From NCBI GenBank assembly GCA_029255605.1, contig JANLJF010000061.1, positions 1-53,222 of the forward strand: a DNA stretch of 53,222 nt. The letters are read 5' to 3'. Origin of the DNA: Azovibrio restrictus. GTDB lineage: Bacteria > Bacteroidota > Bacteroidia > Chitinophagales > Chitinophagaceae. A program made the translations under genes and the position numbers. Within the stretch, counting starts at the first letter, position 1. Every line of letters begins with the position of its first letter. The notes under the pieces were generated by a model that worked only from the letters and a program-made list of their open reading frames with translations, was not told the DNA's origin and did no database searches. Positions 1 through 53,222 of the stretch are shown piece by piece.

Positions 1-315
1 ATTACCAACTACCTGCTGAACAGGTATAACCATGAAAAACGCCTGGCCGAGGACGGTGCACGGGCCATACCGGAACACGTGACCAAACTAGAAGCGCAGA
101 ACGAAAAACTGAAGGAGATAGCCTGGATTCAATCGCACAAGGTGAGAAACCATGTAAGCACGATAATGGGGCTGGCACAGCTATTTAATGAAAAAGAGGC
201 AAACGACCCTGCCAATATGGAAGTGATAAAAGGCATAGTGAACACAACAGAGCAGCTGGACGATGTGATAAAAAATATAAACAAACTGACGAAGAAAATA
301 GAGGAAAATCCTTAG
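1..315 (+). CDS. Sensor-like protein ending in an orphan H-box, 5' partial
   Basis: The frame is open from base 1, so the gene begins upstream; a GTG at 79 is internal. The visible 104 residues read as the end of a membrane segment, a short charged linker and a helix with QSHKVRNH followed by STIMGL. This resembles the H-box of histidine-kinase dimerisation domains (HisKA-like). The protein stops about 65 residues after the start of this helix, so there is no N, G1 or G2 ATP-binding box. The next gene has the same C-terminus and is evidently a paralogue. Possible roles are phosphotransfer, dimerisation or interference with a full kinase; these are inference. The H-box resemblance is clear but the function is not. 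Confidence 0.75.
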   Translation: MTNYLLNRYNHEKRLAEDGARAIPEHVTKLEAQNEKLKEIAWIQSHKVRNHVSTIMGLAQLFNEKEANDPANMEVIKGIVNTTEQLDDVIKNINKLTKKIEENP

Positions 316-382
316 TTATTTTTATGTATATTTAATACCGACAACTTATACATCAAATACCATTTACCCCTCCTATTGATTG

Positions 383-1219
383 ATGCAAACTATCTATCGG
401 AACACCCGGATACAAAGAGCCTGGGATTATATAGTAGGTAGCCCGGCAGAGTTCAACTCTGAAAACCGGAGGGTGAATGCGTTGGGGGCTATAATCCTGT
501 TTATTTTTCTTGTTTTCCAGCCTATCAATATGTTAGTGGTGCTGCCTGAAGTAGCCTGGGTTACTGCTGCACTCACCCTAATACAAGGCATTGTATATTA
601 CCTTTCCCGGTTTCGTAAAAAATATACCCTGGCGATTGCCATTTTTGCTATTGTCAGTTTTTCGGGCCTGGTTATAACCTATTACTACGATTCCGGCATG
701 AAGGGGCCAAACATCTGCCTGTTCTTTCTCAACTTCCAGGTACTTATTTCCATCACACGCAGGCGTTATCACCTGCTTTGGTTCGCACTGCATGCATTGC
801 TGGCTGTAGCGCTGATCGGCATAGAATATGTGTATCCCGGCATCATACCCATAGCGTATGAAGACCGGACAAAATATTTTACCGATTACATCTTCACATT
901 TCTTATATGCCTTTCGTTTGTGTATATGATAACGGATTACCTGCTGCGTATATACATAAAAGAAAAAGCAACAACCAAACAGCACGCGCAGGAAATAGAA
1001 GAACAAAACAAAAAGCTGCAGGAAATAGCCAGGCTACAATCGCACGAGGTGCGCAACCACGTGGCTACCATCATGGGGCTGACGCAACTATTCAACAAAA
1101 GCGATATAAACGACCCCGCCAATAAAGAAGTAATAGATGGCATAGCGGCTACAGCAGCGGATCTGGATGCCTCTGTCAAAAACATCAACCAGCTGACGAA
1201 TATCAGCGGGCATCCGTAA
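383..1219 (+). CDS. Polytopic membrane protein with C-terminal orphan H-box
   Basis: This 278-residue protein has about six hydrophobic segments between residues 30 and 200, a charged coiled-coil linker, then QSHEVRNH with the candidate phospho-accepting His near 221. It ends about 57 residues later, with no HATPase domain. I chose the ATG at 383 over the adjacent TTG at 380. It lies 67 bases after its paralogue at 1-315 on the same strand, and the C-terminal 65 residues are close to identical in pattern (DPAN, NIN). It looks like a tandem duplication of a membrane sensor whose catalytic domain is absent. Histidine-kinase family membership is inferred from the H-box alone. A cognate kinase or response regulator cannot be named. 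Confidence 0.8.
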   Translation: MQTIYRNTRIQRAWDYIVGSPAEFNSENRRVNALGAIILFIFLVFQPINMLVVLPEVAWVTAALTLIQGIVYYLSRFRKKYTLAIAIFAIVSFSGLVITYYYDSGMKGPNICLFFLNFQVLISITRRRYHLLWFALHALLAVALIGIEYVYPGIIPIAYEDRTKYFTDYIFTFLICLSFVYMITDYLLRIYIKEKATTKQHAQEIEEQNKKLQEIARLQSHEVRNHVATIMGLTQLFNKSDINDPANKEVIDGIAATAADLDASVKNINQLTNISGHP

Positions 1220-1224
1220 ATGCT

Positions 1225-1656
1225 TCATTTACTACCGGCTTTTACCATTCTTATAGAAAAGTAAATAAGTGGCACCGTTATTAAGGCTTGTGCTATGCCT
1301 GTAAGTTCAAACCAAAAATCATTTGGCATAACATAGATAGGGGGCGGGAACAGTTGAAGCAATGTAGCCCTATCGAGTCCCGAGAAGTAGAGCAGGTTTT
1401 TCACAAGGTGATTGAACATGCCTTCATACAATCCTATCAGGATTACAGAAATAACAAAGTTGACGAGGCAGAACATGTAAAATTTAAACCGCGATACGGC
1501 ACCCCTTACCAGAAACCAATTGATAATAAGCACGGGGATGCTTAATGCCAGGACATGCAGGCGCCAGGGAGTGTGGTACACCCATGCCCCGTAGATATGG
1601 TGTATGCCGGTAAGTATCATCAATGCATTACTGTATGCTGCAACTTTTCTCATCAT
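1225..1656 (-). CDS. Four-helix membrane protein of unknown function
   Basis: This 143-residue protein has four hydrophobic segments (about residues 8-27, 33-50, 60-82 and 115-138) with short polar loops. I do not recognise a family with certainty. Its start region faces the HxlR-family regulator at 1746, with 89 bases between them, so it is a natural target of that regulator. MM at the start leaves 1656 or 1653 as alternatives. It ends five bases from the upstream convergent gene. The role is unknown; a redox- or xenobiotic-inducible membrane protein would fit the HxlR context, but that is inference. Confidence 0.7.
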   Translation of the reverse strand: MMRKVAAYSNALMILTGIHHIYGAWVYHTPWRLHVLALSIPVLIINWFLVRGAVSRFKFYMFCLVNFVISVILIGLYEGMFNHLVKNLLYFSGLDRATLLQLFPPPIYVMPNDFWFELTGIAQALITVPLIYFSIRMVKAGSK

Positions 1657-1706
1657 TGTTTATGATTTTTGACAAAGATGAAATGGCCGCAACTACTGAA
1701 CAATAA

Positions 1707-1723
1707 GTTACCAAATGGTTACC
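1707..1723. promoter_or_regulatory. Candidate HxlR operator, direct repeat GTTACC
   Basis: GTTACC occurs at 1707-1712 and again at 1718-1723, exactly 11 bases apart, with the palindromic core ACCAAATGGT between and overlapping them. The site is in the 89-base divergent gap between the membrane protein and the HxlR-type regulator. One-turn spacing and location suggest an operator for that regulator. This is inference from position and symmetry only. Confidence 0.4.
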
Positions 1724-1745
1724 TTTAACTTTACAACTGAATGGT

Positions 1746-2135
1746 ATGCCTACCGTATGTTTTAATGCAGATTTGTGCGTGATGACCAAATTCTCTGCAC
1801 TTATATCGGGGAAGTGGAAACCTATTTTACTATACCTGGTGCAGCATGGTATAAACCGTTTCAACCTGATGCATGGCTATATGCCAACTATCAGTAAAAA
1901 AGTATTGACAGAGCAGCTGAGAGAACTGGAAGCTGATGGGCTGCTGCACAGGGAAGAGATAAAGGTAAAAGCGCCTAAAGTAGTGGTATATCATCTTACT
2001 GAAAAAGGGGCATCGCTTAGAAAACTGATAGATGAAATAATAAGCTGGTGCATGGAACACATGAAGGATGAGATACCGCAGGACTTGCTGGCTATCTTCA
2101 GGCAATCGCCCCCGGCCTTTGTGCAGGCACCATAA
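1746..2135 (+). CDS. HxlR-family winged-helix transcriptional regulator
   Basis: The 129 residues follow the HxlR pattern closely: a Cys near the N-terminus (C11), SGKWKPILLYL, RFNLMHGYMPTISKKVLT, LRELEADGLLHRE and VVYHLTEKGASL, then a Trp-containing last helix (ISWCMEH). HxlR proteins are dimeric DNA-binding repressors or activators, several of which sense reactive electrophiles or oxidants through an N-terminal cysteine. The gene is divergent from the membrane protein at 1225-1656, with a repeat that may be its operator. The family call is firm; inducer and target are inference. Confidence 0.92.
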   Translation: MPTVCFNADLCVMTKFSALISGKWKPILLYLVQHGINRFNLMHGYMPTISKKVLTEQLRELEADGLLHREEIKVKAPKVVVYHLTEKGASLRKLIDEIISWCMEHMKDEIPQDLLAIFRQSPPAFVQAP

Positions 2136-2140
2136 TAAAA

Positions 2141-2163
2141 GCCGGGACGAACCCGGCCTTTCT
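2141..2163. terminator. Hairpin terminator GCCGGG/CCCGGC
   Basis: GCCGGG at 2141-2146 pairs with CCCGGC at 2152-2157 around a five-base loop, preceded by AAAA and followed by CTTTCTC. It lies between the converging ends of the HxlR gene and the T9SS protein gene, so it can serve both strands. Confidence 0.65.
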
Positions 2164-2185
2164 CTAAATTGCCATTAAGAAAATA

Positions 2186-3892
2186 CTATTCTTTAACGAA
2201 CCTGCCATACTGCACTGCACCATTGTTAGCTGTTAATTGTACGGTATAAGTACCTGTAGCCAATGGTGAAACATCCAGTTTCAGCATAGTGGCGGCAGTA
2301 GCTTTTGTTTCTATTACCAGGCGGCCCATTACATCGTATACTTTTACAGTGCTGCCTGCCAGGTTTGCATGCTGCAGTGTAATGGTATGGGCAGCCGGGT
2401 TGGGAGATAATGCCAGGTTGCCTGTAGCTGCTGCTACATTTGTTACTGAAGTTGTTACGCCGTTTTTAGCATCTATACTGCCGCAAACAATGCGTTCTTT
2501 TTGTTCCAGTTTGTGAGCATAGGCTTTGTCTTCAATACGTTTGATATCTACTTCCCTGTGCTTTGATTCATGTATTTTGTATTCCAGGTCTTCAATCAGC
2601 ACTTCTCTTTCCTCAGCACAGTCTTTGTCTTGCGTATTGCGCACTACAAATGTAGGTTCGGGAGACAGGTCGTGGAGACCAGAGTATACAGGCACATTCA
2701 GGCTGGTGTTGTGCGTGATAGACATACCCAGCATAGCGTCGCTATTATTGAAAGTAGTATAACGTTGCAGGTTGCCGCTGATGTCGGTTTGCAGGTACAA
2801 GCCCGCATCATTTTTAGCATCCCTGCCGGTAACGCAGATGCGGTCTTTTTCTTTATCGGCCAGTATAGCATTACCGAAAGACATATCATCATCTTTATAC
2901 CAGTGGTATGCTTTCAGGAAATTGACACTCATGCTATATGGCTCCAGTTTCAGTATAGAAACCTGTGCCAGCCTATCGTGTACCACGCCAGCCATACCGG
3001 TGATGGCAAGTTCGCCATCGTTTGCATCATACAGGCTGTTGCCTATCAATGTGCGGTCAAACATCTGGTTGTCAACAATAGCATCCTGGTAGTAATTGCC
3101 AGCGGCATCTATCAGTGTTACCAGTGTAGCACCCCATATCTGTTCTTTCCTGTTGGCCACGCCTACCAGTGCATATACATCGCCAAAAGGTTTTATCTGC
3201 TTGTAGTAAGATGGTACGATGAAGCTATGATCGTAAAACGGTGTGTATGCATAACGTGCCCATTGAAAAGCACCATTGGCATCTACACTTAGTATCAGGC
3301 CATTGGTAGTACCTTCTTTATCTTCTGCGTAACCGCAGGCAATAAAGCTGCCATCGCTGGCTTCCAGTACGCTGTTGAGCATACCAAGGCGGTCGTACCG
3401 GCTATACCATATCACATCGCCGTCTTTATCGGTACGCAGCAGGAATATGTTATCGTAGTAGTCGCCATCACAGCCTGATATTTCAGGGTTTTGCACTACG
3501 CGGCCGCAAAGTATGTAGCCTTCATCTTTGGTTTGCTTGGCATAACCCAACTGGAAGGATACTGCCAGATTGGAGCAGCTACCATCCCATACCGCATTCT
3601 GTTCGGCATCTGTTACATACGTTTTAAACCATTGGTGGTCGAGGTTTTTATCAATCTCTTCCAGTTGGATGCGACGGAAAGGTAAGCCTGTAGCCGGGCT
3701 GATATTGAGCATGCCGTCAATATCATAAGGGTAGGTGTGCCCGCCCAAAGCATATTCATCCGAAGGGCGGAGGTAATCGATGCTTACATTTTCAGCGCGG
3801 TAAAAATGCTTGTTCAGGTTTTGGGCAATGCCCTGGCTAGCTGATGCGGCAAGTAATAGCGATGCCGCCAGCCATTTGCTGATTTGTTTCAT
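2186..3892 (-). CDS. T9SS type A sorting-domain secreted protein
   Basis: The 568-residue protein starts with a signal peptide (residues 1-23, ending GIAQ). The body contains repeated segments of the type DKDGDVIWYSRYD and VDANGAFQWARY, suggestive of a beta-propeller like those in SBBP or delta-60 repeat proteins. The last 75 residues carry a T9SS C-terminal domain: LSPNPAAHTITL, then VKVYDVMGRLV, ending TYTVQLTANNGAVQYGRFVKE-like. Such domains direct export across the outer membrane by the T9SS and are cleaved during attachment or release. The physiological role is unknown. It has a promoter region of its own because the next gene upstream on this strand ends 410 bases away. Confidence 0.85.
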   Translation of the reverse strand: MKQISKWLAASLLLAASASQGIAQNLNKHFYRAENVSIDYLRPSDEYALGGHTYPYDIDGMLNISPATGLPFRRIQLEEIDKNLDHQWFKTYVTDAEQNAVWDGSCSNLAVSFQLGYAKQTKDEGYILCGRVVQNPEISGCDGDYYDNIFLLRTDKDGDVIWYSRYDRLGMLNSVLEASDGSFIACGYAEDKEGTTNGLILSVDANGAFQWARYAYTPFYDHSFIVPSYYKQIKPFGDVYALVGVANRKEQIWGATLVTLIDAAGNYYQDAIVDNQMFDRTLIGNSLYDANDGELAITGMAGVVHDRLAQVSILKLEPYSMSVNFLKAYHWYKDDDMSFGNAILADKEKDRICVTGRDAKNDAGLYLQTDISGNLQRYTTFNNSDAMLGMSITHNTSLNVPVYSGLHDLSPEPTFVVRNTQDKDCAEEREVLIEDLEYKIHESKHREVDIKRIEDKAYAHKLEQKERIVCGSIDAKNGVTTSVTNVAAATGNLALSPNPAAHTITLQHANLAGSTVKVYDVMGRLVIETKATAATMLKLDVSPLATGTYTVQLTANNGAVQYGRFVKE

Positions 3893-4301
3893 GATGGTTT
3901 TTGTTTTTATGGTTAAATAATAAAAGCCTTACTGTTGCGTGTTGTAAAACACACAAGGGGTTTAGCAGGGTGAACCTGCAAAAGGTTAACTATAAAAACG
4001 GGTTTAATAACAGGTACGAATGCAGCTGCTTGTGTACAATATAGAAGATATGTTTGTCAGCGTGGGAATGTTATTCCGGTTTGTCTCTCGATTGGACGAT
4101 ATAGCATGTGGCTATACCTATAGTGTGTAAGTATTGTTTCATGATGGTAGATAATGGTGAGCCGTAAAGGTAGCAAACATTACATATGAACCAAATAATT
4201 TTTATGTAAACAAGCGATTGTAATGCAATAAGGGCTGCACTTTCGAATGCAGCCCTTTGATAATCAATGTATTTTTGTTGGTATAGATTTGCTGAAAATT
4301 A
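3893..4301. other. 409-base gap with duplicated initiation region and mini-ORF
   Basis: No full gene is seen. The 15-mer TTGTTTCATGATGGT at 3884-3898, which spans the start codon of the minus-strand gene at 3892, is repeated at 4134-4148, exactly 250 bases upstream. The second copy starts a 23-codon minus-strand ORF at 4142-4071 (MKQYLHTIGIATC then VQSRDKPE). It could be a leader peptide, or a relic of a partial duplication. The rest is AT-rich and presumably holds the promoter of the T9SS gene. Confidence 0.5.
4230..4257 (-). terminator. Hairpin AAGGGCTGCA/TGCAGCCCTT
   Basis: Ten-base perfect arms at 4230-4239 and 4248-4257 flank an eight-base loop. It lies 45 bases beyond the stop of the TonB-dependent receptor gene on the minus strand. 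There is no strong T-run on the minus side, so termination may be weak or need a factor. Confidence 0.5.
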
Positions 4302-6752
4302 TCAGAAATCGACTATGAGCTTGACGTTGATAAGCCGTGAGGTAAGCCTGTTGGGTACGGCATAGGTCTTGCCGCTGGTCTGATCTTGTATCCATGTGTA
4401 CGATAACGTATTCTGGATGCCCAGCAGGTTGAACACCTCAAGGCTCAGCCATGCATTATCCAATGCACTCCACACTTTGCTGGTTGGGTGCTTTTCACCA
4501 TTTACCAGCAATGCACTGAAGCCGATATCTACGCGCTTGTAATCGGGCAGGCGCAGGGTATCGCCATAACGTTTGTTATCGGGCGGGCCAAAGGGCAGGC
4601 CAGTAGCATACATCAGGTTCAGGTGCATTTTATAATTCTTCCAGCGGGGGAAGTAGTCTTCAAAATACATACCCAGCATAAAGCGCTGGTCGGTAGGGCG
4701 GGGTATATAGCCCGGCTTTACAATAGCACTATCGGCGCCGCTTACATTTTTATATTGTATGGCATCGTTGGTCACATCTTCCATGCTCTTCATCACGCCT
4801 ACGCTTATCCACGATGTAGCATCTTTTACTATATCGCCATACAGACGTATCTCTCCACCCGCTGCATAGCCCACGGCACTGTTCTGGCCAAAGTAGCGGA
4901 TACGCACATTATCATATTCATAAGGCACGATATCCCACAGGCCTTTATAATATAGTTCCGTAGTTACTTTGAACGGGCGGTTCAGCGCTTTGAAGTTGTA
5001 ATCGGTACCGAACACAAAGTGGTAAGACTTTTGTGCTTTCAGGTCTTTGTTTACTACACCATTCAGGTCGCGCATTTCGCGGTAGAAGGGTGGCTGCTGG
5101 TACAAACCACCTGCCAGCTTGAAGATGAAATCACGCTTCCACTTAGGGCGGTAAGACAATTGCATACGCGGGCTTACAAGGAATTCATTGTTAAGCGTAC
5201 TGTAATTGAAACGCACACCTAATGAAACTGTCAGGTCGAGCGAATCGTTAAAACGGAAGTTATCCTGCAGGAAGCCGCTATAGCGCATATAGTCGAACGT
5301 GGCACCGGAGCGGTAAAAGCGTGTCAGCTCCAGTTTGTTAGGGTCATACGGTTGTGTGAAACCGGCAGAATCGCGGCGTTCCCATTCGTACAATTTATCT
5401 TCGATATTGGTAATATTGGCATCAACGCCCCACTGTATAAAATGCAGGCGTGCATCGTAAGAGCCACGGTGTGCCAGGTTGCCCACGTTTACCTTCAGGT
5501 AGTTGCGCGCATAGTTGTGTATGATGCCCGTTCCTAAGTAGGTTTTCACCTGTCCGAAGTTTTCCTTGCCCAGGTCGGTTTCCAGTTCCCCCAGTAAATA
5601 CTCACCACTGATATCGTAGGTTTCTTTTTCATTGGTTTGGAAACCGGAGGCCAGTAATTTTAATTTCAGTTTATCGTTGGGTCGGAAGGTGGTGGACATG
5701 CCACCAAAGCGTGAGTCGAACTGATCTATTTCATTGCCATTATAAAATACACGCAGCTGGTAGGCTTTGTTTATAAGGCCAAAGCTGCTGGTAGCCTCTT
5801 CGGGTGTAAAGTTGAAACGGTTGCGGGCATAGTTGCCTATGGCTTCTATTTCCCACTTGCTGTTGAAGCGGTAGTTGAGCAATACCTGTCCATCTGTAAA
5901 TGATGGGTTGTAGATACCTTTTGTAGGCTGTGCCTTCAGCAGGTATTGATTGCTTTTGTGGCGCAAGCCTACCAGGTAGGTAAACTTCTCATTTTTAGAA
6001 GCACCTTCCAGCGAGAGGCTGGCACCCAGCAGGCTGGCCATAGCACGGCCGCCAAATTTCTTAGGGCGCTTGTAGGTTACATCCAGCACACTGCTCATCT
6101 TATCGCCATACTTGCTCTGGAAGCCACCTACCGAAAAATTGACACCAGCGGCAAGGTCGGCATTGATAAAGCTCATACCTTCCTGCTGGCCGCTGCGGGT
6201 AAGGAAAGGGCGGTATATCTCGAAGTCGTTTACATAGACGAGGTTTTCGTCATAGTTGCCACCGCGCACATTGTATTGAGAAGTGAGCTCGTTATTGCTG
6301 CCCACAAAGGTTTTTATCATCGCCTCTATGCCACTGCCGAAGCCCGTGGTAGGCAGCAGCCCCGCTTTGGTGGGGTCTATGCGTACATTACCGGCTTCGT
6401 TATCGCGCGTGCCTTTTACGGTTACCGTTTCCAGCTCGCGGCTTACTTTTTTCAGCTTTACATTCAGCTCGCGCTGCTCGCCATTGGTTAATGTCAACGT
6501 TTGCTTTTCTACCGAATAGCCGTTATAAGAGAATGCAATGGTTATAGCCTGTTCGGCAGGCACCTGCAATGTATAGCGGCCTTTGGCATCGGTAGTAGTA
6601 CCGGTGGCCGTACCTTCAATGGCAATGGTAACGGGGTCCAGTTCGCGGCCGCGTTCATCGGTCACCTTTCCATTCAGCGTAGCTGTTTGTGCAAATGTGT
6701 ATAGGGAAGCCAGTAGAAATATGGCAGATAATAAAATGCGTTTTCGGAGCAT
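4302..6752 (-). CDS. TonB-dependent receptor with carboxypeptidase-like domain
   Basis: The 816-residue protein has a signal peptide (1-21), then a carboxypeptidase-regulatory-like beta-sandwich (about 25-100; LNGKVTDERG and TTTDAKGRYTL). A plug domain follows at about 115-225 (YNVRGGNYDENLVYVNDFEI, then GGFQSKYGDKMSSVLDV) and a beta-barrel runs to the C-terminus (ending INVKLIVDF). This is the usual order in Bacteroidota outer-membrane importers that use TonB energy. No SusD partner is next to it, so it is not a typical glycan SusCD pair and the substrate is unknown. It starts 30 bases after the rpe stop on the same strand, so co-transcription with rpe is possible. A TAACTTTT stretch in the gap may instead be its own promoter. 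Confidence 0.92.
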   Translation of the reverse strand: MLRKRILLSAIFLLASLYTFAQTATLNGKVTDERGRELDPVTIAIEGTATGTTTDAKGRYTLQVPAEQAITIAFSYNGYSVEKQTLTLTNGEQRELNVKLKKVSRELETVTVKGTRDNEAGNVRIDPTKAGLLPTTGFGSGIEAMIKTFVGSNNELTSQYNVRGGNYDENLVYVNDFEIYRPFLTRSGQQEGMSFINADLAAGVNFSVGGFQSKYGDKMSSVLDVTYKRPKKFGGRAMASLLGASLSLEGASKNEKFTYLVGLRHKSNQYLLKAQPTKGIYNPSFTDGQVLLNYRFNSKWEIEAIGNYARNRFNFTPEEATSSFGLINKAYQLRVFYNGNEIDQFDSRFGGMSTTFRPNDKLKLKLLASGFQTNEKETYDISGEYLLGELETDLGKENFGQVKTYLGTGIIHNYARNYLKVNVGNLAHRGSYDARLHFIQWGVDANITNIEDKLYEWERRDSAGFTQPYDPNKLELTRFYRSGATFDYMRYSGFLQDNFRFNDSLDLTVSLGVRFNYSTLNNEFLVSPRMQLSYRPKWKRDFIFKLAGGLYQQPPFYREMRDLNGVVNKDLKAQKSYHFVFGTDYNFKALNRPFKVTTELYYKGLWDIVPYEYDNVRIRYFGQNSAVGYAAGGEIRLYGDIVKDATSWISVGVMKSMEDVTNDAIQYKNVSGADSAIVKPGYIPRPTDQRFMLGMYFEDYFPRWKNYKMHLNLMYATGLPFGPPDNKRYGDTLRLPDYKRVDIGFSALLVNGEKHPTSKVWSALDNAWLSLEVFNLLGIQNTLSYTWIQDQTSGKTYAVPNRLTSRLINVKLIVDF

Positions 6753-6781
6753 ACATCAATAAAAACGCCCAAAAGTTACAT

Positions 6782-7435
6782 TTATTTTCCTACCTGCTTC
6801 AGCTTTTTTATCATTTCAACAGGGTCGGGGGCAGAGAAAACCGTATTGCCCGCTACCAGTGCATCGCAACCTGCGGCTACCAATGCAGGGGCATTTTCAA
6901 GGGTTACGCCACCATCCACTTCAATCAGCGTATTGCTACCCGCGGCATTTATCATGGCCTTTACCTTAGTTATTTTCTGCAATGCCTGCTGTATGAACTT
7001 CTGGCCACCAAAACCGGGGTTCACACTCATGATGAGTACCAGGTCTATATCGGCAATGACATCTTCCAGTACACTGACAGGCGTGTGCGGATTGAGCGAT
7101 ACGCCGGCCTTCATACCCAATGCCTTAATAGCCTGTATGCTGCGGTGCAGGTGCGTGCTGGCTTCGTAATGCACGGTAAGAATATCGGCACCTGCTTTTT
7201 TAAACTCTTCAAAATACTTTTCCGGCTCTACGATCATCAGGTGCACATCAAAGGTCTTTTTAGCAGCCTTTTTCATCTGGCTGATGATAGACATACCATA
7301 GCTGATGTTTGGCACAAAACGGCCATCCATAATATCGAGGTGAAACCAATCGGCCTCACTGTTGTTTACCATTTCTATATCGCGGCCGAGGTTCAGAAAA
7401 TCGGCAGAAAGCATGGAAGGCGCTATTATGGGCAT
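6782..7435 (-). CDS. rpe: Ribulose-phosphate 3-epimerase
   Basis: This enzyme interconverts ribulose 5-phosphate and xylulose 5-phosphate in the cytosolic pentose phosphate pathway. The 217 residues are full length and the expected metal and catalytic positions are visible: Ser7 in APSMLSAD, His32 and Asp34 in FHLDIMDG, His65 in DVHLMI, the SVNPGFGGQKF loop at 137-147, and Asp174 in EVDGG. The start at 7435 gives the normal MPIIAPS N-terminus. A TACCTTTG box lies 33 bases upstream, directly beyond the terminator of the preceding gene. The TonB-dependent receptor follows 30 bases downstream. Confidence 0.97.
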   Translation of the reverse strand: MPIIAPSMLSADFLNLGRDIEMVNNSEADWFHLDIMDGRFVPNISYGMSIISQMKKAAKKTFDVHLMIVEPEKYFEEFKKAGADILTVHYEASTHLHRSIQAIKALGMKAGVSLNPHTPVSVLEDVIADIDLVLIMSVNPGFGGQKFIQQALQKITKVKAMINAAGSNTLIEVDGGVTLENAPALVAAGCDALVAGNTVFSAPDPVEMIKKLKQVGK

Positions 7436-7467
7436 TGCTCGAAAAAGTTTGTATTTATACGATGGGG

Positions 7468-7475
7468 CAAAGGTA
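7468..7475 (-). promoter_or_regulatory. -7 box TACCTTTG for rpe
   Basis: Read on the minus strand, TACCTTTG matches the Bacteroidota -7 consensus TAnnTTTG. It lies between the upstream terminator and the rpe start. No good TTTG -33 box was found at the expected distance. Confidence 0.45.
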
Positions 7476-7503
7476 AATAAAAAGCGCGGGTGTTTGCCCG
7501 CGC
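7476..7503 (-). terminator. Hairpin GCGCGGG/CCCGCGC with T-run
   Basis: Arms at 7484-7490 and 7497-7503 surround a six-base loop. On the minus strand the stem is followed by TTTTTATTT. It ends the transcript of the Cys-rich protein gene at 7532-8386. Confidence 0.75.
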
Positions 7504-7531
7504 CTGTGTTTAGCGTATGTATGGTTATGTA

Positions 7532-8386
7532 TCAGTTAGCTGCATATGCATGTTTGCACCCGCCATCGCATTTATGGCCGCAACCATCGGCGCAGTTGTT
7601 ATCGCATTTGTGCTTGCAGTATTTATGGTTCACATCATACATCTTTATCTTTTTATACGTAGCCTTGTCCACATCTATAAATACTGTTTTTACCGGGTAG
7701 TTGCCCGTGGTTATCACAGGTATATTCTCTATCTCTTCGTTTACTATAAGCGCTTTGTGCACTTCGCCTTTTGTAAAGGTGGTACCGCAGCAATCGTTGC
7801 AGGTGCATAGCTCTTCGCCATCGTAGCGGGCATATACTTTCACCTTCAGGCGGGCATTGTCATCGCGCTCTATATACTTTACTACCTCCTGCACCTGCGG
7901 CGGATTGGTATAGTAAAAAGCATTGCCGCACTTGCTCATGAAATACAGGTCGCACCCTTCCAGTGCCTCCACACGCCAGCCACGGATGGTCTTTTCGCCG
8001 GGCAGTGCCAGCAGGCTATATACATATTTATGGTTGCCATCGCCCAGCATGCCCTGTGCGCCAAAGGGCAGATTGGCGGCTGATAATTTATCGCGGGTAA
8101 AACGCGGGTCGCTTACGCCCGTATAACCCATAGATTGAAACAGTTCATTTATTTCCTTTTTGTATTTGGGTATTTCGGCCAGCGCCTTCATGTTTTTGAA
8201 TTGCTGGTCGCCATCCAGCACATTGCACATAATGGCAAACTGCGGGTTGGAACCCAGCTTGGTAACCACGGTAGGCGTTTTGCCAGCAGGCACTTTAAAG
8301 ATGCGGTGCTGATTGGTACAGGAAGGCTGTGCAAAAGCGGCTATGGACTGTAATGCTGCTACCAGTAAGAGTACGGCTTTTTTCAT
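7532..8386 (-). CDS. Secreted protein with Cys/His-rich C-terminal tail
   Basis: I start this gene at the ATG ending at 8386, which gives a clean signal peptide (MKKAVLLLVAALQS then AFAQ). Longer in-frame starts would overlap the divergent gene at 8503. The 284-residue product has a CTCNDCC cluster near residue 210. It ends in a tail of about 30 residues with seven Cys and several His (KYCKHKCDNNCADGCGHKC then GGCKH). Such density suggests metal binding or extensive disulphides in the periplasm or at the surface. No known domain is recognised in the middle. It has its own terminator at 7476-7503. Family and metal are unknown. Confidence 0.75.
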   Translation of the reverse strand: MKKAVLLLVAALQSIAAFAQPSCTNQHRIFKVPAGKTPTVVTKLGSNPQFAIMCNVLDGDQQFKNMKALAEIPKYKKEINELFQSMGYTGVSDPRFTRDKLSAANLPFGAQGMLGDGNHKYVYSLLALPGEKTIRGWRVEALEGCDLYFMSKCGNAFYYTNPPQVQEVVKYIERDDNARLKVKVYARYDGEELCTCNDCCGTTFTKGEVHKALIVNEEIENIPVITTGNYPVKTVFIDVDKATYKKIKMYDVNHKYCKHKCDNNCADGCGHKCDGGCKHAYAAN

Positions 8387-8467
8387 AAGAAAAGTGTTTA
8401 GCGTTAACCAGATACATATTAGTATTGGTTTGTAGGGATAATAAAACAGTGCCACCAATGCAATAAT

Positions 8468-8498
8468 TGCAGCAACATGGTAGAAACCTTTATATTGC
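8468..8498 (+). promoter_or_regulatory. Possible promoter TTG-N20-TATATTGC
   Basis: TTG at 8468-8470 and TATATTGC at 8491-8498 are 20 bases apart. This is close to the Bacteroidota TTTG-N20-TAnnTTTG arrangement, with one mismatch in the -7 box. The box ends four bases before the ATG at 8503. Confidence 0.4.
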
Positions 8499-8502
8499 AA
8501 GC

Positions 8503-9201
8503 ATGTTTCGCAGGATATTGATGTTGCTGTGCCTGCCCCTTGCCACCCATGCACAGGTAGATATAGGTGCGGGAGGGGAATTTGGGTTCCCGATGCTGTA
8601 TAATAAGGACGTGGGGAGTTACAACCATTCTACAGGCAGCCCGGGTGCACGTGTGCATTTCACCTACCTGCCGCCCAATGGCACCTTTGTGCCAACCCTG
8701 AGCCTGCAGGTGATGCCCTATACCTTGCCCGTAACCAAACTGGGCAATACCGACAGGGTGCTGAATATGAAATTTACCACCATCAATGCTATGGTATATG
8801 GAAGGGTGCGCAAACAAGTGGCTAATAACAGGGAATGGTATTATGGCTTAGGCATAGGTGCTACCTATATGCAAGGCACAAAGATGGATTTCAACAAAGC
8901 CAACCTGAACAACCTGCAAGTGCTTACCGATTCCAGCGAATATATAAAGGCCGTAACCCCCAATATAGCCATCAATGCAGAGTACAGGATGCCTATATCT
9001 GCAGAAATGCCACTGGCAGTAGGTATAGGGGGGCAGGTGCTATATAGTTATTATTCCGAAAGGCAAACCACCACCCGCATGGATGTGGTAGATGAGAACT
9101 ATAACCACTACAAGCTGAACCCGAAACTAAGCGGGCATATGCTAAACCCCGGCTTTTATGTCATAGTATATTACCGTTTTGCCGGCAGGGAGCGATACTA
9201 A
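8503..9201 (+). CDS. Outer-membrane beta-barrel protein
   Basis: The 232 residues start with a signal peptide (MFRRILMLLCLPLATHAQ) and continue with alternating short strands typical of small outer-membrane barrels of the PorT/OmpW-like kind (VDIGAGGEFGFPML, WYYGLGIGATYM, LAVGIGGQVLYSYY), ending in an aromatic-rich strand (FYVIVYYRFAGRERY). I place the start at ATG 8503 rather than an upstream TTG at 8467, because only the ATG gives a compact signal peptide and it follows the likely -7 box. It is divergent from the Cys-rich protein gene. No specific function is recognised. Confidence 0.8.
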   Translation: MFRRILMLLCLPLATHAQVDIGAGGEFGFPMLYNKDVGSYNHSTGSPGARVHFTYLPPNGTFVPTLSLQVMPYTLPVTKLGNTDRVLNMKFTTINAMVYGRVRKQVANNREWYYGLGIGATYMQGTKMDFNKANLNNLQVLTDSSEYIKAVTPNIAINAEYRMPISAEMPLAVGIGGQVLYSYYSERQTTTRMDVVDENYNHYKLNPKLSGHMLNPGFYVIVYYRFAGRERY

Positions 9202-9210
9202 GCCCTGTTT

Positions 9211-9242
9211 TTTGAATTTTGGTTTCCTAATTAATAAGTTTG
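9211..9242 (+). promoter_or_regulatory. Bacteroidota promoter TTTG-N20-TAAGTTTG
   Basis: TTTG at 9211-9214 and TAAGTTTG at 9235-9242 match both halves of the family consensus with 20-base spacing. The -7 box ends only four bases before ATG 9247, so the transcript should begin at or within a few bases of the start codon. Confidence 0.75.
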
Positions 9243-9246
9243 CCGC

Positions 9247-10266
9247 ATGAAACGTGTAGCCAATAGATGCTTGTTTTTAATATGTGCACTGGCCATAGGC
9301 TTTGCTGCCTGCAGCGATAATAAGAATGGCAAAGCAAGTAGCGACCTTGTATTTGGTGCCAACCCGAAACTGCAGGAAGTGACGGGCAAAATAAGTAACG
9401 ACCCGGATAATGCTGCGCTGTATTATGAGCGTGGTGTATTGCTGCATAAGATAGAAGAGGATTCGCTGGCGCTGAACGACTTTAAAAAGGCCGTATCGCT
9501 GGATAGCAGCAAGGCAGAATATTTCAGTGCCATAGGCGAACTGATGTTTGAACATAAAGACATCAGCGGCAGTACGGTATGGTTTGAAAAGGCGCTGAAG
9601 CTGAACCCCAAGGATGTGAAAGCACAACTGAAACTGGCCAAGCTGTTTGTGTACATCAAGCAATACACTACCGCCTTCACACACATCAATACGGTGCTGA
9701 GGCAGGATGTATATAACCCGGAAGCCTACTTCCTGAAAGGGATGATATACAAAGACCTGAAGGATACGGCCAAAGCTATATCCAGCTTTCAGACGGCTAT
9801 ACAGGTAGCGCCCGATTATAAAGATGCGATGGTGCAGCTGGGGCAGGCCTATGCGCTGAAGGGTGATGCCATAGCGCTTACGTATTACAACAATGCCTTT
9901 AAGCTGGATACTACCGATGTGTACCCGCTCTTTGCACGTGGTGTTTTTTACCAGGATAAGAAAGAGTATGAGCTGGCCAAGGCAGAATACCGCAATGCGC
10001 TGCTGCACAACCGCAACTACCTGGATGCCTACCTGAACACCGGGTATATACTGATGCAGCAAGACTCGCTGGATAAAGCACTGCGCCAGTATGATATCAT
10101 CACCAAGCTGGACCAGACCAATGCCGAAGGATATTATAACCGTGGCCTGTGCTACGAACTGATGGGCAAAAAACAGGAAGCCATAGCCGATTATAAACAG
10201 GCATTGGTATTTGCCGAAGAGTATATACTACCTAAAGAAGGGCTAAAACGCCTTGGAGCCCAATAG
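9247..10266 (+). CDS. TPR-repeat lipoprotein
   Basis: The N-terminus is a lipoprotein signal with lipobox GFAAC, so Cys22 is the likely lipidated residue and the protein is membrane anchored. The rest of the 339 residues is built from about eight tetratricopeptide repeats (AALYYERGVLLHKIEED, AEYFSAIGELMFEHKDIS, PEAYFLKGMIYKDLKD, AEGYYNRGLCYELMGK). TPR solenoids bind other proteins or peptides; the partner is unknown. A textbook promoter lies directly upstream. The coupled genes at 10332 and 10790 follow at 65 bases and may belong to the same unit. Confidence 0.88.
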   Translation: MKRVANRCLFLICALAIGFAACSDNKNGKASSDLVFGANPKLQEVTGKISNDPDNAALYYERGVLLHKIEEDSLALNDFKKAVSLDSSKAEYFSAIGELMFEHKDISGSTVWFEKALKLNPKDVKAQLKLAKLFVYIKQYTTAFTHINTVLRQDVYNPEAYFLKGMIYKDLKDTAKAISSFQTAIQVAPDYKDAMVQLGQAYALKGDAIALTYYNNAFKLDTTDVYPLFARGVFYQDKKEYELAKAEYRNALLHNRNYLDAYLNTGYILMQQDSLDKALRQYDIITKLDQTNAEGYYNRGLCYELMGKKQEAIADYKQALVFAEEYILPKEGLKRLGAQ

Positions 10267-10331
10267 GTTAACAGGCAGTACTGCTATTTGGTTTACATGC
10301 CTTATATTTAGAGTTACTAAACCATACGTTT

Positions 10332-10793
10332 TTGCAAATCTCTATACGTTGCAGCCTGCTGTTTGTATGTATGTTATTATCTGTTGCTGTAAAAGCGCAG
10401 GACTTCCTTGCAGATGATGAGCCGGCGAAAATACCGCTGGATAGCCTTATAAAACTGGATATTACCGGGCGCGATACTGCCATATTGGAATATTACACCC
10501 TTTATGGATTTGCTTATGGTGCTAACGGTGTAAAGGTGCCGGGCGAAATAATGGTGCCTAAAAAGGAAGACACCTACCGCAATAAAATATTCATCAATAC
10601 CCGCCTGTGCCGTGTAAAATATTATGTAAACAGCTTTCAGGGCCTTGCCGCACCACCTATGGAAGTAGGTGATTACCTGGAAGTAGAACGCAATGATGGC
10701 AAGGAAAAACAATTCTTCAATTTCGATACCGAACTCCCCAACGCCGTGTACTCTATTTGCGAATCTAAAACGGCATCGGGAACCAAGCGTTGA
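10332..10793 (+). CDS. Secreted protein of unknown function, TTG start
   Basis: The first in-frame ATG (10371) would cut the signal peptide in half. The TTG at 10332 gives a complete one, with an Arg in the n-region and a core ending VAVKAQ. The mature part of about 130 residues contains an inferred Greek-key-like stretch (FAYGANGVKVPGEIMVP) and no recognised domain. It ends in TTGA, where the next gene begins, so the two are translationally coupled. It is probably periplasmic. Function is unknown. Confidence 0.65.
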   Translation: MQISIRCSLLFVCMLLSVAVKAQDFLADDEPAKIPLDSLIKLDITGRDTAILEYYTLYGFAYGANGVKVPGEIMVPKKEDTYRNKIFINTRLCRVKYYVNSFQGLAAPPMEVGDYLEVERNDGKEKQFFNFDTELPNAVYSICESKTASGTKR

Positions 10794-11629
10794 AGGAAGG
10801 AAGGTTGATATGGATATGGTGTATGGTACTGCTAATGGCAGTGCCAGCATCAGCATGGGCGCAAAAGAAGAAAAAGTCGATACCACCTGCAAAGGCTACG
10901 GTAAAACAACCCGAACAAGCGAAGGATACACCCAACATCATTTACGAGCGCATACCTGCCAAAGAACAAAAGAAGCAGGACATGCTGGTGCCGCTATACA
11001 AAACGAAAGACACCGTCATATCTACCCAGAAATCGATGAAGGACAGCCTGGGCAAAAAACTGAAAACACTGCCGATAGTATATGATACCGTAAGGCCCAA
11101 GAAAAAGCTGACGGAAGAAGAACTGCTGGCACAACCGGCGCCGCGCGATACCACCATCTTTATGGGTAAAAACAAACGCAAAGGCATAGATACCACGCGG
11201 ATGATAATAGTAAAAGAAACGGGCAGCTGTAAATGCGTGGATATGCAACTGAAAGCGCAAGACTCTGTAAACTTTGAAGACTATGTGAACTATACTTTTA
11301 TCTTCAAGAACAACTGTAAAGATATGGTGTATGTACACTCCGGCAGTTTCCGGTTTACGGTGGCCAATGTGTTTGGTCGTCCGGTGAAGCGGCTCAGGAA
11401 AGTAGATTTCATCAAGCGGTTCGACTATCCTGAATTTGTGCCGCTAAGTCCCGGCGAGGTATATGAGTTTCGCTTTGCCGATGATCCTTTCTTTGAATAC
11501 GAGATGGAGCGGAAGCAGCAATACCAGTTTACATTCATGTATAACAACCCAAACCGCAAGCACCGTACCCACCCTGATAAAACACACCTGTGTACCGAAC
11601 AGCGCAACCATATGGTATTTGTGCGCTAA
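10790..11629 (+). CDS. Secreted basic-linker protein with Ig-like C-terminal half
   Basis: It starts with TTG at 10790, overlapping the preceding stop by four bases (TTGA); a second TTG at 10805 is an alternative. A signal peptide of about 25 residues ends SAWAQ and is followed by a Lys/Pro/Ala-rich linker (KKKKSIPPAKATVKQPEQ) and a basic, coiled region. The C-terminal half (about 150-279) looks like a beta-sandwich with four Cys (CKC, NNC and HLC). The linker suggests spanning or binding the cell wall. It works with its coupled neighbour, but no family is recognised. Its stop overlaps the convergent gene by four bases. Confidence 0.7.
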   Translation: MKEGRLIWIWCMVLLMAVPASAWAQKKKKSIPPAKATVKQPEQAKDTPNIIYERIPAKEQKKQDMLVPLYKTKDTVISTQKSMKDSLGKKLKTLPIVYDTVRPKKKLTEEELLAQPAPRDTTIFMGKNKRKGIDTTRMIIVKETGSCKCVDMQLKAQDSVNFEDYVNYTFIFKNNCKDMVYVHSGSFRFTVANVFGRPVKRLRKVDFIKRFDYPEFVPLSPGEVYEFRFADDPFFEYEMERKQQYQFTFMYNNPNRKHRTHPDKTHLCTEQRNHMVFVR

Positions 11630-12243
11630 TGTTCGTTTTTGAAATGCTTTACTTCTTCCAGGTTGGCATTTATCTCTTTGATATTGTTGAAATATAAGGT
11701 GCGGTATAGTATCAGTGCGCCTGCTATAGCTACAGGGCATGCAATGGCCAGTCGCCATATACCGTAGGTAAAATGTCGGTACATATCCTGTCCATCTACG
11801 TAATAAGTAACTACAGCCATGAAGGTTACCAGCAATACAGGCATCATCAGCAGGCCTGCAACCCGTTCTTTATTAATGAAGAGGCGAAACTTATTTACCT
11901 GTTCGGCAGTGGTAGCTACGCTGTTCCGGGTAAAGTCTATAGCGCGCAGCATTTTTATTTTATAGAACGATAGCACGAGGCTAGCTACTATAAATGCCAG
12001 GGATAAAATGTAAGATATGGCCAGCAGTACGCTCACAGTTACCACGCCGGGGCGTAATACCAGGAACAGTGTTAATACGCCGCAAAGCGCTGCACCAAAG
12101 TATTCAGCATTCAGCATGCGTGTTACCGCATTGCCCGATTTGTTTTGCAGCAGGTGTGTCACCAGCTTTTCATTCAGCATTTTATTTTCCTGCAGCAGCT
12201 TATCCTGTTGCTGCCACATCGCTTTCATTTCTTCCAAGTCCAT
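11626..12243 (-). CDS. Membrane protein paired with ECF sigma factor
   Basis: The 205 residues begin with an acidic cytosolic helix (MDLEEMKAMWQQQDKLLQEN), then four hydrophobic segments near 48-66, 72-95, 128-147 and 160-182. The gene follows the ECF sigma gene with a 14-base gap. Proteins of this shape encoded after Bacteroidota ECF sigma factors are candidate sigma regulators, although it lacks a recognisable zinc anti-sigma motif. Its 3' end overlaps the convergent secreted-protein gene by four bases. The anti-sigma role is inference from position and topology. Confidence 0.75.
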   Translation of the reverse strand: MDLEEMKAMWQQQDKLLQENKMLNEKLVTHLLQNKSGNAVTRMLNAEYFGAALCGVLTLFLVLRPGVVTVSVLLAISYILSLAFIVASLVLSFYKIKMLRAIDFTRNSVATTAEQVNKFRLFINKERVAGLLMMPVLLVTFMAVVTYYVDGQDMYRHFTYGIWRLAIACPVAIAGALILYRTLYFNNIKEINANLEEVKHFKNEH

Positions 12244-12257
12244 TTTTAAAAAGTTTT

Positions 12258-12767
12258 TTACTGTGTAATAAATGGTTGTGCCTGCTTTTTCAGTTTCTCT
12301 TTAATGCGGCCCAGGCGTGTGCCTACATTGCTTACACTGATACCCATGATATCGGCTATTTCCTGGTAACTGCGGTCTTCAAAGTAGAGCAGTATCAAGG
12401 CCTTTTCCAGCGGGGGCAGGCTGCCTACCAGCTTTTGCAGTATGGCATACTCTTCGGCATAGGCCTGCGACGATGCATCTGCCACATGCAGCAGTTGCAT
12501 ATCGGCTACCGGTGTGCCTAGCTGGCGGCTTTTTTTGCGTTTGTGGGTGATGGCCGTATTCAGTGCCACACGGTATAGCCAGGTGCTGATAGCGCTCTCA
12601 TTGCGAAACCTGGTATAGCCGCTCCACGCCTGCAATACGATTTCCTGGAAGAGGTCTTTCAGGTCTTCCGCGTCGGCGGCATACAGGCTGCAAACCTTAT
12701 ATACCAGCCGTTCGTGCTGTTGTATCAGTGTGGTAAATTCCTGTTCCTGCGGTTTCATTTTATACAT
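12258..12767 (-). CDS. ECF-type RNA polymerase sigma factor
   Basis: The 169 residues contain region 2 (about 14-80; DLFQEIVLQAWSGYTRFR and ISTWLYRVALNTAITH) and region 4 (about 110-165; LPPLEKALILLYFEDRSYQEIADIMGISVSNVGTRLGR), with no region 3. That is the ECF layout. It directs RNA polymerase to a small set of promoters, often with GGAAC or GTAAC-type -35 boxes. The start is 12767 or the next Met at 12758. The following membrane gene is probably its regulator. A GTAACC/CGACTAA promoter at 41716 could be read by a factor of this class, but no direct link can be shown. Confidence 0.93.
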   Translation of the reverse strand: MYKMKPQEQEFTTLIQQHERLVYKVCSLYAADAEDLKDLFQEIVLQAWSGYTRFRNESAISTWLYRVALNTAITHKRKKSRQLGTPVADMQLLHVADASSQAYAEEYAILQKLVGSLPPLEKALILLYFEDRSYQEIADIMGISVSNVGTRLGRIKEKLKKQAQPFITQ

Positions 12768-12815
12768 CTGTTAGTAGCGCAGGGTTTTAAAAAATCACAG
12801 GTTGGAAGAAAAAAA

Positions 12816-13199
12816 TTAGCGGCAGGCGGCGCAAATGCCTGTCAGCACTACATTGGCCTGCATCAGTTTATAGCCTTTCGGCAGTTTTACCTGTATCTCA
12901 TCTTTCATGCACTCCATCTTGCGGCATTCCAGGCAGTGAAAATGATAATGTGCATCGTGATGGTGGCCGGAAGCACAATTGCCCGTACACACAGCGAAAT
13001 AGCTCTTGCCTTCTTCAGATACAATGCGGTGTGCAATGCCATCTTCTACAAAGCGGTTGAGTGTGCGGAAGATGGTAGCCCTGTCAGCAGGCACGTTTAG
13101 CTGCTCCTCTACGTCCGTTTGGCTAAGGGCCGCCTTGCTGCCGGTAAGTATGTGCAGTATGCCTTCCTTTATCTCTGTATTTCTTCTTTTTAATGCCAT
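12816..13199 (-). CDS. Fur-family metalloregulator
   Basis: This 127-residue protein has the Fur fold: a winged helix (LSQTDVEEQLNVPADRATIFRTLNRF) and a His/Cys-rich hinge and metal region (GHHHDAHYHFHCLECRKMEC). A C-terminal CxxC is at 123-126. Cys89/Cys92 plus Cys123/Cys126 fit the structural zinc site. Subtype (Fur, Zur or PerR) cannot be fixed from sequence reading; the His-rich hinge is compatible with zinc or iron sensing. It is divergent from the flavoprotein gene at 13294. Two similar palindromes between them are likely operators, so it probably controls itself and that gene. Confidence 0.93.
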   Translation of the reverse strand: MALKRRNTEIKEGILHILTGSKAALSQTDVEEQLNVPADRATIFRTLNRFVEDGIAHRIVSEEGKSYFAVCTGNCASGHHHDAHYHFHCLECRKMECMKDEIQVKLPKGYKLMQANVVLTGICAACR

Positions 13200-13206
13200 A
13201 TCAATT

Positions 13207-13224
13207 ATTGCGATTTTGTCGCAT
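13207..13224. promoter_or_regulatory. Candidate Fur-family operator 1
   Basis: ATTGCGATTTTGTCGCAT contains the inverted repeat TGCGA-N5-TCGCA. It lies just before the start of the Fur-family gene, where a repressor would block it. Its outer bases match operator 2. Confidence 0.6.
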
Positions 13225-13242
13225 TAGATATTAATCCTTATT

Positions 13243-13260
13243 ATTGCAACAAAGTTGCAT
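13243..13260. promoter_or_regulatory. Candidate Fur-family operator 2
   Basis: ATTGCAACAAAGTTGCAT contains the perfect inverted repeat TGCAAC-N3-GTTGCA. It lies 36 bases (centre to centre) from operator 1 and 33 bases before the flavoprotein start. The shared ATTGC-N8-GCAT frame suggests one regulator binds both. Confidence 0.65.
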
Positions 13261-13293
13261 TAAAAGCAGCAACCTGCCAAATTGAAATAACGT

Positions 13294-14295
13294 ATGAAAC
13301 CATCAAGGCGCACATTTGTAAAACAGGTATCGGCACTGGCCGCATTTGCAGCTATACCATTCAAAGCATGGACAAGTAATAGAACCACTCATAAAAATAC
13401 CATTATGTACGATGTAATTATTATAGGCGGCAGTTATGCAGGCCTTTCGGCAGCTATGGCGCTGGGGCGCAGCATGCGCAATACGTTGATAATAGACAGC
13501 GGGCTGCCGTGCAACCGCTTTACACCCCATTCTCACAACTTTATAACCCACGATGGCGCCACACCTGGCGCGGTGCGCGAAGCGGCGCTGCAACAAGTGC
13601 TGGCTTACCCCACAGTGCAGATAGATACCGATACGGTGATAGAAGCCACTAAGAAAGCGGAAGGGTTTGAAGTGCGCACGCTGCTGGGCCAGACGCACGT
13701 GGCTAAGCGGCTGCTGTTTGCTACCGGTGTGCGCGATGTGCTGCCCGATATACCGGGTGTAAAAGAATGCTGGGGCAAAACACTGATACACTGCCCGTAT
13801 TGCCACGGCTACGAAGTGCGAAAGCAACCTACGGCAGCGATTGTGAATAATGAGCATGCCTATGAATTTGCCAATATGCTGAACCACTGGGCAAGCGGGC
13901 TAACGGTTTGCACCGATGGTGTGCAACTGCCTCAGGATGTAGCGGATAAGTTACTTGCCAAGAATATTTCGGTGATAGAAACGGGCATCGCATCGCTGCA
14001 GCAGGAGGATGGACAACTGCAAGCCATTGTGTTTAAAGATGGCACGGAGCTGAAGGTGGCGGTAGCCTATGCACAGTTTCCACGGCAGCAGCACTGCAAG
14101 CTGCCGGAAGCTATGGGCTGCGAGCATACTGATATGGGGCTGATAAAGACCGATATGATGGGGCGCACTACGGTAGATGGCATATATGCTGCCGGCGATG
14201 CTGTCAATATGTTTCGTGCATTGAGTGTGGCTATTGCATCGGGCACATCGGCAGGGGCTATGCTGAATAAACAGCTGATAGAAGAAGGATTGTAA
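13294..14295 (+). CDS. Thioredoxin-reductase-like flavoprotein with Tat-like leader
   Basis: The 333 residues hold an FAD-binding Rossmann motif (VIIIGGSYAGLSAA, about 41-54), the redox pair CPYC at 167-170 followed by HGYE, and a C-terminal FAD motif (VDGIYAAGDAVNM). In thioredoxin reductases the central NADPH domain carries GxGxxA/G. Here that place reads AAIVNNEHAYEFA and lacks the glycines, so NADPH use is doubtful. The N-terminus has SRRTFVK before a hydrophobic stretch, like a twin-arginine signal. An internal ATG at 13405 would give the usual cytosolic start (MYDVIIIGG), so two forms are possible. It is likely controlled by the divergent Fur-family regulator. Confidence 0.88.
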   Translation: MKPSRRTFVKQVSALAAFAAIPFKAWTSNRTTHKNTIMYDVIIIGGSYAGLSAAMALGRSMRNTLIIDSGLPCNRFTPHSHNFITHDGATPGAVREAALQQVLAYPTVQIDTDTVIEATKKAEGFEVRTLLGQTHVAKRLLFATGVRDVLPDIPGVKECWGKTLIHCPYCHGYEVRKQPTAAIVNNEHAYEFANMLNHWASGLTVCTDGVQLPQDVADKLLAKNISVIETGIASLQQEDGQLQAIVFKDGTELKVAVAYAQFPRQQHCKLPEAMGCEHTDMGLIKTDMMGRTTVDGIYAAGDAVNMFRALSVAIASGTSAGAMLNKQLIEEGL

Positions 14296-14358
14296 AATTT
14301 TTCTGCAGCTCTTTAAACCTTTTGTTCATTCATACATCTAATTCATTATAAACAACAG

Positions 14359-14745
14359 ATGATGAACAAAATGGCAAAACTATGGATACCTGCGCTGCTG
14401 CTGACGGTAATGACCTTTACGGCAAACGCGCAGCAAGCCTCGCCCGAAGCAAGGGCACAGAAGGCAGTGACCGCATTGAACGAAAGGGTAACGGTAACGG
14501 CAGAACAACAGCAAGCGCTGCAAAAGACATTTACAGATTATTTTGAGAACATGCAGGCAAAGCGTGGCGGAAAAGATTTCAGGGCTATGAAACAACTGGG
14601 CGAAAAAAGAGATGCGGAAGTGAAGGGAATATTGCAAGATGAGACGAAGTATGCAGGGTACAAACAGTTTATAGACGAACGTAAGCAACAAGCAAGGGAA
14701 ATGAAAATGGAGCGCGGAAACAGAATGAAACCTGCACAAGAGTAG
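14359..14745 (+). CDS. Small secreted Spy/DUF4890-like helical protein
   Basis: The 128-residue product has a signal peptide ending FTANAQ. The mature helical domain is rich in Gln, Lys, Arg and Met (VTVTAEQQQALQKTFTDYFENM, then QFIDERKQQAREMKMERG). This resembles periplasmic Spy/CpxP-like or DUF4890 proteins, which act as chaperones or envelope-stress factors; the match is by composition and layout, not by a firm motif. It follows the flavoprotein gene by 63 bases and ends at a strong shared terminator. ATG 14359 and 14362 are both possible starts. Confidence 0.65.
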   Translation: MMNKMAKLWIPALLLTVMTFTANAQQASPEARAQKAVTALNERVTVTAEQQQALQKTFTDYFENMQAKRGGKDFRAMKQLGEKRDAEVKGILQDETKYAGYKQFIDERKQQAREMKMERGNRMKPAQE

Positions 14746-14796
14746 ATAAGACCTCCGCAAAAAAGCGGCATGTAGGGGGCTGCATGCCGGATATAA

Positions 14797-14828
14797 ATCG
14801 CCCCGCTGTTTAGCGGGGCGATATTATT
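14797..14828. terminator. Strong bidirectional hairpin terminator
   Basis: ATCGCCCCGCT at 14797-14807 pairs perfectly with AGCGGGGCGAT at 14812-14822 around GTTT, followed by ATTATTTT. It separates two convergent genes. A weaker GGCATG/CATGCC hairpin precedes it. Confidence 0.85.
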
Positions 14829-16322
14829 TTACTGAACCGTTAGCTTGCCGGTAGCATATCGCCGGCCTGCTTCATTGTATATGGTATATATATAATTTCC
14901 CCTGGCAAAATCCTGTACGGGTAGTGCTATATTATGCGTGCCCTGTGTGTATTGGCTGATGGCGACATTATATACCGCGCGGCCCGTTATATCCGTTACC
15001 TGCACACCCAGGCGCTCTGCGCTGTTGAGTGTTAGCTGCAGGGTAGCCATACTACCGGCAGGGTTGGGGAATACCGTCACTTCACCATCAAATTTCACAT
15101 TGCTTACGCTGGCTGTTTTATAATTGTAGCGGAAAATCTCGTCGCCGGTGCCGTTGCATTCATTCGCGCGGAAATACAGGTCGTCGCCCACAGGTGTGAG
15201 CATAGATGGCTGGCTGCCGCTGGCTGTATTGCACAGGTCGAACACCTGGGTAGCTACGTTGCCATCCAGCATCCACAATTCAAAACCGGTGGTATCGTTA
15301 TAGGCATTGAAATACAGTTTGCCACCATAGGGTGTAAGCCAGGTGGGGTCGCTGGTATTGGTGTCATTTGTTTTGGCCACCTGTGTAATGTTGGTAGTAG
15401 CAGGGTCGTATGTATATATATGATAGCGGCTGTTGGTATCCCTGCCGTTGAAGTATATCTTGCCGTTCATAAAAGCCATGATAGGCATTTTATAAGAAGG
15501 GAAGCCACTCAATGAGCCGGGGGCATGATCGGTAAGGCGCTGTACGGTGATGCCGTTATACATCCATAGCTCGCGGCCATAGGTGCCATCATCGGCTGTG
15601 AAATACAGGTTGCCGTTCATCACCGTCAGGTTTTGCGGGTTGGAGGGTGCCAGGCCGGGGTTGATGTCCATCAGCATAGATGTGTTAGCAGTCAGCGGGT
15701 CGTATTCCCACAGTTCCACATTGCCGCTGCCACTATCGGCAGTAAAGATGATGCGGTTGGCAAATGCCACCATATTGCCGGTGATGCTGCTATCGTTTCC
15801 GGGGTTGATATCTGTAAGGCGGGTAGCCGTATTACCTGCAGGGTTATATTCCCACAACTCATAGCCATAGCCTGCAGTGCGTGCCCTGAAGTATAGCTTG
15901 CTGCCCAGCACCGTATAGTTATCGGGCGATGAGCCATCGCCACCCAATTCTATATCTATCGCTATGGCCGGCAGGGTAGCGCCGTTGTAACTAAACAATT
16001 CGTACCCCGATGCACCGTTATTGGCCGTAAAGTATAGCTTGGTGCCCAGCACTGCCAGCGGGTTATTGAAATATAAATCTATAGCGCTTGCCGTCAGCGG
16101 GTTGATATCCAGCACCATAGATGGGCTTAATGGCGGCTGCACCTGGAAGAGCTCCCAGCCCTTGCCGTTATTGGCATAAAACATCACCTTATCGCCAAAG
16201 GGTGTAATGTGCAGGGGATAGCTGCTGGTAGGGCCCGATGCTGCATCGAGCTTGGTAACGCCGGGTTGTGCATAGGCGGCAAAGCCCGAAAGCATATATA
16301 GCGTGTAGAATAATTTCTTCAT
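14829..16322 (-). CDS. T9SS secreted protein with ELWxxDGT-type repeats
   Basis: The 497 residues start with a signal peptide (MKKLFYTLYMLSGFAAYAQ). The body has repeated units of about 50 residues marked by YELFSYNG, YELWEYNP, VELWEYDP, RELWMYNG and FELWMLDG, each preceded by LYFTADDG-like strands. This is the ELWxxDGT repeat, inferred to form a beta-propeller. The last 80 residues are a T9SS sorting domain (VFPNPAGSMATLQL, then VTDITGRAVY). It is a paralogue of 32377-33852. The protein is exported to the surface or released; the ligand is unknown. Confidence 0.88.
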   Translation of the reverse strand: MKKLFYTLYMLSGFAAYAQPGVTKLDAASGPTSSYPLHITPFGDKVMFYANNGKGWELFQVQPPLSPSMVLDINPLTASAIDLYFNNPLAVLGTKLYFTANNGASGYELFSYNGATLPAIAIDIELGGDGSSPDNYTVLGSKLYFRARTAGYGYELWEYNPAGNTATRLTDINPGNDSSITGNMVAFANRIIFTADSGSGNVELWEYDPLTANTSMLMDINPGLAPSNPQNLTVMNGNLYFTADDGTYGRELWMYNGITVQRLTDHAPGSLSGFPSYKMPIMAFMNGKIYFNGRDTNSRYHIYTYDPATTNITQVAKTNDTNTSDPTWLTPYGGKLYFNAYNDTTGFELWMLDGNVATQVFDLCNTASGSQPSMLTPVGDDLYFRANECNGTGDEIFRYNYKTASVSNVKFDGEVTVFPNPAGSMATLQLTLNSAERLGVQVTDITGRAVYNVAISQYTQGTHNIALPVQDFARGNYIYTIYNEAGRRYATGKLTVQ

Positions 16323-16521
16323 CTGCGGAGTTTAAAAAATGTTGTTTCGAAGCGTATTTCCGTTGTTATACTAAGGTAATTAAAAAATGATAATGGCAGT
16401 TTTTATGCCGGTTTGGTGACAATAATAAGTGCAGGGTTTATTGTTTTTTGCCTTTTATAAATCGTTTTGCTATAAAAACATTCTATTTATTGCGATATGG
16501 TCAACATCAAATCATTTTCGA

Positions 16522-16529
16522 TATATTTG
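16522..16529 (+). promoter_or_regulatory. -7 box TATATTTG
   Basis: TATATTTG fits TAnnTTTG exactly and lies 57 bases before ATG 16586. No clear TTTG -33 box is at the right spacing. Confidence 0.4.
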
Positions 16530-16585
16530 AAGTGTATAAGGCAGTTTTCATTTTTATTTTTTTGAGGATAGAGAAATCAAAAACT

Positions 16586-16924
16586 ATGAACACAAGAGAG
16601 ACTATTATGTGCTATGATGATGCCATAGCCATCAGTAAAGAGTACCAATACCTGGTAGGTATGCCTTTTTGCGGAGAATACCGTAACTTGGGGCAGGTAG
16701 ATGCCGTAGTGATAGCGCCATCGGGCAAGCTCAACAAATCTATTTTTCTGAAACAATTTGCCATGCACCAGGATGCAGAGCAGGCACTGGCATTCTACAA
16801 CGACAATGCGTATGATGTAGTATTGCTGGGGCGCGATGCATTGGGCCAGCTTACCTGCAGGGAGCTCAGCGCGCACCTTGCCTTCGTAAGCTCGAACCCC
16901 GACCTGATGATGCAGCTGGATTAA
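16586..16924 (+). CDS. Small cytosolic protein of unknown function
   Basis: I start at ATG 16586 (MNTRETIMCYDDA), giving 112 residues; the longer open frame back to 16448 is AT-rich and not protein-like. The sequence is acidic, mixed alpha/beta, and has no signal peptide or membrane segment. No family is recognised. A -7 box TATATTTG and a weak AGGCAG/T-rich element 47 bases before the start may be promoter parts. Confidence 0.6.
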   Translation: MNTRETIMCYDDAIAISKEYQYLVGMPFCGEYRNLGQVDAVVIAPSGKLNKSIFLKQFAMHQDAEQALAFYNDNAYDVVLLGRDALGQLTCRELSAHLAFVSSNPDLMMQLD

Positions 16925-16948
16925 TACCCGTTCAAAGAGAAGATATAA

Positions 16949-16980
16949 TTCGGGCTAACGGCTGTTGGCCCGGATGTTCT
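16949..16980. terminator. Weak hairpin CGGGC/GCCCG
   Basis: A five- to seven-base stem at 16949-16955 and 16968-16974 with a 12-base loop is followed by TGTTCTTTT. It sits between the converging ends of 16924 and 16982. Confidence 0.4.
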
Positions 16981-16981
16981 T

Positions 16982-18181
16982 TTACTTACTGATGGTAAAA
17001 GTAAAAGTACTGCCTGTACCCAGTGCAGACGCTACTGTTATCTGGCCATCCATACGTTCTACCAGCCGCTTTACGGTAGAAAGGCCAATGCCCTGGCCTA
17101 TATTATTGTACCGGTCTTTTTGCCCCAGCGTGCTGAAGATGTCGAATATCCGGCCAAACTCTGCCTGCGGTATACCCGGGCCGTTATCTTTTACATGAAA
17201 GCGGTAGTGATGGCCTTTATCGGCTACGCTAAGGTGCACATGGCCATGTTCCTTATCGTTGTATTTAATGGCATTCACACACAGGTTGATGAGCACTTGT
17301 AACAAGGCATTGCGGGGCACATATAGCTGCATATCCCCATTGTCATAGGTCAGCTCTACATTGGCAGGTATGTTCAGTATCGATTTCAGCTGGGCGCAGA
17401 TATCGCCAAACAGGAAACGTTCTTTGGTAAGGCTGGTGGTATTTACCAGCTTGGCATGGTTCAGTGTGCCATCTATAAAGCTACGCAGGGTAGAAGCGGC
17501 ACTGGTCATCATATCTAACACTTCTATGCCGCCGGCATCCAGGTTGTCGGCATACATTTCCCTCATTATACCTGCAAGGCCCATCAGGTTGTTGCAGGGC
17601 GATTTCAGGTCGTGCGCCACTACATAAGCAAAACGTTCCAGCTCTGCATTGATGTTTTCAAGTGCTGCCTTCTGCTTGGCCAGTTCCACATTTTTGCGGC
17701 GCATTTCAAAATGAGACACTACTTGTGCAGCTAATGCGCGCAGGGTTTGCACCTGGCTATCAGTAAGCCGGTTGGGTTTGTTGTCCATCACGCACAGGGT
17801 GCCAAGTGCATATCCATTTTCATTTACCAAAGGCACGCCGGTATAGAAGGTTATATTAGGCGTACCCGTTACCATGGGGTTGCCGGAAAAGCGCTCATCT
17901 GCATGGGCGTTTTCTACTATCAATGGTGCAGCCTGCAAAATGGCATGCGCACAAAAAGTAAGCTCACGGGGTGTGCTTTCCGCATCCAGTCCTATTTTCG
18001 ATTTATGCCATTGCCTGTCCGTATCTATCAGTGTAATGGTAGATATAGGCATATTGCATATGTGGGATGCAATGCGGGTAATGTTATCATATGCTTCTTC
18101 CGGCATCGTGTCCAGAAGATTGTATTCATAAAGTGCCGAGAGCCTTTCCGGCTCGTTAGCAGGTAGTCCAGGAATTTTCAT
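16982..18181 (-). CDS. GAF-domain sensor histidine kinase
   Basis: The 399-residue protein is soluble. A GAF sensor occupies about residues 25-165 (CAHAILQAAPLIVENAHAD, TFYTGVPLVNENGYALGTLC), followed by a coiled coil. The dimerisation helix has the H-box FAYVVAHDLKSP with phospho-acceptor His190. The ATPase domain has N-box LCVNAIKYN (Asn303), G1 DNGPGI (332-337) and G2 GQGIGLSTV (362-370). It is therefore a complete kinase, unlike the orphan H-box proteins elsewhere in the window. No response regulator is adjacent; the nearest is the single-domain regulator at 48495. The signal sensed is unknown. Confidence 0.93.
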   Translation of the reverse strand: MKIPGLPANEPERLSALYEYNLLDTMPEEAYDNITRIASHICNMPISTITLIDTDRQWHKSKIGLDAESTPRELTFCAHAILQAAPLIVENAHADERFSGNPMVTGTPNITFYTGVPLVNENGYALGTLCVMDNKPNRLTDSQVQTLRALAAQVVSHFEMRRKNVELAKQKAALENINAELERFAYVVAHDLKSPCNNLMGLAGIMREMYADNLDAGGIEVLDMMTSAASTLRSFIDGTLNHAKLVNTTSLTKERFLFGDICAQLKSILNIPANVELTYDNGDMQLYVPRNALLQVLINLCVNAIKYNDKEHGHVHLSVADKGHHYRFHVKDNGPGIPQAEFGRIFDIFSTLGQKDRYNNIGQGIGLSTVKRLVERMDGQITVASALGTGSTFTFTISK

Positions 18182-18507
18182 GTGCGAATTGATAATATTC
18201 TCTCCCTTTTATGCGCACTATATATATAATCGTAAAAATAAGGATAAAGTCTCTGAAAGCCTATAGAATTATTATCAGCCGGTGAGCAGCGTAGCTATCA
18301 GCAAATTAGCAGTTTAAGCATTTATGTTTTATATAAACCATTTTTATACAATATTTGAATTGTGCTATTTATGTTTTAATTTTATAGTTACCGTCGTGAA
18401 GTATAAAAACAAAGCAACATGCTTTTTGTTTGATACGAAAATGTACGCCTATCTATTTGGTAAGGGGGTTTGAGAAATGATTGTTTATATGTAACTCGCA
18501 ACTACCA
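18182..18507. other. 326-base AT-rich intergenic gap
   Basis: This stretch separates two divergent genes. It contains long A/T tracts and presumably both promoters. No ORF of note, hairpin or clear promoter pair is visible. TGGTAAGGGGGTTTGA at 18458, 50 bases before ATG 18508, is a weak relative of the TGGYA element described under findings. Confidence 0.5.
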
Positions 18508-18792
18508 ATGAGCCGGGAGCAAGAACTTTTGACCCAATTTTCGCAAAAGGCTGATACGATACAGGCTGATTACAAAAAATTGATAGCCGGCTATGTATCC
18601 AGCAAAGGCGCACGCCCACCTTATGAAGAACTACTGGAGATACTGAAAAAAATGGATGCCGAACTGACCAAAAGCGGCGTAGCCATGGTAGAGCAATATC
18701 AATCGGACGGTGTTGTTAATGTAAGCACATTCATTACCGATATAAAGAATAAAATAGCCAGTACAATAGAGCAGTTCGTTAAAACATTATAG
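18508..18792 (+). CDS. Small helical protein of unknown function
   Basis: The start is ATG 18508 (MSREQELLTQF), giving 94 residues; an upstream TTG at 18481 is less likely. The protein is predicted to be almost all helix, with heptad-like spacing (KKMDAELTKSGVAMVEQYQ), and has no signal peptide. No family is recognised. It stands alone between a kinase gene and the large T9SS genes. Confidence 0.6.
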   Translation: MSREQELLTQFSQKADTIQADYKKLIAGYVSSKGARPPYEELLEILKKMDAELTKSGVAMVEQYQSDGVVNVSTFITDIKNKIASTIEQFVKTL

Positions 18793-18988
18793 TAGAAATA
18801 GATTATATTTATATAATCCGACATTCGACTGAAGACCTTACGGAAAAATATCCAATTGACGGGCATTTGGCAAGGTGCTTCACTGCCGGTATTTGCGACA
18901 GGCATTATAATTCAATTAAAATACGCCCCCTAAAATATTAACCACTGCATTATTCGGTAATTTTAGTACATATATATTTCCGATATAG

Positions 18989-21900
18989 ATGCGACATCTT
19001 TTACTAAGAAAACACACTCTTATACTGGCCCTATGTGCAGTAGCCACGGCTGCGCAGGCGGGTGATATAAACCTTACCGAAAAGTATACATCAAATACCT
19101 CATTTTTTGTTGAGAATAAAGGACAGGTAACCGATCAGTTTGGCGCTGCCCGCAATGATATAGATTTTCGTTTGAAGGGTAATGGTATCACTTTGTTTGT
19201 AGGCGATGGCCAGTTGCATTATCAGTGGACTGCAGAAAGTACCACAGCGAAAAATGTGATAAGCACATTTGTTTTTCCAGCCCAACAGCAGGAAGCGGGC
19301 CGCGTTAATACCTATCGTATGGATATGGTATTGCTGGGCGCCAATAAGAATGCCCGTGTAATAAAAGAAGGCAAGCAAGGCTATACAGAACGGTATTATG
19401 GCAAGCAGGGCTATCCTGATGGTATTGTAGCAGGTGCTTATGATAAGATCATCTATAAAGATATCTATCCTCATATCGATTGGGTATTATACGTAGATGG
19501 TAAAGATGCCAATGGCCTCAAATATGACTTTGTAGTGAATAAAGGTGGTAATGCCGCCGATATTAAGTTGCAGTATAAAGGTGCCACATCGCTAACGCTT
19601 CGCGATGGTGATATGGTAGCCGGCACGCCTATGGGCAGTGTGTCTGAACAGGCGCCTTATACCTATGATGCTTTCAGCCGGCAACAAATACCATCTCGGT
19701 ACGTACTGAATGAAGGTGTGCTTAGTTTTTCGGTAGCCGGCAATCATGAAGCCTTTGTGATAGACCCCGCTATAGACTGGGCTACTTACTTTGGCGGTGT
19801 TAATACCGAATTTGGCTTTTCCGTTTCAACCGATACGGCCGGTAATGCTTACCTGGCAGGCCATACTACCAGCGGTGCAAACATTGCTACCAGTGGTGCC
19901 CACCAAACAAGTTATAACAGCCCCGATAAAGACGGCTACCTGGCAAAGTTTGATAAAACAGGCGCATTGGTGTGGGGTACCTATTACGGTGGTTCTGCCA
20001 GCGATAACTTTTTTTATACCTGTGTGGATGCCGATGGTAATGTATATGCGGCCGGCATCACCGCTACCAGTAGTGGCATGGCTACTACGGGGGCCTACCA
20101 GGCTTCATACGGCGGCGGCAGCAGCGATGCCTACATGGTAAAATTCAATACGGCGGGTGTGCGGCAATGGGCCACCTATTTTGGTGGTGTAGATGACGAA
20201 GCCATTACCGGTTCTTTTGACTATTACATGGTGAGTATCGCTTACAGCGCTTTTAATAACAAGATATACCTGTGTGGCATGACCAGCAGTAATAGTGGCA
20301 TAGCTACCAGCAGCAGTGTGCACCAGAGCACTTTTGGTGGCGGTGATGATGGCTACCTGGCTTGCTTTTCTACCGGGGGGGCCATACAATGGGCTACCTA
20401 TTACGGTGGCAGCGGCGATGATAAAATAGTGAAAATAGCTGCCAGCCGCATCAATGGTAATATTTATGTAGCGGGCGAAACCAATAGTTCATCAGGCATA
20501 GCCCCTTTAATAGGGGCTCACCAGAGTGCTATAGGCGGTAGTAAAGATGGCTTTATCGCGGCTTTCAACTCATCGGGTAACAGGCAATGGGCCACTTATT
20601 ATGGTGGGTCGGCAGATGATGCCGCTGCGGGTATTGCTACCGATGGCTACGATAACGTATACATGGCCGGCTCTACTACCAGCACCGGCACCGGTGTTAT
20701 TGCAACAGCGGGTAGCTACCAACCGAGCCTTGCGGGTTCCAGTGGTGCAGCAGATGCCTTCCTGGTGAAATTTGATAATACAGGTGTACGCCAATGGGGC
20801 ACCTATTTCGGTGGCCCTGCTGCCGACCATACGCAGGATATAGCTATTGATGGCACGGGCAACATCTGTTTTGCAGGTACTACGGGTAGCGGCGGCATCG
20901 CATCTCCCGGTGCATACCAGTTTACTTTTGGTGGCAACAGCGATGCCTTTATGGCTATTTTTTCGCCCAACGGCGACCGTAACTGGGTGAGCTACTTTGG
21001 CGGGCCCAATGCCGATAATGCCTATGGCATCAGCTATAGCAAGTTGGGCGACCTGTATATAGCAGTGAATGCCGCCAGCAGTGGCCTGGCTACATCCGGT
21101 GCTTACCAAATGACGCTATCGGGTACGCAGGATGCTATGCTGGTGAAGTTTAAAGCAGATACGGCAGCTTATGTTATACCGCCTGTTACTCCAACTACTA
21201 TGTGTGCTGGCGACAGCCTGTATGTAAACTATGGTGTTACCAATCCATTCCTCAGTGGCAATGTATTTCATTTGGAGCTATCTAATGCATGGGGCAATTT
21301 TACCAATGCTATCTCTCTCGGCACACTTACTTCTACCGCCGCGGGCAGGATAGGTGGCCGTCTGCCTGATACATTAACGGGTGGTACCGGCTACAGGGTG
21401 CGCATCAGGGCCACATCGCCTGCGGGCCGTGGTTTTGATAATGGCATCAACCTGACCATAAAAAGACTGCCTGAAAAACCGGTGGCAGGTGCCAATACAC
21501 CATTGTGCAATGATAAAGACCTGCTACTGACAGCCACTTCCGGCACCAGTGGCGCTACGTATAACTGGACGGGGCCAAGCTTTACCAGCTCAACACAAAA
21601 CCCGGTAATAAGTATGCCGCCAACAACGGCTACCGGTTCTTATATCGTATCGGCCACATTCAACGGGTGCACCTCAAGAGATACTGTAGCAGTAGTGGTG
21701 AACCAGGCACCTGCCAAACCAACGGTAGGTGGCAACACACCGGTATGTACGGGTAAAAATATCAACCTGACAGCATCTTCGTCTACCATAGGTGTGAGCT
21801 ATAGCTGGACCGGGCCGAATGGCTTTACCAGCCCTATACAGAACCCCAGCCGCACTGCCATAACAATGGCCGATAGCGGCTATTATGTAGCCACAGCAAC

Positions 21901-22786
21901 CTTGGGTAGCTGTATTGCGAAAGACAGTGTGCTGATAGATGCAGACCAATCGGGCACACCTGTTATTTCTTACAACATTAACCCCGGTGTGAATATATGT
22001 GTAGGCGATACGGTAACATTTACTGCGACGGCTACCAATGCAGGTAATACACCTGCCTTCCAGTGGTACCTGAATAATACTGCCGTAACACCGGCGGGCA
22101 ATAGCTTCTCTTCCTATGCCATTACAACGGGCGATGTTGTGTTTTGTGTGCTGAATACCACCGGCACCTGTCTTACACGGCTGACAGATACGACTGCGAA
22201 AGTGACCATGAACTCGTCGGGTAACATAGCACCAACCGTAACAGTGAATGCATTACCTGGCACGAATGTGCCAACCGGAACAGCTATTACCTTCCTGGCC
22301 ACCCATACCGATGGCGGCAACAACCCGACATTTAGATGGTATATCAATAATGTGCTGCAACCGGCTACAACCGGAGTGGCGCTGATAGCTACCTTTGGGC
22401 TGGATATAAAAGCAGGTGATAAGGTACGCGCCATTATGAAAAGCGACCTGAGCTGTGCAGAACCCGATACGGCAGAAAGCAATGAAGTGCAGGTAGGCAG
22501 TGAGATAAATGTAGGCATTGGTATGACAAATAGTGGAACAAACTGGAACATTTACCCCAACCCCAATACCGGCAAATTTGTACTGGCGGGAAAGACACAC
22601 GCTGCCGAGCTGGAACTGGAAATAATGAATGCCGTAGGCCAGATAATATACCGCCACAGCATAAAGCCCGTAAACGGCGAAGTGAAAGAAGAAATGAACG
22701 GTACACAATGGCCTGCAGGCAGCTACCTGCTAAGGTTGAAGACCGGGGAAGATACCCATGCCATGCGCATGATCATCGCAAAATAG
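18989..22786 (+). CDS. Giant T9SS protein: SBBP propeller plus Ig-like repeats
   Basis: The 1265 residues are ordered as follows. There is a signal peptide (1-25), then an N-terminal domain beginning FFVENKGQ that is typical of SBBP-repeat proteins (about 38-260). Seven propeller-like repeats of about 60 residues (about 262-715) each start WATYFGG, WGTYYGG or a close variant and end in N-YLAG/YVAG. A linker follows, then Ig/PKD-like repeats (ATYNWTGPSFTSSTQNPVIS; VSYSWTGPNGFTSPIQNPS) and a T9SS sorting domain (IYPNPNTGKFVLAG, then EIMNAVGQIIYRH). It is a large secreted or surface adhesin-like protein. The adjacent 22908-25265 shares the Ig-like units. Confidence 0.92.
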   Translation: MRHLLLRKHTLILALCAVATAAQAGDINLTEKYTSNTSFFVENKGQVTDQFGAARNDIDFRLKGNGITLFVGDGQLHYQWTAESTTAKNVISTFVFPAQQQEAGRVNTYRMDMVLLGANKNARVIKEGKQGYTERYYGKQGYPDGIVAGAYDKIIYKDIYPHIDWVLYVDGKDANGLKYDFVVNKGGNAADIKLQYKGATSLTLRDGDMVAGTPMGSVSEQAPYTYDAFSRQQIPSRYVLNEGVLSFSVAGNHEAFVIDPAIDWATYFGGVNTEFGFSVSTDTAGNAYLAGHTTSGANIATSGAHQTSYNSPDKDGYLAKFDKTGALVWGTYYGGSASDNFFYTCVDADGNVYAAGITATSSGMATTGAYQASYGGGSSDAYMVKFNTAGVRQWATYFGGVDDEAITGSFDYYMVSIAYSAFNNKIYLCGMTSSNSGIATSSSVHQSTFGGGDDGYLACFSTGGAIQWATYYGGSGDDKIVKIAASRINGNIYVAGETNSSSGIAPLIGAHQSAIGGSKDGFIAAFNSSGNRQWATYYGGSADDAAAGIATDGYDNVYMAGSTTSTGTGVIATAGSYQPSLAGSSGAADAFLVKFDNTGVRQWGTYFGGPAADHTQDIAIDGTGNICFAGTTGSGGIASPGAYQFTFGGNSDAFMAIFSPNGDRNWVSYFGGPNADNAYGISYSKLGDLYIAVNAASSGLATSGAYQMTLSGTQDAMLVKFKADTAAYVIPPVTPTTMCAGDSLYVNYGVTNPFLSGNVFHLELSNAWGNFTNAISLGTLTSTAAGRIGGRLPDTLTGGTGYRVRIRATSPAGRGFDNGINLTIKRLPEKPVAGANTPLCNDKDLLLTATSGTSGATYNWTGPSFTSSTQNPVISMPPTTATGSYIVSATFNGCTSRDTVAVVVNQAPAKPTVGGNTPVCTGKNINLTASSSTIGVSYSWTGPNGFTSPIQNPSRTAITMADSGYYVATATLGSCIAKDSVLIDADQSGTPVISYNINPGVNICVGDTVTFTATATNAGNTPAFQWYLNNTAVTPAGNSFSSYAITTGDVVFCVLNTTGTCLTRLTDTTAKVTMNSSGNIAPTVTVNALPGTNVPTGTAITFLATHTDGGNNPTFRWYINNVLQPATTGVALIATFGLDIKAGDKVRAIMKSDLSCAEPDTAESNEVQVGSEINVGIGMTNSGTNWNIYPNPNTGKFVLAGKTHAAELELEIMNAVGQIIYRHSIKPVNGEVKEEMNGTQWPAGSYLLRLKTGEDTHAMRMIIAK

Positions 22787-22792
22787 ATACAG

Positions 22793-22822
22793 GGGTGGCA
22801 CACAATGCCACCCTTTGTTTTT
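22793..22822 (+). terminator. Hairpin GGGTGGCA/TGCCACCC with T-run
   Basis: Eight-base perfect arms at 22793-22800 and 22806-22813 with loop CACAA are followed by TTTGTTTTTAT. It separates the two large T9SS genes, so they are probably transcribed independently. Confidence 0.85.
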
Positions 22823-22907
22823 ATACTGCCTGCGGAAGGATTAAAAACGGATTATAATCGCCGGTTAAAAAACGGGAGCAAGCATATATTTTATACATTT
22901 ATACAGC

Positions 22908-25265
22908 ATGGCCCTATTTTCAAATAAGAAGTCAGCAGCTTTTACACTCCTGTTGCTGTTGGTGCTTTTATCAGCTAAAAGCACTTGGGCATCTTCTGAC
23001 ATTTATGTAGCGCAACCCTTTAATGATACCTTGCTGTGCGTAGGCGGTACCTTCAATGTAAATGTGATAACCACCAAGCGCTATACCGACCCGTTACACC
23101 CGTCCAACGAGTTTTGGGTGATGCTTTCGGATGCAAGTGGCAGTTTCAGCGCATCTACAATTATAGGCAGGTCGCCGGCCGATACCAGCGTTGGTGTTTT
23201 TTGTCGCCTGCCGGCAGGTACTACTACCGGCAACACCTACCGTATACGGGTAGTGAGTACGGGCATAACAGATACCAGTGTAGATAATGGTAAGAACATA
23301 CGCATATCAGAATACCCCACCTTTACCCTTTCGGAGAATTCACCTTTATGCGAAGGGCAACAATTGAGTCTAACGACCACGACTAGCTACAGCCCTGCCA
23401 CTTATAGCTGGACGGGCCCCGGTACTTTTTCATCTACCCTGCAAAATCCCGTAAGGAATGGCATTACCATAAATGATTCGGGCTACTACAAGCTGCGCAT
23501 GACCTACTATGGGTGTACTACCACTGATAGTGTAAACGTAAGGGTAATAAAAGCACCTGCAAATGCACAGATACGTACCAACAGCCCGGTGTGTGCAGGC
23601 GATGTGCTGACTATATTTTCAGATAATGCATCGACCGGATGGACCTATGATTGGTACCGGCCAAATGGCACCATAATATCCAAACTGCCCAATGTTATTA
23701 TATCGGATGCACGCTTGACAGACGATGGTAAATACAGGGTAGTGCTCAACGCATCGGGGTGCATTGTAAACGATTCGGTAATAGTGAAAGTAAAGCCGCG
23801 GCCCGATACGCCCGATGTAACCAGTAACAGTCCCATATGCCTGGGCGATACGCTGAAGCTATTTGCCATATCTGCAACGCCCGGCACTACCTACCAGTGG
23901 AGCGGGCCTGCCGGTTTCAGTGCTGCATCGGCCTCGGCTACCATTCCTCATGCAGATTATACACGCAAAGGCGTATATACCTGCAGCGTTAGTTTGAATG
24001 GATGTGCTGTAGCCGGCTATGATACGGTAGAAATAGGTACGCCTTTGGGCAAACCGGAAATAACAGGCACGGCACTGGTATGCCCCGGAGATTCCATCAT
24101 GCTGACGGCTAAAGGCACAGCCCCCGGTGGCGATTTTGAATGGACATTGCCCGATGGCAGTAAGTACACCATCAACCCATTTGCTTTGTATAAAGCACAA
24201 CCGGTGCATTCCGGTGGATATGTAGTAGTGCAAAAGCTGAATGGCTGCACCTCAGAACCCGACACCTTTAACGTAACAATACCCGAACTGCCGGAACTGA
24301 AAGCCGGAAGTAACAGCCCTGTATGCAGCGGCCAGCAGTTACTGCTGAATGCCACCACCATCAGTGGTGCGCGGTATGAATGGGCAGGCCCCGGCTATGC
24401 TATCAATACGCAGAACCCGGTTATTGAAAATGCAGGTGTAAGCAGAAGCGGGAAGTATGTGGTGAAAGCTTTTATAGGCACATGCGTGAAGACTGCAGAA
24501 ACGGAAGTAGTGGTAAATGCATTACCTGTTATACAAAATGTATCGGGCAACACGCCTGTATGCGAAGCTGCTACATTGGAACTGACGGCTGAAACAGACG
24601 CAACCGGCGCCACTTATAAATGGACGGGCCCCGGCGGCTATATGGCCGAAGGGCAAACCGCTAAGCGCAAGATGGGATTTGCAGATGCCGGGTATTATTA
24701 TGTTACTGCTACGGCAAAAACATGTACATCGCTGCGCGATAGTATTAAAGTAGAAGTAAAAGAAAGGGCTGCTATGCCTGAGGCGTTCAGCAACAGTCCA
24801 CTGATGCAGGGCGATACCTTGTACCTGAGCGCCACCTGCAGCACGCCGGGTGTTACCTATAGCTGGACAGGCCCCGATGGCTTTTATTCAGAAAAACAGA
24901 ATGATACGATATACGGGGTAGTACCTGCGCAGCGCGGCAGCTATATTGTAAATGCGCATTATAACGGCTGCATCACATCGGCTATTATCATTGTGAATAT
25001 TGACGGGCTGGGCAAGTCGGTGTTTGTATTATATCCTAACCCGAACAATGGCAATTTTACATTAAGGGCCGACCTGGCAACGGATGATAAAGTAGCGTAC
25101 GAAATTATCAATTCATTAGGGCGCATTATAGCCGAAGGCGCATTTGAAAGCAAGAACCGTCATTTCAAACACGATATTTCTGTAGATGCTGCATCGGGCG
25201 TATATATGCTGCGCATGCGCATAGGCCGTACCGAAAGGGTGCTGCAATTCACTATTGTGAAATAG
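22908..25265 (+). CDS. T9SS protein made of Ig-like repeats
   Basis: The 785 residues have a signal peptide (about 1-28), an N-terminal beta domain (to about 130), then seven Ig/PKD-like repeats of about 80 residues. Each repeat opens with NSPVC or NTPVC and carries YSWTGPG, YQWSGPAGF, YEWAGPG or YKWTGPGG followed by SGxYxV. Paired Cys in most repeats could form disulphides. A T9SS sorting domain closes it (VLYPNPNNGNFTLRA, then ISVDAASGVYMLRM). It is likely a surface adhesin or matrix protein. The shared repeat type and adjacency to 18989-22786 suggest duplication or exchange of repeat blocks. Confidence 0.9.
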   Translation: MALFSNKKSAAFTLLLLLVLLSAKSTWASSDIYVAQPFNDTLLCVGGTFNVNVITTKRYTDPLHPSNEFWVMLSDASGSFSASTIIGRSPADTSVGVFCRLPAGTTTGNTYRIRVVSTGITDTSVDNGKNIRISEYPTFTLSENSPLCEGQQLSLTTTTSYSPATYSWTGPGTFSSTLQNPVRNGITINDSGYYKLRMTYYGCTTTDSVNVRVIKAPANAQIRTNSPVCAGDVLTIFSDNASTGWTYDWYRPNGTIISKLPNVIISDARLTDDGKYRVVLNASGCIVNDSVIVKVKPRPDTPDVTSNSPICLGDTLKLFAISATPGTTYQWSGPAGFSAASASATIPHADYTRKGVYTCSVSLNGCAVAGYDTVEIGTPLGKPEITGTALVCPGDSIMLTAKGTAPGGDFEWTLPDGSKYTINPFALYKAQPVHSGGYVVVQKLNGCTSEPDTFNVTIPELPELKAGSNSPVCSGQQLLLNATTISGARYEWAGPGYAINTQNPVIENAGVSRSGKYVVKAFIGTCVKTAETEVVVNALPVIQNVSGNTPVCEAATLELTAETDATGATYKWTGPGGYMAEGQTAKRKMGFADAGYYYVTATAKTCTSLRDSIKVEVKERAAMPEAFSNSPLMQGDTLYLSATCSTPGVTYSWTGPDGFYSEKQNDTIYGVVPAQRGSYIVNAHYNGCITSAIIIVNIDGLGKSVFVLYPNPNNGNFTLRADLATDDKVAYEIINSLGRIIAEGAFESKNRHFKHDISVDAASGVYMLRMRIGRTERVLQFTIVK

Positions 25266-25326
25266 TTTCTGTACGTATTCCTTATACGCTACTTACCCCC
25301 TCTTTTTTGTCGCACTTACACCCCGG

Positions 25327-25342
25327 TGGCATCTATGTTAGA
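25327..25342 (+). promoter_or_regulatory. TGGCAT element 46 bases before the start
   Basis: TGGCATCTATGTTAGA has the TGGYAY head found before several stress-island genes, at the same distance from the ATG (25373), but it lacks the T-run. It may be a sigma-54-like promoter. A TAGCTTTA box at 25345 is the alternative. Confidence 0.35.
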
Positions 25343-25372
25343 TGATAGCTTTACAGTAAACATGAACTATTT

Positions 25373-25933
25373 ATGAGAAAACTATCCGTTTACAATTTCC
25401 TTTCGCTGAATGGCTATTATAAAGATGCAAACAATGGTATAGACTGGCACCACCACGAGCAGGGTGGCGAAGAAGAACAGTTTTCGGACAACAACCTGAA
25501 GCACGAAAACGCATTACTCTTTGGTAGAGTAACTTATGAAATGATGGCCGGCTTCTGGCCTACACCGATGGCGGCGGAAATGTATCCCGGCACAGCCAAA
25601 GGGATGAACAAGGCAAAGAAGTATGTAGTATCCAATACATTGCAACAGGCAGACTGGGCTAATACCACCATCATCAATACCGACCTGGTAGCGGCCGTGC
25701 GCCAACTGAAAGAGACATCCGACAGGGACATCACCATACTGGGCAGTGGCAGCCTGGTATCGCAGCTTACAGATGCAGGGCTGATAGACGGCTACCAGAT
25801 AATGATAGACCCGGTAGCTTTAAAAGCAGGTACCCCGATATTCCATAATGTACAAAACGATGTAGAACTGAGGCTTACAGGCAGCCGGGTATTTAAAAGC
25901 GGCATTGTATTGCTGGAGTATGCGCCGGCATAA
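25373..25933 (+). CDS. DHFR/RibD-like family protein
   Basis: The 186 residues match the RibD C-terminal/dihydrofolate-reductase-like fold: MRKLSVYNFLSLNGYY, then LLFGRVTYEMMAGFWP, KKYVVSNTLQQADWANTTII, ITILGSGSLVSQL and DGYQIMIDPVALKAG. Proteins of this type are widespread small NADPH-binding reductases of unknown substrate (YwjB/YyaP-like). The gene stands alone, with 84 bases to the next gene. The fold is well supported; the reaction is not. Confidence 0.88.
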   Translation: MRKLSVYNFLSLNGYYKDANNGIDWHHHEQGGEEEQFSDNNLKHENALLFGRVTYEMMAGFWPTPMAAEMYPGTAKGMNKAKKYVVSNTLQQADWANTTIINTDLVAAVRQLKETSDRDITILGSGSLVSQLTDAGLIDGYQIMIDPVALKAGTPIFHNVQNDVELRLTGSRVFKSGIVLLEYAPA

Positions 25934-25991
25934 AGCAGGATTATATAAGCGATGATAAGAATTGTGTAACAATGCTGCTGCGCGCAGGGCA

Positions 25992-25999
25992 TAGTTTTG
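25992..25999 (+). promoter_or_regulatory. -7 box TAGTTTTG before the copper pair
   Basis: TAGTTTTG matches TAnnTTTG exactly and ends 18 bases before ATG 26018. No good -33 TTTG was seen at 19-21 bases. Confidence 0.45.
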
Positions 26000-26017
26000 T
26001 TGTGAAAATAAAAGTAT

Positions 26018-27361
26018 ATGAAAAAGCTATTGTTCACAGCAGCTATTGCCATAGCAAATATTACCGCTTATGCACAGCACGAGCATCATGGGCAGCCGAT
26101 GCCTGCAAAGCAGCAAGCAGACACACCCGCTCATCATCAGCACGATATGAAAGACATGGCCAATATGAGCCATGCTTTTTCATTGCAGCTACCTATGAAC
26201 CGTAACGGTTCGGGTACAGGCTGGCTGCCCGATGCATCGCCCATGTATGGCTATATGGTGCATAGCCGCAAATGGATGTATATGCTGCATGGCAATGTAT
26301 TTGTGCGGTATAACAACCAGGATATATTTAATGACGGCCAACGTGGTGCTGCCAAATGGGATGCGCCTAACTGGCTGATGGGCATGGGCCAGCGCAAGGT
26401 GGGGCGTAATGGCCTGTTCCGATTCAGTGCCATGATGTCGCTGGATGCAGTGATAGCAGGCGGCAGCGGCTACCCGCTATTGTTCCAGACCGGGGAAACA
26501 TGGCAAGGCAGGCCGCTGATAGATAGGCAGCACCCGCACGACCTGTTCTCCGAGCTTTCTATAGGCTATACACAGGCCCTTAGCAAGAAGGTAGATGTAT
26601 TTGCATATATAGGCTACCCCGGCGAGCCGGCACTGGGCTCGGTGGCTTTTATGCATAGGCCATCGGCACTACCTAATCCCGATGCACCTTTGAGCCATCA
26701 CTGGAATGACGGTACACACATCACCTTTGGCGTAGCTACGCTGGGAGTGCGCTACGATAAATGGAAACTGGAAGCATCATCCTTCACAGGGCGTGAGCCG
26801 GATGAAGACAGGTTCAACTTCGATAAGCCACGTTTCGATTCGTGGAGCGGGCGTATATCCTACAACCCTACTAAAGAATGGTCGCTGCAGGCATCGCATG
26901 GGTATGTAAAAAGCCCGGAAGTATTGCATGGTAATGAAGATGTGAACCGCACTACGGCATCGGCCATTTACAGCCACCGTTTCAGCGATAAGCACTTTTT
27001 GAATGCTACCGCGCTATGGGGTATGAATAAAACAGCCGGGCAGGATGGTGAGCATGCCGTGCTGGCAGAGGCTACCTATGCTATGAACCGCGTAAATATA
27101 TATGGCCGCTACGAATGGGTGCAGAAGAGCGCGGAAGAACTGGCGCTGGATGAAACCCTATACGGCCATCATGATGTGTATGCTGTAAATGCATTGACAC
27201 TGGGCGCAGCGTATGATGTATGGCAAACAAAGATAGTACGTGTAGCAGGTGGCGCACAGGCATCTGTATACCTGCCCGATGAAAAACTGAAAACCTTATA
27301 TGGCAGCACCCCCATGGCTGCGCAAGTGTACCTGCGTATTTATCCGTCATTAATGAGATAG
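26018..27361 (+). CDS. His/Met-rich outer-membrane protein, probably copper-linked
   Basis: The 447 residues have a signal peptide (to about 19, AYAQ). A His/Met-rich N-terminal stretch (HEHHGQPMPAKQQ; HHQHDMKDMANMSH) follows, typical of copper-handling proteins. The long remainder is rich in aromatic beta-strands like an outer-membrane barrel (WMYMLHGNVFVRYNN, VDVFAYIGYPGEP, KIVRVAGGAQASVYL). It lies 27 bases before a Csp-type copper-binding protein and shares its transcript. A role in copper entry, exit or tolerance at the outer membrane is inferred from the metal-binding stretch and the neighbour. Confidence 0.8.
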   Translation: MKKLLFTAAIAIANITAYAQHEHHGQPMPAKQQADTPAHHQHDMKDMANMSHAFSLQLPMNRNGSGTGWLPDASPMYGYMVHSRKWMYMLHGNVFVRYNNQDIFNDGQRGAAKWDAPNWLMGMGQRKVGRNGLFRFSAMMSLDAVIAGGSGYPLLFQTGETWQGRPLIDRQHPHDLFSELSIGYTQALSKKVDVFAYIGYPGEPALGSVAFMHRPSALPNPDAPLSHHWNDGTHITFGVATLGVRYDKWKLEASSFTGREPDEDRFNFDKPRFDSWSGRISYNPTKEWSLQASHGYVKSPEVLHGNEDVNRTTASAIYSHRFSDKHFLNATALWGMNKTAGQDGEHAVLAEATYAMNRVNIYGRYEWVQKSAEELALDETLYGHHDVYAVNALTLGAAYDVWQTKIVRVAGGAQASVYLPDEKLKTLYGSTPMAAQVYLRIYPSLMR

Positions 27362-27388
27362 ATCATTCACCAATAAAATATAAGTGCT

Positions 27389-27718
27389 ATGGGTTATCAT
27401 GAATTTAAAGAATGTATAGAAGCCTGCCTGAAATGTGCGGCTATCTGCAACCACTGTGCGGCATCTTGCCTGAAGGAAGAAGACACGAAGATGATGGCAA
27501 AGTGCATACAGCTGGATATGGAATGTGCCACCGTGTGCTATGCAGCAGCACAGCTGATGAGCATGGGTAGCAGCCTGGCGAAAAAGATGTGTGCGCTATG
27601 TGCTGAAATATGCAAGGCGTGTGCTGAAGAGTGCAGTAAGCATAGCCATGAGCATTGCCGCGAATGTGCTGCTGCCTGTGGCGAATGTGCCAAAGCCTGC
27701 GAAGCAATGGCCTATTAA
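27389..27718 (+). CDS. Cys-rich four-helix-bundle copper-binding protein (Csp-like)
   Basis: The 109 residues contain 19 cysteines in helical CxxxC and CxxC patterns (CIEACLKCAAICNHC; CALCAEICKACAEEC; CRECAAACGECAKAC). This is the DUF326/copper-storage-protein pattern, in which Cys line the core of a four-helix bundle and hold many Cu(I) ions. There is no signal peptide, so it would act in the cytosol like Csp3. It is co-transcribed with the His-rich outer-membrane protein. Its stop codon abuts the convergent stop of the next gene with no gap. Confidence 0.93.
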   Translation: MGYHEFKECIEACLKCAAICNHCAASCLKEEDTKMMAKCIQLDMECATVCYAAAQLMSMGSSLAKKMCALCAEICKACAEECSKHSHEHCRECAAACGECAKACEAMAY

Positions 27719-29335
27719 TTATGCCGGAGGGAGTTCATTCTCTTTGGCCACAATTTCTTTGATAGTTGCATCCAGCTTTTGGGTAGACTCAGTAATGCCA
27801 TCTACTATGACAGCATTGATGGGATCGCTGCTATCATCCTTATTGAACAGGGATGACAAACCCAATATGGTTGCTACATAACCGCGTATATCATGCGATT
27901 GCAAATGTGCTATTTCGCTGAGAACGCGGTTACGTACAGCTATATTTTTTGTCTGCTCCAGAATGATGTTTTGTTTTATAGCTTTTTCAGCAGCCAGGTT
28001 TTTATTTGATTTGCGGTAATCGTATATACCTTTTGCCAGAAGTGCCACAGCGGCTATAAGCAATGAAATGCCGACTATATACAGGCCGCGTTCGTTTTGT
28101 TTTTCCTTTATTTTTAAACGTGCTATCTGCAGTTGTTTATCTTTTATCTGCAAGTCTTTTTTCTGCAGGTCCATTTCCCGTTTAAATTCCAGGTTGGCTA
28201 TTTGCGCTGCCCGTTCCATAGAAAACATGGAATCCCTGAGATGAGAATAGAGTAGCCGCTGATTGTAAGCCTCTTTATGATTACCTGCAAAAGCATATGC
28301 CTTGGCCAGCTGTTCTGAAAATTCGATGGCGGGTCCCATGAAGTTGGTTTCCCTGCAGCTATTTACCGCAGCACTTAGGTTGCTGATGGCAGCATTGGCA
28401 TATTGGTTTTTGTTCTTTGCATGAGATGGGTCTTGCGCCATTAATAAATAGGTTTCACCGATGTTGCCCATATTAATGGCAATGCTGTTAACGTCTCCCA
28501 TCTCTTTGCTTATGACCAGTGCCTGGTTGTTATAAAACAAGGCTTTTCCATAGTCTTTCAGGTGCAGGTGTACGATGCCAAGATTGGCCAGGTTTATCTG
28601 TTCTCCATATTTATGTCCCAGCTCCCGGTTCATTTTCAATGCAACCGAGTGATTTTCCCGCGCCTGGGTATAGTTGCCTTTATTATCCAGCACAATGCCC
28701 ATATTGCCCATATTTCGGGCCAGTGCAGCCTTGTTGTTTATCTTTTTATTGAGTGTAACGGCTGCCCAGTAATACTGTGTTGTTTTATCGTAGTTTTTCT
28801 GCTCGAGATAAATGCTGCCGATGTTTTCATTCGATATGGCCATATTGGCGGTGTCTTTCATCCACTCAAACTGTTCCAGGGCTTTCAAGTTGTAGGCCAG
28901 TGCCTGCGCATAGTCTGCCCGCGACTGGTAAATAAGGGCCATGTTGGAATACATAGCAGCTATGCCTTTTGCATAGCGGTTTTTCCGGTAGATGTTGAGC
29001 GCTTGTATATAATACTTCAGTGCCTTTGTATACAGAGATTTAGCCGCATGGTTAATACCCAGATCGGCATAAGCAGCAGAGACCCCTCGTTCCCAGTTTA
29101 TTTTCTGCGATTGCGATAGCAGATTGTTAGCAACCAGGATACCTGAATCCGGATTTATAGAAGAATAGGCAAATGATATTTTATCGAGCAGCAAGAAGCG
29201 CTGTGTATCAACAGAACTGGTCTTTTGTAATTGTGACAGGGAATCGATGAGGCGCCTATTTTGGGCCTGTAAGCAAATGGGCGCTAGCAGGAATAAAAGA
29301 AGGTACCTCATTTTTAAAGACATAGGCTGATGCAT
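27719..29335 (-). CDS. TPR sensor with transmembrane helix and orphan H-box
   Basis: The 538-residue protein has a signal peptide (around 9-25, ICLQAQ). About six TPR units follow (80-340; YTKALKYYIQALNIYRKNR, YAQALAYNLKALEQFE, YGKALFYNNQALVISKEMGD), then a coiled coil and a single transmembrane helix at about 440-460. A short cytosolic end carries LQSHDIRGYVATILGL, with candidate His481. Ordinary TPR histidine kinases of Bacteroidota continue with an ATPase domain; this one stops 57 residues after the His. The tail matches those at 1-315 and 383-1219. Start choices are 29335, 29323 or 29311. Confidence 0.85.
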   Translation of the reverse strand: MHQPMSLKMRYLLLFLLAPICLQAQNRRLIDSLSQLQKTSSVDTQRFLLLDKISFAYSSINPDSGILVANNLLSQSQKINWERGVSAAYADLGINHAAKSLYTKALKYYIQALNIYRKNRYAKGIAAMYSNMALIYQSRADYAQALAYNLKALEQFEWMKDTANMAISNENIGSIYLEQKNYDKTTQYYWAAVTLNKKINNKAALARNMGNMGIVLDNKGNYTQARENHSVALKMNRELGHKYGEQINLANLGIVHLHLKDYGKALFYNNQALVISKEMGDVNSIAINMGNIGETYLLMAQDPSHAKNKNQYANAAISNLSAAVNSCRETNFMGPAIEFSEQLAKAYAFAGNHKEAYNQRLLYSHLRDSMFSMERAAQIANLEFKREMDLQKKDLQIKDKQLQIARLKIKEKQNERGLYIVGISLLIAAVALLAKGIYDYRKSNKNLAAEKAIKQNIILEQTKNIAVRNRVLSEIAHLQSHDIRGYVATILGLSSLFNKDDSSDPINAVIVDGITESTQKLDATIKEIVAKENELPPA

Positions 29336-29406
29336 GGTGTATAAGAAATTTACAAAAAAAGGTTGTTTTTAGGGTTATTTCAGAAAAATATTTTGCCTAA
29401 GTGTAC

Positions 29407-29429
29407 AATACATCGGAATCTTATGTATT
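29407..29429. promoter_or_regulatory. Candidate PadR operator
   Basis: AATACAT at 29407-29413 and ATGTATT at 29423-29429 form a seven-base inverted repeat with a nine-base spacer, 29 bases before the PadR start. PadR proteins commonly autoregulate through ATGT/ACAT-type repeats. Binding is inferred. Confidence 0.5.
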
Positions 29430-29457
29430 TTCGTATGGTAAAGTTTAAAACAGTAGT

Positions 29458-29799
29458 ATGATATACTCTACCGAACTGATAAAAGGCACGCTGAAAACCA
29501 TTGTGCTGAAGCTGCTGGCCGATAACAAGAAGATGTATGGCTACGAGATAACGCAGCGTGTAAAGGAACTGACATTTGATAAGATACAGATATCGGAAGG
29601 GGCACTGTACCCTACGCTGCATGCACTGGAAAGCGAAGGCCTGCTGGTGACGGAGGTAGAATACATAGGCAAGCGTGTGCGGAAATATTACAGCCTGAGC
29701 CCCAGCGGCAAGAGCAAGAGCAAAGAGAAACTGAGCGAGCTGGCCGATTTTATAGAAACCATGAAACTATTGCTGGACCTGAAAGTAAAAACAGCTTAA
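29458..29799 (+). CDS. PadR-family transcriptional regulator
   Basis: The 113 residues match PadR: IKGTLKTIVLKLLADNKKMYGYEITQRV, then ISEGALYPTLHALESEGLLVTEVEYIGKRVRKYYSLSPSGKS and a C-terminal helix. PadR proteins are dimeric winged-helix repressors whose ligands vary. The gene is followed after two bases by a membrane protein gene. This PadR/membrane-protein operon is a common Bacteroidota arrangement in which the regulator controls the downstream gene. Confidence 0.93.
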   Translation: MIYSTELIKGTLKTIVLKLLADNKKMYGYEITQRVKELTFDKIQISEGALYPTLHALESEGLLVTEVEYIGKRVRKYYSLSPSGKSKSKEKLSELADFIETMKLLLDLKVKTA

Positions 29800-29801
29800 G
29801 A

Positions 29802-30938
29802 ATGTATTGCATCACTGACGAGCAAGTAGATTTTATCCTCGATGACATTAGACGTAATGGCATTGAAATGGAGGACCTGCAGTTAAACCTCCTGGATCAT
29901 ATCTGCTGCATCATTGAGCAAAACCTCGAAGATGATGGAGATTTCGAGGGCTTCTATCGAAAGACTGTACGGCAGTTTTACAAGAAAGAACTGCGGGAGA
30001 TAGAAGCGGAAACCATCCAATTATTAACCTTCAAAAACTATTATGCAATGAGAAAAACAATGATAGTAAGCGGGCTGGTATCGGTAATGGCATTTGTGAC
30101 CGGCAGCCTGTTTAAATGGATGCATTGGCCGGGTGCCAGCGTATTGCTGGTGTTGGGCATTGCCATATTCAGCTTCCTTTTTTTACCGCTGATGCTTACG
30201 CTGAAAATAAGAGAATCGGGTAGTAAGCGTGACAAACTGGTAGTGACCAGTGCTACAATAACCGGGCTTTTATACTGTATGGCCTGCCTGTTTACCATAC
30301 AGCACTGGCCGGGTGCCAATGTACTGTGGTTTTCAACTGTTATCGTGTCTTTCTTTGTGATGATACCTATCTATTTTTTTACAGGTATCCGCAAACCGGA
30401 AGCTAAGGTAAACACCATTATTACATCCACCATGCTGGTAGCGGCAACAGGTTTTTTGTTCCTGATGCTGAATACGAGGCCCAGCTATAAAATGCATGAA
30501 GTGAAAATGTATAGCTGGTTGCAAAGCGAGCAATTGTTGCAGCGAATGCAAGGCGCTAATACGGATACCGATAAACTGGCGGCAGATATAAATCGCATCT
30601 GTATGCAGATAAAATCGCTGGTGCTGCAAAACGCGATAGGTATGTCGGCAATGCCTGATGATTTTGAGAAGAAAGGGATATTTATGAAAGAAAGCAATAC
30701 AGGGCCGGCATTCATGGATGCTAAAAGCAAGGGTACAAGGCTGATATCGGAGCTGAAAGAAAAAATTGAACAATACAATGCACAACACAGCACAGCCCCC
30801 ATACCTGTGGCACATACCGCACTGGATGCCCCTGACGATATGGTAGGACGTTATAGTAACTATACGATACTGAACACCATCACCCAACTACAGCTGTATG
30901 TGGCCAGTGCCCCGCATACACTGGTAGCAACCAAATGA
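29802..30938 (+). CDS. Membrane protein with two GldL-like HWPGA motifs
   Basis: The 378 residues start with a cytosolic acidic helix region (about 1-85), in which LNLLDHICCIIEQNLE resembles the N-terminal part of other PadR-partner proteins. Four hydrophobic segments follow (about 88-235), and then a helical C-terminal domain of about 140 residues. Segments 1 and 3 each carry the same motif, KWMHWPGASVLLVLG and IQHWPGANVLWFST, reminiscent of the first helix of GldL-type proteins. The internal symmetry suggests a duplicated helical hairpin. It is translated directly after padR. The function is unknown. Confidence 0.8.
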   Translation: MYCITDEQVDFILDDIRRNGIEMEDLQLNLLDHICCIIEQNLEDDGDFEGFYRKTVRQFYKKELREIEAETIQLLTFKNYYAMRKTMIVSGLVSVMAFVTGSLFKWMHWPGASVLLVLGIAIFSFLFLPLMLTLKIRESGSKRDKLVVTSATITGLLYCMACLFTIQHWPGANVLWFSTVIVSFFVMIPIYFFTGIRKPEAKVNTIITSTMLVAATGFLFLMLNTRPSYKMHEVKMYSWLQSEQLLQRMQGANTDTDKLAADINRICMQIKSLVLQNAIGMSAMPDDFEKKGIFMKESNTGPAFMDAKSKGTRLISELKEKIEQYNAQHSTAPIPVAHTALDAPDDMVGRYSNYTILNTITQLQLYVASAPHTLVATK

Positions 30939-30946
30939 CAATACAG

Positions 30947-30975
30947 AGGGCTGAATTCTTTCAGCCCTTAATTTT
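30947..30975 (+). terminator. Hairpin AGGGCTGA/TCAGCCCT with T-run
   Basis: Eight-base arms at 30947-30954 and 30961-30968 are followed by TAATTTTTG. It ends the padR operon. Confidence 0.75.
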
Positions 30976-30990
30976 TGCGCTGCTGTTTTA

Positions 30991-31491
30991 TCAGTTGCCC
31001 TCAAAAGCTTTTTGCAGTTCGGCAATATCCAGCTTTTTCATTTGCAGCATAGCGCGGGTGACGCGGCGCACTTTTTCCTTGTCGGTATCCATCATCATAT
31101 CGTTGAGTATGGTAGGTGTTATCTGCCACGATACGCCGAATTTATCTTTCAGCCAGCCGCATTGCTGCGCCTTTTCATCGCCGCCAGTCTTCAGGTTGTT
31201 CCAATAATAATCTATTTCTTCCTGCGTATCGCAATGAACCATAAAAGAAATAGCCTCGTTGAACTTGAAATGTGGGCCGCCATTCAATGCCAGGAACGCC
31301 TGGTCTTCCAGTACAAACTCAATTGTCATTACAGTACCTTCGGGCATGCCGTGTATCTCCTTTCCCTCATCGGTATAATGACTGATGCGGCCAATATGGG
31401 CATTCTTAAAGACGCAGGTATAAAAGGTTACGGCTTCGGAAGCATTGTTGTCGAACCAAAGACAATTGGTGATTTTACTAATCTTGTTCAT
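30991..31491 (-). CDS. VOC-superfamily (PhnB-like) protein
   Basis: The 166 residues match the PhnB-like branch of the vicinal oxygen chelate fold: KITNCLWFDNNASEAVTFYTCVF, then VMTIEFVLEDQAFLALNGGPHFKFNEAISFMVHC and GWLKDKFGVSWQITP. Such proteins form beta-alpha-beta-beta-beta dimers; members include metal-dependent lyases, dioxygenases and resistance proteins, but most PhnB-like ones have no proven reaction. It is a single-gene unit, with a TGGCATA element 47 bases before its start. Confidence 0.9.
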   Translation of the reverse strand: MNKISKITNCLWFDNNASEAVTFYTCVFKNAHIGRISHYTDEGKEIHGMPEGTVMTIEFVLEDQAFLALNGGPHFKFNEAISFMVHCDTQEEIDYYWNNLKTGGDEKAQQCGWLKDKFGVSWQITPTILNDMMMDTDKEKVRRVTRAMLQMKKLDIAELQKAFEGN

Positions 31492-31521
31492 AAAGGGTGT
31501 TTTGAAGTAACATAACCCCTT

Positions 31522-31538
31522 GCAGCATTACTATGCCA
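31522..31538 (-). promoter_or_regulatory. TGGCATAGTAATGCTGC element, sigma-54-like
   Basis: Read on the minus strand, TGGCATAGTAATGCTGC begins 47 bases before the VOC start. The head equals that of the stress-island elements. It has a GC pair one base closer to the GG than the sigma-54 consensus. Confidence 0.35.
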
Positions 31539-31781
31539 TATGCAAAGGCTCCCTGCTATTCCACAAATCAGGGATGTGAGGCTACAAAATGCATAAACTC
31601 CCCAGAAATGGGGTAGTACGCGGCTATTTTTTGCAGGGGTAGGGGTGGCTTTCTACATTTATAGCATCAAACAAACAAGCACGGCATTCCTTTAGCAATC
31701 AAAACAAACATCAATAAAGCTTAAAGGATACAGGCCAGCAAACAAACATTCAAACAAAACGCAAACATAGTTTTTACCTAT

Positions 31782-32033
31782 TTAGTACATGCCCGGGGAG
31801 AAAGCCCCGGGTATTGCTTTTATATGCTTTTGCTGCCAGCGATACAGCCGCTGCAGTGCCAGTGTACGGGCATGTTGCGCATCAGTAGCTTTTAATAACC
31901 CGCAGGCAATACGGCCATTCTGGCTTTGATAATAAAAGTCATACTCGTCTATAAAAGGACATTGAATAGTGGCCTTGCAAGACTTTATCTCATTGTTGAT
32001 AAATACGATACGGTAGTAGTGCATATTGCCCAT
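31782..32033 (-). CDS. Small cytosolic protein of unknown function
   Basis: The 83 residues (or 80 from the Met at 32024, MHYYRIVFINN) form a compact alpha/beta-like protein without signal peptide (CPFIDEYDFYYQSQNGRIACGL, then DAQHARTLALQRLYRWQQKH). No named family is recognised. It is divergent from the small gene at 32149. A perfect CCCGGGG/CCCCGGG hairpin (31792-31811) lies inside its last codons, so its terminator seems to be encoded in the C-terminus. Confidence 0.6.
   Translation of the reverse strand: MGNMHYYRIVFINNEIKSCKATIQCPFIDEYDFYYQSQNGRIACGLLKATDAQHARTLALQRLYRWQQKHIKAIPGAFSPGMY
31792..31811. terminator. Hairpin inside the 3' end of the coding region
   Basis: CCCGGGG at 31792-31798 pairs with CCCCGGG at 31805-31811 around AGAAAG. 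It covers the codons for PGAFSPG of the minus-strand gene. It lacks a strong T-run on either side. Confidence 0.45.
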
Positions 32034-32079
32034 GTGTGTGGTAGCCTATAGCGCAAAAAAATTGTTCCTGTAAAGTGCT

Positions 32080-32096
32080 GTTAACGAGCGGTTAAC
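32080..32096. promoter_or_regulatory. Direct repeat GTTAAC, 11-base period
   Basis: GTTAAC occurs at 32080-32085 and 32091-32096, one helical turn apart, about 40 bases upstream of the -7 box at 32137. The placement suits an activator of LytTR type. It lies in the divergent gap between 32033 and 32149. Confidence 0.4.
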
Positions 32097-32136
32097 AAAA
32101 AAGCTTTATATGTAAGTGGCTATAATGCTGGATGCT

Positions 32137-32144
32137 TAATTTTG
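32137..32144 (+). promoter_or_regulatory. -7 box TAATTTTG next to the start codon
   Basis: TAATTTTG matches TAnnTTTG and ends four bases before ATG 32149. The message would be almost leaderless. The -33 region has no clear TTTG, consistent with need for an activator. Confidence 0.55.
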
Positions 32145-32148
32145 CAGT

Positions 32149-32382
32149 ATGGATAATGCAGAACTGGAAGCGCATAAGCAGCGCATAGACCAGCAGATAA
32201 AGGCCGGTATAGATAAGCTGGTAGAAAGCGGGGATATACAGCCGGGCGATTTTGTGCCCAATGAAGATGGCGACCTGATGATAACCATACACGATGAGCA
32301 TGGCGATGCCATCGTATTCAATTATACCCAGGTGCGGGTGCATAGCTATGGCGGCCGCATCAACCCACCACCTGCTTTATAG
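32149..32382 (+). CDS. Small acidic protein of unknown function
   Basis: The 77 residues start with a helix (NAELEAHKQRIDQQIKAGIDKL), then a beta-rich segment (GDLMITIHDEHGDAIVFNYTQV). No family is recognised and no signal peptide is present. The start is fixed by the -7 box four bases upstream. Its stop overlaps the end of the convergent T9SS gene by six bases. Confidence 0.6.
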   Translation: MDNAELEAHKQRIDQQIKAGIDKLVESGDIQPGDFVPNEDGDLMITIHDEHGDAIVFNYTQVRVHSYGGRINPPPAL

Positions 32383-33852
32383 TTTAGTAACCCGGCTGCT
32401 GTGTTGCAAAACACCACCGGCATCGTACAGGCTCATGTAATAGACACCGGCTGGTACCTGTGTGGTGGCTATGGTAAAGGTGTTGATGCCGGGCTGTACA
32501 GTGGCCGCCCTGCGTGCTACCTGCCTGCCTGTGGCGTCTGTCAGCACTATCTGCAGGTTTCCCGTTTCGGGTGTGTTTATGGATATGTTAATGGCATCTG
32601 TAGCCGGGTTGGGATACAATTGTACATCGGCAGTAAAGCTGATACGCGAAACGGAACTGGCCAGCTTACTATCGTCGAAGCGATATACTGATGTAGTAGC
32701 GCCCGGTTCATAGCCGGAGAAATACAGCAGGTTATTATGCACCATCATAGGTACCCGGCTGCCTACCACTTCTGCATGCATAGGTACTATCTTTTCGGCG
32801 GCGTGCGTGCCATCGGTGCGCCACAGCCAGCTTATATCGCTATTGTCTTTTGCAAAAAAGTACAGCCTGTTGTTATACAGGGCAAACCCCTTAATATCGG
32901 CATTACCATTGGTGCGCAGCGTATCTGTATGCGCCGTACGTGTAACCGTATCGTAGCTGCACAGCATGCTTTCATATACCTGGCCGGTGCTGCCCGCAAA
33001 ATAGATGCGGCTGCCCAGGTTGCCAATGCCGCAGGCAGCAGCCTGCAGGGAATGGGCATTGCCGGGTGCAATATCTGTGAGCCTCAGGGGTGCGCTGCTA
33101 CCATTACAAACAAACAACTCATTGCCATATACCAGGTCTTGCGCGCTGAAGTATAGCTTGCCGTTGTGCACGGTAAGGTTCATCGGGTTGCTGCCATTGG
33201 CACCGGGTACTATCTCATAGCAATTCAGTTCTTTCTTTACAGGGTCATATACATTCAGCTCCCTGCCCGAAGCCTGTGTTTGTGCTACAAAGCATATTTG
33301 ATTACCCACTGCCTGTAGTGCATAGGGATTGGACGAGGCGCTGCCCGGTTCGGTATCCCATTCCATCGCTACTTTATGCTTTACAGGGTCGTAGCTGCAC
33401 AGCTCGCGGCCATAGGCTACGGTGGTAGCGCTGAAGTAGATGATGCCATTCAGTACCATCAACCCTTCGGGTGAAGCACCTGCGCTGCCTTGGCGGATAT
33501 CGGCCACCAGATAGGGGGGATTATTGCCATCGTAGGCAAATAGCTCTTCGCCTACAGAATCATTACGGCCACAGAAGTAGAGCATATCATTCAGTATCAC
33601 CATGCGGCGCCACGGGGCAGTGCTGCTGCTATATTTAAACAGGGAATCGAGCATTTGCGGCTGTGCGGTGGCGCTTGTTATTTGCCACAGCTTATCGCCG
33701 CTGCCATTATCGGCTGCAAAGTATAACGTATTGTTATGCGGGGTGAACTGCGCAGGGGTGCCTGTTATAGCGGGTAGTTGCAGCCTTTCGGTTTGCGCAT
33801 GGCTGCCAAGGCAAGCAGCCGACAGGAGGAACGTGTACAACAGGGGGCGCAT
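32377..33852 (-). CDS. T9SS secreted protein with ELWxxDGT-like repeats
   Basis: The 491 residues start with a signal peptide (ending GSHAQ). They contain propeller-like repeats marked by EELFAYDGN, RELCSYDP, RELNVYDP and NELFVCNG, with LYFSAQD and IYFSATT strands between. The C-terminus is a T9SS sorting domain (LYPNPATDAINISI, then VLTDATGRQVARR and VPAGVYYMSLYD). Its repeat marks are more degenerate than in the paralogue at 14829-16322. It is a surface or secreted protein of unknown ligand. Confidence 0.87.
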   Translation of the reverse strand: MRPLLYTFLLSAACLGSHAQTERLQLPAITGTPAQFTPHNNTLYFAADNGSGDKLWQITSATAQPQMLDSLFKYSSSTAPWRRMVILNDMLYFCGRNDSVGEELFAYDGNNPPYLVADIRQGSAGASPEGLMVLNGIIYFSATTVAYGRELCSYDPVKHKVAMEWDTEPGSASSNPYALQAVGNQICFVAQTQASGRELNVYDPVKKELNCYEIVPGANGSNPMNLTVHNGKLYFSAQDLVYGNELFVCNGSSAPLRLTDIAPGNAHSLQAAACGIGNLGSRIYFAGSTGQVYESMLCSYDTVTRTAHTDTLRTNGNADIKGFALYNNRLYFFAKDNSDISWLWRTDGTHAAEKIVPMHAEVVGSRVPMMVHNNLLYFSGYEPGATTSVYRFDDSKLASSVSRISFTADVQLYPNPATDAINISINTPETGNLQIVLTDATGRQVARRAATVQPGINTFTIATTQVPAGVYYMSLYDAGGVLQHSSRVTKL

Positions 33853-33987
33853 AACTATTATTTTAAATAAATATAACGATTAAAAATTGCAACTCTGCAT
33901 TAAAGGGGTTAATGCGGGGCTATTGGTGGTGTGTGATGAAACAAGCTATGGCGGCCATCTTTTCGTATCTTTAGTAAACAGGAAAAC

Positions 33988-34524
33988 ATGCGTATGAAGA
34001 CAACCTTACTTCTTTGCTTTTTTATGGCCGGCTTTATGGCATCTTATGCCCAGCAAGGCCCATCGGTGAAAGTAGCGGGAAACTGCGCGGTAGCCAATAC
34101 CTGTGCCGATTGCGGCAGCCCAAAAGCTGCATTCGGCAAGGGGGATAGCCTTACCGCCTACTTCAGAAGGCATATAGACAGCAATAGCCTGGAAACGATA
34201 GAGGGCATTGTATCTATGAAGATATATGTAGATGCCAATGGGAAGGCCTGTTGCTATGCTATCAACAATCGTTCGAATGCCTCTACGGAATACATCACAT
34301 CGCTGAAGCTGGACAAGATCATCAATAATATGCCGCCGTGGAAGCCCGCGATGGTAAATAAAAAGCCGGTGAATGCTGCATTAGCACTCAGACTATACAT
34401 CAACATGAATGAGGAAACCATCCGTGTAGGGTATGACAGGGCCAATGTACGCTACGTACAAAAGGCAAAGAAAAAGCCTGTAAAGGGCAAAAAGCCGGCA
34501 AAAACAGCTAAGAAAAGCGCTTAA
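33988..34524 (+). CDS. Secreted TonB-C-like domain protein with basic tail
   Basis: The 178 residues have a signal peptide (to about 22, ASYAQ) and a Cys-rich short linker (CAVANTCADC). A domain reading IEGIVSMKIYVDANGKACCYAI, then MPPWKPAMVNKKPVNAALALRLYI, resembles the TonB C-terminal fold seen in many Bacteroidota envelope proteins. The last 25 residues are Lys/Pro/Ala repeats (KAKKKPVKGKKPAKTAKKSA), which could bind acidic polymers or DNA. Starts at 33988 and 33994 are both possible. Its stop overlaps the convergent lipoprotein gene by four bases. Confidence 0.7.
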   Translation: MRMKTTLLLCFFMAGFMASYAQQGPSVKVAGNCAVANTCADCGSPKAAFGKGDSLTAYFRRHIDSNSLETIEGIVSMKIYVDANGKACCYAINNRSNASTEYITSLKLDKIINNMPPWKPAMVNKKPVNAALALRLYINMNEETIRVGYDRANVRYVQKAKKKPVKGKKPAKTAKKSA

Positions 34525-34745
34525 TACAGTTCGCAGAAGGTTTCGATGGCACCATGCGTCACTACTGTATCATTCAGGGATGCTTGTGTTTCTTCACACC
34601 TGTCTTCGGCCATATGTTTGGGTACCTGGGGGTACACTTCCTTTTTTACCTGTACGTTATCCCTTACACAATTGCAGGTATAGTCTTGTGTCTTATCGCA
34701 TGAAAAAAGCAACAAGGTGCAAGCCAGCAGTACTATACGGTTCAT
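34521..34745 (-). CDS. Small Cys-rich lipoprotein
   Basis: I start at the ATG ending at 34745 (MNRIVLLACTLLLFSC), giving 74 residues with a lipobox LFSC, so Cys16 is the likely lipid site. The mature part has CNC, a later Cys pair and mixed charge (DNVQVKKEVYPQVPKHMAED). No family is recognised. It converges on the TonB-C-like gene with a four-base overlap. Confidence 0.65.
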   Translation of the reverse strand: MNRIVLLACTLLLFSCDKTQDYTCNCVRDNVQVKKEVYPQVPKHMAEDRCEETQASLNDTVVTHGAIETFCELY

Positions 34746-34957
34746 GATACGCATATATTTATTAGACGTAAGATATAAAAATAATTCACCAATACACATT
34801 TACCCTGCTCATTTTTTAAGATGCATAATGCATTGAAATGTGATAAAAATGTGTAAAATGTTTTTGTGTTTTCGATCAAATCGTTAATTTTAGAACAAAT
34901 CACGTCCCCCTATATAGGTCTCATTATTCGTTAACTCATTTTAAAACGAACAAAAAT

Positions 34958-35230
34958 ATGAGTAGTACTGCTCGGGAACTGGTGATGGCAATATTGTGCA
35001 GGCCACTCACCGGTAAAGAATTGCAGCTTACAGAAAAAGCCAGCAATGTGATTATACACAGGAAGATTGAGTATGCCGGCCAGCATGATAGCCATTCTAA
35101 TGATGAATTCATCAACAGCCTGCGACGTTTTCCCCTGAAGCTGATGTTTATCTTTGGCCTCGGCGATAGTATTGTGGTGAACCATCCGGACGACTTTGCA
35201 GAGGTCGGGCGCCGGTTACTAGCTATGTAG
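34958..35230 (+). CDS. Small protein of unknown function
   Basis: The 90 residues (MSSTARELVMAILCRP) begin with a helix and contain basic stretches (NVIIHRKIEYAG; SLRRFPLKLMFIFGLGD). It has no signal peptide or membrane segment and no recognised family. The A-rich leader (AACGAACAAAA) before the ATG supports this start. The upstream 34746-34957 gap is AT-rich with no other gene visible. Confidence 0.55.
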   Translation: MSSTARELVMAILCRPLTGKELQLTEKASNVIIHRKIEYAGQHDSHSNDEFINSLRRFPLKLMFIFGLGDSIVVNHPDDFAEVGRRLLAM

Positions 35231-35258
35231 ATTTTTCTTTCTTTCCTTCCGTTATCAC

Positions 35259-35275
35259 TGGCATTATTGTTGTTA
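35259..35275 (+). promoter_or_regulatory. TGGCATTATTGTTGTTA element, sigma-54-like
   Basis: It begins 42 bases before ATG 35301. TGGCAT followed after five bases by TTGTT is the closest match in the window to the sigma-54 pattern TGGCAC-N5-TTGCW. Confidence 0.45.
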
Positions 35276-35300
35276 TACCAGCATAGTTACCACCCATACT

Positions 35301-35930
35301 ATGCGATACCTTGTTTTGTCCTTTTTGTTCGTATTGCTATGCTTTAAAGGCATAGCGCAGAGAAACTATACGGCTATAGGCCTGCAGGCGGGGCTTACCG
35401 CCATCACATCGAGCAGCAGTAAAGACGCGTATGAAAGCTATGTAGGCGAAGGGTTTTTAGTAGCCTTTGCCGCCGAACGCCATTTTGATGAAAAGCAACG
35501 GGCCCTGCATATCAGTATTGCCGGTAAGATGGGCATTGCCCAGTTTGAAAGCACGGAAAAATATACGCTGATAGACCCCTATTACCCCGATAAGGCCACC
35601 TACCATAGCGTAAGGGCTACTACCCGCATGGCGCAGATAGGTGCGGGCGCCGCGCTGAACTATACCATACTGCGCAGCAAACGGGTGCAGATGCATACCG
35701 GCCTTACGGCCATGCCTATGCTGGAGCTGGGCAATTTTGAAGAAGATATAAAAATGAACATGGCCATAGAAGCACATTACGGCCTGAACCTCGGTAAATA
35801 TGTATCATTGGGCATGCGTGTATCGCAGCCGCTGGATGGCTACCGTGCCAGCGTGGATATAGGCCCACGCAGGATAGGCAATAAATATGTGCTCACCAAT
35901 GTACTGTTCGATTTCAGGTATATACTGTAA
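35301..35930 (+). CDS. Outer-membrane beta-barrel protein
   Basis: The 209 residues have a signal peptide (MRYLVLSFLFVLLCFKGIAQ), then alternating amphipathic strands (YTAIGLQAGLTAITS, RALHISIAGKMGIAQF, AQIGAGAALNYTIL, YVSLGMRVSQPLDGY) and a final aromatic strand (NVLFDFRYIL). It is a small barrel of unknown function. It is followed by a good terminator at 36037, so it is a single-gene unit. Confidence 0.78.
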   Translation: MRYLVLSFLFVLLCFKGIAQRNYTAIGLQAGLTAITSSSSKDAYESYVGEGFLVAFAAERHFDEKQRALHISIAGKMGIAQFESTEKYTLIDPYYPDKATYHSVRATTRMAQIGAGAALNYTILRSKRVQMHTGLTAMPMLELGNFEEDIKMNMAIEAHYGLNLGKYVSLGMRVSQPLDGYRASVDIGPRRIGNKYVLTNVLFDFRYIL

Positions 35931-36036
35931 GGCGGCAATCAGGCACGGTATTTGGTGATATACGCTGTAATGTATCCGTACATCACCCCTACTTATAAAC
36001 ATCTTCATGAGAAAAAGTAAAAAATACACAAGTTGT

Positions 36037-36061
36037 GCCCCGGTTTCTGCCGGGGCTTTTT
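36037..36061 (+). terminator. Hairpin GCCCCGG/CCGGGGC with T-run
   Basis: Seven-base arms at 36037-36043 and 36050-36056 are followed by TTTTTAG. Confidence 0.75.
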
Positions 36062-36121
36062 AGTATATCTCTATAAGCATTTGCGCTTGGCAGGTAGGGC
36101 GGTAGCTGCTACATTTACCAT

Positions 36122-36907
36122 ATGTATATAATCATAGCCCTGGCCATAGTGATAGCAATAGTGCTGGCAGGCACCGGCCGCAGCCGCAGGCGGAATAAGG
36201 CATATGTGTTGCCCGCCGGTAGCCGCGGTATGCTGTTGCAATATGTGCCCTTCTTTGCCGCGCTGGATGAAGCGCAGCAGGCTGCATTTGAAGAGCGGGT
36301 ACGCGATTTCCTGTCGCGGACGGCTATAACGGGTGTGGGTGTAAAGGTGACCGACCTGGATAAGCTGCTGGTGGCAGCAGGCGCCATCATCCCCATATTC
36401 GCCTTTCCCGACTGGCGGTATAACAACCTGAATGAAGTGTTGGTATATCCTACCACCTTCAACCGCGATTATAAATACGAAGGTGATGAACGGGATGTAT
36501 TGGGCATGGTAGGCGATGGCGCTATGCACAGGCAGATGATACTATCGCAGCCGTCTATACGCCAATCGTTCCTGAACCCGGAAGACGGGCATAACACGGT
36601 GATACACGAATTTGCCCACCTGATAGACAAGGCCGATGGTAGCGTAGATGGCGTACCAGAATACCTGCTGAAGCGCCCCTATGCCATAGCATGGCTGCAA
36701 CACATACGCGCTGCCATCAACGAGATGCGCAGGGAAGGCCATTCGGATATCAATCTGTATGGCGCCACCAACGAGGCAGAGTTCTTTGCCGTGATAACCG
36801 AGTATCTTTTTGAACGCCCGCACCAATTGCAGGAACACCACCCGGAACTATATGCCATGCTATCGCAAATGTTTAGCGGCGAGCAGCGCCAATTTGATAA
36901 AGCATGA
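36122..36907 (+). CDS. M90-family (MtfA-like) zinc metallopeptidase
   Basis: The 261 residues have an N-terminal membrane helix (about 2-17), a basic patch (RSRRR), then the M90 domain. The zinc motif HEFAH is at 162-166 (VIHEFAHLID) and a downstream EAEFFAVITEYLFERP supplies the further glutamate ligand region. In Escherichia coli MtfA is a soluble peptidase linked to Mlc; this one is membrane-anchored, facing the cytosol by the positive-inside rule. The start at 36122 gives the membrane helix directly. Confidence 0.92.
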   Translation: MYIIIALAIVIAIVLAGTGRSRRRNKAYVLPAGSRGMLLQYVPFFAALDEAQQAAFEERVRDFLSRTAITGVGVKVTDLDKLLVAAGAIIPIFAFPDWRYNNLNEVLVYPTTFNRDYKYEGDERDVLGMVGDGAMHRQMILSQPSIRQSFLNPEDGHNTVIHEFAHLIDKADGSVDGVPEYLLKRPYAIAWLQHIRAAINEMRREGHSDINLYGATNEAEFFAVITEYLFERPHQLQEHHPELYAMLSQMFSGEQRQFDKA

Positions 36908-36947
36908 ATGCAATTAATTGTGTATACTTACGCATTCGTATATTCTG

Positions 36948-37889
36948 ATGCCCTTTAAGTATTACATTTTCGGAATAATGGTTATGGCTATGCATATCGC
37001 ATATGCAAAACAAGACTCTGTGAAGTTGCATCAGAAAGCACTTCAATACATGGCTGCTGAAAACTATAAGAAGGCGATACCCTTATATAATAAGTTGATA
37101 CGCCTGAACGATAGTAATGAAAGCTATTATTATTTCAGAAGCGCATGTTATCATAAGATAGCTGATTACCCCAATGCGATAGCCGATGTGCAAAAGGCTA
37201 TGCAGTTGCATCCGTCGACATTCGATTATTTATACCAATGCACATACATCCATTATTTGGCTAAAGATTATAAAACAACATTACGCTATTGCGATTCATC
37301 AATGCAAATAGCATCTAATGACTATGAACGTTTTTTGGTATACTTTCAATATGGGCTTACGCTACAGAAAGCAAAAGACTACGAGGGGTCAATACTAAAC
37401 TTTAACAAGGCAATGGAATTTGACTATGCCGATTTGGAACTTAATAATGACCTCGCTAATTCTTACATGGGCAACAAGCAGTATGAAATGGCCGCGTCAC
37501 TCTATAGTAAAGTACTTGCTGTAGATACCAACAATCGATATGCGATGCTAAATATGGCATGTATTTTGCATCTGCAAAATAAAGAACAGGAAGCCATTGA
37601 TGCATTTAACGCTTTCCTAGTTAAATTTCCAAATGATGATGAGGGTTATGCAAACAGAGGCATTTCAAGGTATATAGTTGAAGGAATCGAAGCGGGTATG
37701 CAGGATTTTGAAAAAGCTATTTCAATAAATAAGAATAACGTTTTAGCAAGAACAAACCGGGGTATTGGGAATTGGCATAGAAAGAAAATAAAAAAGGCAT
37801 GTAAGGATATTGAGTTCGCATATGAGAATGGGAAAGATGAACCCTTTTATGATGAACTGACAAAAACCTATAATACATATTGTCAATAG
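36948..37889 (+). CDS. TPR-repeat exported protein, AT-rich
   Basis: I start at ATG 36948 (MPFKYYIFGIMVMAMHIAYAKQ), which gives a signal peptide and 313 residues; an upstream TTG at 36918 is less likely. Six or more TPR units follow (NYKKAIPLYNKLIRLNDS, YPNAIADVQKAMQLHPS, YEGSILNFNKAMEFDY, EQEAIDAFNAFLVKFP). The gene is visibly richer in A/T and in AAT, ATA and TTA codons than its neighbours, which may point to a different origin. It lies between the M90 peptidase and nucleoid-protein genes on the same strand. Confidence 0.8.
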   Translation: MPFKYYIFGIMVMAMHIAYAKQDSVKLHQKALQYMAAENYKKAIPLYNKLIRLNDSNESYYYFRSACYHKIADYPNAIADVQKAMQLHPSTFDYLYQCTYIHYLAKDYKTTLRYCDSSMQIASNDYERFLVYFQYGLTLQKAKDYEGSILNFNKAMEFDYADLELNNDLANSYMGNKQYEMAASLYSKVLAVDTNNRYAMLNMACILHLQNKEQEAIDAFNAFLVKFPNDDEGYANRGISRYIVEGIEAGMQDFEKAISINKNNVLARTNRGIGNWHRKKIKKACKDIEFAYENGKDEPFYDELTKTYNTYCQ

Positions 37890-37924
37890 ACCTATCGGCC
37901 AGTTAGCCTATCTTGCGCCCTGAA

Positions 37925-38974
37925 ATGATAGCGTACACCGACTGTAATATAGAAAAGGTATCGGCCCATTATGTAGGTAATAAAACCGAAGGGGGCAACC
38001 TGCATACATCCGACAAGCCACTGGATATTACCGACCGCCGCCTGCGCGAGGTATTGCTGACCTACTTTGTAGCGCATTTTAAGAACCCGGAGCTATATTG
38101 CTTCACTTTTACCAATGATGATGTGGCGCTGAACCCGGTGTATAACTATGTATCGAAGATATTTGAAAGCCGCGGCACACACCATGCAGAGAGCAAGCAC
38201 ATAGCCAACCACCTGTACGAGACCGCGCTGCACCCCAACATCAATAGCGGCGACCTGTATATTGCCTACTTCAGCAATATAGAGCTGCAGGGCGAACTGA
38301 TGGATGCGATAGGCATTTTCAAATCGGAAACGAAAGACGACTTCCTGAAGCTGGTGGCCGATGATAAGCACTACAGCATCAGTCACGAGCAAGGCACCAA
38401 TGTAAACCACCTGGACAAAGGCTGCCTCATATTCAACACCGATAAAGAGAATGGCTATAAAGTGGCCATAGTAGACAGGGCCAACCGTGGCAACGAGGCA
38501 CAATACTGGAAAGAAACCTTCCTGAACCTGAAACCGCTGAGCGATGAGTATCACCTGACCAAAGGCTACCTGGATGTGTGCAAAAACTTTGTGACGGAAC
38601 AACTGGAGCAGGAGTACGAACTAAGCCGTACGGACAAGATAAACTTCCTGACCCGCTCGGTAGATTTTTTTAAGAACAATGAACAGTTTGACGAAGATGT
38701 ATTTCTGAACGAGGTGTTTGCGGATAAAGATGTGATACAATCTTTCCAAAGCTATAAGCAAAACTACGCGCAGGATAACGGGCTGGAACTGGATGAACGC
38801 TTCGATATATCATCGCAGGCGGTAAAGAAGCAGGCACGTGTTTTCAAAAGCGTACTGAAGCTGGATAAGAATTTCCACGTGTACATACACGGCAATACCG
38901 AGCTGATAGAAAAAGGCTATGATGAAGCCGTAGGTAAGCACTATTATAAAATATACTTTGACGAGGAAAGCTAA
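37925..38974 (+). CDS. 37-kDa-type nucleoid-associated protein (NA37/NdpA-like)
   Basis: The start at ATG 37925 gives 349 residues beginning MIAYTDCNIEKVSAHYVGNK. The order of motifs (LREVLLTYFVAHF, SKHIANHLYE, GDLYIAYFSNIELQGELMDAIGIFKSE, KDNFL-like segments, YWKETFLNL) fits the NA37 family. In other bacteria these proteins associate with DNA in the nucleoid; some relatives sit in defence loci. Nothing around it here suggests a phage-defence operon. It ends at a strong terminator. Confidence 0.85.
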   Translation: MIAYTDCNIEKVSAHYVGNKTEGGNLHTSDKPLDITDRRLREVLLTYFVAHFKNPELYCFTFTNDDVALNPVYNYVSKIFESRGTHHAESKHIANHLYETALHPNINSGDLYIAYFSNIELQGELMDAIGIFKSETKDDFLKLVADDKHYSISHEQGTNVNHLDKGCLIFNTDKENGYKVAIVDRANRGNEAQYWKETFLNLKPLSDEYHLTKGYLDVCKNFVTEQLEQEYELSRTDKINFLTRSVDFFKNNEQFDEDVFLNEVFADKDVIQSFQSYKQNYAQDNGLELDERFDISSQAVKKQARVFKSVLKLDKNFHVYIHGNTELIEKGYDEAVGKHYYKIYFDEES

Positions 38975-38979
38975 ACGCA

Positions 38980-39010
38980 AAAACACCCGCTGAAAAGCGG
39001 GCGTTTTTTT
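38980..39010 (+). terminator. Hairpin CCCGCT/AGCGGG with seven T
   Basis: The stem at 38986-38991 and 38996-39001 extends outwards with one mismatch and is followed by CGTTTTTTT. Confidence 0.85.
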
Positions 39011-39047
39011 ATTCGAGGGTATAATAAATAAGCACTTTAATAATCTG

Positions 39048-39263
39048 CTATCTGTCCTTTACGCTTGCTTCCATCTCGTTCAGCTGCTTTACGGCTTCGT
39101 ATAGGGCATGGGTGGTATGCGCGCATGTTACAGTGGTTTGGTCCTTTAGGGTAATAACGGAGTGGGGTGCGCCTATTGACCCATCGGGGCCTATGGCGGC
39201 AATGTTTTTCACGGCAATGGGAATGGTAGTACCATGCAGGCTCTTCACCCTTATATATTCCAT
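39048..39263 (-). CDS. Small protein of unknown function
   Basis: I choose the Met at 39263 (MEYIRVKSLHGTTIP), giving 71 residues. The longer start at 39272 would overlap a perfect -7 box at 39270-39277. The protein is beta-rich with a C-terminal helix (VKNIAAIGPDG; HALYEAVKQLNEMEASVKDR). No family is recognised. Confidence 0.6.
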   Translation of the reverse strand: MEYIRVKSLHGTTIPIAVKNIAAIGPDGSIGAPHSVITLKDQTTVTCAHTTHALYEAVKQLNEMEASVKDR

Positions 39264-39269
39264 AGTCAT

Positions 39270-39277
39270 CAAATCTA
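39270..39277 (-). promoter_or_regulatory. -7 box TAGATTTG six bases before a start
   Basis: On the minus strand TAGATTTG matches TAnnTTTG and ends six bases before the ATG at 39263. It decides the start and implies a very short leader. Confidence 0.55.
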
Positions 39278-39352
39278 CATTTATGCTGGAATTAAAATAA
39301 TGATATTAATCATTATTGCGGAAACAGGCGAAAAACGTGAGGGTTGCCGCCC

Positions 39353-39520
39353 TTAAAGAAACAATAGCCATACGATAAAAAGTATCAGCAGCAGGAAACC
39401 TGTTACGATCATCCAGTTTTTATTGCGCTTCATGCCCCTTGCTATTAGGAATGTAGCTATAATAAGGGGTACAAGCGCAGCTAATGCCAGCAGGACAAGT
39501 ATGAGTACATCAGCAGTCAA
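39353..39520 (-). CDS. Mini membrane protein, two hydrophobic segments
   Basis: A TTG-started frame of 55 codons encodes ADVLILVLLALAALVPLIIA, then a basic turn (ARGMKRNKNW) and a second hydrophobic stretch (MIVTGFLLLILFIVWLLFL). The layout of two helices with a positive loop is that of a real small membrane protein rather than chance. The in-frame stop upstream leaves TTG as the only good start. There is no named family; it could be a regulator of a larger membrane complex. Confidence 0.6.
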   Translation of the reverse strand: MTADVLILVLLALAALVPLIIATFLIARGMKRNKNWMIVTGFLLLILFIVWLLFL

Positions 39521-39679
39521 AACACAATATGGTTAAATCAACAATTAATTGACACGTAAATCAAAAACGTGCCGCATACATATAAAAAGCGCTAACTAGA
39601 GAGGGAAGGTATATTGCTAATATATACCCGGATTCTGTAAGAACAAAAGAAACGGCATAAAATTGTTATTAAAAAACGG

Positions 39680-39710
39680 GTAAAACAACACCCACCGGTG
39701 TGGGTGGGTG
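39680..39710 (-). terminator. Hairpin CACCCACC/GGTGGGTG
   Basis: Eight-base arms at 39689-39696 and 39703-39710 are followed on the minus strand by TTGTTTTA. It ends the gene at 39742-40137. Confidence 0.6.
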
Positions 39711-39741
39711 CGTGTCTTGTTTTGAAATTGCCTATGTGCCA

Positions 39742-40137
39742 TTAATTTATCAAGAGGTCGCCCGTTATAGGGTCGTAAATGATGGGTACGGTGGCCGGTG
39801 AAAAGCAGCCGGCATTGGTAACACTGGTGCTGGCCGGATAATTACCACAGGTGGTGCCGGTAAATGAACCGATATTGGTAACGCCGCAACTGCCCTGGAA
39901 GAGTATCCAGTAGCCGGTTTCTTCGCCCACGCCGCATGGTGTAACAGGTGTGGGCAAGGGAGCACTGCCACCCGGCCATAGGGTTACATGATTGCCAATA
40001 GATACCTGTGAACATGCAATGGGGTCATAACATACCTGGTAGATGCGTACTACCTGCGTGGTGTTGTTGATAACATTTTGCGCCTTTGCGGCGATGCCGG
40101 CTACGGCCAGCAGGCAAATGAGAAAAATTGTTTTCAT
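39742..40137 (-). CDS. Small secreted Cys-rich protein
   Basis: The start at 40137 gives a clean signal peptide (MKTIFLICLLAVAGIAAKAQ) and 131 residues in all. The mature part is beta-rich with six Cys (CYDPIACS, PCGVG, GSCGV, TTCGNY, GCF) that could form three disulphides. It ends IYDPITGDLLIN. No family is recognised; it is a secreted or periplasmic domain. A hairpin terminator follows. Confidence 0.65.
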   Translation of the reverse strand: MKTIFLICLLAVAGIAAKAQNVINNTTQVVRIYQVCYDPIACSQVSIGNHVTLWPGGSAPLPTPVTPCGVGEETGYWILFQGSCGVTNIGSFTGTTCGNYPASTSVTNAGCFSPATVPIIYDPITGDLLIN

Positions 40138-40235
40138 GGTCATAGTATTTAAATGGTGATAACATAAAGATACGCGCACGCCTGATAGCAAACAACCGAG
40201 AAAATAACGGGTTTTTGTGAAGGATGCTAAATTAA

Positions 40236-40706
40236 CTATTTCATCAGCCGTATTACCAGCCCTATCTGCCCCATGTGGTACATATCGTGGTGTATGAGGC
40301 CCAGTATATAATACTCATTGGTATGCACGCCGGTGGGGCTGGTTTGCAGCAGGAAGCTATCGTCCTGGGCGCGCAGGTATTCTAGCAGTTCTTCGCGGCC
40401 ATTGTAAAAAGCAGCTTTCAGGGCATCCCACCCCTGCAGGCTCAGGGTTTCATTAGCTATCCAGTCCAGCGTGCTGTCTTCGGCAGATATGGTGCGCGGC
40501 AGGCCCTGTAGTATATTGAATACAGATACCTGCCACTGGTACAGGTGCGATACCAATTGCGCCACGCTGTGTATGCCATCTACAGGCTGTATAAATGCGG
40601 CATGGGCGCTTAGTGGCTCCAGTTTTTTGGCAAAGGTTTCATCTATCCAAAGGTCGCCGTGGATGGCATCCCGCAGTTGTGCTGTGTAACTTTCTAAACG
40701 GTTCAT
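40236..40706 (-). CDS. DinB-like four-helix protein
   Basis: I start at the Met ending at 40706 (MNRLESYTAQLRDAIHG), giving 156 residues; a longer frame back to 40775 lacks family similarity. The sequence fits the DinB/DUF664 four-helix bundle: VAQLVSHLYQWQVSV with a metal-type His, and HTNEYYILGLIHHDMYHMGQIGLVIRL with the C-terminal HHDxYHxGQI motif. Three His (one early, two late) would bind a divalent metal. Members include thiol-dependent transferases; the reaction here is unknown. Confidence 0.9.
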   Translation of the reverse strand: MNRLESYTAQLRDAIHGDLWIDETFAKKLEPLSAHAAFIQPVDGIHSVAQLVSHLYQWQVSVFNILQGLPRTISAEDSTLDWIANETLSLQGWDALKAAFYNGREELLEYLRAQDDSFLLQTSPTGVHTNEYYILGLIHHDMYHMGQIGLVIRLMK

Positions 40707-41109
40707 GATGGTTGCAAGTTGAGTGAAGTGGATAGATAAAGTTAGGGCTTCTGAAAAGAATTGCTCATTCACCACATAAATAAAGGCATACCTACCTATT
40801 ATTTTTAAACCCCTTAGGCGTAATGGTAATTTGCGATCAGTTCATAAGTGGTAATGTGGCGGCAATCGCATTACTATAAACCCTGGCATGCGCCGGGGTT
40901 CACTTTTATATACCATTCCGGCCTCATTTTAAAATTCACCACAAAAAACGGAGCATACACACCATCGATTTTTCGGAGGGTCAGCAGCATTCTATTTTTA
41001 CATCGGTTAAATGAAGGATGGAAGCAGGATGGCCATAAACAGTTTTTTTAGTTTCCCCTTATACAGGCTCCGGTTTCGTCCGGGGCTTATTTTTTTAGGA
41101 AATACTATA
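40707..41109. other. 403-base gap with possible small RNA
   Basis: No convincing ORF. TTTT-N20-TAATTTGC near 40802-40837 resembles a promoter. A nine-base-pair hairpin (40879-40900) follows. A terminator (41067-41097) lies further on. A plus-strand transcript of about 60 or 260 bases is possible. A 67-codon frame at 40848-41051 does not look protein-like. Confidence 0.4.
41067..41097 (+). terminator. Hairpin GCTCCGG/CCGGGGC with T-run
   Basis: Arms at 41067-41073 and 41080-41086 (one G-T pair) are followed by TTATTTTTTTA. No protein gene ends upstream on this strand, which hints at a non-coding transcript. Confidence 0.65.
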
Positions 41110-41640
41110 TTATTTCTGTTTTGATTTTTCCCTGCCTATATAAAAAGTAATGCCTGCTGTTACAGGCATACCTATTTCGCTCACGGTCCGCTCGGTGGTC
41201 CACGGTTTCCGGCCTACCATATTGTATCGGTCATCACTGTATTTTACAAGGTTGGCACTTATATAACGGGGGCTGGCCTCTACCAGCAGGCGCACATGTT
41301 TCCCCAACCGGTGCGAATAGCCCAGTTGCATACCTGCATGGTAACCATCGCCGCCGCCATACTTCCTGCTTGTCAATTCATCGATGCCAGCATTAAGGCC
41401 TGCATAAAAATGATTGCCCGTGCCTTGCCGGGTATGGTAATTGAAAAATAATTCCTTGTAGGCATAATTGCCTTCTGCCCATGTAATACCCGCTTCAAAA
41501 GCTGTAACAGTATAAGAGGCTTTCAGGTTGATGGCAGCACCGCCAGCCGTGCCGAAAGCAGCGCCTGCATTGATGCAGATGCCTGTGCGTGCCGTAACGA
41601 GTGCGGGGAATAAGAGGAAGGGTAGGATATAGCGTAGCAT
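41110..41640 (-). CDS. Outer-membrane beta-barrel protein
   Basis: The 176 residues start with a signal peptide (MLRYILPFLLFPALVTA). They continue with strand pairs (AAFGTAGGAAINLKASYTVT, HFYAGLNAGIDEL, YHAGMQLGYSHRLG, VRLLVEASPRYIS) and a last strand PVTAGITFYIG. The size fits an eight-strand barrel. A TACCTTTA box lies about 30 bases upstream on the minus strand. The function is unknown. Confidence 0.72.
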   Translation of the reverse strand: MLRYILPFLLFPALVTARTGICINAGAAFGTAGGAAINLKASYTVTAFEAGITWAEGNYAYKELFFNYHTRQGTGNHFYAGLNAGIDELTSRKYGGGDGYHAGMQLGYSHRLGKHVRLLVEASPRYISANLVKYSDDRYNMVGRKPWTTERTVSEIGMPVTAGITFYIGREKSKQK

Positions 41641-41715
41641 ATGTAAATGGGGTTAGGTTGAACTAAAGGTAAATTGTTAAAGAAGTTCTAAAGAAAAATT
41701 TTTTGTAAAAAAACT

Positions 41716-41743
41716 GTAACCTTTTTGCTGCCTGTGCGACTAA
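41716..41743 (+). promoter_or_regulatory. ECF-type promoter GTAACC-N15-CGACTAA
   Basis: GTAACC at 41716-41721 and CGACTAA at 41737-41743 with a 15-base spacer match the shape of ECF sigma promoters (G-AAC -35, CG-C -10). It is 64 bases before ATG 41808. Any link to the ECF sigma gene at 12258 is inference. Confidence 0.5.
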
Positions 41744-41807
41744 CATAGGTAAGCGCATTGCAAAAGACCTTGCGCCATCATCATTAAACCAACAAAAAAC
41801 CAATTAT

Positions 41808-42125
41808 ATGAAAAGTTTAAAAATCGCTATCGTTACCGTAATGGTATTGTTAACCTCCGCTTTTACATCTAAAGCAGCACCTGCTGTGTTCACTACCATC
41901 AGCAATGTGAGCACCACGCCCGATAATAAACTGGTGATACAGCCCGTGCAGGCTACCGGCCAGCTGGATGTAGTGATAACTACCAAAGATGGGAAAACCG
42001 TGTGCCGCAAAACTGTGAAAGGCAATGACAATGCCATACCGCTGAACAAGCTGCAGCAGGGTAAATATAAAGTGAATATTAAAAGTGCCAACAGCCAGCA
42101 AAGCGTAAGCCTTGTGATACTATAA
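41808..42125 (+). CDS. Small secreted beta-sandwich protein (DUF3244/T9SS-CTD-like)
   Basis: The 105 residues have a signal peptide (to about 23, FTSKA). A single beta domain follows: LDVVITTKDGKTVCRKTVKG, then IPLNKLQQGKYKVNIKSANSQQSVSLVIL. This resembles T9SS sorting domains or DUF3244 without the upstream YPNP motif, so it is a stand-alone domain. An ECF-type promoter precedes it and a terminator follows. It may be an abundant stress-induced periplasmic protein; this is inference. Confidence 0.7.
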   Translation: MKSLKIAIVTVMVLLTSAFTSKAAPAVFTTISNVSTTPDNKLVIQPVQATGQLDVVITTKDGKTVCRKTVKGNDNAIPLNKLQQGKYKVNIKSANSQQSVSLVIL

Positions 42126-42164
42126 GATATGTGAACACAACGCCGAAAACCCCATCCTGCACAG

Positions 42165-42199
42165 GTCCCGCTACTCTCATAGGGCGGGATTTGTTTTTG
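42165..42199 (+). terminator. Hairpin TCCCGC/GCGGGA with T-run
   Basis: Arms at 42166-42171 and 42184-42189 with a 12-base loop are followed by TTTGTTTTTG. Confidence 0.65.
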
Positions 42200-42242
42200 A
42201 AAAAACCGATCGCTATTTTGGAATTCAAAATCGGGATACCTA

Positions 42243-42971
42243 ATGATACGCAACCTACCTCTGTTACTATTGCTGGCAGCTACTATGGTCATAAGCTGTA
42301 AAAAAGAAGAAAAGAAGAATGGCAATGACGATAAGAAGACCGGCCCCGGTGCTGACTTTACATGGACGGGAGGCAATTACGTGTATTCGCCTATTACGTT
42401 TAAGAGTGATGCACCGGCAGGTACCAAGCATACCTGGTATTTTGGAAATTATGATGTATCGCAAGAGGAAAGCCCTACGTATTCATACGATTGCCCGTGT
42501 TGGGACTCTGTTTTTATAGTGCGGTTACAGGTAAATGGTGTGGAAACAAAAAAAGAGCTGCGCCTGATGCCCGGTGTTGAACGCTTGTTGGCATTTAAAG
42601 ACTGGACCAAAGTATATACCCGCCAATATTATCTTCAAGGTACGGGTACAGACCTGATACCGGCAATGGATACCATACGCATAGCAGATACTTCGTTTGT
42701 GCTCAAACTGTCTGCAGATTCTTTCGCTGTTATTCTGCCCAGGGAAAAGAACAACAGGCATATAGCTGAAATAGATATAGAATGCCGCACAAGAGTAACC
42801 AATGCCCAAATGCTGGTACTTCGTAATTATGAACCTGGTTCCACAGGTATAAATAGAGGAAGCGCAGTATACGATATTCAACAGAAAAAGGCACAGTTAT
42901 ACCGTCAGGATAAAGTGCAGATGAATAGTATAGGGGATACCAGCTACATCATTGATTATTTCAGCAAGTAG
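42243..42971 (+). CDS. Lipoprotein with PKD-like domain
   Basis: The N-terminus (MIRNLPLLLLLAATMVISC) is a lipoprotein signal with Cys19, followed by a basic/acidic linker. Residues about 37-100 look like a PKD domain (ADFTWTGGNYVYSPITFKSDAP, then HTWYFGNYDVSQEESPTYSYD). The remaining 140 residues are beta-rich without a known family. It is probably exposed at the outer membrane. It converges on the lipoprotein gene at 42973 with a one-base gap, and the similar KKEE after each lipid Cys suggests related export. Confidence 0.78.
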   Translation: MIRNLPLLLLLAATMVISCKKEEKKNGNDDKKTGPGADFTWTGGNYVYSPITFKSDAPAGTKHTWYFGNYDVSQEESPTYSYDCPCWDSVFIVRLQVNGVETKKELRLMPGVERLLAFKDWTKVYTRQYYLQGTGTDLIPAMDTIRIADTSFVLKLSADSFAVILPREKNNRHIAEIDIECRTRVTNAQMLVLRNYEPGSTGINRGSAVYDIQQKKAQLYRQDKVQMNSIGDTSYIIDYFSK

Positions 42972-42972
42972 T

Positions 42973-43776
42973 TTATTCGCGCACCATAAGGTAACCTGCA
43001 TCTCCTGCAATCAGGAATATCGTATCCTTAGCCGGTTGGTACTTCTGATAGGTATCAATGGTTGCCGAATTTCCCGGATGTGATATAGTAGTGGTATTAG
43101 AGACGTAATATTGATTGGGTCTTTCCAATGATACAGTAAACACCCCGTTATTATTGCTCCTTTCCATTTCAAAGTCTAATGTCTTCATGGTATAGATATG
43201 TTCTTCTCCGGTGGGTTTATAGCTTTTAAATGCTGCTTTGTTGAATGAAAATGTAATGTATATTTTCTTCTGCCAATCGGTTAAAGCATTCCATACTCTT
43301 TTTGGTTCGGCATACATGCTGATGGAATAGGCGTCTACAGCTTTCCAGGTAGTTGGGTTATTGTTGTCTAATAAAGTGCCCCTGATATTGCATTCGGCAG
43401 CTCTTTTGGTAGGGCCAAGCTCCGGGATGATATAAGCACTATTCTTACTAGGGGTAAAGTGCATCTCATTGTTTAACCACTGTTCGCCAGCTATCCAGTT
43501 GCTATATGTTTGGTCATCAGAGTACCAGTCAATTTGGTATCTGTAACCTTCTTCCAGTGTGCTCTCGGGAATGGTTGTGGTTTTACCGGCCTCCACGCTG
43601 CCTTGCCATAGCGGATTTATCTGGTTTATATAATCTTCTTCGGAGCTATAGATGGTAGCCTGTACCCGTTTTGATGAAAGATTTTTGATGTCATAACCCA
43701 CCACTTTGGGTTCCTCTTTTTTGCAGGCATTCAGAAACAGGGCGACAATCAGGGTAAAAAGTACTAAGCGCTTCAT
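42973..43776 (-). CDS. Lipoprotein of unknown function
   Basis: The 267 residues start MKRLVLFTLIVALFLNACKK, a lipoprotein signal with Cys18. The mature protein is beta-rich and aromatic (YRYQIDWYSDDQTYSNWIAGEQW; AYSISMYAEPKRVWNALTDW). No domain is recognised. It forms a tail-to-tail pair with the PKD lipoprotein gene. Confidence 0.72.
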   Translation of the reverse strand: MKRLVLFTLIVALFLNACKKEEPKVVGYDIKNLSSKRVQATIYSSEEDYINQINPLWQGSVEAGKTTTIPESTLEEGYRYQIDWYSDDQTYSNWIAGEQWLNNEMHFTPSKNSAYIIPELGPTKRAAECNIRGTLLDNNNPTTWKAVDAYSISMYAEPKRVWNALTDWQKKIYITFSFNKAAFKSYKPTGEEHIYTMKTLDFEMERSNNNGVFTVSLERPNQYYVSNTTTISHPGNSATIDTYQKYQPAKDTIFLIAGDAGYLMVRE

Positions 43777-43839
43777 ATAGATTGGTTTGTGGTTAAATAT
43801 AATAAGCGGTTTTTAACTTAACAATGCTGCAATAAGCTC

Positions 43840-43855
43840 TGGCATAGTTTTTTAA
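43840..43855 (+). promoter_or_regulatory. Stress-island element A, TGGCATAGTTTTTTAA
   Basis: It begins 46 bases before ATG 43886. TGGCAT is followed by a T-run. It resembles the -24 half of a sigma-54 promoter with a T/A-rich -12 half. Related elements: 45953, 46418, 46976, 50807 (minus) and 50847. Confidence 0.55.
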
Positions 43856-43885
43856 AAATAAAGGTGATACTAAAACCAACGAGCT

Positions 43886-44350
43886 ATGTCACAAGTAGAA
43901 ACAACAGCCGAAGTGCTGAACGACCTGGTAAAGATTAATAACGACCGGATAGAAGGGTATAACCGTGCCATTAACGAGCTGCACGACCTTGATATTGACC
44001 TGAAAGCGGAATTCCGCCATTTTATAGAAGACAGCGAAAAGTATAAGCAAGAGCTGTCGTCCCTCATTTCATCATTGGGTGGAGATGTGGCTACGGGTAC
44101 TACCATGAGTGGTAAGATATACCGCGCCTGGATGGATGTGAAAGCCACCTTTACAGGGGGCGACCGTAAAGCGGTAATAGCCGCCTGCGAGTTTGGCGAG
44201 GATGCCGCACAGAAAGCTTATAAAACAGCACTGGAAATGAGCGGCGAGCTGACACCCGAAGCTGTGAACCTGGTAAATGAACAACAGCAGGCACTGAAAA
44301 AAGCGCATGATATGGTGAAGGCACAGCGCGATTCGCATAAATCACTTTAA
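43886..44350 (+). CDS. PA2169/DUF2383-family four-helix protein
   Basis: The 154 residues match the family: NDLVKINNDRIEGYNRAINEL, DLKAEFRHFIEDSEKYKQELSSLI, GKIYRAWMDVKATFTGGDRKAVIAACEFGEDAAQKAYK. The fold is ferritin-like, with conserved Glu and His positions that may bind metal. Such genes are typical of stress-response neighbourhoods. It is followed after 32 bases by a DUF4142 lipoprotein gene, so the two ferritin-like proteins (cytosolic and envelope) are probably co-expressed from element A. Confidence 0.9.
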   Translation: MSQVETTAEVLNDLVKINNDRIEGYNRAINELHDLDIDLKAEFRHFIEDSEKYKQELSSLISSLGGDVATGTTMSGKIYRAWMDVKATFTGGDRKAVIAACEFGEDAAQKAYKTALEMSGELTPEAVNLVNEQQQALKKAHDMVKAQRDSHKSL

Positions 44351-44382
44351 CGGATATTTAATAACCACTAAACTACCAACAA

Positions 44383-44964
44383 ATGAAGAAAACAATCAAA
44401 GCAATAGCAGGCGCCGGTGTATTGATGGCTGCACTGTTTACAACATCGTGCAGTGAGGGAACGCAAGACCATATGGAGAATGAAGCCGACACGGCCATGG
44501 CTAAAGTAGAGAACAAAGTAGATGAAGCAAGGGCAGATATAGATGAGTATCGCGATGAGAATTTTGTGCAGGATGTAGCTGAAATGAACAGCGAAGAACT
44601 GCACCTTTTAGCCTTGGGCCAGCAGAAAGGCACCCATAAAGAAGTGAAAGCTGCCGCAAAGAAAATGGAAGCGTATCACAACAGCATGGGTAAAGAACTG
44701 CAGGCACTGGCTACTGCCAAAAGCTATAAGCTGGATGCAGATGATGATGAGAACAAAGATGCACTGGCCAACGATAATGCAGGCACAGACTGGGATAAGC
44801 GCTGGGCCGATAAAGTGGTAGATGCGCACGAGAAAGCCATTAAAAAATTTGAGCGCGGGCAAGAGAAAGCAACTGACCCGGAACTGAAGGCATGGATAGA
44901 TAAGGAACTGCCTGCACTGCGCGAGCATTATAATGCTGCAAAGGAATTACAGTCTAAACTGTAG
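44383..44964 (+). CDS. DUF4142 ferritin-like lipoprotein
   Basis: The 193 residues have a lipoprotein signal with lipobox FTTSC (Cys23), an acidic helix-rich linker (about 30-60), then a DUF4142 domain. That domain contains FVQDVAEMNSEELHLLALGQQKGTHKEVKAAAKKMEAYHNSMGKELQ and ends DPELKAWIDKELPALREHYNAAKEL. DUF4142 is a four-helix, ferritin-like fold often found in envelope stress loci. It is the second gene of the operon with DUF2383 and ends at a strong terminator. Confidence 0.9.
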   Translation: MKKTIKAIAGAGVLMAALFTTSCSEGTQDHMENEADTAMAKVENKVDEARADIDEYRDENFVQDVAEMNSEELHLLALGQQKGTHKEVKAAAKKMEAYHNSMGKELQALATAKSYKLDADDDENKDALANDNAGTDWDKRWADKVVDAHEKAIKKFERGQEKATDPELKAWIDKELPALREHYNAAKELQSKL

Positions 44965-45007
44965 AAAGCAGGTCTCGAAGGGGATTGACCATGCCCCTTT
45001 TGATGAT

Positions 45008-45045
45008 GAAGAGCCGGGAAGTTTAGTACCGGCTCTTCTTTTTTA
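45008..45045 (+). terminator. Hairpin GAAGAGCCGG/CCGGCTCTTC with T-run
   Basis: Ten-base perfect arms at 45008-45017 and 45029-45038 are followed by TTTTTTA. A smaller AGGGG/CCCCT hairpin precedes it. Confidence 0.85.
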
Positions 45046-45078
45046 TGTAGGTATGTCATTTATAAAAATCATGATATT

Positions 45079-45924
45079 ATGGATAAGAAACTGAAACAGC
45101 AAAACGACAAAAGCAAAGCCAAGTATGAAAAGCTGCTGCAGGAAGCACCCATACGCGATGGCTATGTGGGTAGCGGCAAGCTACAGGATAAGGCGGCCAT
45201 CATTACTGGGGGCGATAGTGGCATAGGCAGGGCGGTAGCCGTGCACTTTGCGCGGGAAGGTGCCGATGTGGCCATCGTGTACCTGGAAAGCGATGAGGAT
45301 GCGAAAGAAACGCAGGGCCTGGTGGAAGCAGAAGGCCGCAAATGCCTGTTGATGAAAGGTGATGTAAGCAGCGAAGCCTTTTGCAAAAAAGTGGTAAAAG
45401 ATACCCAAAGCAAGCTGGGTGCATTGCACATATTGGTAAACAATGCAGGCACACATGAGGATGATGAAGAAATAAGCGGTATTTCAAAAAAACAATTACT
45501 ACGAACTTTTGATGTAAATGTGTTCTCGATGTTTTACATCACACAGGCGGCTGTGGAAATAATGGCACATGGTGGGTGTGTCATCAACACCACATCTGTA
45601 ACGGCATATAGGGGAAGTGAGCACCTGCTGGATTATTCGGCATCGAAAGGGGCTATGGTATCGTTTACCCGGTCGCTGGGTAAAAACCTTGCTGCTAAAG
45701 GCATACGCGTGAATGCCATAGCGCCGGGCCCTATATGGACACCACTGGTAGTTGCATCATTTGATGCGGAACACCTGGCCAAGTTTGGCAAGGATACGCC
45801 TATGGGGCGTGCCGGCCTGCCGCGCGAAGTAGCGCCTGCCTATGTGTACCTGGCATGCGATGACAGCAGCTATATGACAGGGCAGGTGCTGCACATAAAC
45901 GGCGGCGATGTAGTAGGTGGATGA
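45079..45924 (+). CDS. SDR-family oxidoreductase (YghA-like)
   Basis: The 281 residues have an N-terminal extension (about 1-36) and a Rossmann domain with TGGDSGIG at 43-50, NNAG at 121-124, Ser173, and the catalytic YxxxK at Tyr186/Lys190 (DYSASK). The extension and the motif order fit the YghA/GsiB-linked SDRs often induced by general stress. It should reduce or oxidise a small carbonyl or alcohol with NAD(P)H; the substrate is unknown. It sits inside the stress island between two terminators. Confidence 0.93.
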   Translation: MDKKLKQQNDKSKAKYEKLLQEAPIRDGYVGSGKLQDKAAIITGGDSGIGRAVAVHFAREGADVAIVYLESDEDAKETQGLVEAEGRKCLLMKGDVSSEAFCKKVVKDTQSKLGALHILVNNAGTHEDDEEISGISKKQLLRTFDVNVFSMFYITQAAVEIMAHGGCVINTTSVTAYRGSEHLLDYSASKGAMVSFTRSLGKNLAAKGIRVNAIAPGPIWTPLVVASFDAEHLAKFGKDTPMGRAGLPREVAPAYVYLACDDSSYMTGQVLHINGGDVVGG

Positions 45925-45952
45925 CAAATTTATTGTGATAATGCCCGGGGGT

Positions 45953-45970
45953 TGGCACGGTGTTTTTTTA
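45953..45970 (+). promoter_or_regulatory. Stress-island element B, TGGCACGGTGTTTTTTTA
   Basis: It begins 47 bases before ATG 46000. The head TTGGCACG is a full match to the sigma-54 -24 consensus; the -12 place is T-rich without GC. Confidence 0.55.
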
Positions 45971-45999
45971 CTAGTTAGCAGAACAAAAACTTATTCGTT

Positions 46000-46152
46000 A
46001 TGAGAAGCATACTATATATCATCGCTGTAATCCTGATAATAGGATGGATACTGGGTATAACTGCATACAGCGCAGGCGGACTGATTCATATCTTACTGGT
46101 ATTGGCCATTGTATCATTGCTACTGGGCCTTATACGGAGAGGTAATGTATAG
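46000..46152 (+). CDS. DUF5670 (lmo0937-type) mini membrane protein
   Basis: The 50 residues read MRSILYIIAVILIIGWILG, then a short polar turn (TAYSAGG), then LIHILLVLAIVSLLLGLI and a basic end (RRGNV). This matches the lmo0937/DUF5670 family of two-helix membrane proteins, which are common beside stress genes in Bacteroidota and Firmicutes. The function is unknown. Element B lies 47 bases upstream and a hairpin terminator 77 bases downstream. Confidence 0.88.
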   Translation: MRSILYIIAVILIIGWILGITAYSAGGLIHILLVLAIVSLLLGLIRRGNV

Positions 46153-46228
46153 CTCCGAAAATATGGATTACTAACAAGCCTCTTTTTTATTCCTCTTATA
46201 TATATTCCTCTCTTTATTCTACAAATTG

Positions 46229-46260
46229 GCTACGCTTTCGGGCGTAGCTTTCTTCTTTTA
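46229..46260 (+). terminator. Hairpin GCTACGC/GCGTAGC with T-rich tail
   Basis: Seven-base arms at 46229-46235 and 46242-46248 are followed by TTTCTTCTTTTA. Confidence 0.8.
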
Positions 46261-46417
46261 TATGTATGCCTGCCACTGCAACAAAATGGGGCAAATATCT
46301 TTCTCTTCCACATTTTAAGAGCATCTTTCCCCACTTGCAGCGCATCGTTTTCGGGGTGAAAAAATAGGGGTGGCGCTTATGTGCTCAGCAATAGGCAGTT
46401 GTGCTGAAACGCTTTGC

Positions 46418-46434
46418 TGGCATGCTTTTTCATA
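46418..46434 (+). promoter_or_regulatory. Stress-island element C, TGGCATGCTTTTTCATA
   Basis: It begins 44 bases before ATG 46462 and has the same TGGCAY head plus T-run as elements A, B and D. Confidence 0.5.
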
Positions 46435-46461
46435 CTATGTTGGTACTAAAAACTTAATGTT

Positions 46462-46752
46462 ATGGCAAACGAAAGAAATCAAAATCAGAACCAGGATCGC
46501 AATCAACAAAATGAAAGTAACCGCGACCTGAACCAGAATCAACAACGTACTGCAGGCCGCAATGAAGACCAACGCACTACGAACGAACCCATGGAAACAC
46601 AAAGCGGCGGCGGTGCCCGTGGTTATGAAACAGAACGTGAGCAAAACGAAGTAAACCGCGAAAGAGAAGACCTGAACTCGCCAACTACACCTCAGCGTGA
46701 AAATGACCGTGGCATGTCTTCTCCGGGCCGTCAAAGCGATGAACAACGCTAA
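46462..46752 (+). CDS. Asn/Gln-rich disordered protein
   Basis: The 96 residues contain almost no hydrophobic residues and are dominated by Asn, Gln, Arg and Glu (NERNQNQNQDRNQQNESNRD; EREQNEVNREREDLNSP). The protein must be intrinsically disordered and very soluble, like hydrophilins or some general-stress proteins. It lies between DUF5670 and DUF3606 genes and has its own TGGCAT element. A desiccation- or osmotic-protection role is inference from composition and context. Confidence 0.8.
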   Translation: MANERNQNQNQDRNQQNESNRDLNQNQQRTAGRNEDQRTTNEPMETQSGGGARGYETEREQNEVNREREDLNSPTTPQRENDRGMSSPGRQSDEQR

Positions 46753-46842
46753 TTGAAGTAGCCCCTTTCCCTTTTAGGTTTAAACTTCATAAAATACTAT
46801 TTGTGGTGGCACACAAGGTGCATCGTGAATAGTATTTTTTTT

Positions 46843-46860
46843 ATACCGGTGTTTTCACGA
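46843..46860 (+). repeat. ATACCGGTGTTTT-CACG repeat, copy 1
   Basis: ATACCGGTGTTTTCACGA here recurs as ATACCGGTGTTTTTCACG at 48905-48922. Both copies follow a gene end and a T-run and precede a further gene. The function is unknown. Confidence 0.4.
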
Positions 46861-46940
46861 GTATTTTATATGTATAAAGCACTTTACTTTTACAGGCCCT
46901 GACGCTCTATCATTTTTTCATGTATTAGTTTATAGGTTAG

Positions 46941-46973
46941 CAGCAGGCTGAATAAGCCTGCTGTGTTTTTTTG
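46941..46973 (+). terminator. Hairpin CAGCAGGCT/AGCCTGCTG with T-run
   Basis: Nine-base perfect arms at 46941-46949 and 46955-46963 are followed by TGTTTTTTTG. It lies directly before element D. Confidence 0.85.
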
Positions 46974-46975
46974 TG

Positions 46976-46991
46976 TGGTATAGTTTTTATC
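46976..46991 (+). promoter_or_regulatory. Stress-island element D, TGGTATAGTTTTTATC
   Basis: It begins 43 bases before ATG 47019 and differs from element A by one base in the first twelve. Confidence 0.55.
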
Positions 46992-47018
46992 TCTTCTACA
47001 GAAATAAAACTTACTACA

Positions 47019-47207
47019 ATGGCAGACGATAAAAATTTGAAAGGACAGCAGGACAGGCAACGCGTAGCCGGTGATGAGCCATATGAAGTGAACTACCTGG
47101 CGCAGAAACACCACGTATCGGCGGAAGTAGTGAAACAAGCAATAGAAGCTGTGGGCAATGACCGCGATGCCATCGAAGCTTATCTTTCTAAAAACGGTAA
47201 GGCGTAA
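47019..47207 (+). CDS. DUF3606-family small protein
   Basis: The start at ATG 47019 gives 62 residues: MADDKNLKGQQDRQRVAGDE, then YEVNYLAQKHHVSAEVVKQAIEAVGNDRDAIEAYL. This is the DUF3606 pattern (GQDR-RV, then YEV and a helix pair). These small proteins are common in stress-gene clusters of soil bacteria; the function is unknown. Element D lies 43 bases upstream. Confidence 0.9.
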   Translation: MADDKNLKGQQDRQRVAGDEPYEVNYLAQKHHVSAEVVKQAIEAVGNDRDAIEAYLSKNGKA

Positions 47208-47290
47208 CTACGCTCAGTATTGTATTTTTTACTGTATCACGCGACCCTGCAATGGCGGGGCTTTGGTGTATGGGATAGATTTTCAGTTTA

Positions 47291-47317
47291 AATAAAAAGC
47301 CCTGCAGAAGCAAGGCT
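47291..47317 (-). terminator. Hairpin AGCCCTGC/GCAAGGCT, minus strand
   Basis: Arms at 47298-47305 and 47310-47317 with one mismatch; on the minus strand TTTTTATTT follows. It ends the gene at 47352-47906. Confidence 0.7.
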
Positions 47318-47351
47318 TAGAGGATTACATATAAGGGATGGAAACAGAGAC

Positions 47352-47906
47352 TTATTGCTGTGTAGCTGTATAGACTACATCTACCGTATAGGTGCCGGCG
47401 GGATAAGTGAAGCCCGGGGCAGCCTTGTATTTCACAGAAAAGGTTTGGTTACCGCCGTTGGTGCCATTGCTTATCAATGTCCAGGCGCTGGTGGTAAAGC
47501 TCAGGTAATAGTCATCGCTGAAAGGCCATGCAATAGTACCGCCAGTGTTATTGGTGTTGACCATAAGGCCCAGCGTGCCCCATACGGGCATTGTAGGTGC
47601 AGGTGTGGTGCTACCTGTATAGGTAAAAGTTGAAGTATTGGTCTTAACAGATACGCTAAAGCGTTTGTTGGAACGTACACGGATATCCTGTGCGGCAGAT
47701 GTGACACCATTTGCGTAATCGTTCACGGTACTGAAGTCCAGGTTTACGGCATTGCCGGTAGCGCTGTTGCTGTTCAGAAAAGTCATTTCTATAGCATTGT
47801 TCAGGTTCAGGTTAGTAGTTTGGGTGGCGGTACTGCTAGTGTTTTGCGCAGTGGCAGCTAATGTGCTACCCAGGATGGCTACTGTGATGGTGAGTAATTT
47901 TTTCAT
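47352..47906 (-). CDS. Secreted Ser/Thr/Asn-rich beta protein (WxL/DUF4402-like)
   Basis: The 184 residues have a signal peptide (ending LAATAQ). The single mature domain is rich in Thr, Ser and Asn: AIEMTFLNSNSATGNAVNLDF, then IRVRSNKRFSVSVKTNTSTF, ending FTYPAGTYTVDVVYTATQQ. The closing strand resembles WxL-like or DUF4402 domains found in surface and pilus-associated proteins. The match is by pattern only. It has a long A-rich leader (repeated CAAAC/AACAAA) and a three-copy GTTAAG array upstream, suggesting specific activation. Confidence 0.72.
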   Translation of the reverse strand: MKKLLTITVAILGSTLAATAQNTSSTATQTTNLNLNNAIEMTFLNSNSATGNAVNLDFSTVNDYANGVTSAAQDIRVRSNKRFSVSVKTNTSTFTYTGSTTPAPTMPVWGTLGLMVNTNNTGGTIAWPFSDDYYLSFTTSAWTLISNGTNGGNQTFSVKYKAAPGFTYPAGTYTVDVVYTATQQ

Positions 47907-47949
47907 TTTTGCTTTGTTTGTTTTGTTTGCGTTTGTTCGTTTGATAGTG

Positions 47950-47981
47950 CAAAGATGCTGTGCTGTTTTATGCAGGGCAAT
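47950..47981 (-). promoter_or_regulatory. Promoter ATTG-N20-CATCTTTG
   Basis: On the minus strand ATTG (47981-47978) and CATCTTTG (47957-47950) are 20 bases apart, close to the Bacteroidota consensus, leaving a leader of about 40 bases before ATG 47906. Confidence 0.5.
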
Positions 47982-47993
47982 TATTTACGCTTT

Positions 47994-48032
47994 CTTAACA
48001 GGGCGTTTATAACTGCTTAACAAGCACTTAAC
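47994..48032 (-). promoter_or_regulatory. Three GTTAAG direct repeats, LytTR-like
   Basis: On the minus strand GTTAAG occurs at 48032-48027, 48021-48016 and 47999-47994, spaced 11 and 22 bases, so all on one helix face. The nearest copy is 12 bases upstream of the -33 box. LytTR-type activators use such repeats. The factor is not identified. Confidence 0.5.
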
Positions 48033-48494
48033 GACTGTGGGATGAATATGTTATTGTTAACGATATACATACCTTGGGTTATGAACTTTAATTTGTCTAT
48101 CTTTACTAAAGTATAAGTGGCTATATTTTAAACAATTCGAAAACAGGGGAACTAAGACGCTTTTATCACTTCCGCACTTTAAGACTTGATAGAACGGCAG
48201 GAAGCCAAAAGGGGCGAAAATTGCTGCCGATGTAAAACCTCGCTTTTGCATTATTTAATGCCATCAACGCCCTGATACAGGGATAATGTTACACAGCAAT
48301 TTTGGTTGCGTATTGAATAGGCCTTCAGGGCATGTGCAACAAAACAAACAACAACAAAACAAACCCGTTAAGATTTTAATAATGATGGCATGTATGCTTC
48401 TATGTTATTAGCAATAATAGCAAAACAGCTTACCACGAGAGGTGCTACCAAATGAATGTGGTGTAAGAACCTTTTTCGTAAAAGCTAAAAACCA

Positions 48495-48890
48495 ATGAAA
48501 ATGAGAAAGCAAGTGCTATTAGTGGATGATGACAGGGAAGACCGCGATATTTTTTTAATGGCGCTGCGCGAAGCGGGCGATCTGTTTGATTGCCTTACCT
48601 GCAACAATGGTATAGAATGTCTGAAACTGCTGGAAAGCGGTTTGCAGCCCCATGCCATATTGACCGATATAAACATGCCGATGATGAATGGCTTTGAGCT
48701 GGTAGCCAGCCTTAAAAACAGGCCAGACTACAGGCAGATACCCGTATTTGTTCTGAGCACATCGTCCAATCCTGATACAGTTAAACAATTTCACCAGTTG
48801 GGGGCAGAGCAGTTTGTAACCAAGCCTACCAGCTTTCGTGCATTGGTCAATTTTATCCAAACGGCCTTTCAGATGCAGATGGCCACCTGA
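48495..48890 (+). CDS. Single-domain response regulator
   Basis: The 131 residues form one receiver domain: acidic pocket DDD at 11-13, phospho-acceptor Asp58 in LTDINMPMMNG, the Ser/Thr switch in LSTSS (88-91), and Lys110 in VTKP. There is no output domain, so it works by protein contact, in the manner of Rcp1/CheY-like regulators often paired with phytochrome-type or hybrid kinases. No kinase is adjacent. The GAF kinase at 16982 and the orphan H-box proteins are possible partners, but this is speculation. A start at the Met at 48501 is equally good. Confidence 0.93.
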   Translation: MKMRKQVLLVDDDREDRDIFLMALREAGDLFDCLTCNNGIECLKLLESGLQPHAILTDINMPMMNGFELVASLKNRPDYRQIPVFVLSTSSNPDTVKQFHQLGAEQFVTKPTSFRALVNFIQTAFQMQMAT

Positions 48891-48904
48891 TATTTTTTTT
48901 GGAA

Positions 48905-48922
48905 ATACCGGTGTTTTTCACG
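48905..48922 (+). repeat. ATACCGGTGTTTT-CACG repeat, copy 2
   Basis: ATACCGGTGTTTTTCACG matches copy 1 at 46843 with one extra T. It lies between the response regulator and the outer-membrane protein gene. Confidence 0.4.
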
Positions 48923-48976
48923 GTGTATAATTCATTGTTCAGCAGTATTTTGTGAGCTTACATAAATAGGATAACT

Positions 48977-49864
48977 ATGAAAAAGCTCATTACACTTACG
49001 GCAGCTATTGCCATGATGGCTACTACGGCCGATGCTCAGCAACTGATACCCCTTTCCAGCAGGCTGGTATCAAAAAAAATAATAGACAGAGGAAGGCAGC
49101 AGTATCAAAAGATCTTTAAAGCAGATGAGGGGCGTACAGATGACCCAGATGTGCAGCTAACCGGTATGGGCGGGCTTTCCAATCTTGAAAATATATCTGC
49201 AGCAGGTGGTAACCTGTCTGTAGGTGTGATATTCAAAACATCGCCCCGTACCAATACCTACCTGATGTTTAACACCCGCACGGGTAGCACTGCAGATACT
49301 GCTTCGCTGGTAAAAACATTCCTGTTCCCCGATATTGCCCGCCGCGATTTTACAATAGGTTTTGAATATGTCAGCAAAATAGGCAATGACTTTTTCTTTA
49401 TCCCATTTGCTGAGTTTTCGCTCAACCGTTATAAAGTGGGCAATGATTCCATATCCAACAGCTTTCGCACTACCAGTGCCATTGCGGGCTTTAAGCTGGG
49501 CAAATCTTACAAGGTGAAGGTGGGCGATGATATTAAAGCATTCGGTTTCAGTATCAATCCTTACTACAATATCATCAGTACCGATCCTAAATTTTTCGGC
49601 AACTACAATAATATGTTAGGTGAAACCAACCTGCCGCCTACCTTCCATACAATAGGTGTGAATGCGGTATTGGATATAACACATGTATCGCTGTTTGCCA
49701 ACATGAAACAGGTGCTGAATAATACGGATAATATAACCAATGGAGAACTGAAAGGTTTTAATTATGTGATAGGCACGCTTATCAGCACCGATATACTAAA
49801 GTTTAAACTGCATAAGGAAGGTGCAGGTGGCGGCGGTAATGCCTCAGAAGATGATGATGAATAG
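48977..49864 (+). CDS. Outer-membrane protein with acidic C-terminal tail
   Basis: The 295 residues have a signal peptide (ATTADAQ at about 15-21), a helical N-terminal part, then long amphipathic strands (NLSVGVIFKTSPRTNTYLMF, RDFTIGFEYVSKIGNDFFFI, FGFSINPYYNII, TIGVNAVLDITHVSLFANM). It ends in a Gly-rich linker and a short acidic tail (GGGGNASEDDDE). It is likely an outer-membrane or surface beta protein. No family is recognised. It shares a bidirectional terminator with the convergent ferritin-like gene. Confidence 0.7.
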   Translation: MKKLITLTAAIAMMATTADAQQLIPLSSRLVSKKIIDRGRQQYQKIFKADEGRTDDPDVQLTGMGGLSNLENISAAGGNLSVGVIFKTSPRTNTYLMFNTRTGSTADTASLVKTFLFPDIARRDFTIGFEYVSKIGNDFFFIPFAEFSLNRYKVGNDSISNSFRTTSAIAGFKLGKSYKVKVGDDIKAFGFSINPYYNIISTDPKFFGNYNNMLGETNLPPTFHTIGVNAVLDITHVSLFANMKQVLNNTDNITNGELKGFNYVIGTLISTDILKFKLHKEGAGGGGNASEDDDE

Positions 49865-49920
49865 TGTGCAGTATTAGAGGGCCTCATCTTTTGTATCACC
49901 GGATGTTACGAATAAAATAA

Positions 49921-49946
49921 AAAGCCGCAGTTCTCGCTGCGGCTTT
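49921..49946. terminator. Bidirectional hairpin AAAGCCGCAG/CTGCGGCTTT
   Basis: Ten-base perfect arms at 49921-49930 and 49937-49946 around TTCTCG lie between two convergent gene ends, with A and T tracts on both sides. Confidence 0.88.
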
Positions 49947-49969
49947 GCGTATATAGAAGTGATAGTGTA

Positions 49970-50740
49970 CTACATATCGTCATCTTCCTCTTCGTCTTCA
50001 TCATCGCTGTCTTCGTCGTCTTCCATATCTTCATCATCTTCCTCTTCCTCTTCGTCTTCCTCATCTTCATCCTCTTCTGCCGCTTGTATATTGATGTCGT
50101 TCTCGGCTATTGCGGTCAGGTTTTCATCGGTATCTTTTTCTTCCTGCAGGGTCATGCCCAGCAGTTCCTTAGCATCTTCCAGGCCCAGTGTGGCGGCCAG
50201 TTGCGCAAGGCCGCCATAGGTGGCTATTTCGTAGTGTTCTACCTTTTGTGCCGCCATTATCAGCGCTACATCGCGGGTGGCCGTACCTTTTTCCGTTTCT
50301 TCTATAATGCTTTGTGCCTCTTTGGTAAGGCCTTCCATCGCATCACATTTCTTGGCTTTAGCAGGTTCGCCCATTATTTCAAATACCTGTTCCAGGCGCT
50401 GTATTTGTTCTTCTGTTTGTGCCAGGTGTTCTTCAAAGGCGGTTTTCAGTTCTTCAGATGTTGCAGCCCTTTGCATTTTAGGCAGTGCTTTGGTCAGGTG
50501 TTTTTCGGCCCAGTAAATATCCTTCAGGCTATCTATAAAAAACTCCCGCAGCATGCTTTGGTCATCCATAGATTGCATGCGCGATGCGCTTTTTTTAGGT
50601 GCGGCTTTTTTGGCAGCCGCTTTTTTAGGTGCAGCTTTCTTAGGCATGGCGCGCTTGGTAGCGGTGGCAGCTTTTCTCGGAGCTGATTTCTTAGCAGGTG
50701 TCTTGCTTTTTTTAGCAGCAGCTTTTTTTGCGGTTTTCAT
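49970..50740 (-). CDS. YciE/DUF892 ferritin-like protein with basic and acidic tails
   Basis: The 256 residues form three parts. Residues 1-52 are a histone-H1-like Lys/Ala/Pro tail (KKAAAKKSKTPAKKSAPRKA and more). Residues about 60-210 are a DUF892 ferritin-like bundle (LREFFIDSLKDIYWAEKHLTKALPKM; FEEHLAQTEEQIQRLEQVFE; VEHYEIATYGGL; LQEEKDTDENL) with the expected Glu/His metal positions. Residues 213-256 are almost all Asp/Glu. DUF892 proteins are stress-induced. The basic tail suggests DNA binding as in tailed Dps proteins; the acidic tail could fold back on it. It has an upstream TGGCATA element. Confidence 0.93.
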   Translation of the reverse strand: MKTAKKAAAKKSKTPAKKSAPRKAATATKRAMPKKAAPKKAAAKKAAPKKSASRMQSMDDQSMLREFFIDSLKDIYWAEKHLTKALPKMQRAATSEELKTAFEEHLAQTEEQIQRLEQVFEIMGEPAKAKKCDAMEGLTKEAQSIIEETEKGTATRDVALIMAAQKVEHYEIATYGGLAQLAATLGLEDAKELLGMTLQEEKDTDENLTAIAENDINIQAAEEDEDEEDEEEEEDDEDMEDDEDSDDEDEEEDDDM

Positions 50741-50790
50741 AAAGCGTATCGTTTAATTTTTTTTTGTGTAAATGGAGATATGGAACACGT

Positions 50791-50807
50791 GTTAAAAACT
50801 TATGCCA
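50791..50807 (-). promoter_or_regulatory. Stress-island element E, TGGCATAAGTTTTTAAC
   Basis: It is read on the minus strand and begins 67 bases before the ferritin-like start. The head and T-run equal elements A and D. Confidence 0.5.
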
Positions 50808-50846
50808 CAGCATATCATTTTTTTATTACCGCAGGATAAAAACGGC

Positions 50847-50864
50847 TGGCACGACTTTTTACTA
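50847..50864 (+). promoter_or_regulatory. Stress-island element F, TGGCACGACTTTTTACTA
   Basis: It begins 54 bases before ATG 50901. CTGGCACG matches the sigma-54 -24 consensus fully. It faces away from element E across 40 bases. Confidence 0.5.
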
Positions 50865-50900
50865 CCTACTGTGCAGACGACCGATAAATACAGGTAATTT

Positions 50901-51713
50901 ATGAAACCGCATACAGATAACATGGCTTTGAGATGGTGGGTACTGGTGATAGCTATCGTAAACCCCGTCTTTGCTTATATAGCCAATGCTACCGGTATTA
51001 CGCCCCGCAGCATTGCCGATGTATCTATGAAATATGATACCTACTTCATGCCCGCAGGCTATGCCTTTTCCATCTGGGGGCTTATCTACCTGTCTTTCCT
51101 GGTATATGCCATTTACCAATTGCTGCCTGCACAGCGCCGCCGTACGGTGTACGACAGGCTGGCTGTACCATTTATAGTTACCAACCTGCTGGGTATGGCC
51201 TGGCAAATTGCTTTTACAAATGAACTGCTGACACTTGGCACCGTCATCATAGCGGCTATGCTGGTGTGTTCCATCATATTGTATGCTACCGTGCGCACCT
51301 GCATTATGCAGGAAATATGCATGTACTGGCTATCAGTGCCATTTAGCCTGTATATGGGCTGGCTATCGGTGGCCAATATAGCCAATGCGGCCACATGGCT
51401 CACCTGGATGGGGTGGAATGGTGGCAGCCTAACCCCCCTGCAGTGGGCAGTGGTGATGGTATTTTCAGCCGGGGGGCTGGGGCTTGTCATCAGCCTGTAT
51501 TTTAAAGATTGGGTATATCCGCTGGTGATAGCATGGGCCTGTTTTGCCATCAGTGTAAGCGCACAATTTACCAGCCGTGTGCTGGCGACTGATTCGGTAA
51601 TAGTAGCATTGCTATCCATGCTGTGTTCGGCAGCGGTGGGCGTATGGCAATACCTGCATTATAAGGCACATCATATGATTAACACACACAAACCGGGGCA
51701 ACATGCTCATTAA
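50901..51713 (+). CDS. TspO-like tryptophan-rich membrane protein
   Basis: The 270 residues have about seven hydrophobic segments. The sequence MPAGYAFSIWGLIYLSFLVYAIYQ fits the motif of TspO/MBR-related tryptophan-rich sensory proteins, though this member is longer than classical five-helix TspO. A second Trp-rich region reads WLTWMGWNGGSLTPLQWAVV. TspO proteins bind porphyrins and are linked to stress and light responses. The first ATG is used; 50922 is an alternative. A 32-residue membrane protein gene follows after 15 bases. Confidence 0.75.
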   Translation: MKPHTDNMALRWWVLVIAIVNPVFAYIANATGITPRSIADVSMKYDTYFMPAGYAFSIWGLIYLSFLVYAIYQLLPAQRRRTVYDRLAVPFIVTNLLGMAWQIAFTNELLTLGTVIIAAMLVCSIILYATVRTCIMQEICMYWLSVPFSLYMGWLSVANIANAATWLTWMGWNGGSLTPLQWAVVMVFSAGGLGLVISLYFKDWVYPLVIAWACFAISVSAQFTSRVLATDSVIVALLSMLCSAAVGVWQYLHYKAHHMINTHKPGQHAH

Positions 51714-51728
51714 AACCAATTCTATAAG

Positions 51729-51827
51729 ATGAACAAGGTGGTAAGTATACTGGCGATATTTTTTATGGTAGCATGGTTGCTGGTGGTGTTTGGCACTACC
51801 TGCATGGCATTTTTCAGGGTGCTGTAA
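51729..51827 (+). CDS. Mini membrane protein, one hydrophobic helix
   Basis: The 32 residues read MNKVVSILAIFFMVAWLLVV, then FGTTCMAFFRVL: one transmembrane helix with a Lys before it and an Arg after. The start lies 15 bases after the stop of the TspO-like gene, so the two are probably co-transcribed. It may be a subunit or regulator of that protein. It is short, so chance cannot be excluded, but position, start codon and hydrophobicity fit a real gene. Confidence 0.55.
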   Translation: MNKVVSILAIFFMVAWLLVVFGTTCMAFFRVL

Positions 51828-51854
51828 AATTCAAGTATTTGCATACTACGCACG

Positions 51855-51870
51855 TGGTAAATGTGTTATA
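51855..51870 (+). promoter_or_regulatory. TGGTAAATGTGTTATA element
   Basis: It begins 42 bases before ATG 51897. It is a weaker relative of the TGGYA elements. TATATTTA just downstream is an alternative -7 box. Confidence 0.3.
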
Positions 51871-51896
51871 TTTAAATAACACACACCCGCTTTGCT

Positions 51897-53021
51897 ATGC
51901 GTACTTTTTTATGCTTTATACTGTTATCAACTACCATTGCTGCTTATGCTCAGCGTAATGAATTAGGATTCGGCGGTGGCTTTTTTCAGCCGGTTACTTC
52001 TATGGCCAGGAATGCCAACTATAGCGCTTATCGTGGCGGTGTAGGTTATCTCCTGTTCGACCATAACTTCAATCGCAAACCAAGGCACTTATTTCTTTCT
52101 GTTGGTGTGCGGGCCAATATGTTCATCTTTAAAGAAAAGGACACAAGGAATAGGGATAAGATAAATCATGTATGGCCAATGATAGCTGTGCCCGTAGGGC
52201 TCCATTACCGATCACATACGGTGGGTAACAGCTTGCGTTTTGGTGTAGCTATAGGGCCTTCGGTTTCCATGTTTCCGGGGGCTGATGACGCAAGCGGCGC
52301 TGTGGGCGGGCTTGCAGAAGCATATGCCGGGTACACTTTAAATCATACTACTTTATCTGTACGTACTATAAGGCCGTTGGCAGTATTCACTTCGGAAACA
52401 CGCAATCAATACAAAGGCACGGCTCTTTCTCTGGATGTGAAATTTGACATTGCGGGCAGTGCGGGAAAACGACCTGCGCAGCGCGACAGTGTAGTTATAG
52501 CACGCAAAAAGAATAACCCTAAGGCAGAAGCGGGAGTAGCATACGGCATATATATCCCCTTCAACAGGCAGCCATCCAGTGGCAGGGAGAAATATCCTGA
52601 ACCGGGTACAGTTGGCATGCTGATGATAGAAGGGATATTTGATAGGAAAGAACGTGGGCTGCACTTTATGATTGGGGCTAACCTGCAAGGGTTCTGGGGC
52701 GATGGTGGTAATATATTGAGCCTGGGCGGCCGTTTGGGTGCAGGCTATACATTGCCTGCTGGCAGCAGTAGGATAAGGGTAGGTGTGCAAGCCGGCCCGC
52801 AGGTAACGGCATCTAAGAGATATATGGAAAACGCAGGCTGGCTTCAAACCGATGCCTATGCCAATATACTGATAGCAAAACGGGCTTCTATAGGGGCACG
52901 CTATATACTACCGTTAAATGCAATGATAGGCTCTGTGCAAACTGAGAATGGCCGGCAGTGGGCGGACTATAACCTGCAGGGTATTATGCTGGAATGTAAA
53001 TGGCGTGTAAGCCGCAGATAG
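51897..53021 (+). CDS. Outer-membrane beta-barrel protein
   Basis: The 374 residues have a signal peptide (MRTFLCFILLSTTIAAYAQ) and two similar barrel-like halves, each with Gly-rich amphipathic strands (LGFGGGFFQPVT; RHLFLSVGVRANMFIF; SLRFGVAIGPSVSMF, then LHFMIGANLQGFWG; SLGGRLGAGYTLP; RIRVGVQAGPQVTA). A middle stretch (ARKKNNPKAEAGVAYG) may separate them. The layout suggests either one large barrel or an internal duplication. The function is unknown. Confidence 0.72.
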   Translation: MRTFLCFILLSTTIAAYAQRNELGFGGGFFQPVTSMARNANYSAYRGGVGYLLFDHNFNRKPRHLFLSVGVRANMFIFKEKDTRNRDKINHVWPMIAVPVGLHYRSHTVGNSLRFGVAIGPSVSMFPGADDASGAVGGLAEAYAGYTLNHTTLSVRTIRPLAVFTSETRNQYKGTALSLDVKFDIAGSAGKRPAQRDSVVIARKKNNPKAEAGVAYGIYIPFNRQPSSGREKYPEPGTVGMLMIEGIFDRKERGLHFMIGANLQGFWGDGGNILSLGGRLGAGYTLPAGSSRIRVGVQAGPQVTASKRYMENAGWLQTDAYANILIAKRASIGARYILPLNAMIGSVQTENGRQWADYNLQGIMLECKWRVSRR

Positions 53022-53142
53022 GCAAAAGGTACGCAACACACCCTTTTATTTGTCGTATTCGCACAGTGTGTATGTATACATGCTGCTCTAATTTTACAAC
53101 TGTAAAAACACACTATTCTTTACGTTTTAAAACAGATGTACT

Positions 53143-53222
53143 ATGAAAAAGACACGCATTCTTTATAGGTTATTTACAGGCTTATGTGCCTTTATGATGC
53201 TAGGTGCGGCGATACCGGAGCT
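53143..53222 (+). CDS. DoxX-like membrane protein, 3' partial
   Basis: The frame starts MKKTRILYRLFTGLCAFMML and continues GAAIPE to the window edge. This resembles the first helix of DoxX-like four-helix membrane proteins of Bacteroidota, which begin MKKTKILYW-FTGL and have an A-IP- element. Only 26 residues are visible, so the call rests on the N-terminal pattern. Confidence 0.55.
   Translation, partial: MKKTRILYRLFTGLCAFMMLGAAIPE

Follow-up and report, generated by a model that had tools for sequence, protein, structure and literature searches.

This locus raises the question of what reads a short, oriented sequence that recurs ahead of stress-type genes, and whether its copies mark a single regulon. 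We analyzed a 53,222-nucleotide contig (the window) from a member of the Chitinophagaceae deposited as Azovibrio restrictus, and we use "element" for a TGGYAY head followed by a run of T upstream of a gene, with distances counted to the ATG. The original prediction had placed six elements here, and each lies at its expected position and strand, pointing at a stress gene. The first, TGGCATAGTTTTTTA (43840..43854, + strand), precedes by 46 bases the ATG of a DUF2383 gene (43886..44350, +; a PA2169-type four-helix bundle by domain match), after which come a DUF4142 gene (44383..44964, +; also a domain match) and a short-chain dehydrogenase (SDR) gene (45079..45924, +). TGGCACGGTGTTTTTTT (45953..45969, +) is located 47 bases before a DUF5670 gene of 50 aa (46000..46152, +), TGGCATGCTTTTTCA (46418..46432, +) 44 bases before the gene for a small Q/N/R-rich, probably disordered protein without a Pfam or NCBIfam match (46462..46752, +), and TGGTATAGTTTTTAT (46976..46990, +) 43 bases before a DUF3606 gene (47019..47207, +); the predicted spacing of 43–47 bases for four of the six copies is what we found. 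The other two are TGGCATAAGTTTTTA (50793..50807, − strand), 67 bases before a DUF892 (ferritin-like) gene (49970..50740, −), and TGGCACGACTTTTTA (50847..50861, +), 54 bases before a membrane-protein gene (50901..51713, +) initially described as TspO-like, the product of which had no match when Pfam and NCBIfam were searched at E 0.01. Four weaker relatives proposed to lie at 42–47 bases are likewise present: TGGCATCTATGTTAG (25327..25341, +) 46 bases before 25373, TGGCATAGTAATGCT (31524..31538, −) 47 bases before the minus-strand start at 31491, TGGCATTATTGTTGT (35259..35273, +) 42 bases before 35301, and TGGTAAATGTGTTAT (51855..51869, +), which bears TGGTAA rather than TGGYAY, 42 bases before 51897.

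Several statistics bear on whether such a pattern could arise by chance or from the composition of T-rich intergenic DNA, an explanation that we regard as highly improbable. Between positions 43501 and 51000, the motif TGGYAYN2-4TTTTT occurs six times, against a mean of 0.31 (maximum 3) in 400 second-order Markov simulations; across the whole window, seven occurrences compare with 2.0 expected (100 simulations). The motif is found 35–70 bases before 5/9 called gene starts in this island, 0/40 elsewhere in the window and 9/703 in the remaining genome sample, counts from which the 50-aa DUF5670 gene is absent and for which the Fisher p of 1e-7 for the island is inflated because the island was picked for its elements. 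Positional enrichment, on which the original prediction had staked its case, is present in 60 stretches from the same genome, a non-random sample taken mostly from hit-bearing contigs. Here the strand-specific motif is most frequent 30–59 bases before start codons, an interval that contains 15 of the 21 strict hits lying up to 250 bases upstream, compared with 1/12 on the opposite strand. The relaxed form GGYAYN2-4TTTT, counted at 34–62 bases, precedes 33/808 gene starts in our sample (reversed motif 2, opposite strand 9), 37/294 in the rpoN2-centred regions of 20 family genomes (reversed 1, opposite strand 4) and 43/531 at named rpoN2 loci (reversed 2, opposite strand 7), the latter two sets having at least three contigs in common. 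The TGGYAY head alone precedes 62/808 of our starts at 35–62 bases, yet also occurs 32 times in the wrong orientation, indicating much background. De novo motif discovery, a check suggested at the outset, did not recover the element; expectation maximization on 698 upstream regions converged instead on a primary-sigma TAnnTTTG-like box.

Whole-genome counts controlled with the reversed motif (198 phylum genomes and 117 family genomes, with a canonical-box survey of 60 genomes) were less informative. Within the family, the motif exceeded its reverse by 493 to 262 in the 34 genomes with at least two rpoN genes and by 1046 to 730 in the 83 genomes with one (p 0.03), and canonical boxes in our genome numbered 35 versus 9 reversed. 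We dropped such counts as proof, since 14/20 copies in one genome (G481) lie inside open frames of at least 200 codons. The control is weak because an excess over the reversed motif also appears in genomes such as this one, where most copies are coding and 3/20 are promoter-placed, an observation that favors an artefact. Against an artefact stand the strand-specific positional peak, the density of the island and the recurrence of the element before corresponding genes of other genera.

Elsewhere in the genome, the element precedes genes for Ku, CsbD, DJ-1/PfpI, PNPOx-like, GSDH, AI-2E and trehalase-like proteins, among others, as well as DUF2383 and DUF892 genes, such that many unlinked stress genes in the genome sample have one promoter element in common. 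The presence of Ku, CsbD, DJ-1/PfpI, PNPOx-like, GSDH, DUF2383 and DUF892 genes behind it would mark a general-stress regulon, and the gene content, including AI-2E and trehalase-like genes, is consistent with the single regulon that the original prediction envisaged.

We compared the form of the box with sigma-54 promoters. One of their defining features is the GC of the −12 half, generally treated as near-invariant; transcription begins some 12 bases downstream of the −12 element and requires RpoN together with an activator ATPase. The genome-wide consensus of the element is a 15-bp box, TGGYAY-RR-TTTTT-WW, which resembles the canonical −24/−12 promoter in its head, the purine that follows, the T-rich spacer and the TT in the −12 register, and departs from it in having A/T for the GC at −13/−12. 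For 135 TGGYAY heads upstream of genes, TTTT begins at offset 8 in 19 cases, at 9 in 22 and at 10 in 14, and at any other offset in 0–6; a peak at offsets 8–10 is also seen on the opposite strand (8, 10 and 10 of 107 heads), part of which divergent genes may account for. From 52 rows we retained 28 genome sites after removing coding rows, distances outside 34–70, duplicates and six rows dropped by eye, with the head and T columns partly fixed by the search pattern. The GG of the −24 element stands in a TGGYAY context in the six window copies and these 28 sites, all of which were selected for TGGYAY, and the TT of the −12 half sits at sigma-54 spacing from the head, with T at position 12 in 28/28 sites and at position 13 in 25/28 (again partly fixed by selection). 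None of these 28 sites has the −12 GC (G at position 14 in 0/28, C at position 15 in 0/28), which bears out the original description of a −24 half resembling that of sigma-54 promoters but lacking the GC of the −12 half. No clear second box was found downstream of these sites, where little is conserved until an A-rich stretch ahead of the ATG. The weaker relatives in the window agree, with TT at positions 12–13 in 3/4 and GC in register in 0/4.

Among TGGYAY heads more widely, GC occurs in register in 0/45 from the rpoN2-centred regions of 20 family genomes, 1/52 from named loci, 0/34 from single-rpoN regions and 3/62 from our own sample. The −24 box of our groES gene does have the GC in register, and this genome thus contains both GC-type and GC-less boxes; canonical boxes at 34–62 bases are somewhat commoner in our sample than on the opposite strand (15/808 versus 7).

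The search for rpoN and enhancer-binding proteins proposed with the original prediction yielded two rpoN genes and an NtrC-type activator gene directly after rpoN2. RpoN2 matches PF00309, PF04963 and PF04552 (the activator-interacting, core-binding and DNA-binding domains) above cut-off and TIGR02395 at 362.9 bits (cut-off 277.35), and its translation contains the RpoN box ARRTVAKYREQL. The activator combines a receiver, a sigma-54-activator AAA+ domain with GAFTGA and a Fis-type HTH; our copy is truncated close to the C terminus, where the stretch analyzed (L002) stops. In a midpoint-rooted tree, 42 of 100 sequences form an RpoN2 clade (support 0.98), outside which the RpoN2-like proteins of Dyadobacter fall. 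Numbered on the RpoN alignment, three HTH positions distinguish this clade from the 58 others: 385 (T in 40/42; A in 44/58 others), 387 (N in 42/42; S in 45/58) and 402 (L in 41/42; F in 52/58). Both paralogues retain the HTH residues R383 and K388.

An NtrC-type activator adjoins rpoN2 at 16/19 loci, and a kinase-type gene lies at most three genes away at 18/19; Pfam confirmed the kinase domains in our locus and in that of a congener (G459). In this congener the DUF2383, DUF4142 and SDR genes adjoin the kinase-rpoN2-activator cassette, whereas our cassette locus (contig C70) is without this trio, which sits in the window. Of the 26 family genomes that have at least two rpoN genes and DUF2383, 17 carry a second rpoN no more than ~21 kb from DUF2383, compared with 0/35 single-rpoN genomes, these being counts read by eye in which broken assemblies can hide links. 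At DUF2383 promoters, the relaxed motif precedes 15/25 genes in genomes with at least two rpoN genes versus 6/27 in single-rpoN genomes (Fisher p 0.010), a comparison of 52 genes parsed from 61 loci (the linkage listing has 83 places) that ignores phylogeny and for which a GG head was substituted for TGG after data inspection; on the reverse strand the motif occurs at 0/52. Across 19 element-bearing DUF2383 promoters, with rows picked using the relaxed form, the element represented by TGGCATAGTTTTTTA is prominent against poorly conserved flanks. At several rpoN2 loci, including those of Niastella, the element precedes few genes, and DUF2383 is not among them.

The element is also present where there is one rpoN. 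Around DUF2383 in single-rpoN genomes, it precedes 19/285 gene starts (reversed motif 0, opposite strand 5), the copies often reading TTGA, TTGT, TTTA or TTTC at −12. These genomes argue against RpoN2 as the sole reader. Promoter-placed copies account for 9/30 in four other rpoN2 genomes and 6/40 in three single-rpoN genomes, a difference that is not significant (p 0.15) and that was obtained with a crude coding filter which dropped some likely promoters (L283, L286); the hits covered were 20/22 in our own genome, 30/66 in the four rpoN2 genomes and 20/21, 12/13 and 8/15 in G481, G465 and G397, respectively. In a survey of 30 CsbD loci across the class, of which 11 were unparsed, a TGGYAY head is present in 6 of the other 19 upstream regions, which represent five families, and GC in register was found in none.

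On balance, we lean toward a reading in which RpoN2 and its adjacent activator recognize and fire a GC-less promoter of a general-stress regulon. The element would be the core promoter of that regulon, of sigma-54 (−24/−12) type with the −12 GC replaced by A/T. RNA polymerase carrying RpoN2, whose −12-reading HTH is unlike that of the housekeeping RpoN1, would read it; the promoter would be switched on by the NtrC-type ATPase, a response regulator whose gene directly follows rpoN2 and which would itself be under the control of neighboring sensor kinases. Against this reading weigh the copies of the element in single-rpoN genomes, the missing −12 GC and the failure of a scan upstream of 28 sites to find a common enhancer site. 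We infer the binding, the drive by activator and kinases and the stress response from sequence comparison. Between the options originally left open, a variant sigma-54 −12 element or another regulator, the comparisons now favor the variant because the TT is in register, there is no clear second box, a second rpoN has an altered HTH, and rpoN2 is linked to stress genes in relatives.

A serious but rather unlikely alternative has RpoN1, or both paralogues, reading the sigma-54-type promoter, with loss of the −12 GC tolerated in these families, activators providing specificity and RpoN2 linked but not essential. Consistent with this, single-rpoN genomes bear the element at the same kinds of genes, their −12 often reads TTG then A/T, between the canonical form and the T-run, the CsbD heads of five families lack GC in register, and R383 and K388 are shared by the paralogues. 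It fits poorly with the T-run form being commoner at DUF2383 in genomes with at least two rpoN genes, with rpoN2 rather than a single rpoN being linked to stress genes, and with the typical −24/−12 form of our groES box and of the Flavobacterium psychrophilum sigma-54 motif (PMC9723704). It is improbable, in our estimation, that the reader lies outside the sigma-54 family, be it a sigma-70-family factor (e.g., an ECF with an extended −10-like box) or an activator with an oriented site beside a hidden promoter. The missing GC would be explained in this way, as would the outcome of a dyad scan upstream of the 28 sites, which found no shared enhancer site (best uncorrected p 0.002 among 53190 dyads), although enhancer sites may be distant, degenerate or few. 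Some copies moreover resemble the −7 box of the primary sigma in having TA-n-n-TTT, but we rejected that box, as C at position 6 in 11/28 sites removes the TA and G is at position 13 in 0/28. A non-sigma-54 reader is further disfavored by the TGGYAY head and TT at sigma-54 spacing and the scant conservation downstream before the A-rich stretch. Were the element a −35 box, distances of 36–40 bases would leave leaders of only a few bases, not long enough to hold the A-rich stretch at −10 to −15, and no sigma-70-type factor was recognized among the 30 most common protein clusters of rpoN2 regions (N termini read by eye, with Pfam applied to the G459 cassette and trio).

The general-stress regulons of sigma-B, sigma-S and EcfG depend on sigma-70-family factors and include CsbD, Ku, DJ-1/PfpI, PNPOx-like, DUF892 and GSDH genes; to our knowledge, Bacteroidota lack all three regulators. 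The gene content here overlaps with theirs, whereas the promoter and the linked factor are of sigma-54 type. It is quite possible, if short of probable, that Chitinophagaceae and Dyadobacter-type Cytophagales run general stress on a dedicated RpoN2 with its own kinase-activator cassette and an A/T-for-GC promoter class, two sigma-54s splitting the genome by how they read −12. If so, a general stress response would operate on sigma-54 instead of a sigma-70-family factor, and a class of natural promoters could dispense with the −12 GC, with implications for DNA reading by the sigma-54 HTH. For such a system, our analysis names a promoter element, the putative target genes behind it, and a sigma factor together with the activator encoded next to it. 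Among the open PubMed Central matches listed, no title described a sigma-54 general-stress system or such a promoter form in Bacteroidota, nor was joint switching of CsbD, Ku, DJ-1 and ferritin-like genes described for the phylum.

A close parallel is the F. psychrophilum sigma-54 regulon, whose SM4 promoters are of typical −24/−12 form and precede groES/groEL, lon and dnaK, in a genome with three sigma-54 activator proteins, according to the portions of the report seen (PMC9723704). It is alike in that sigma-54 promoters of a member of the Bacteroidota serve genes for protein quality and envelope stress, and differs in that CsbD, DUF2383 and Ku are not named among the table rows seen (PMC9723704). 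For the sigma-54 paralogues of Rhodobacter sphaeroides and Bradyrhizobium japonicum, promoters are stated to differ at −11 or −12 by a single base (PMC3162934); these systems share with ours more than one sigma-54 copy and promoters that differ in the −12 region, but the promoters described here lack both bases of the GC and precede general-stress genes. Finally, TGGCACGACTTTTTA together with five bases upstream shares 18 bases (ACGGCTGGCACGACTTTT) with a nifH sigma-54 promoter oligonucleotide (PMC5505868), and this copy departs from nifH exactly at the −12 GC.

All six elements of the original prediction, TGGYAY heads followed by a T-run, are present at 43840, 45953, 46418, 46976, 50807 (minus strand) and 50847, each oriented toward the gene to which it had been assigned. 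They lie 46, 47, 44 and 43 bases before the ATG of the genes encoding DUF2383, DUF5670, a disordered protein and DUF3606, respectively, 67 bases before that of the minus-strand DUF892 gene, and 54 bases before that of a membrane-protein gene at 50901. Pfam searches bore out the identities DUF2383, DUF4142, DUF5670, DUF3606 and DUF892, as well as a short-chain dehydrogenase (SDR) and a response regulator; the protein described as TspO-like had no Pfam or NCBIfam match. Strict copies number six in the interval 43501–51000, whereas 400 simulation runs gave a mean of 0.31 and never more than 3. Four weaker relatives, proposed ahead of 25373, 31491 (minus strand), 35301 and 51897, are likewise found as TGG boxes at 42–47 bases. 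By eye, a hairpin resembling a terminator, with T's after it (AGCAGGCTGAATAAGCCTGCTGTGTTTTTTT, 46935–46972), ends just before the 46976 element. A repeat, ATACCGGTGTTTT(T)CACG, occupies two intergenic spots (46843–46859 and 48905–48922), and a T-run site in another stretch of DNA (L091) has a similar sequence, CCGGTGTTTTCAC, upstream.

We extended the analysis to 60 stretches (~1.15 Mb) of the 3.27-Mb genome, 1.20 Mb including the window, in which 1,104 genes were called. The anticipated positional enrichment was observed: strict copies peak 30–59 bases ahead of the start codon (15 of the 21 within 250 bases), and those on the opposite strand show no such peak (1 of 12 at 30–59 bases). A relaxed motif, GGYAYN2-4TTTT, occurs at 34–62 bases before 33 of 808 gene starts; the reversed motif gives 2 and the opposite strand 9. 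The TGGYAY head alone has a high background, preceding 62 of the 808 starts in the right orientation and 32 in the wrong one. Among 135 upstream heads, the distance from the first T of TGGYAY to the start of TTTT is 8, 9 or 10 bases in 19, 22 and 14 cases, with 0–6 at other offsets; a smaller opposite-strand peak at offsets 8–10 (8, 10 and 10 of 107 heads) may be explained in part by divergent genes. Upstream of a clpB-like gene, near 4455 on the minus strand of stretch L097, lies TGGAACGTTTTTTATG, a T-run element whose fourth position is A.

Besides the window genes, those carrying the element in this genome encode Ku, a PNPOx-like protein, DJ-1/PfpI, two GSDH proteins, an AI-2E transporter, a trehalase-like protein, a response regulator, an alpha/beta hydrolase and CsbD. 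Such gene content is usual for general-stress regulons. In other genera, the element is found at genes named by sequence as DUF2383, DUF5670, DUF892, PNPOx-like, LigD-like and receiver protein genes, and in 19 element-bearing DUF2383 promoters (rows chosen by motif) the box is distinct from flanks that share little. We conclude that this is almost certainly a real promoter element serving a general-stress regulon.

The consensus of 28 selected sites, whose selection fixes the head and four T, reads T-G-G-C/T-A-C/T, mostly A-G, T-T-T-T-T, then A or T twice. In the unfixed columns, G never occurs at position 14 nor C at position 15, and from position 16 onward these sites hold little information until an A-rich stretch 10–15 bases before the ATG. 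The description of the box as sigma-54-like with the GC missing holds: in sigma-54 numbering, GG, a CAC-like triplet, a purine and the TT of TTGC all fall at their expected places, and the GC alone is lacking. Taken with five upstream bases, the 50847 copy is ACGGCTGGCACGACTTTTTAC; the nifH promoter oligonucleotide given in a passage of PMC5505868 is ACGGCTGGCACGACTTTTGCC. The two are identical over 18 bases, after which 50847 has TA where nifH has GC. A test for GC at -12 showed it to be absent, which rules the element out as a canonical sigma-54 promoter. The name that suits it best is a sigma-54-like promoter carrying a variant -12 element, and it very probably belongs to the sigma-54 type. 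This genome seems to contain the ordinary form as well, since groES (stretch L116, near 14092, minus strand) has a -24/-12 box, TGGCATAAAACATGC / TGGCATAAAACATGCTG, with GC in register 79 bases before its ATG. In an excerpt of PMC9723704, groES of F. psychrophilum is counted with the promoters of typical -24/-12 form.

A search for rpoN and enhancer-binding proteins, put forward earlier as a check, returned two rpoN genes and three strong sigma-54 activators. All three sigma-54 domains are present in the second sigma-54, RpoN2 (contig C70). Directly after its gene comes an activator with receiver, AAA+ and Fis-HTH domains and GAFTGA, and on the other side a CHASE3 histidine kinase, both here and in the congener G459, where two more kinases follow the activator. 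Across 19 compared rpoN2 loci, 16 have the activator next to rpoN2 (our own stretch stops short of it), and 18 have a member of the kinase cluster no more than three genes away. Two or more rpoN genes occur in 34 of 117 family genomes, 26 of which also have DUF2383; by-eye comparison of two tables places a second rpoN ~3–21 kb from a DUF2383 gene in 17 of these 26, and rpoN within 25 kb of DUF2383 in 0 of 35 single-rpoN genomes with DUF2383. The G459 locus runs, in order, DUF2383, DUF4142, a small protein, SDR, kinase, rpoN2, activator and two kinases. The C70 locus (12077–19125 of stretch L080) has the same arrangement except that DUF2383, DUF4142 and SDR are absent; it is this very trio that occupies 43886–45924 of the window, downstream of the 43840 element. 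The three genes therefore seem to have changed place, in this lineage or that of G459, and they carry the element at both sites.

Of 100 RpoN sequences, 42 form an RpoN2 clade (support 0.98) whose named members include Niastella, Sediminibacterium, Flavipsychrobacter and Longitalea; Pseudochryseolinea is the next branch, and related Dyadobacter proteins fall outside yet have much of the HTH pattern in common. Counted on the sequence alignment, HTH residues R383 and K388 are kept in RpoN2. Between them, the commonest residues of the housekeeping RpoN1 are A-N-S (44, 48 and 45 of 58), and those of RpoN2 are T, S or C, and N (40, 38 and 42 of 42); after K388, RpoN1 has L-K-Y/F-F-F versus L-K-D-L-F in RpoN2 (D in 33 and L in 41 of 42). 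Passages of PMC5505868 report that photo-crosslinkable residues at sigma-54 E378 and R383 cross-link to promoter DNA and that the HTH sits near -14, and an excerpt of PMC3162934 records paralogous sigma-54 proteins with promoters differing at -11 or -12.

We somewhat favor RpoN2 with its activator as the main reader of the element in this genome. At DUF2383 promoters, the relaxed motif precedes 15 of 25 genes where the genome has at least two rpoN, versus 6 of 27 where it has one (Fisher p 0.010, ignoring phylogeny and with the head relaxed to GG only after looking at the data; reverse strand 0 of 52). RpoN1 may read the GC-less element too. Single-rpoN genomes also carry it, at 19 of 285 starts in 20 regions around DUF2383, so the GC-less form extends beyond RpoN2 genomes, and at their TGGYAY heads the -12 is often TTGA, TTGT, TTTA or TTTC. 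Promoter-placed copies, 9 of 30 in four rpoN2 genomes versus 6 of 40 in three single-rpoN genomes, do not differ significantly (p 0.15). A dyad scan found no enhancer motif upstream of the 28 selected sites.

rpoN2 often has a conserved box like TTTGGCTTCAAGGTTGCCTTA upstream, as seen before 571 in L002, which covers the rpoN2 locus on C70, and at other rpoN2 loci including L235, L238, L241, L366-L372, L375, L376, L378 and L398; no such upstream box was found at the Niastella and Dyadobacter rpoN2 loci. Its presence suggests that rpoN2 is autoregulated. Where scored, the box mostly lies 43–50 bases before the start; it has TTG and the spacing of a sigma-54 box, but the base at the expected C varies.
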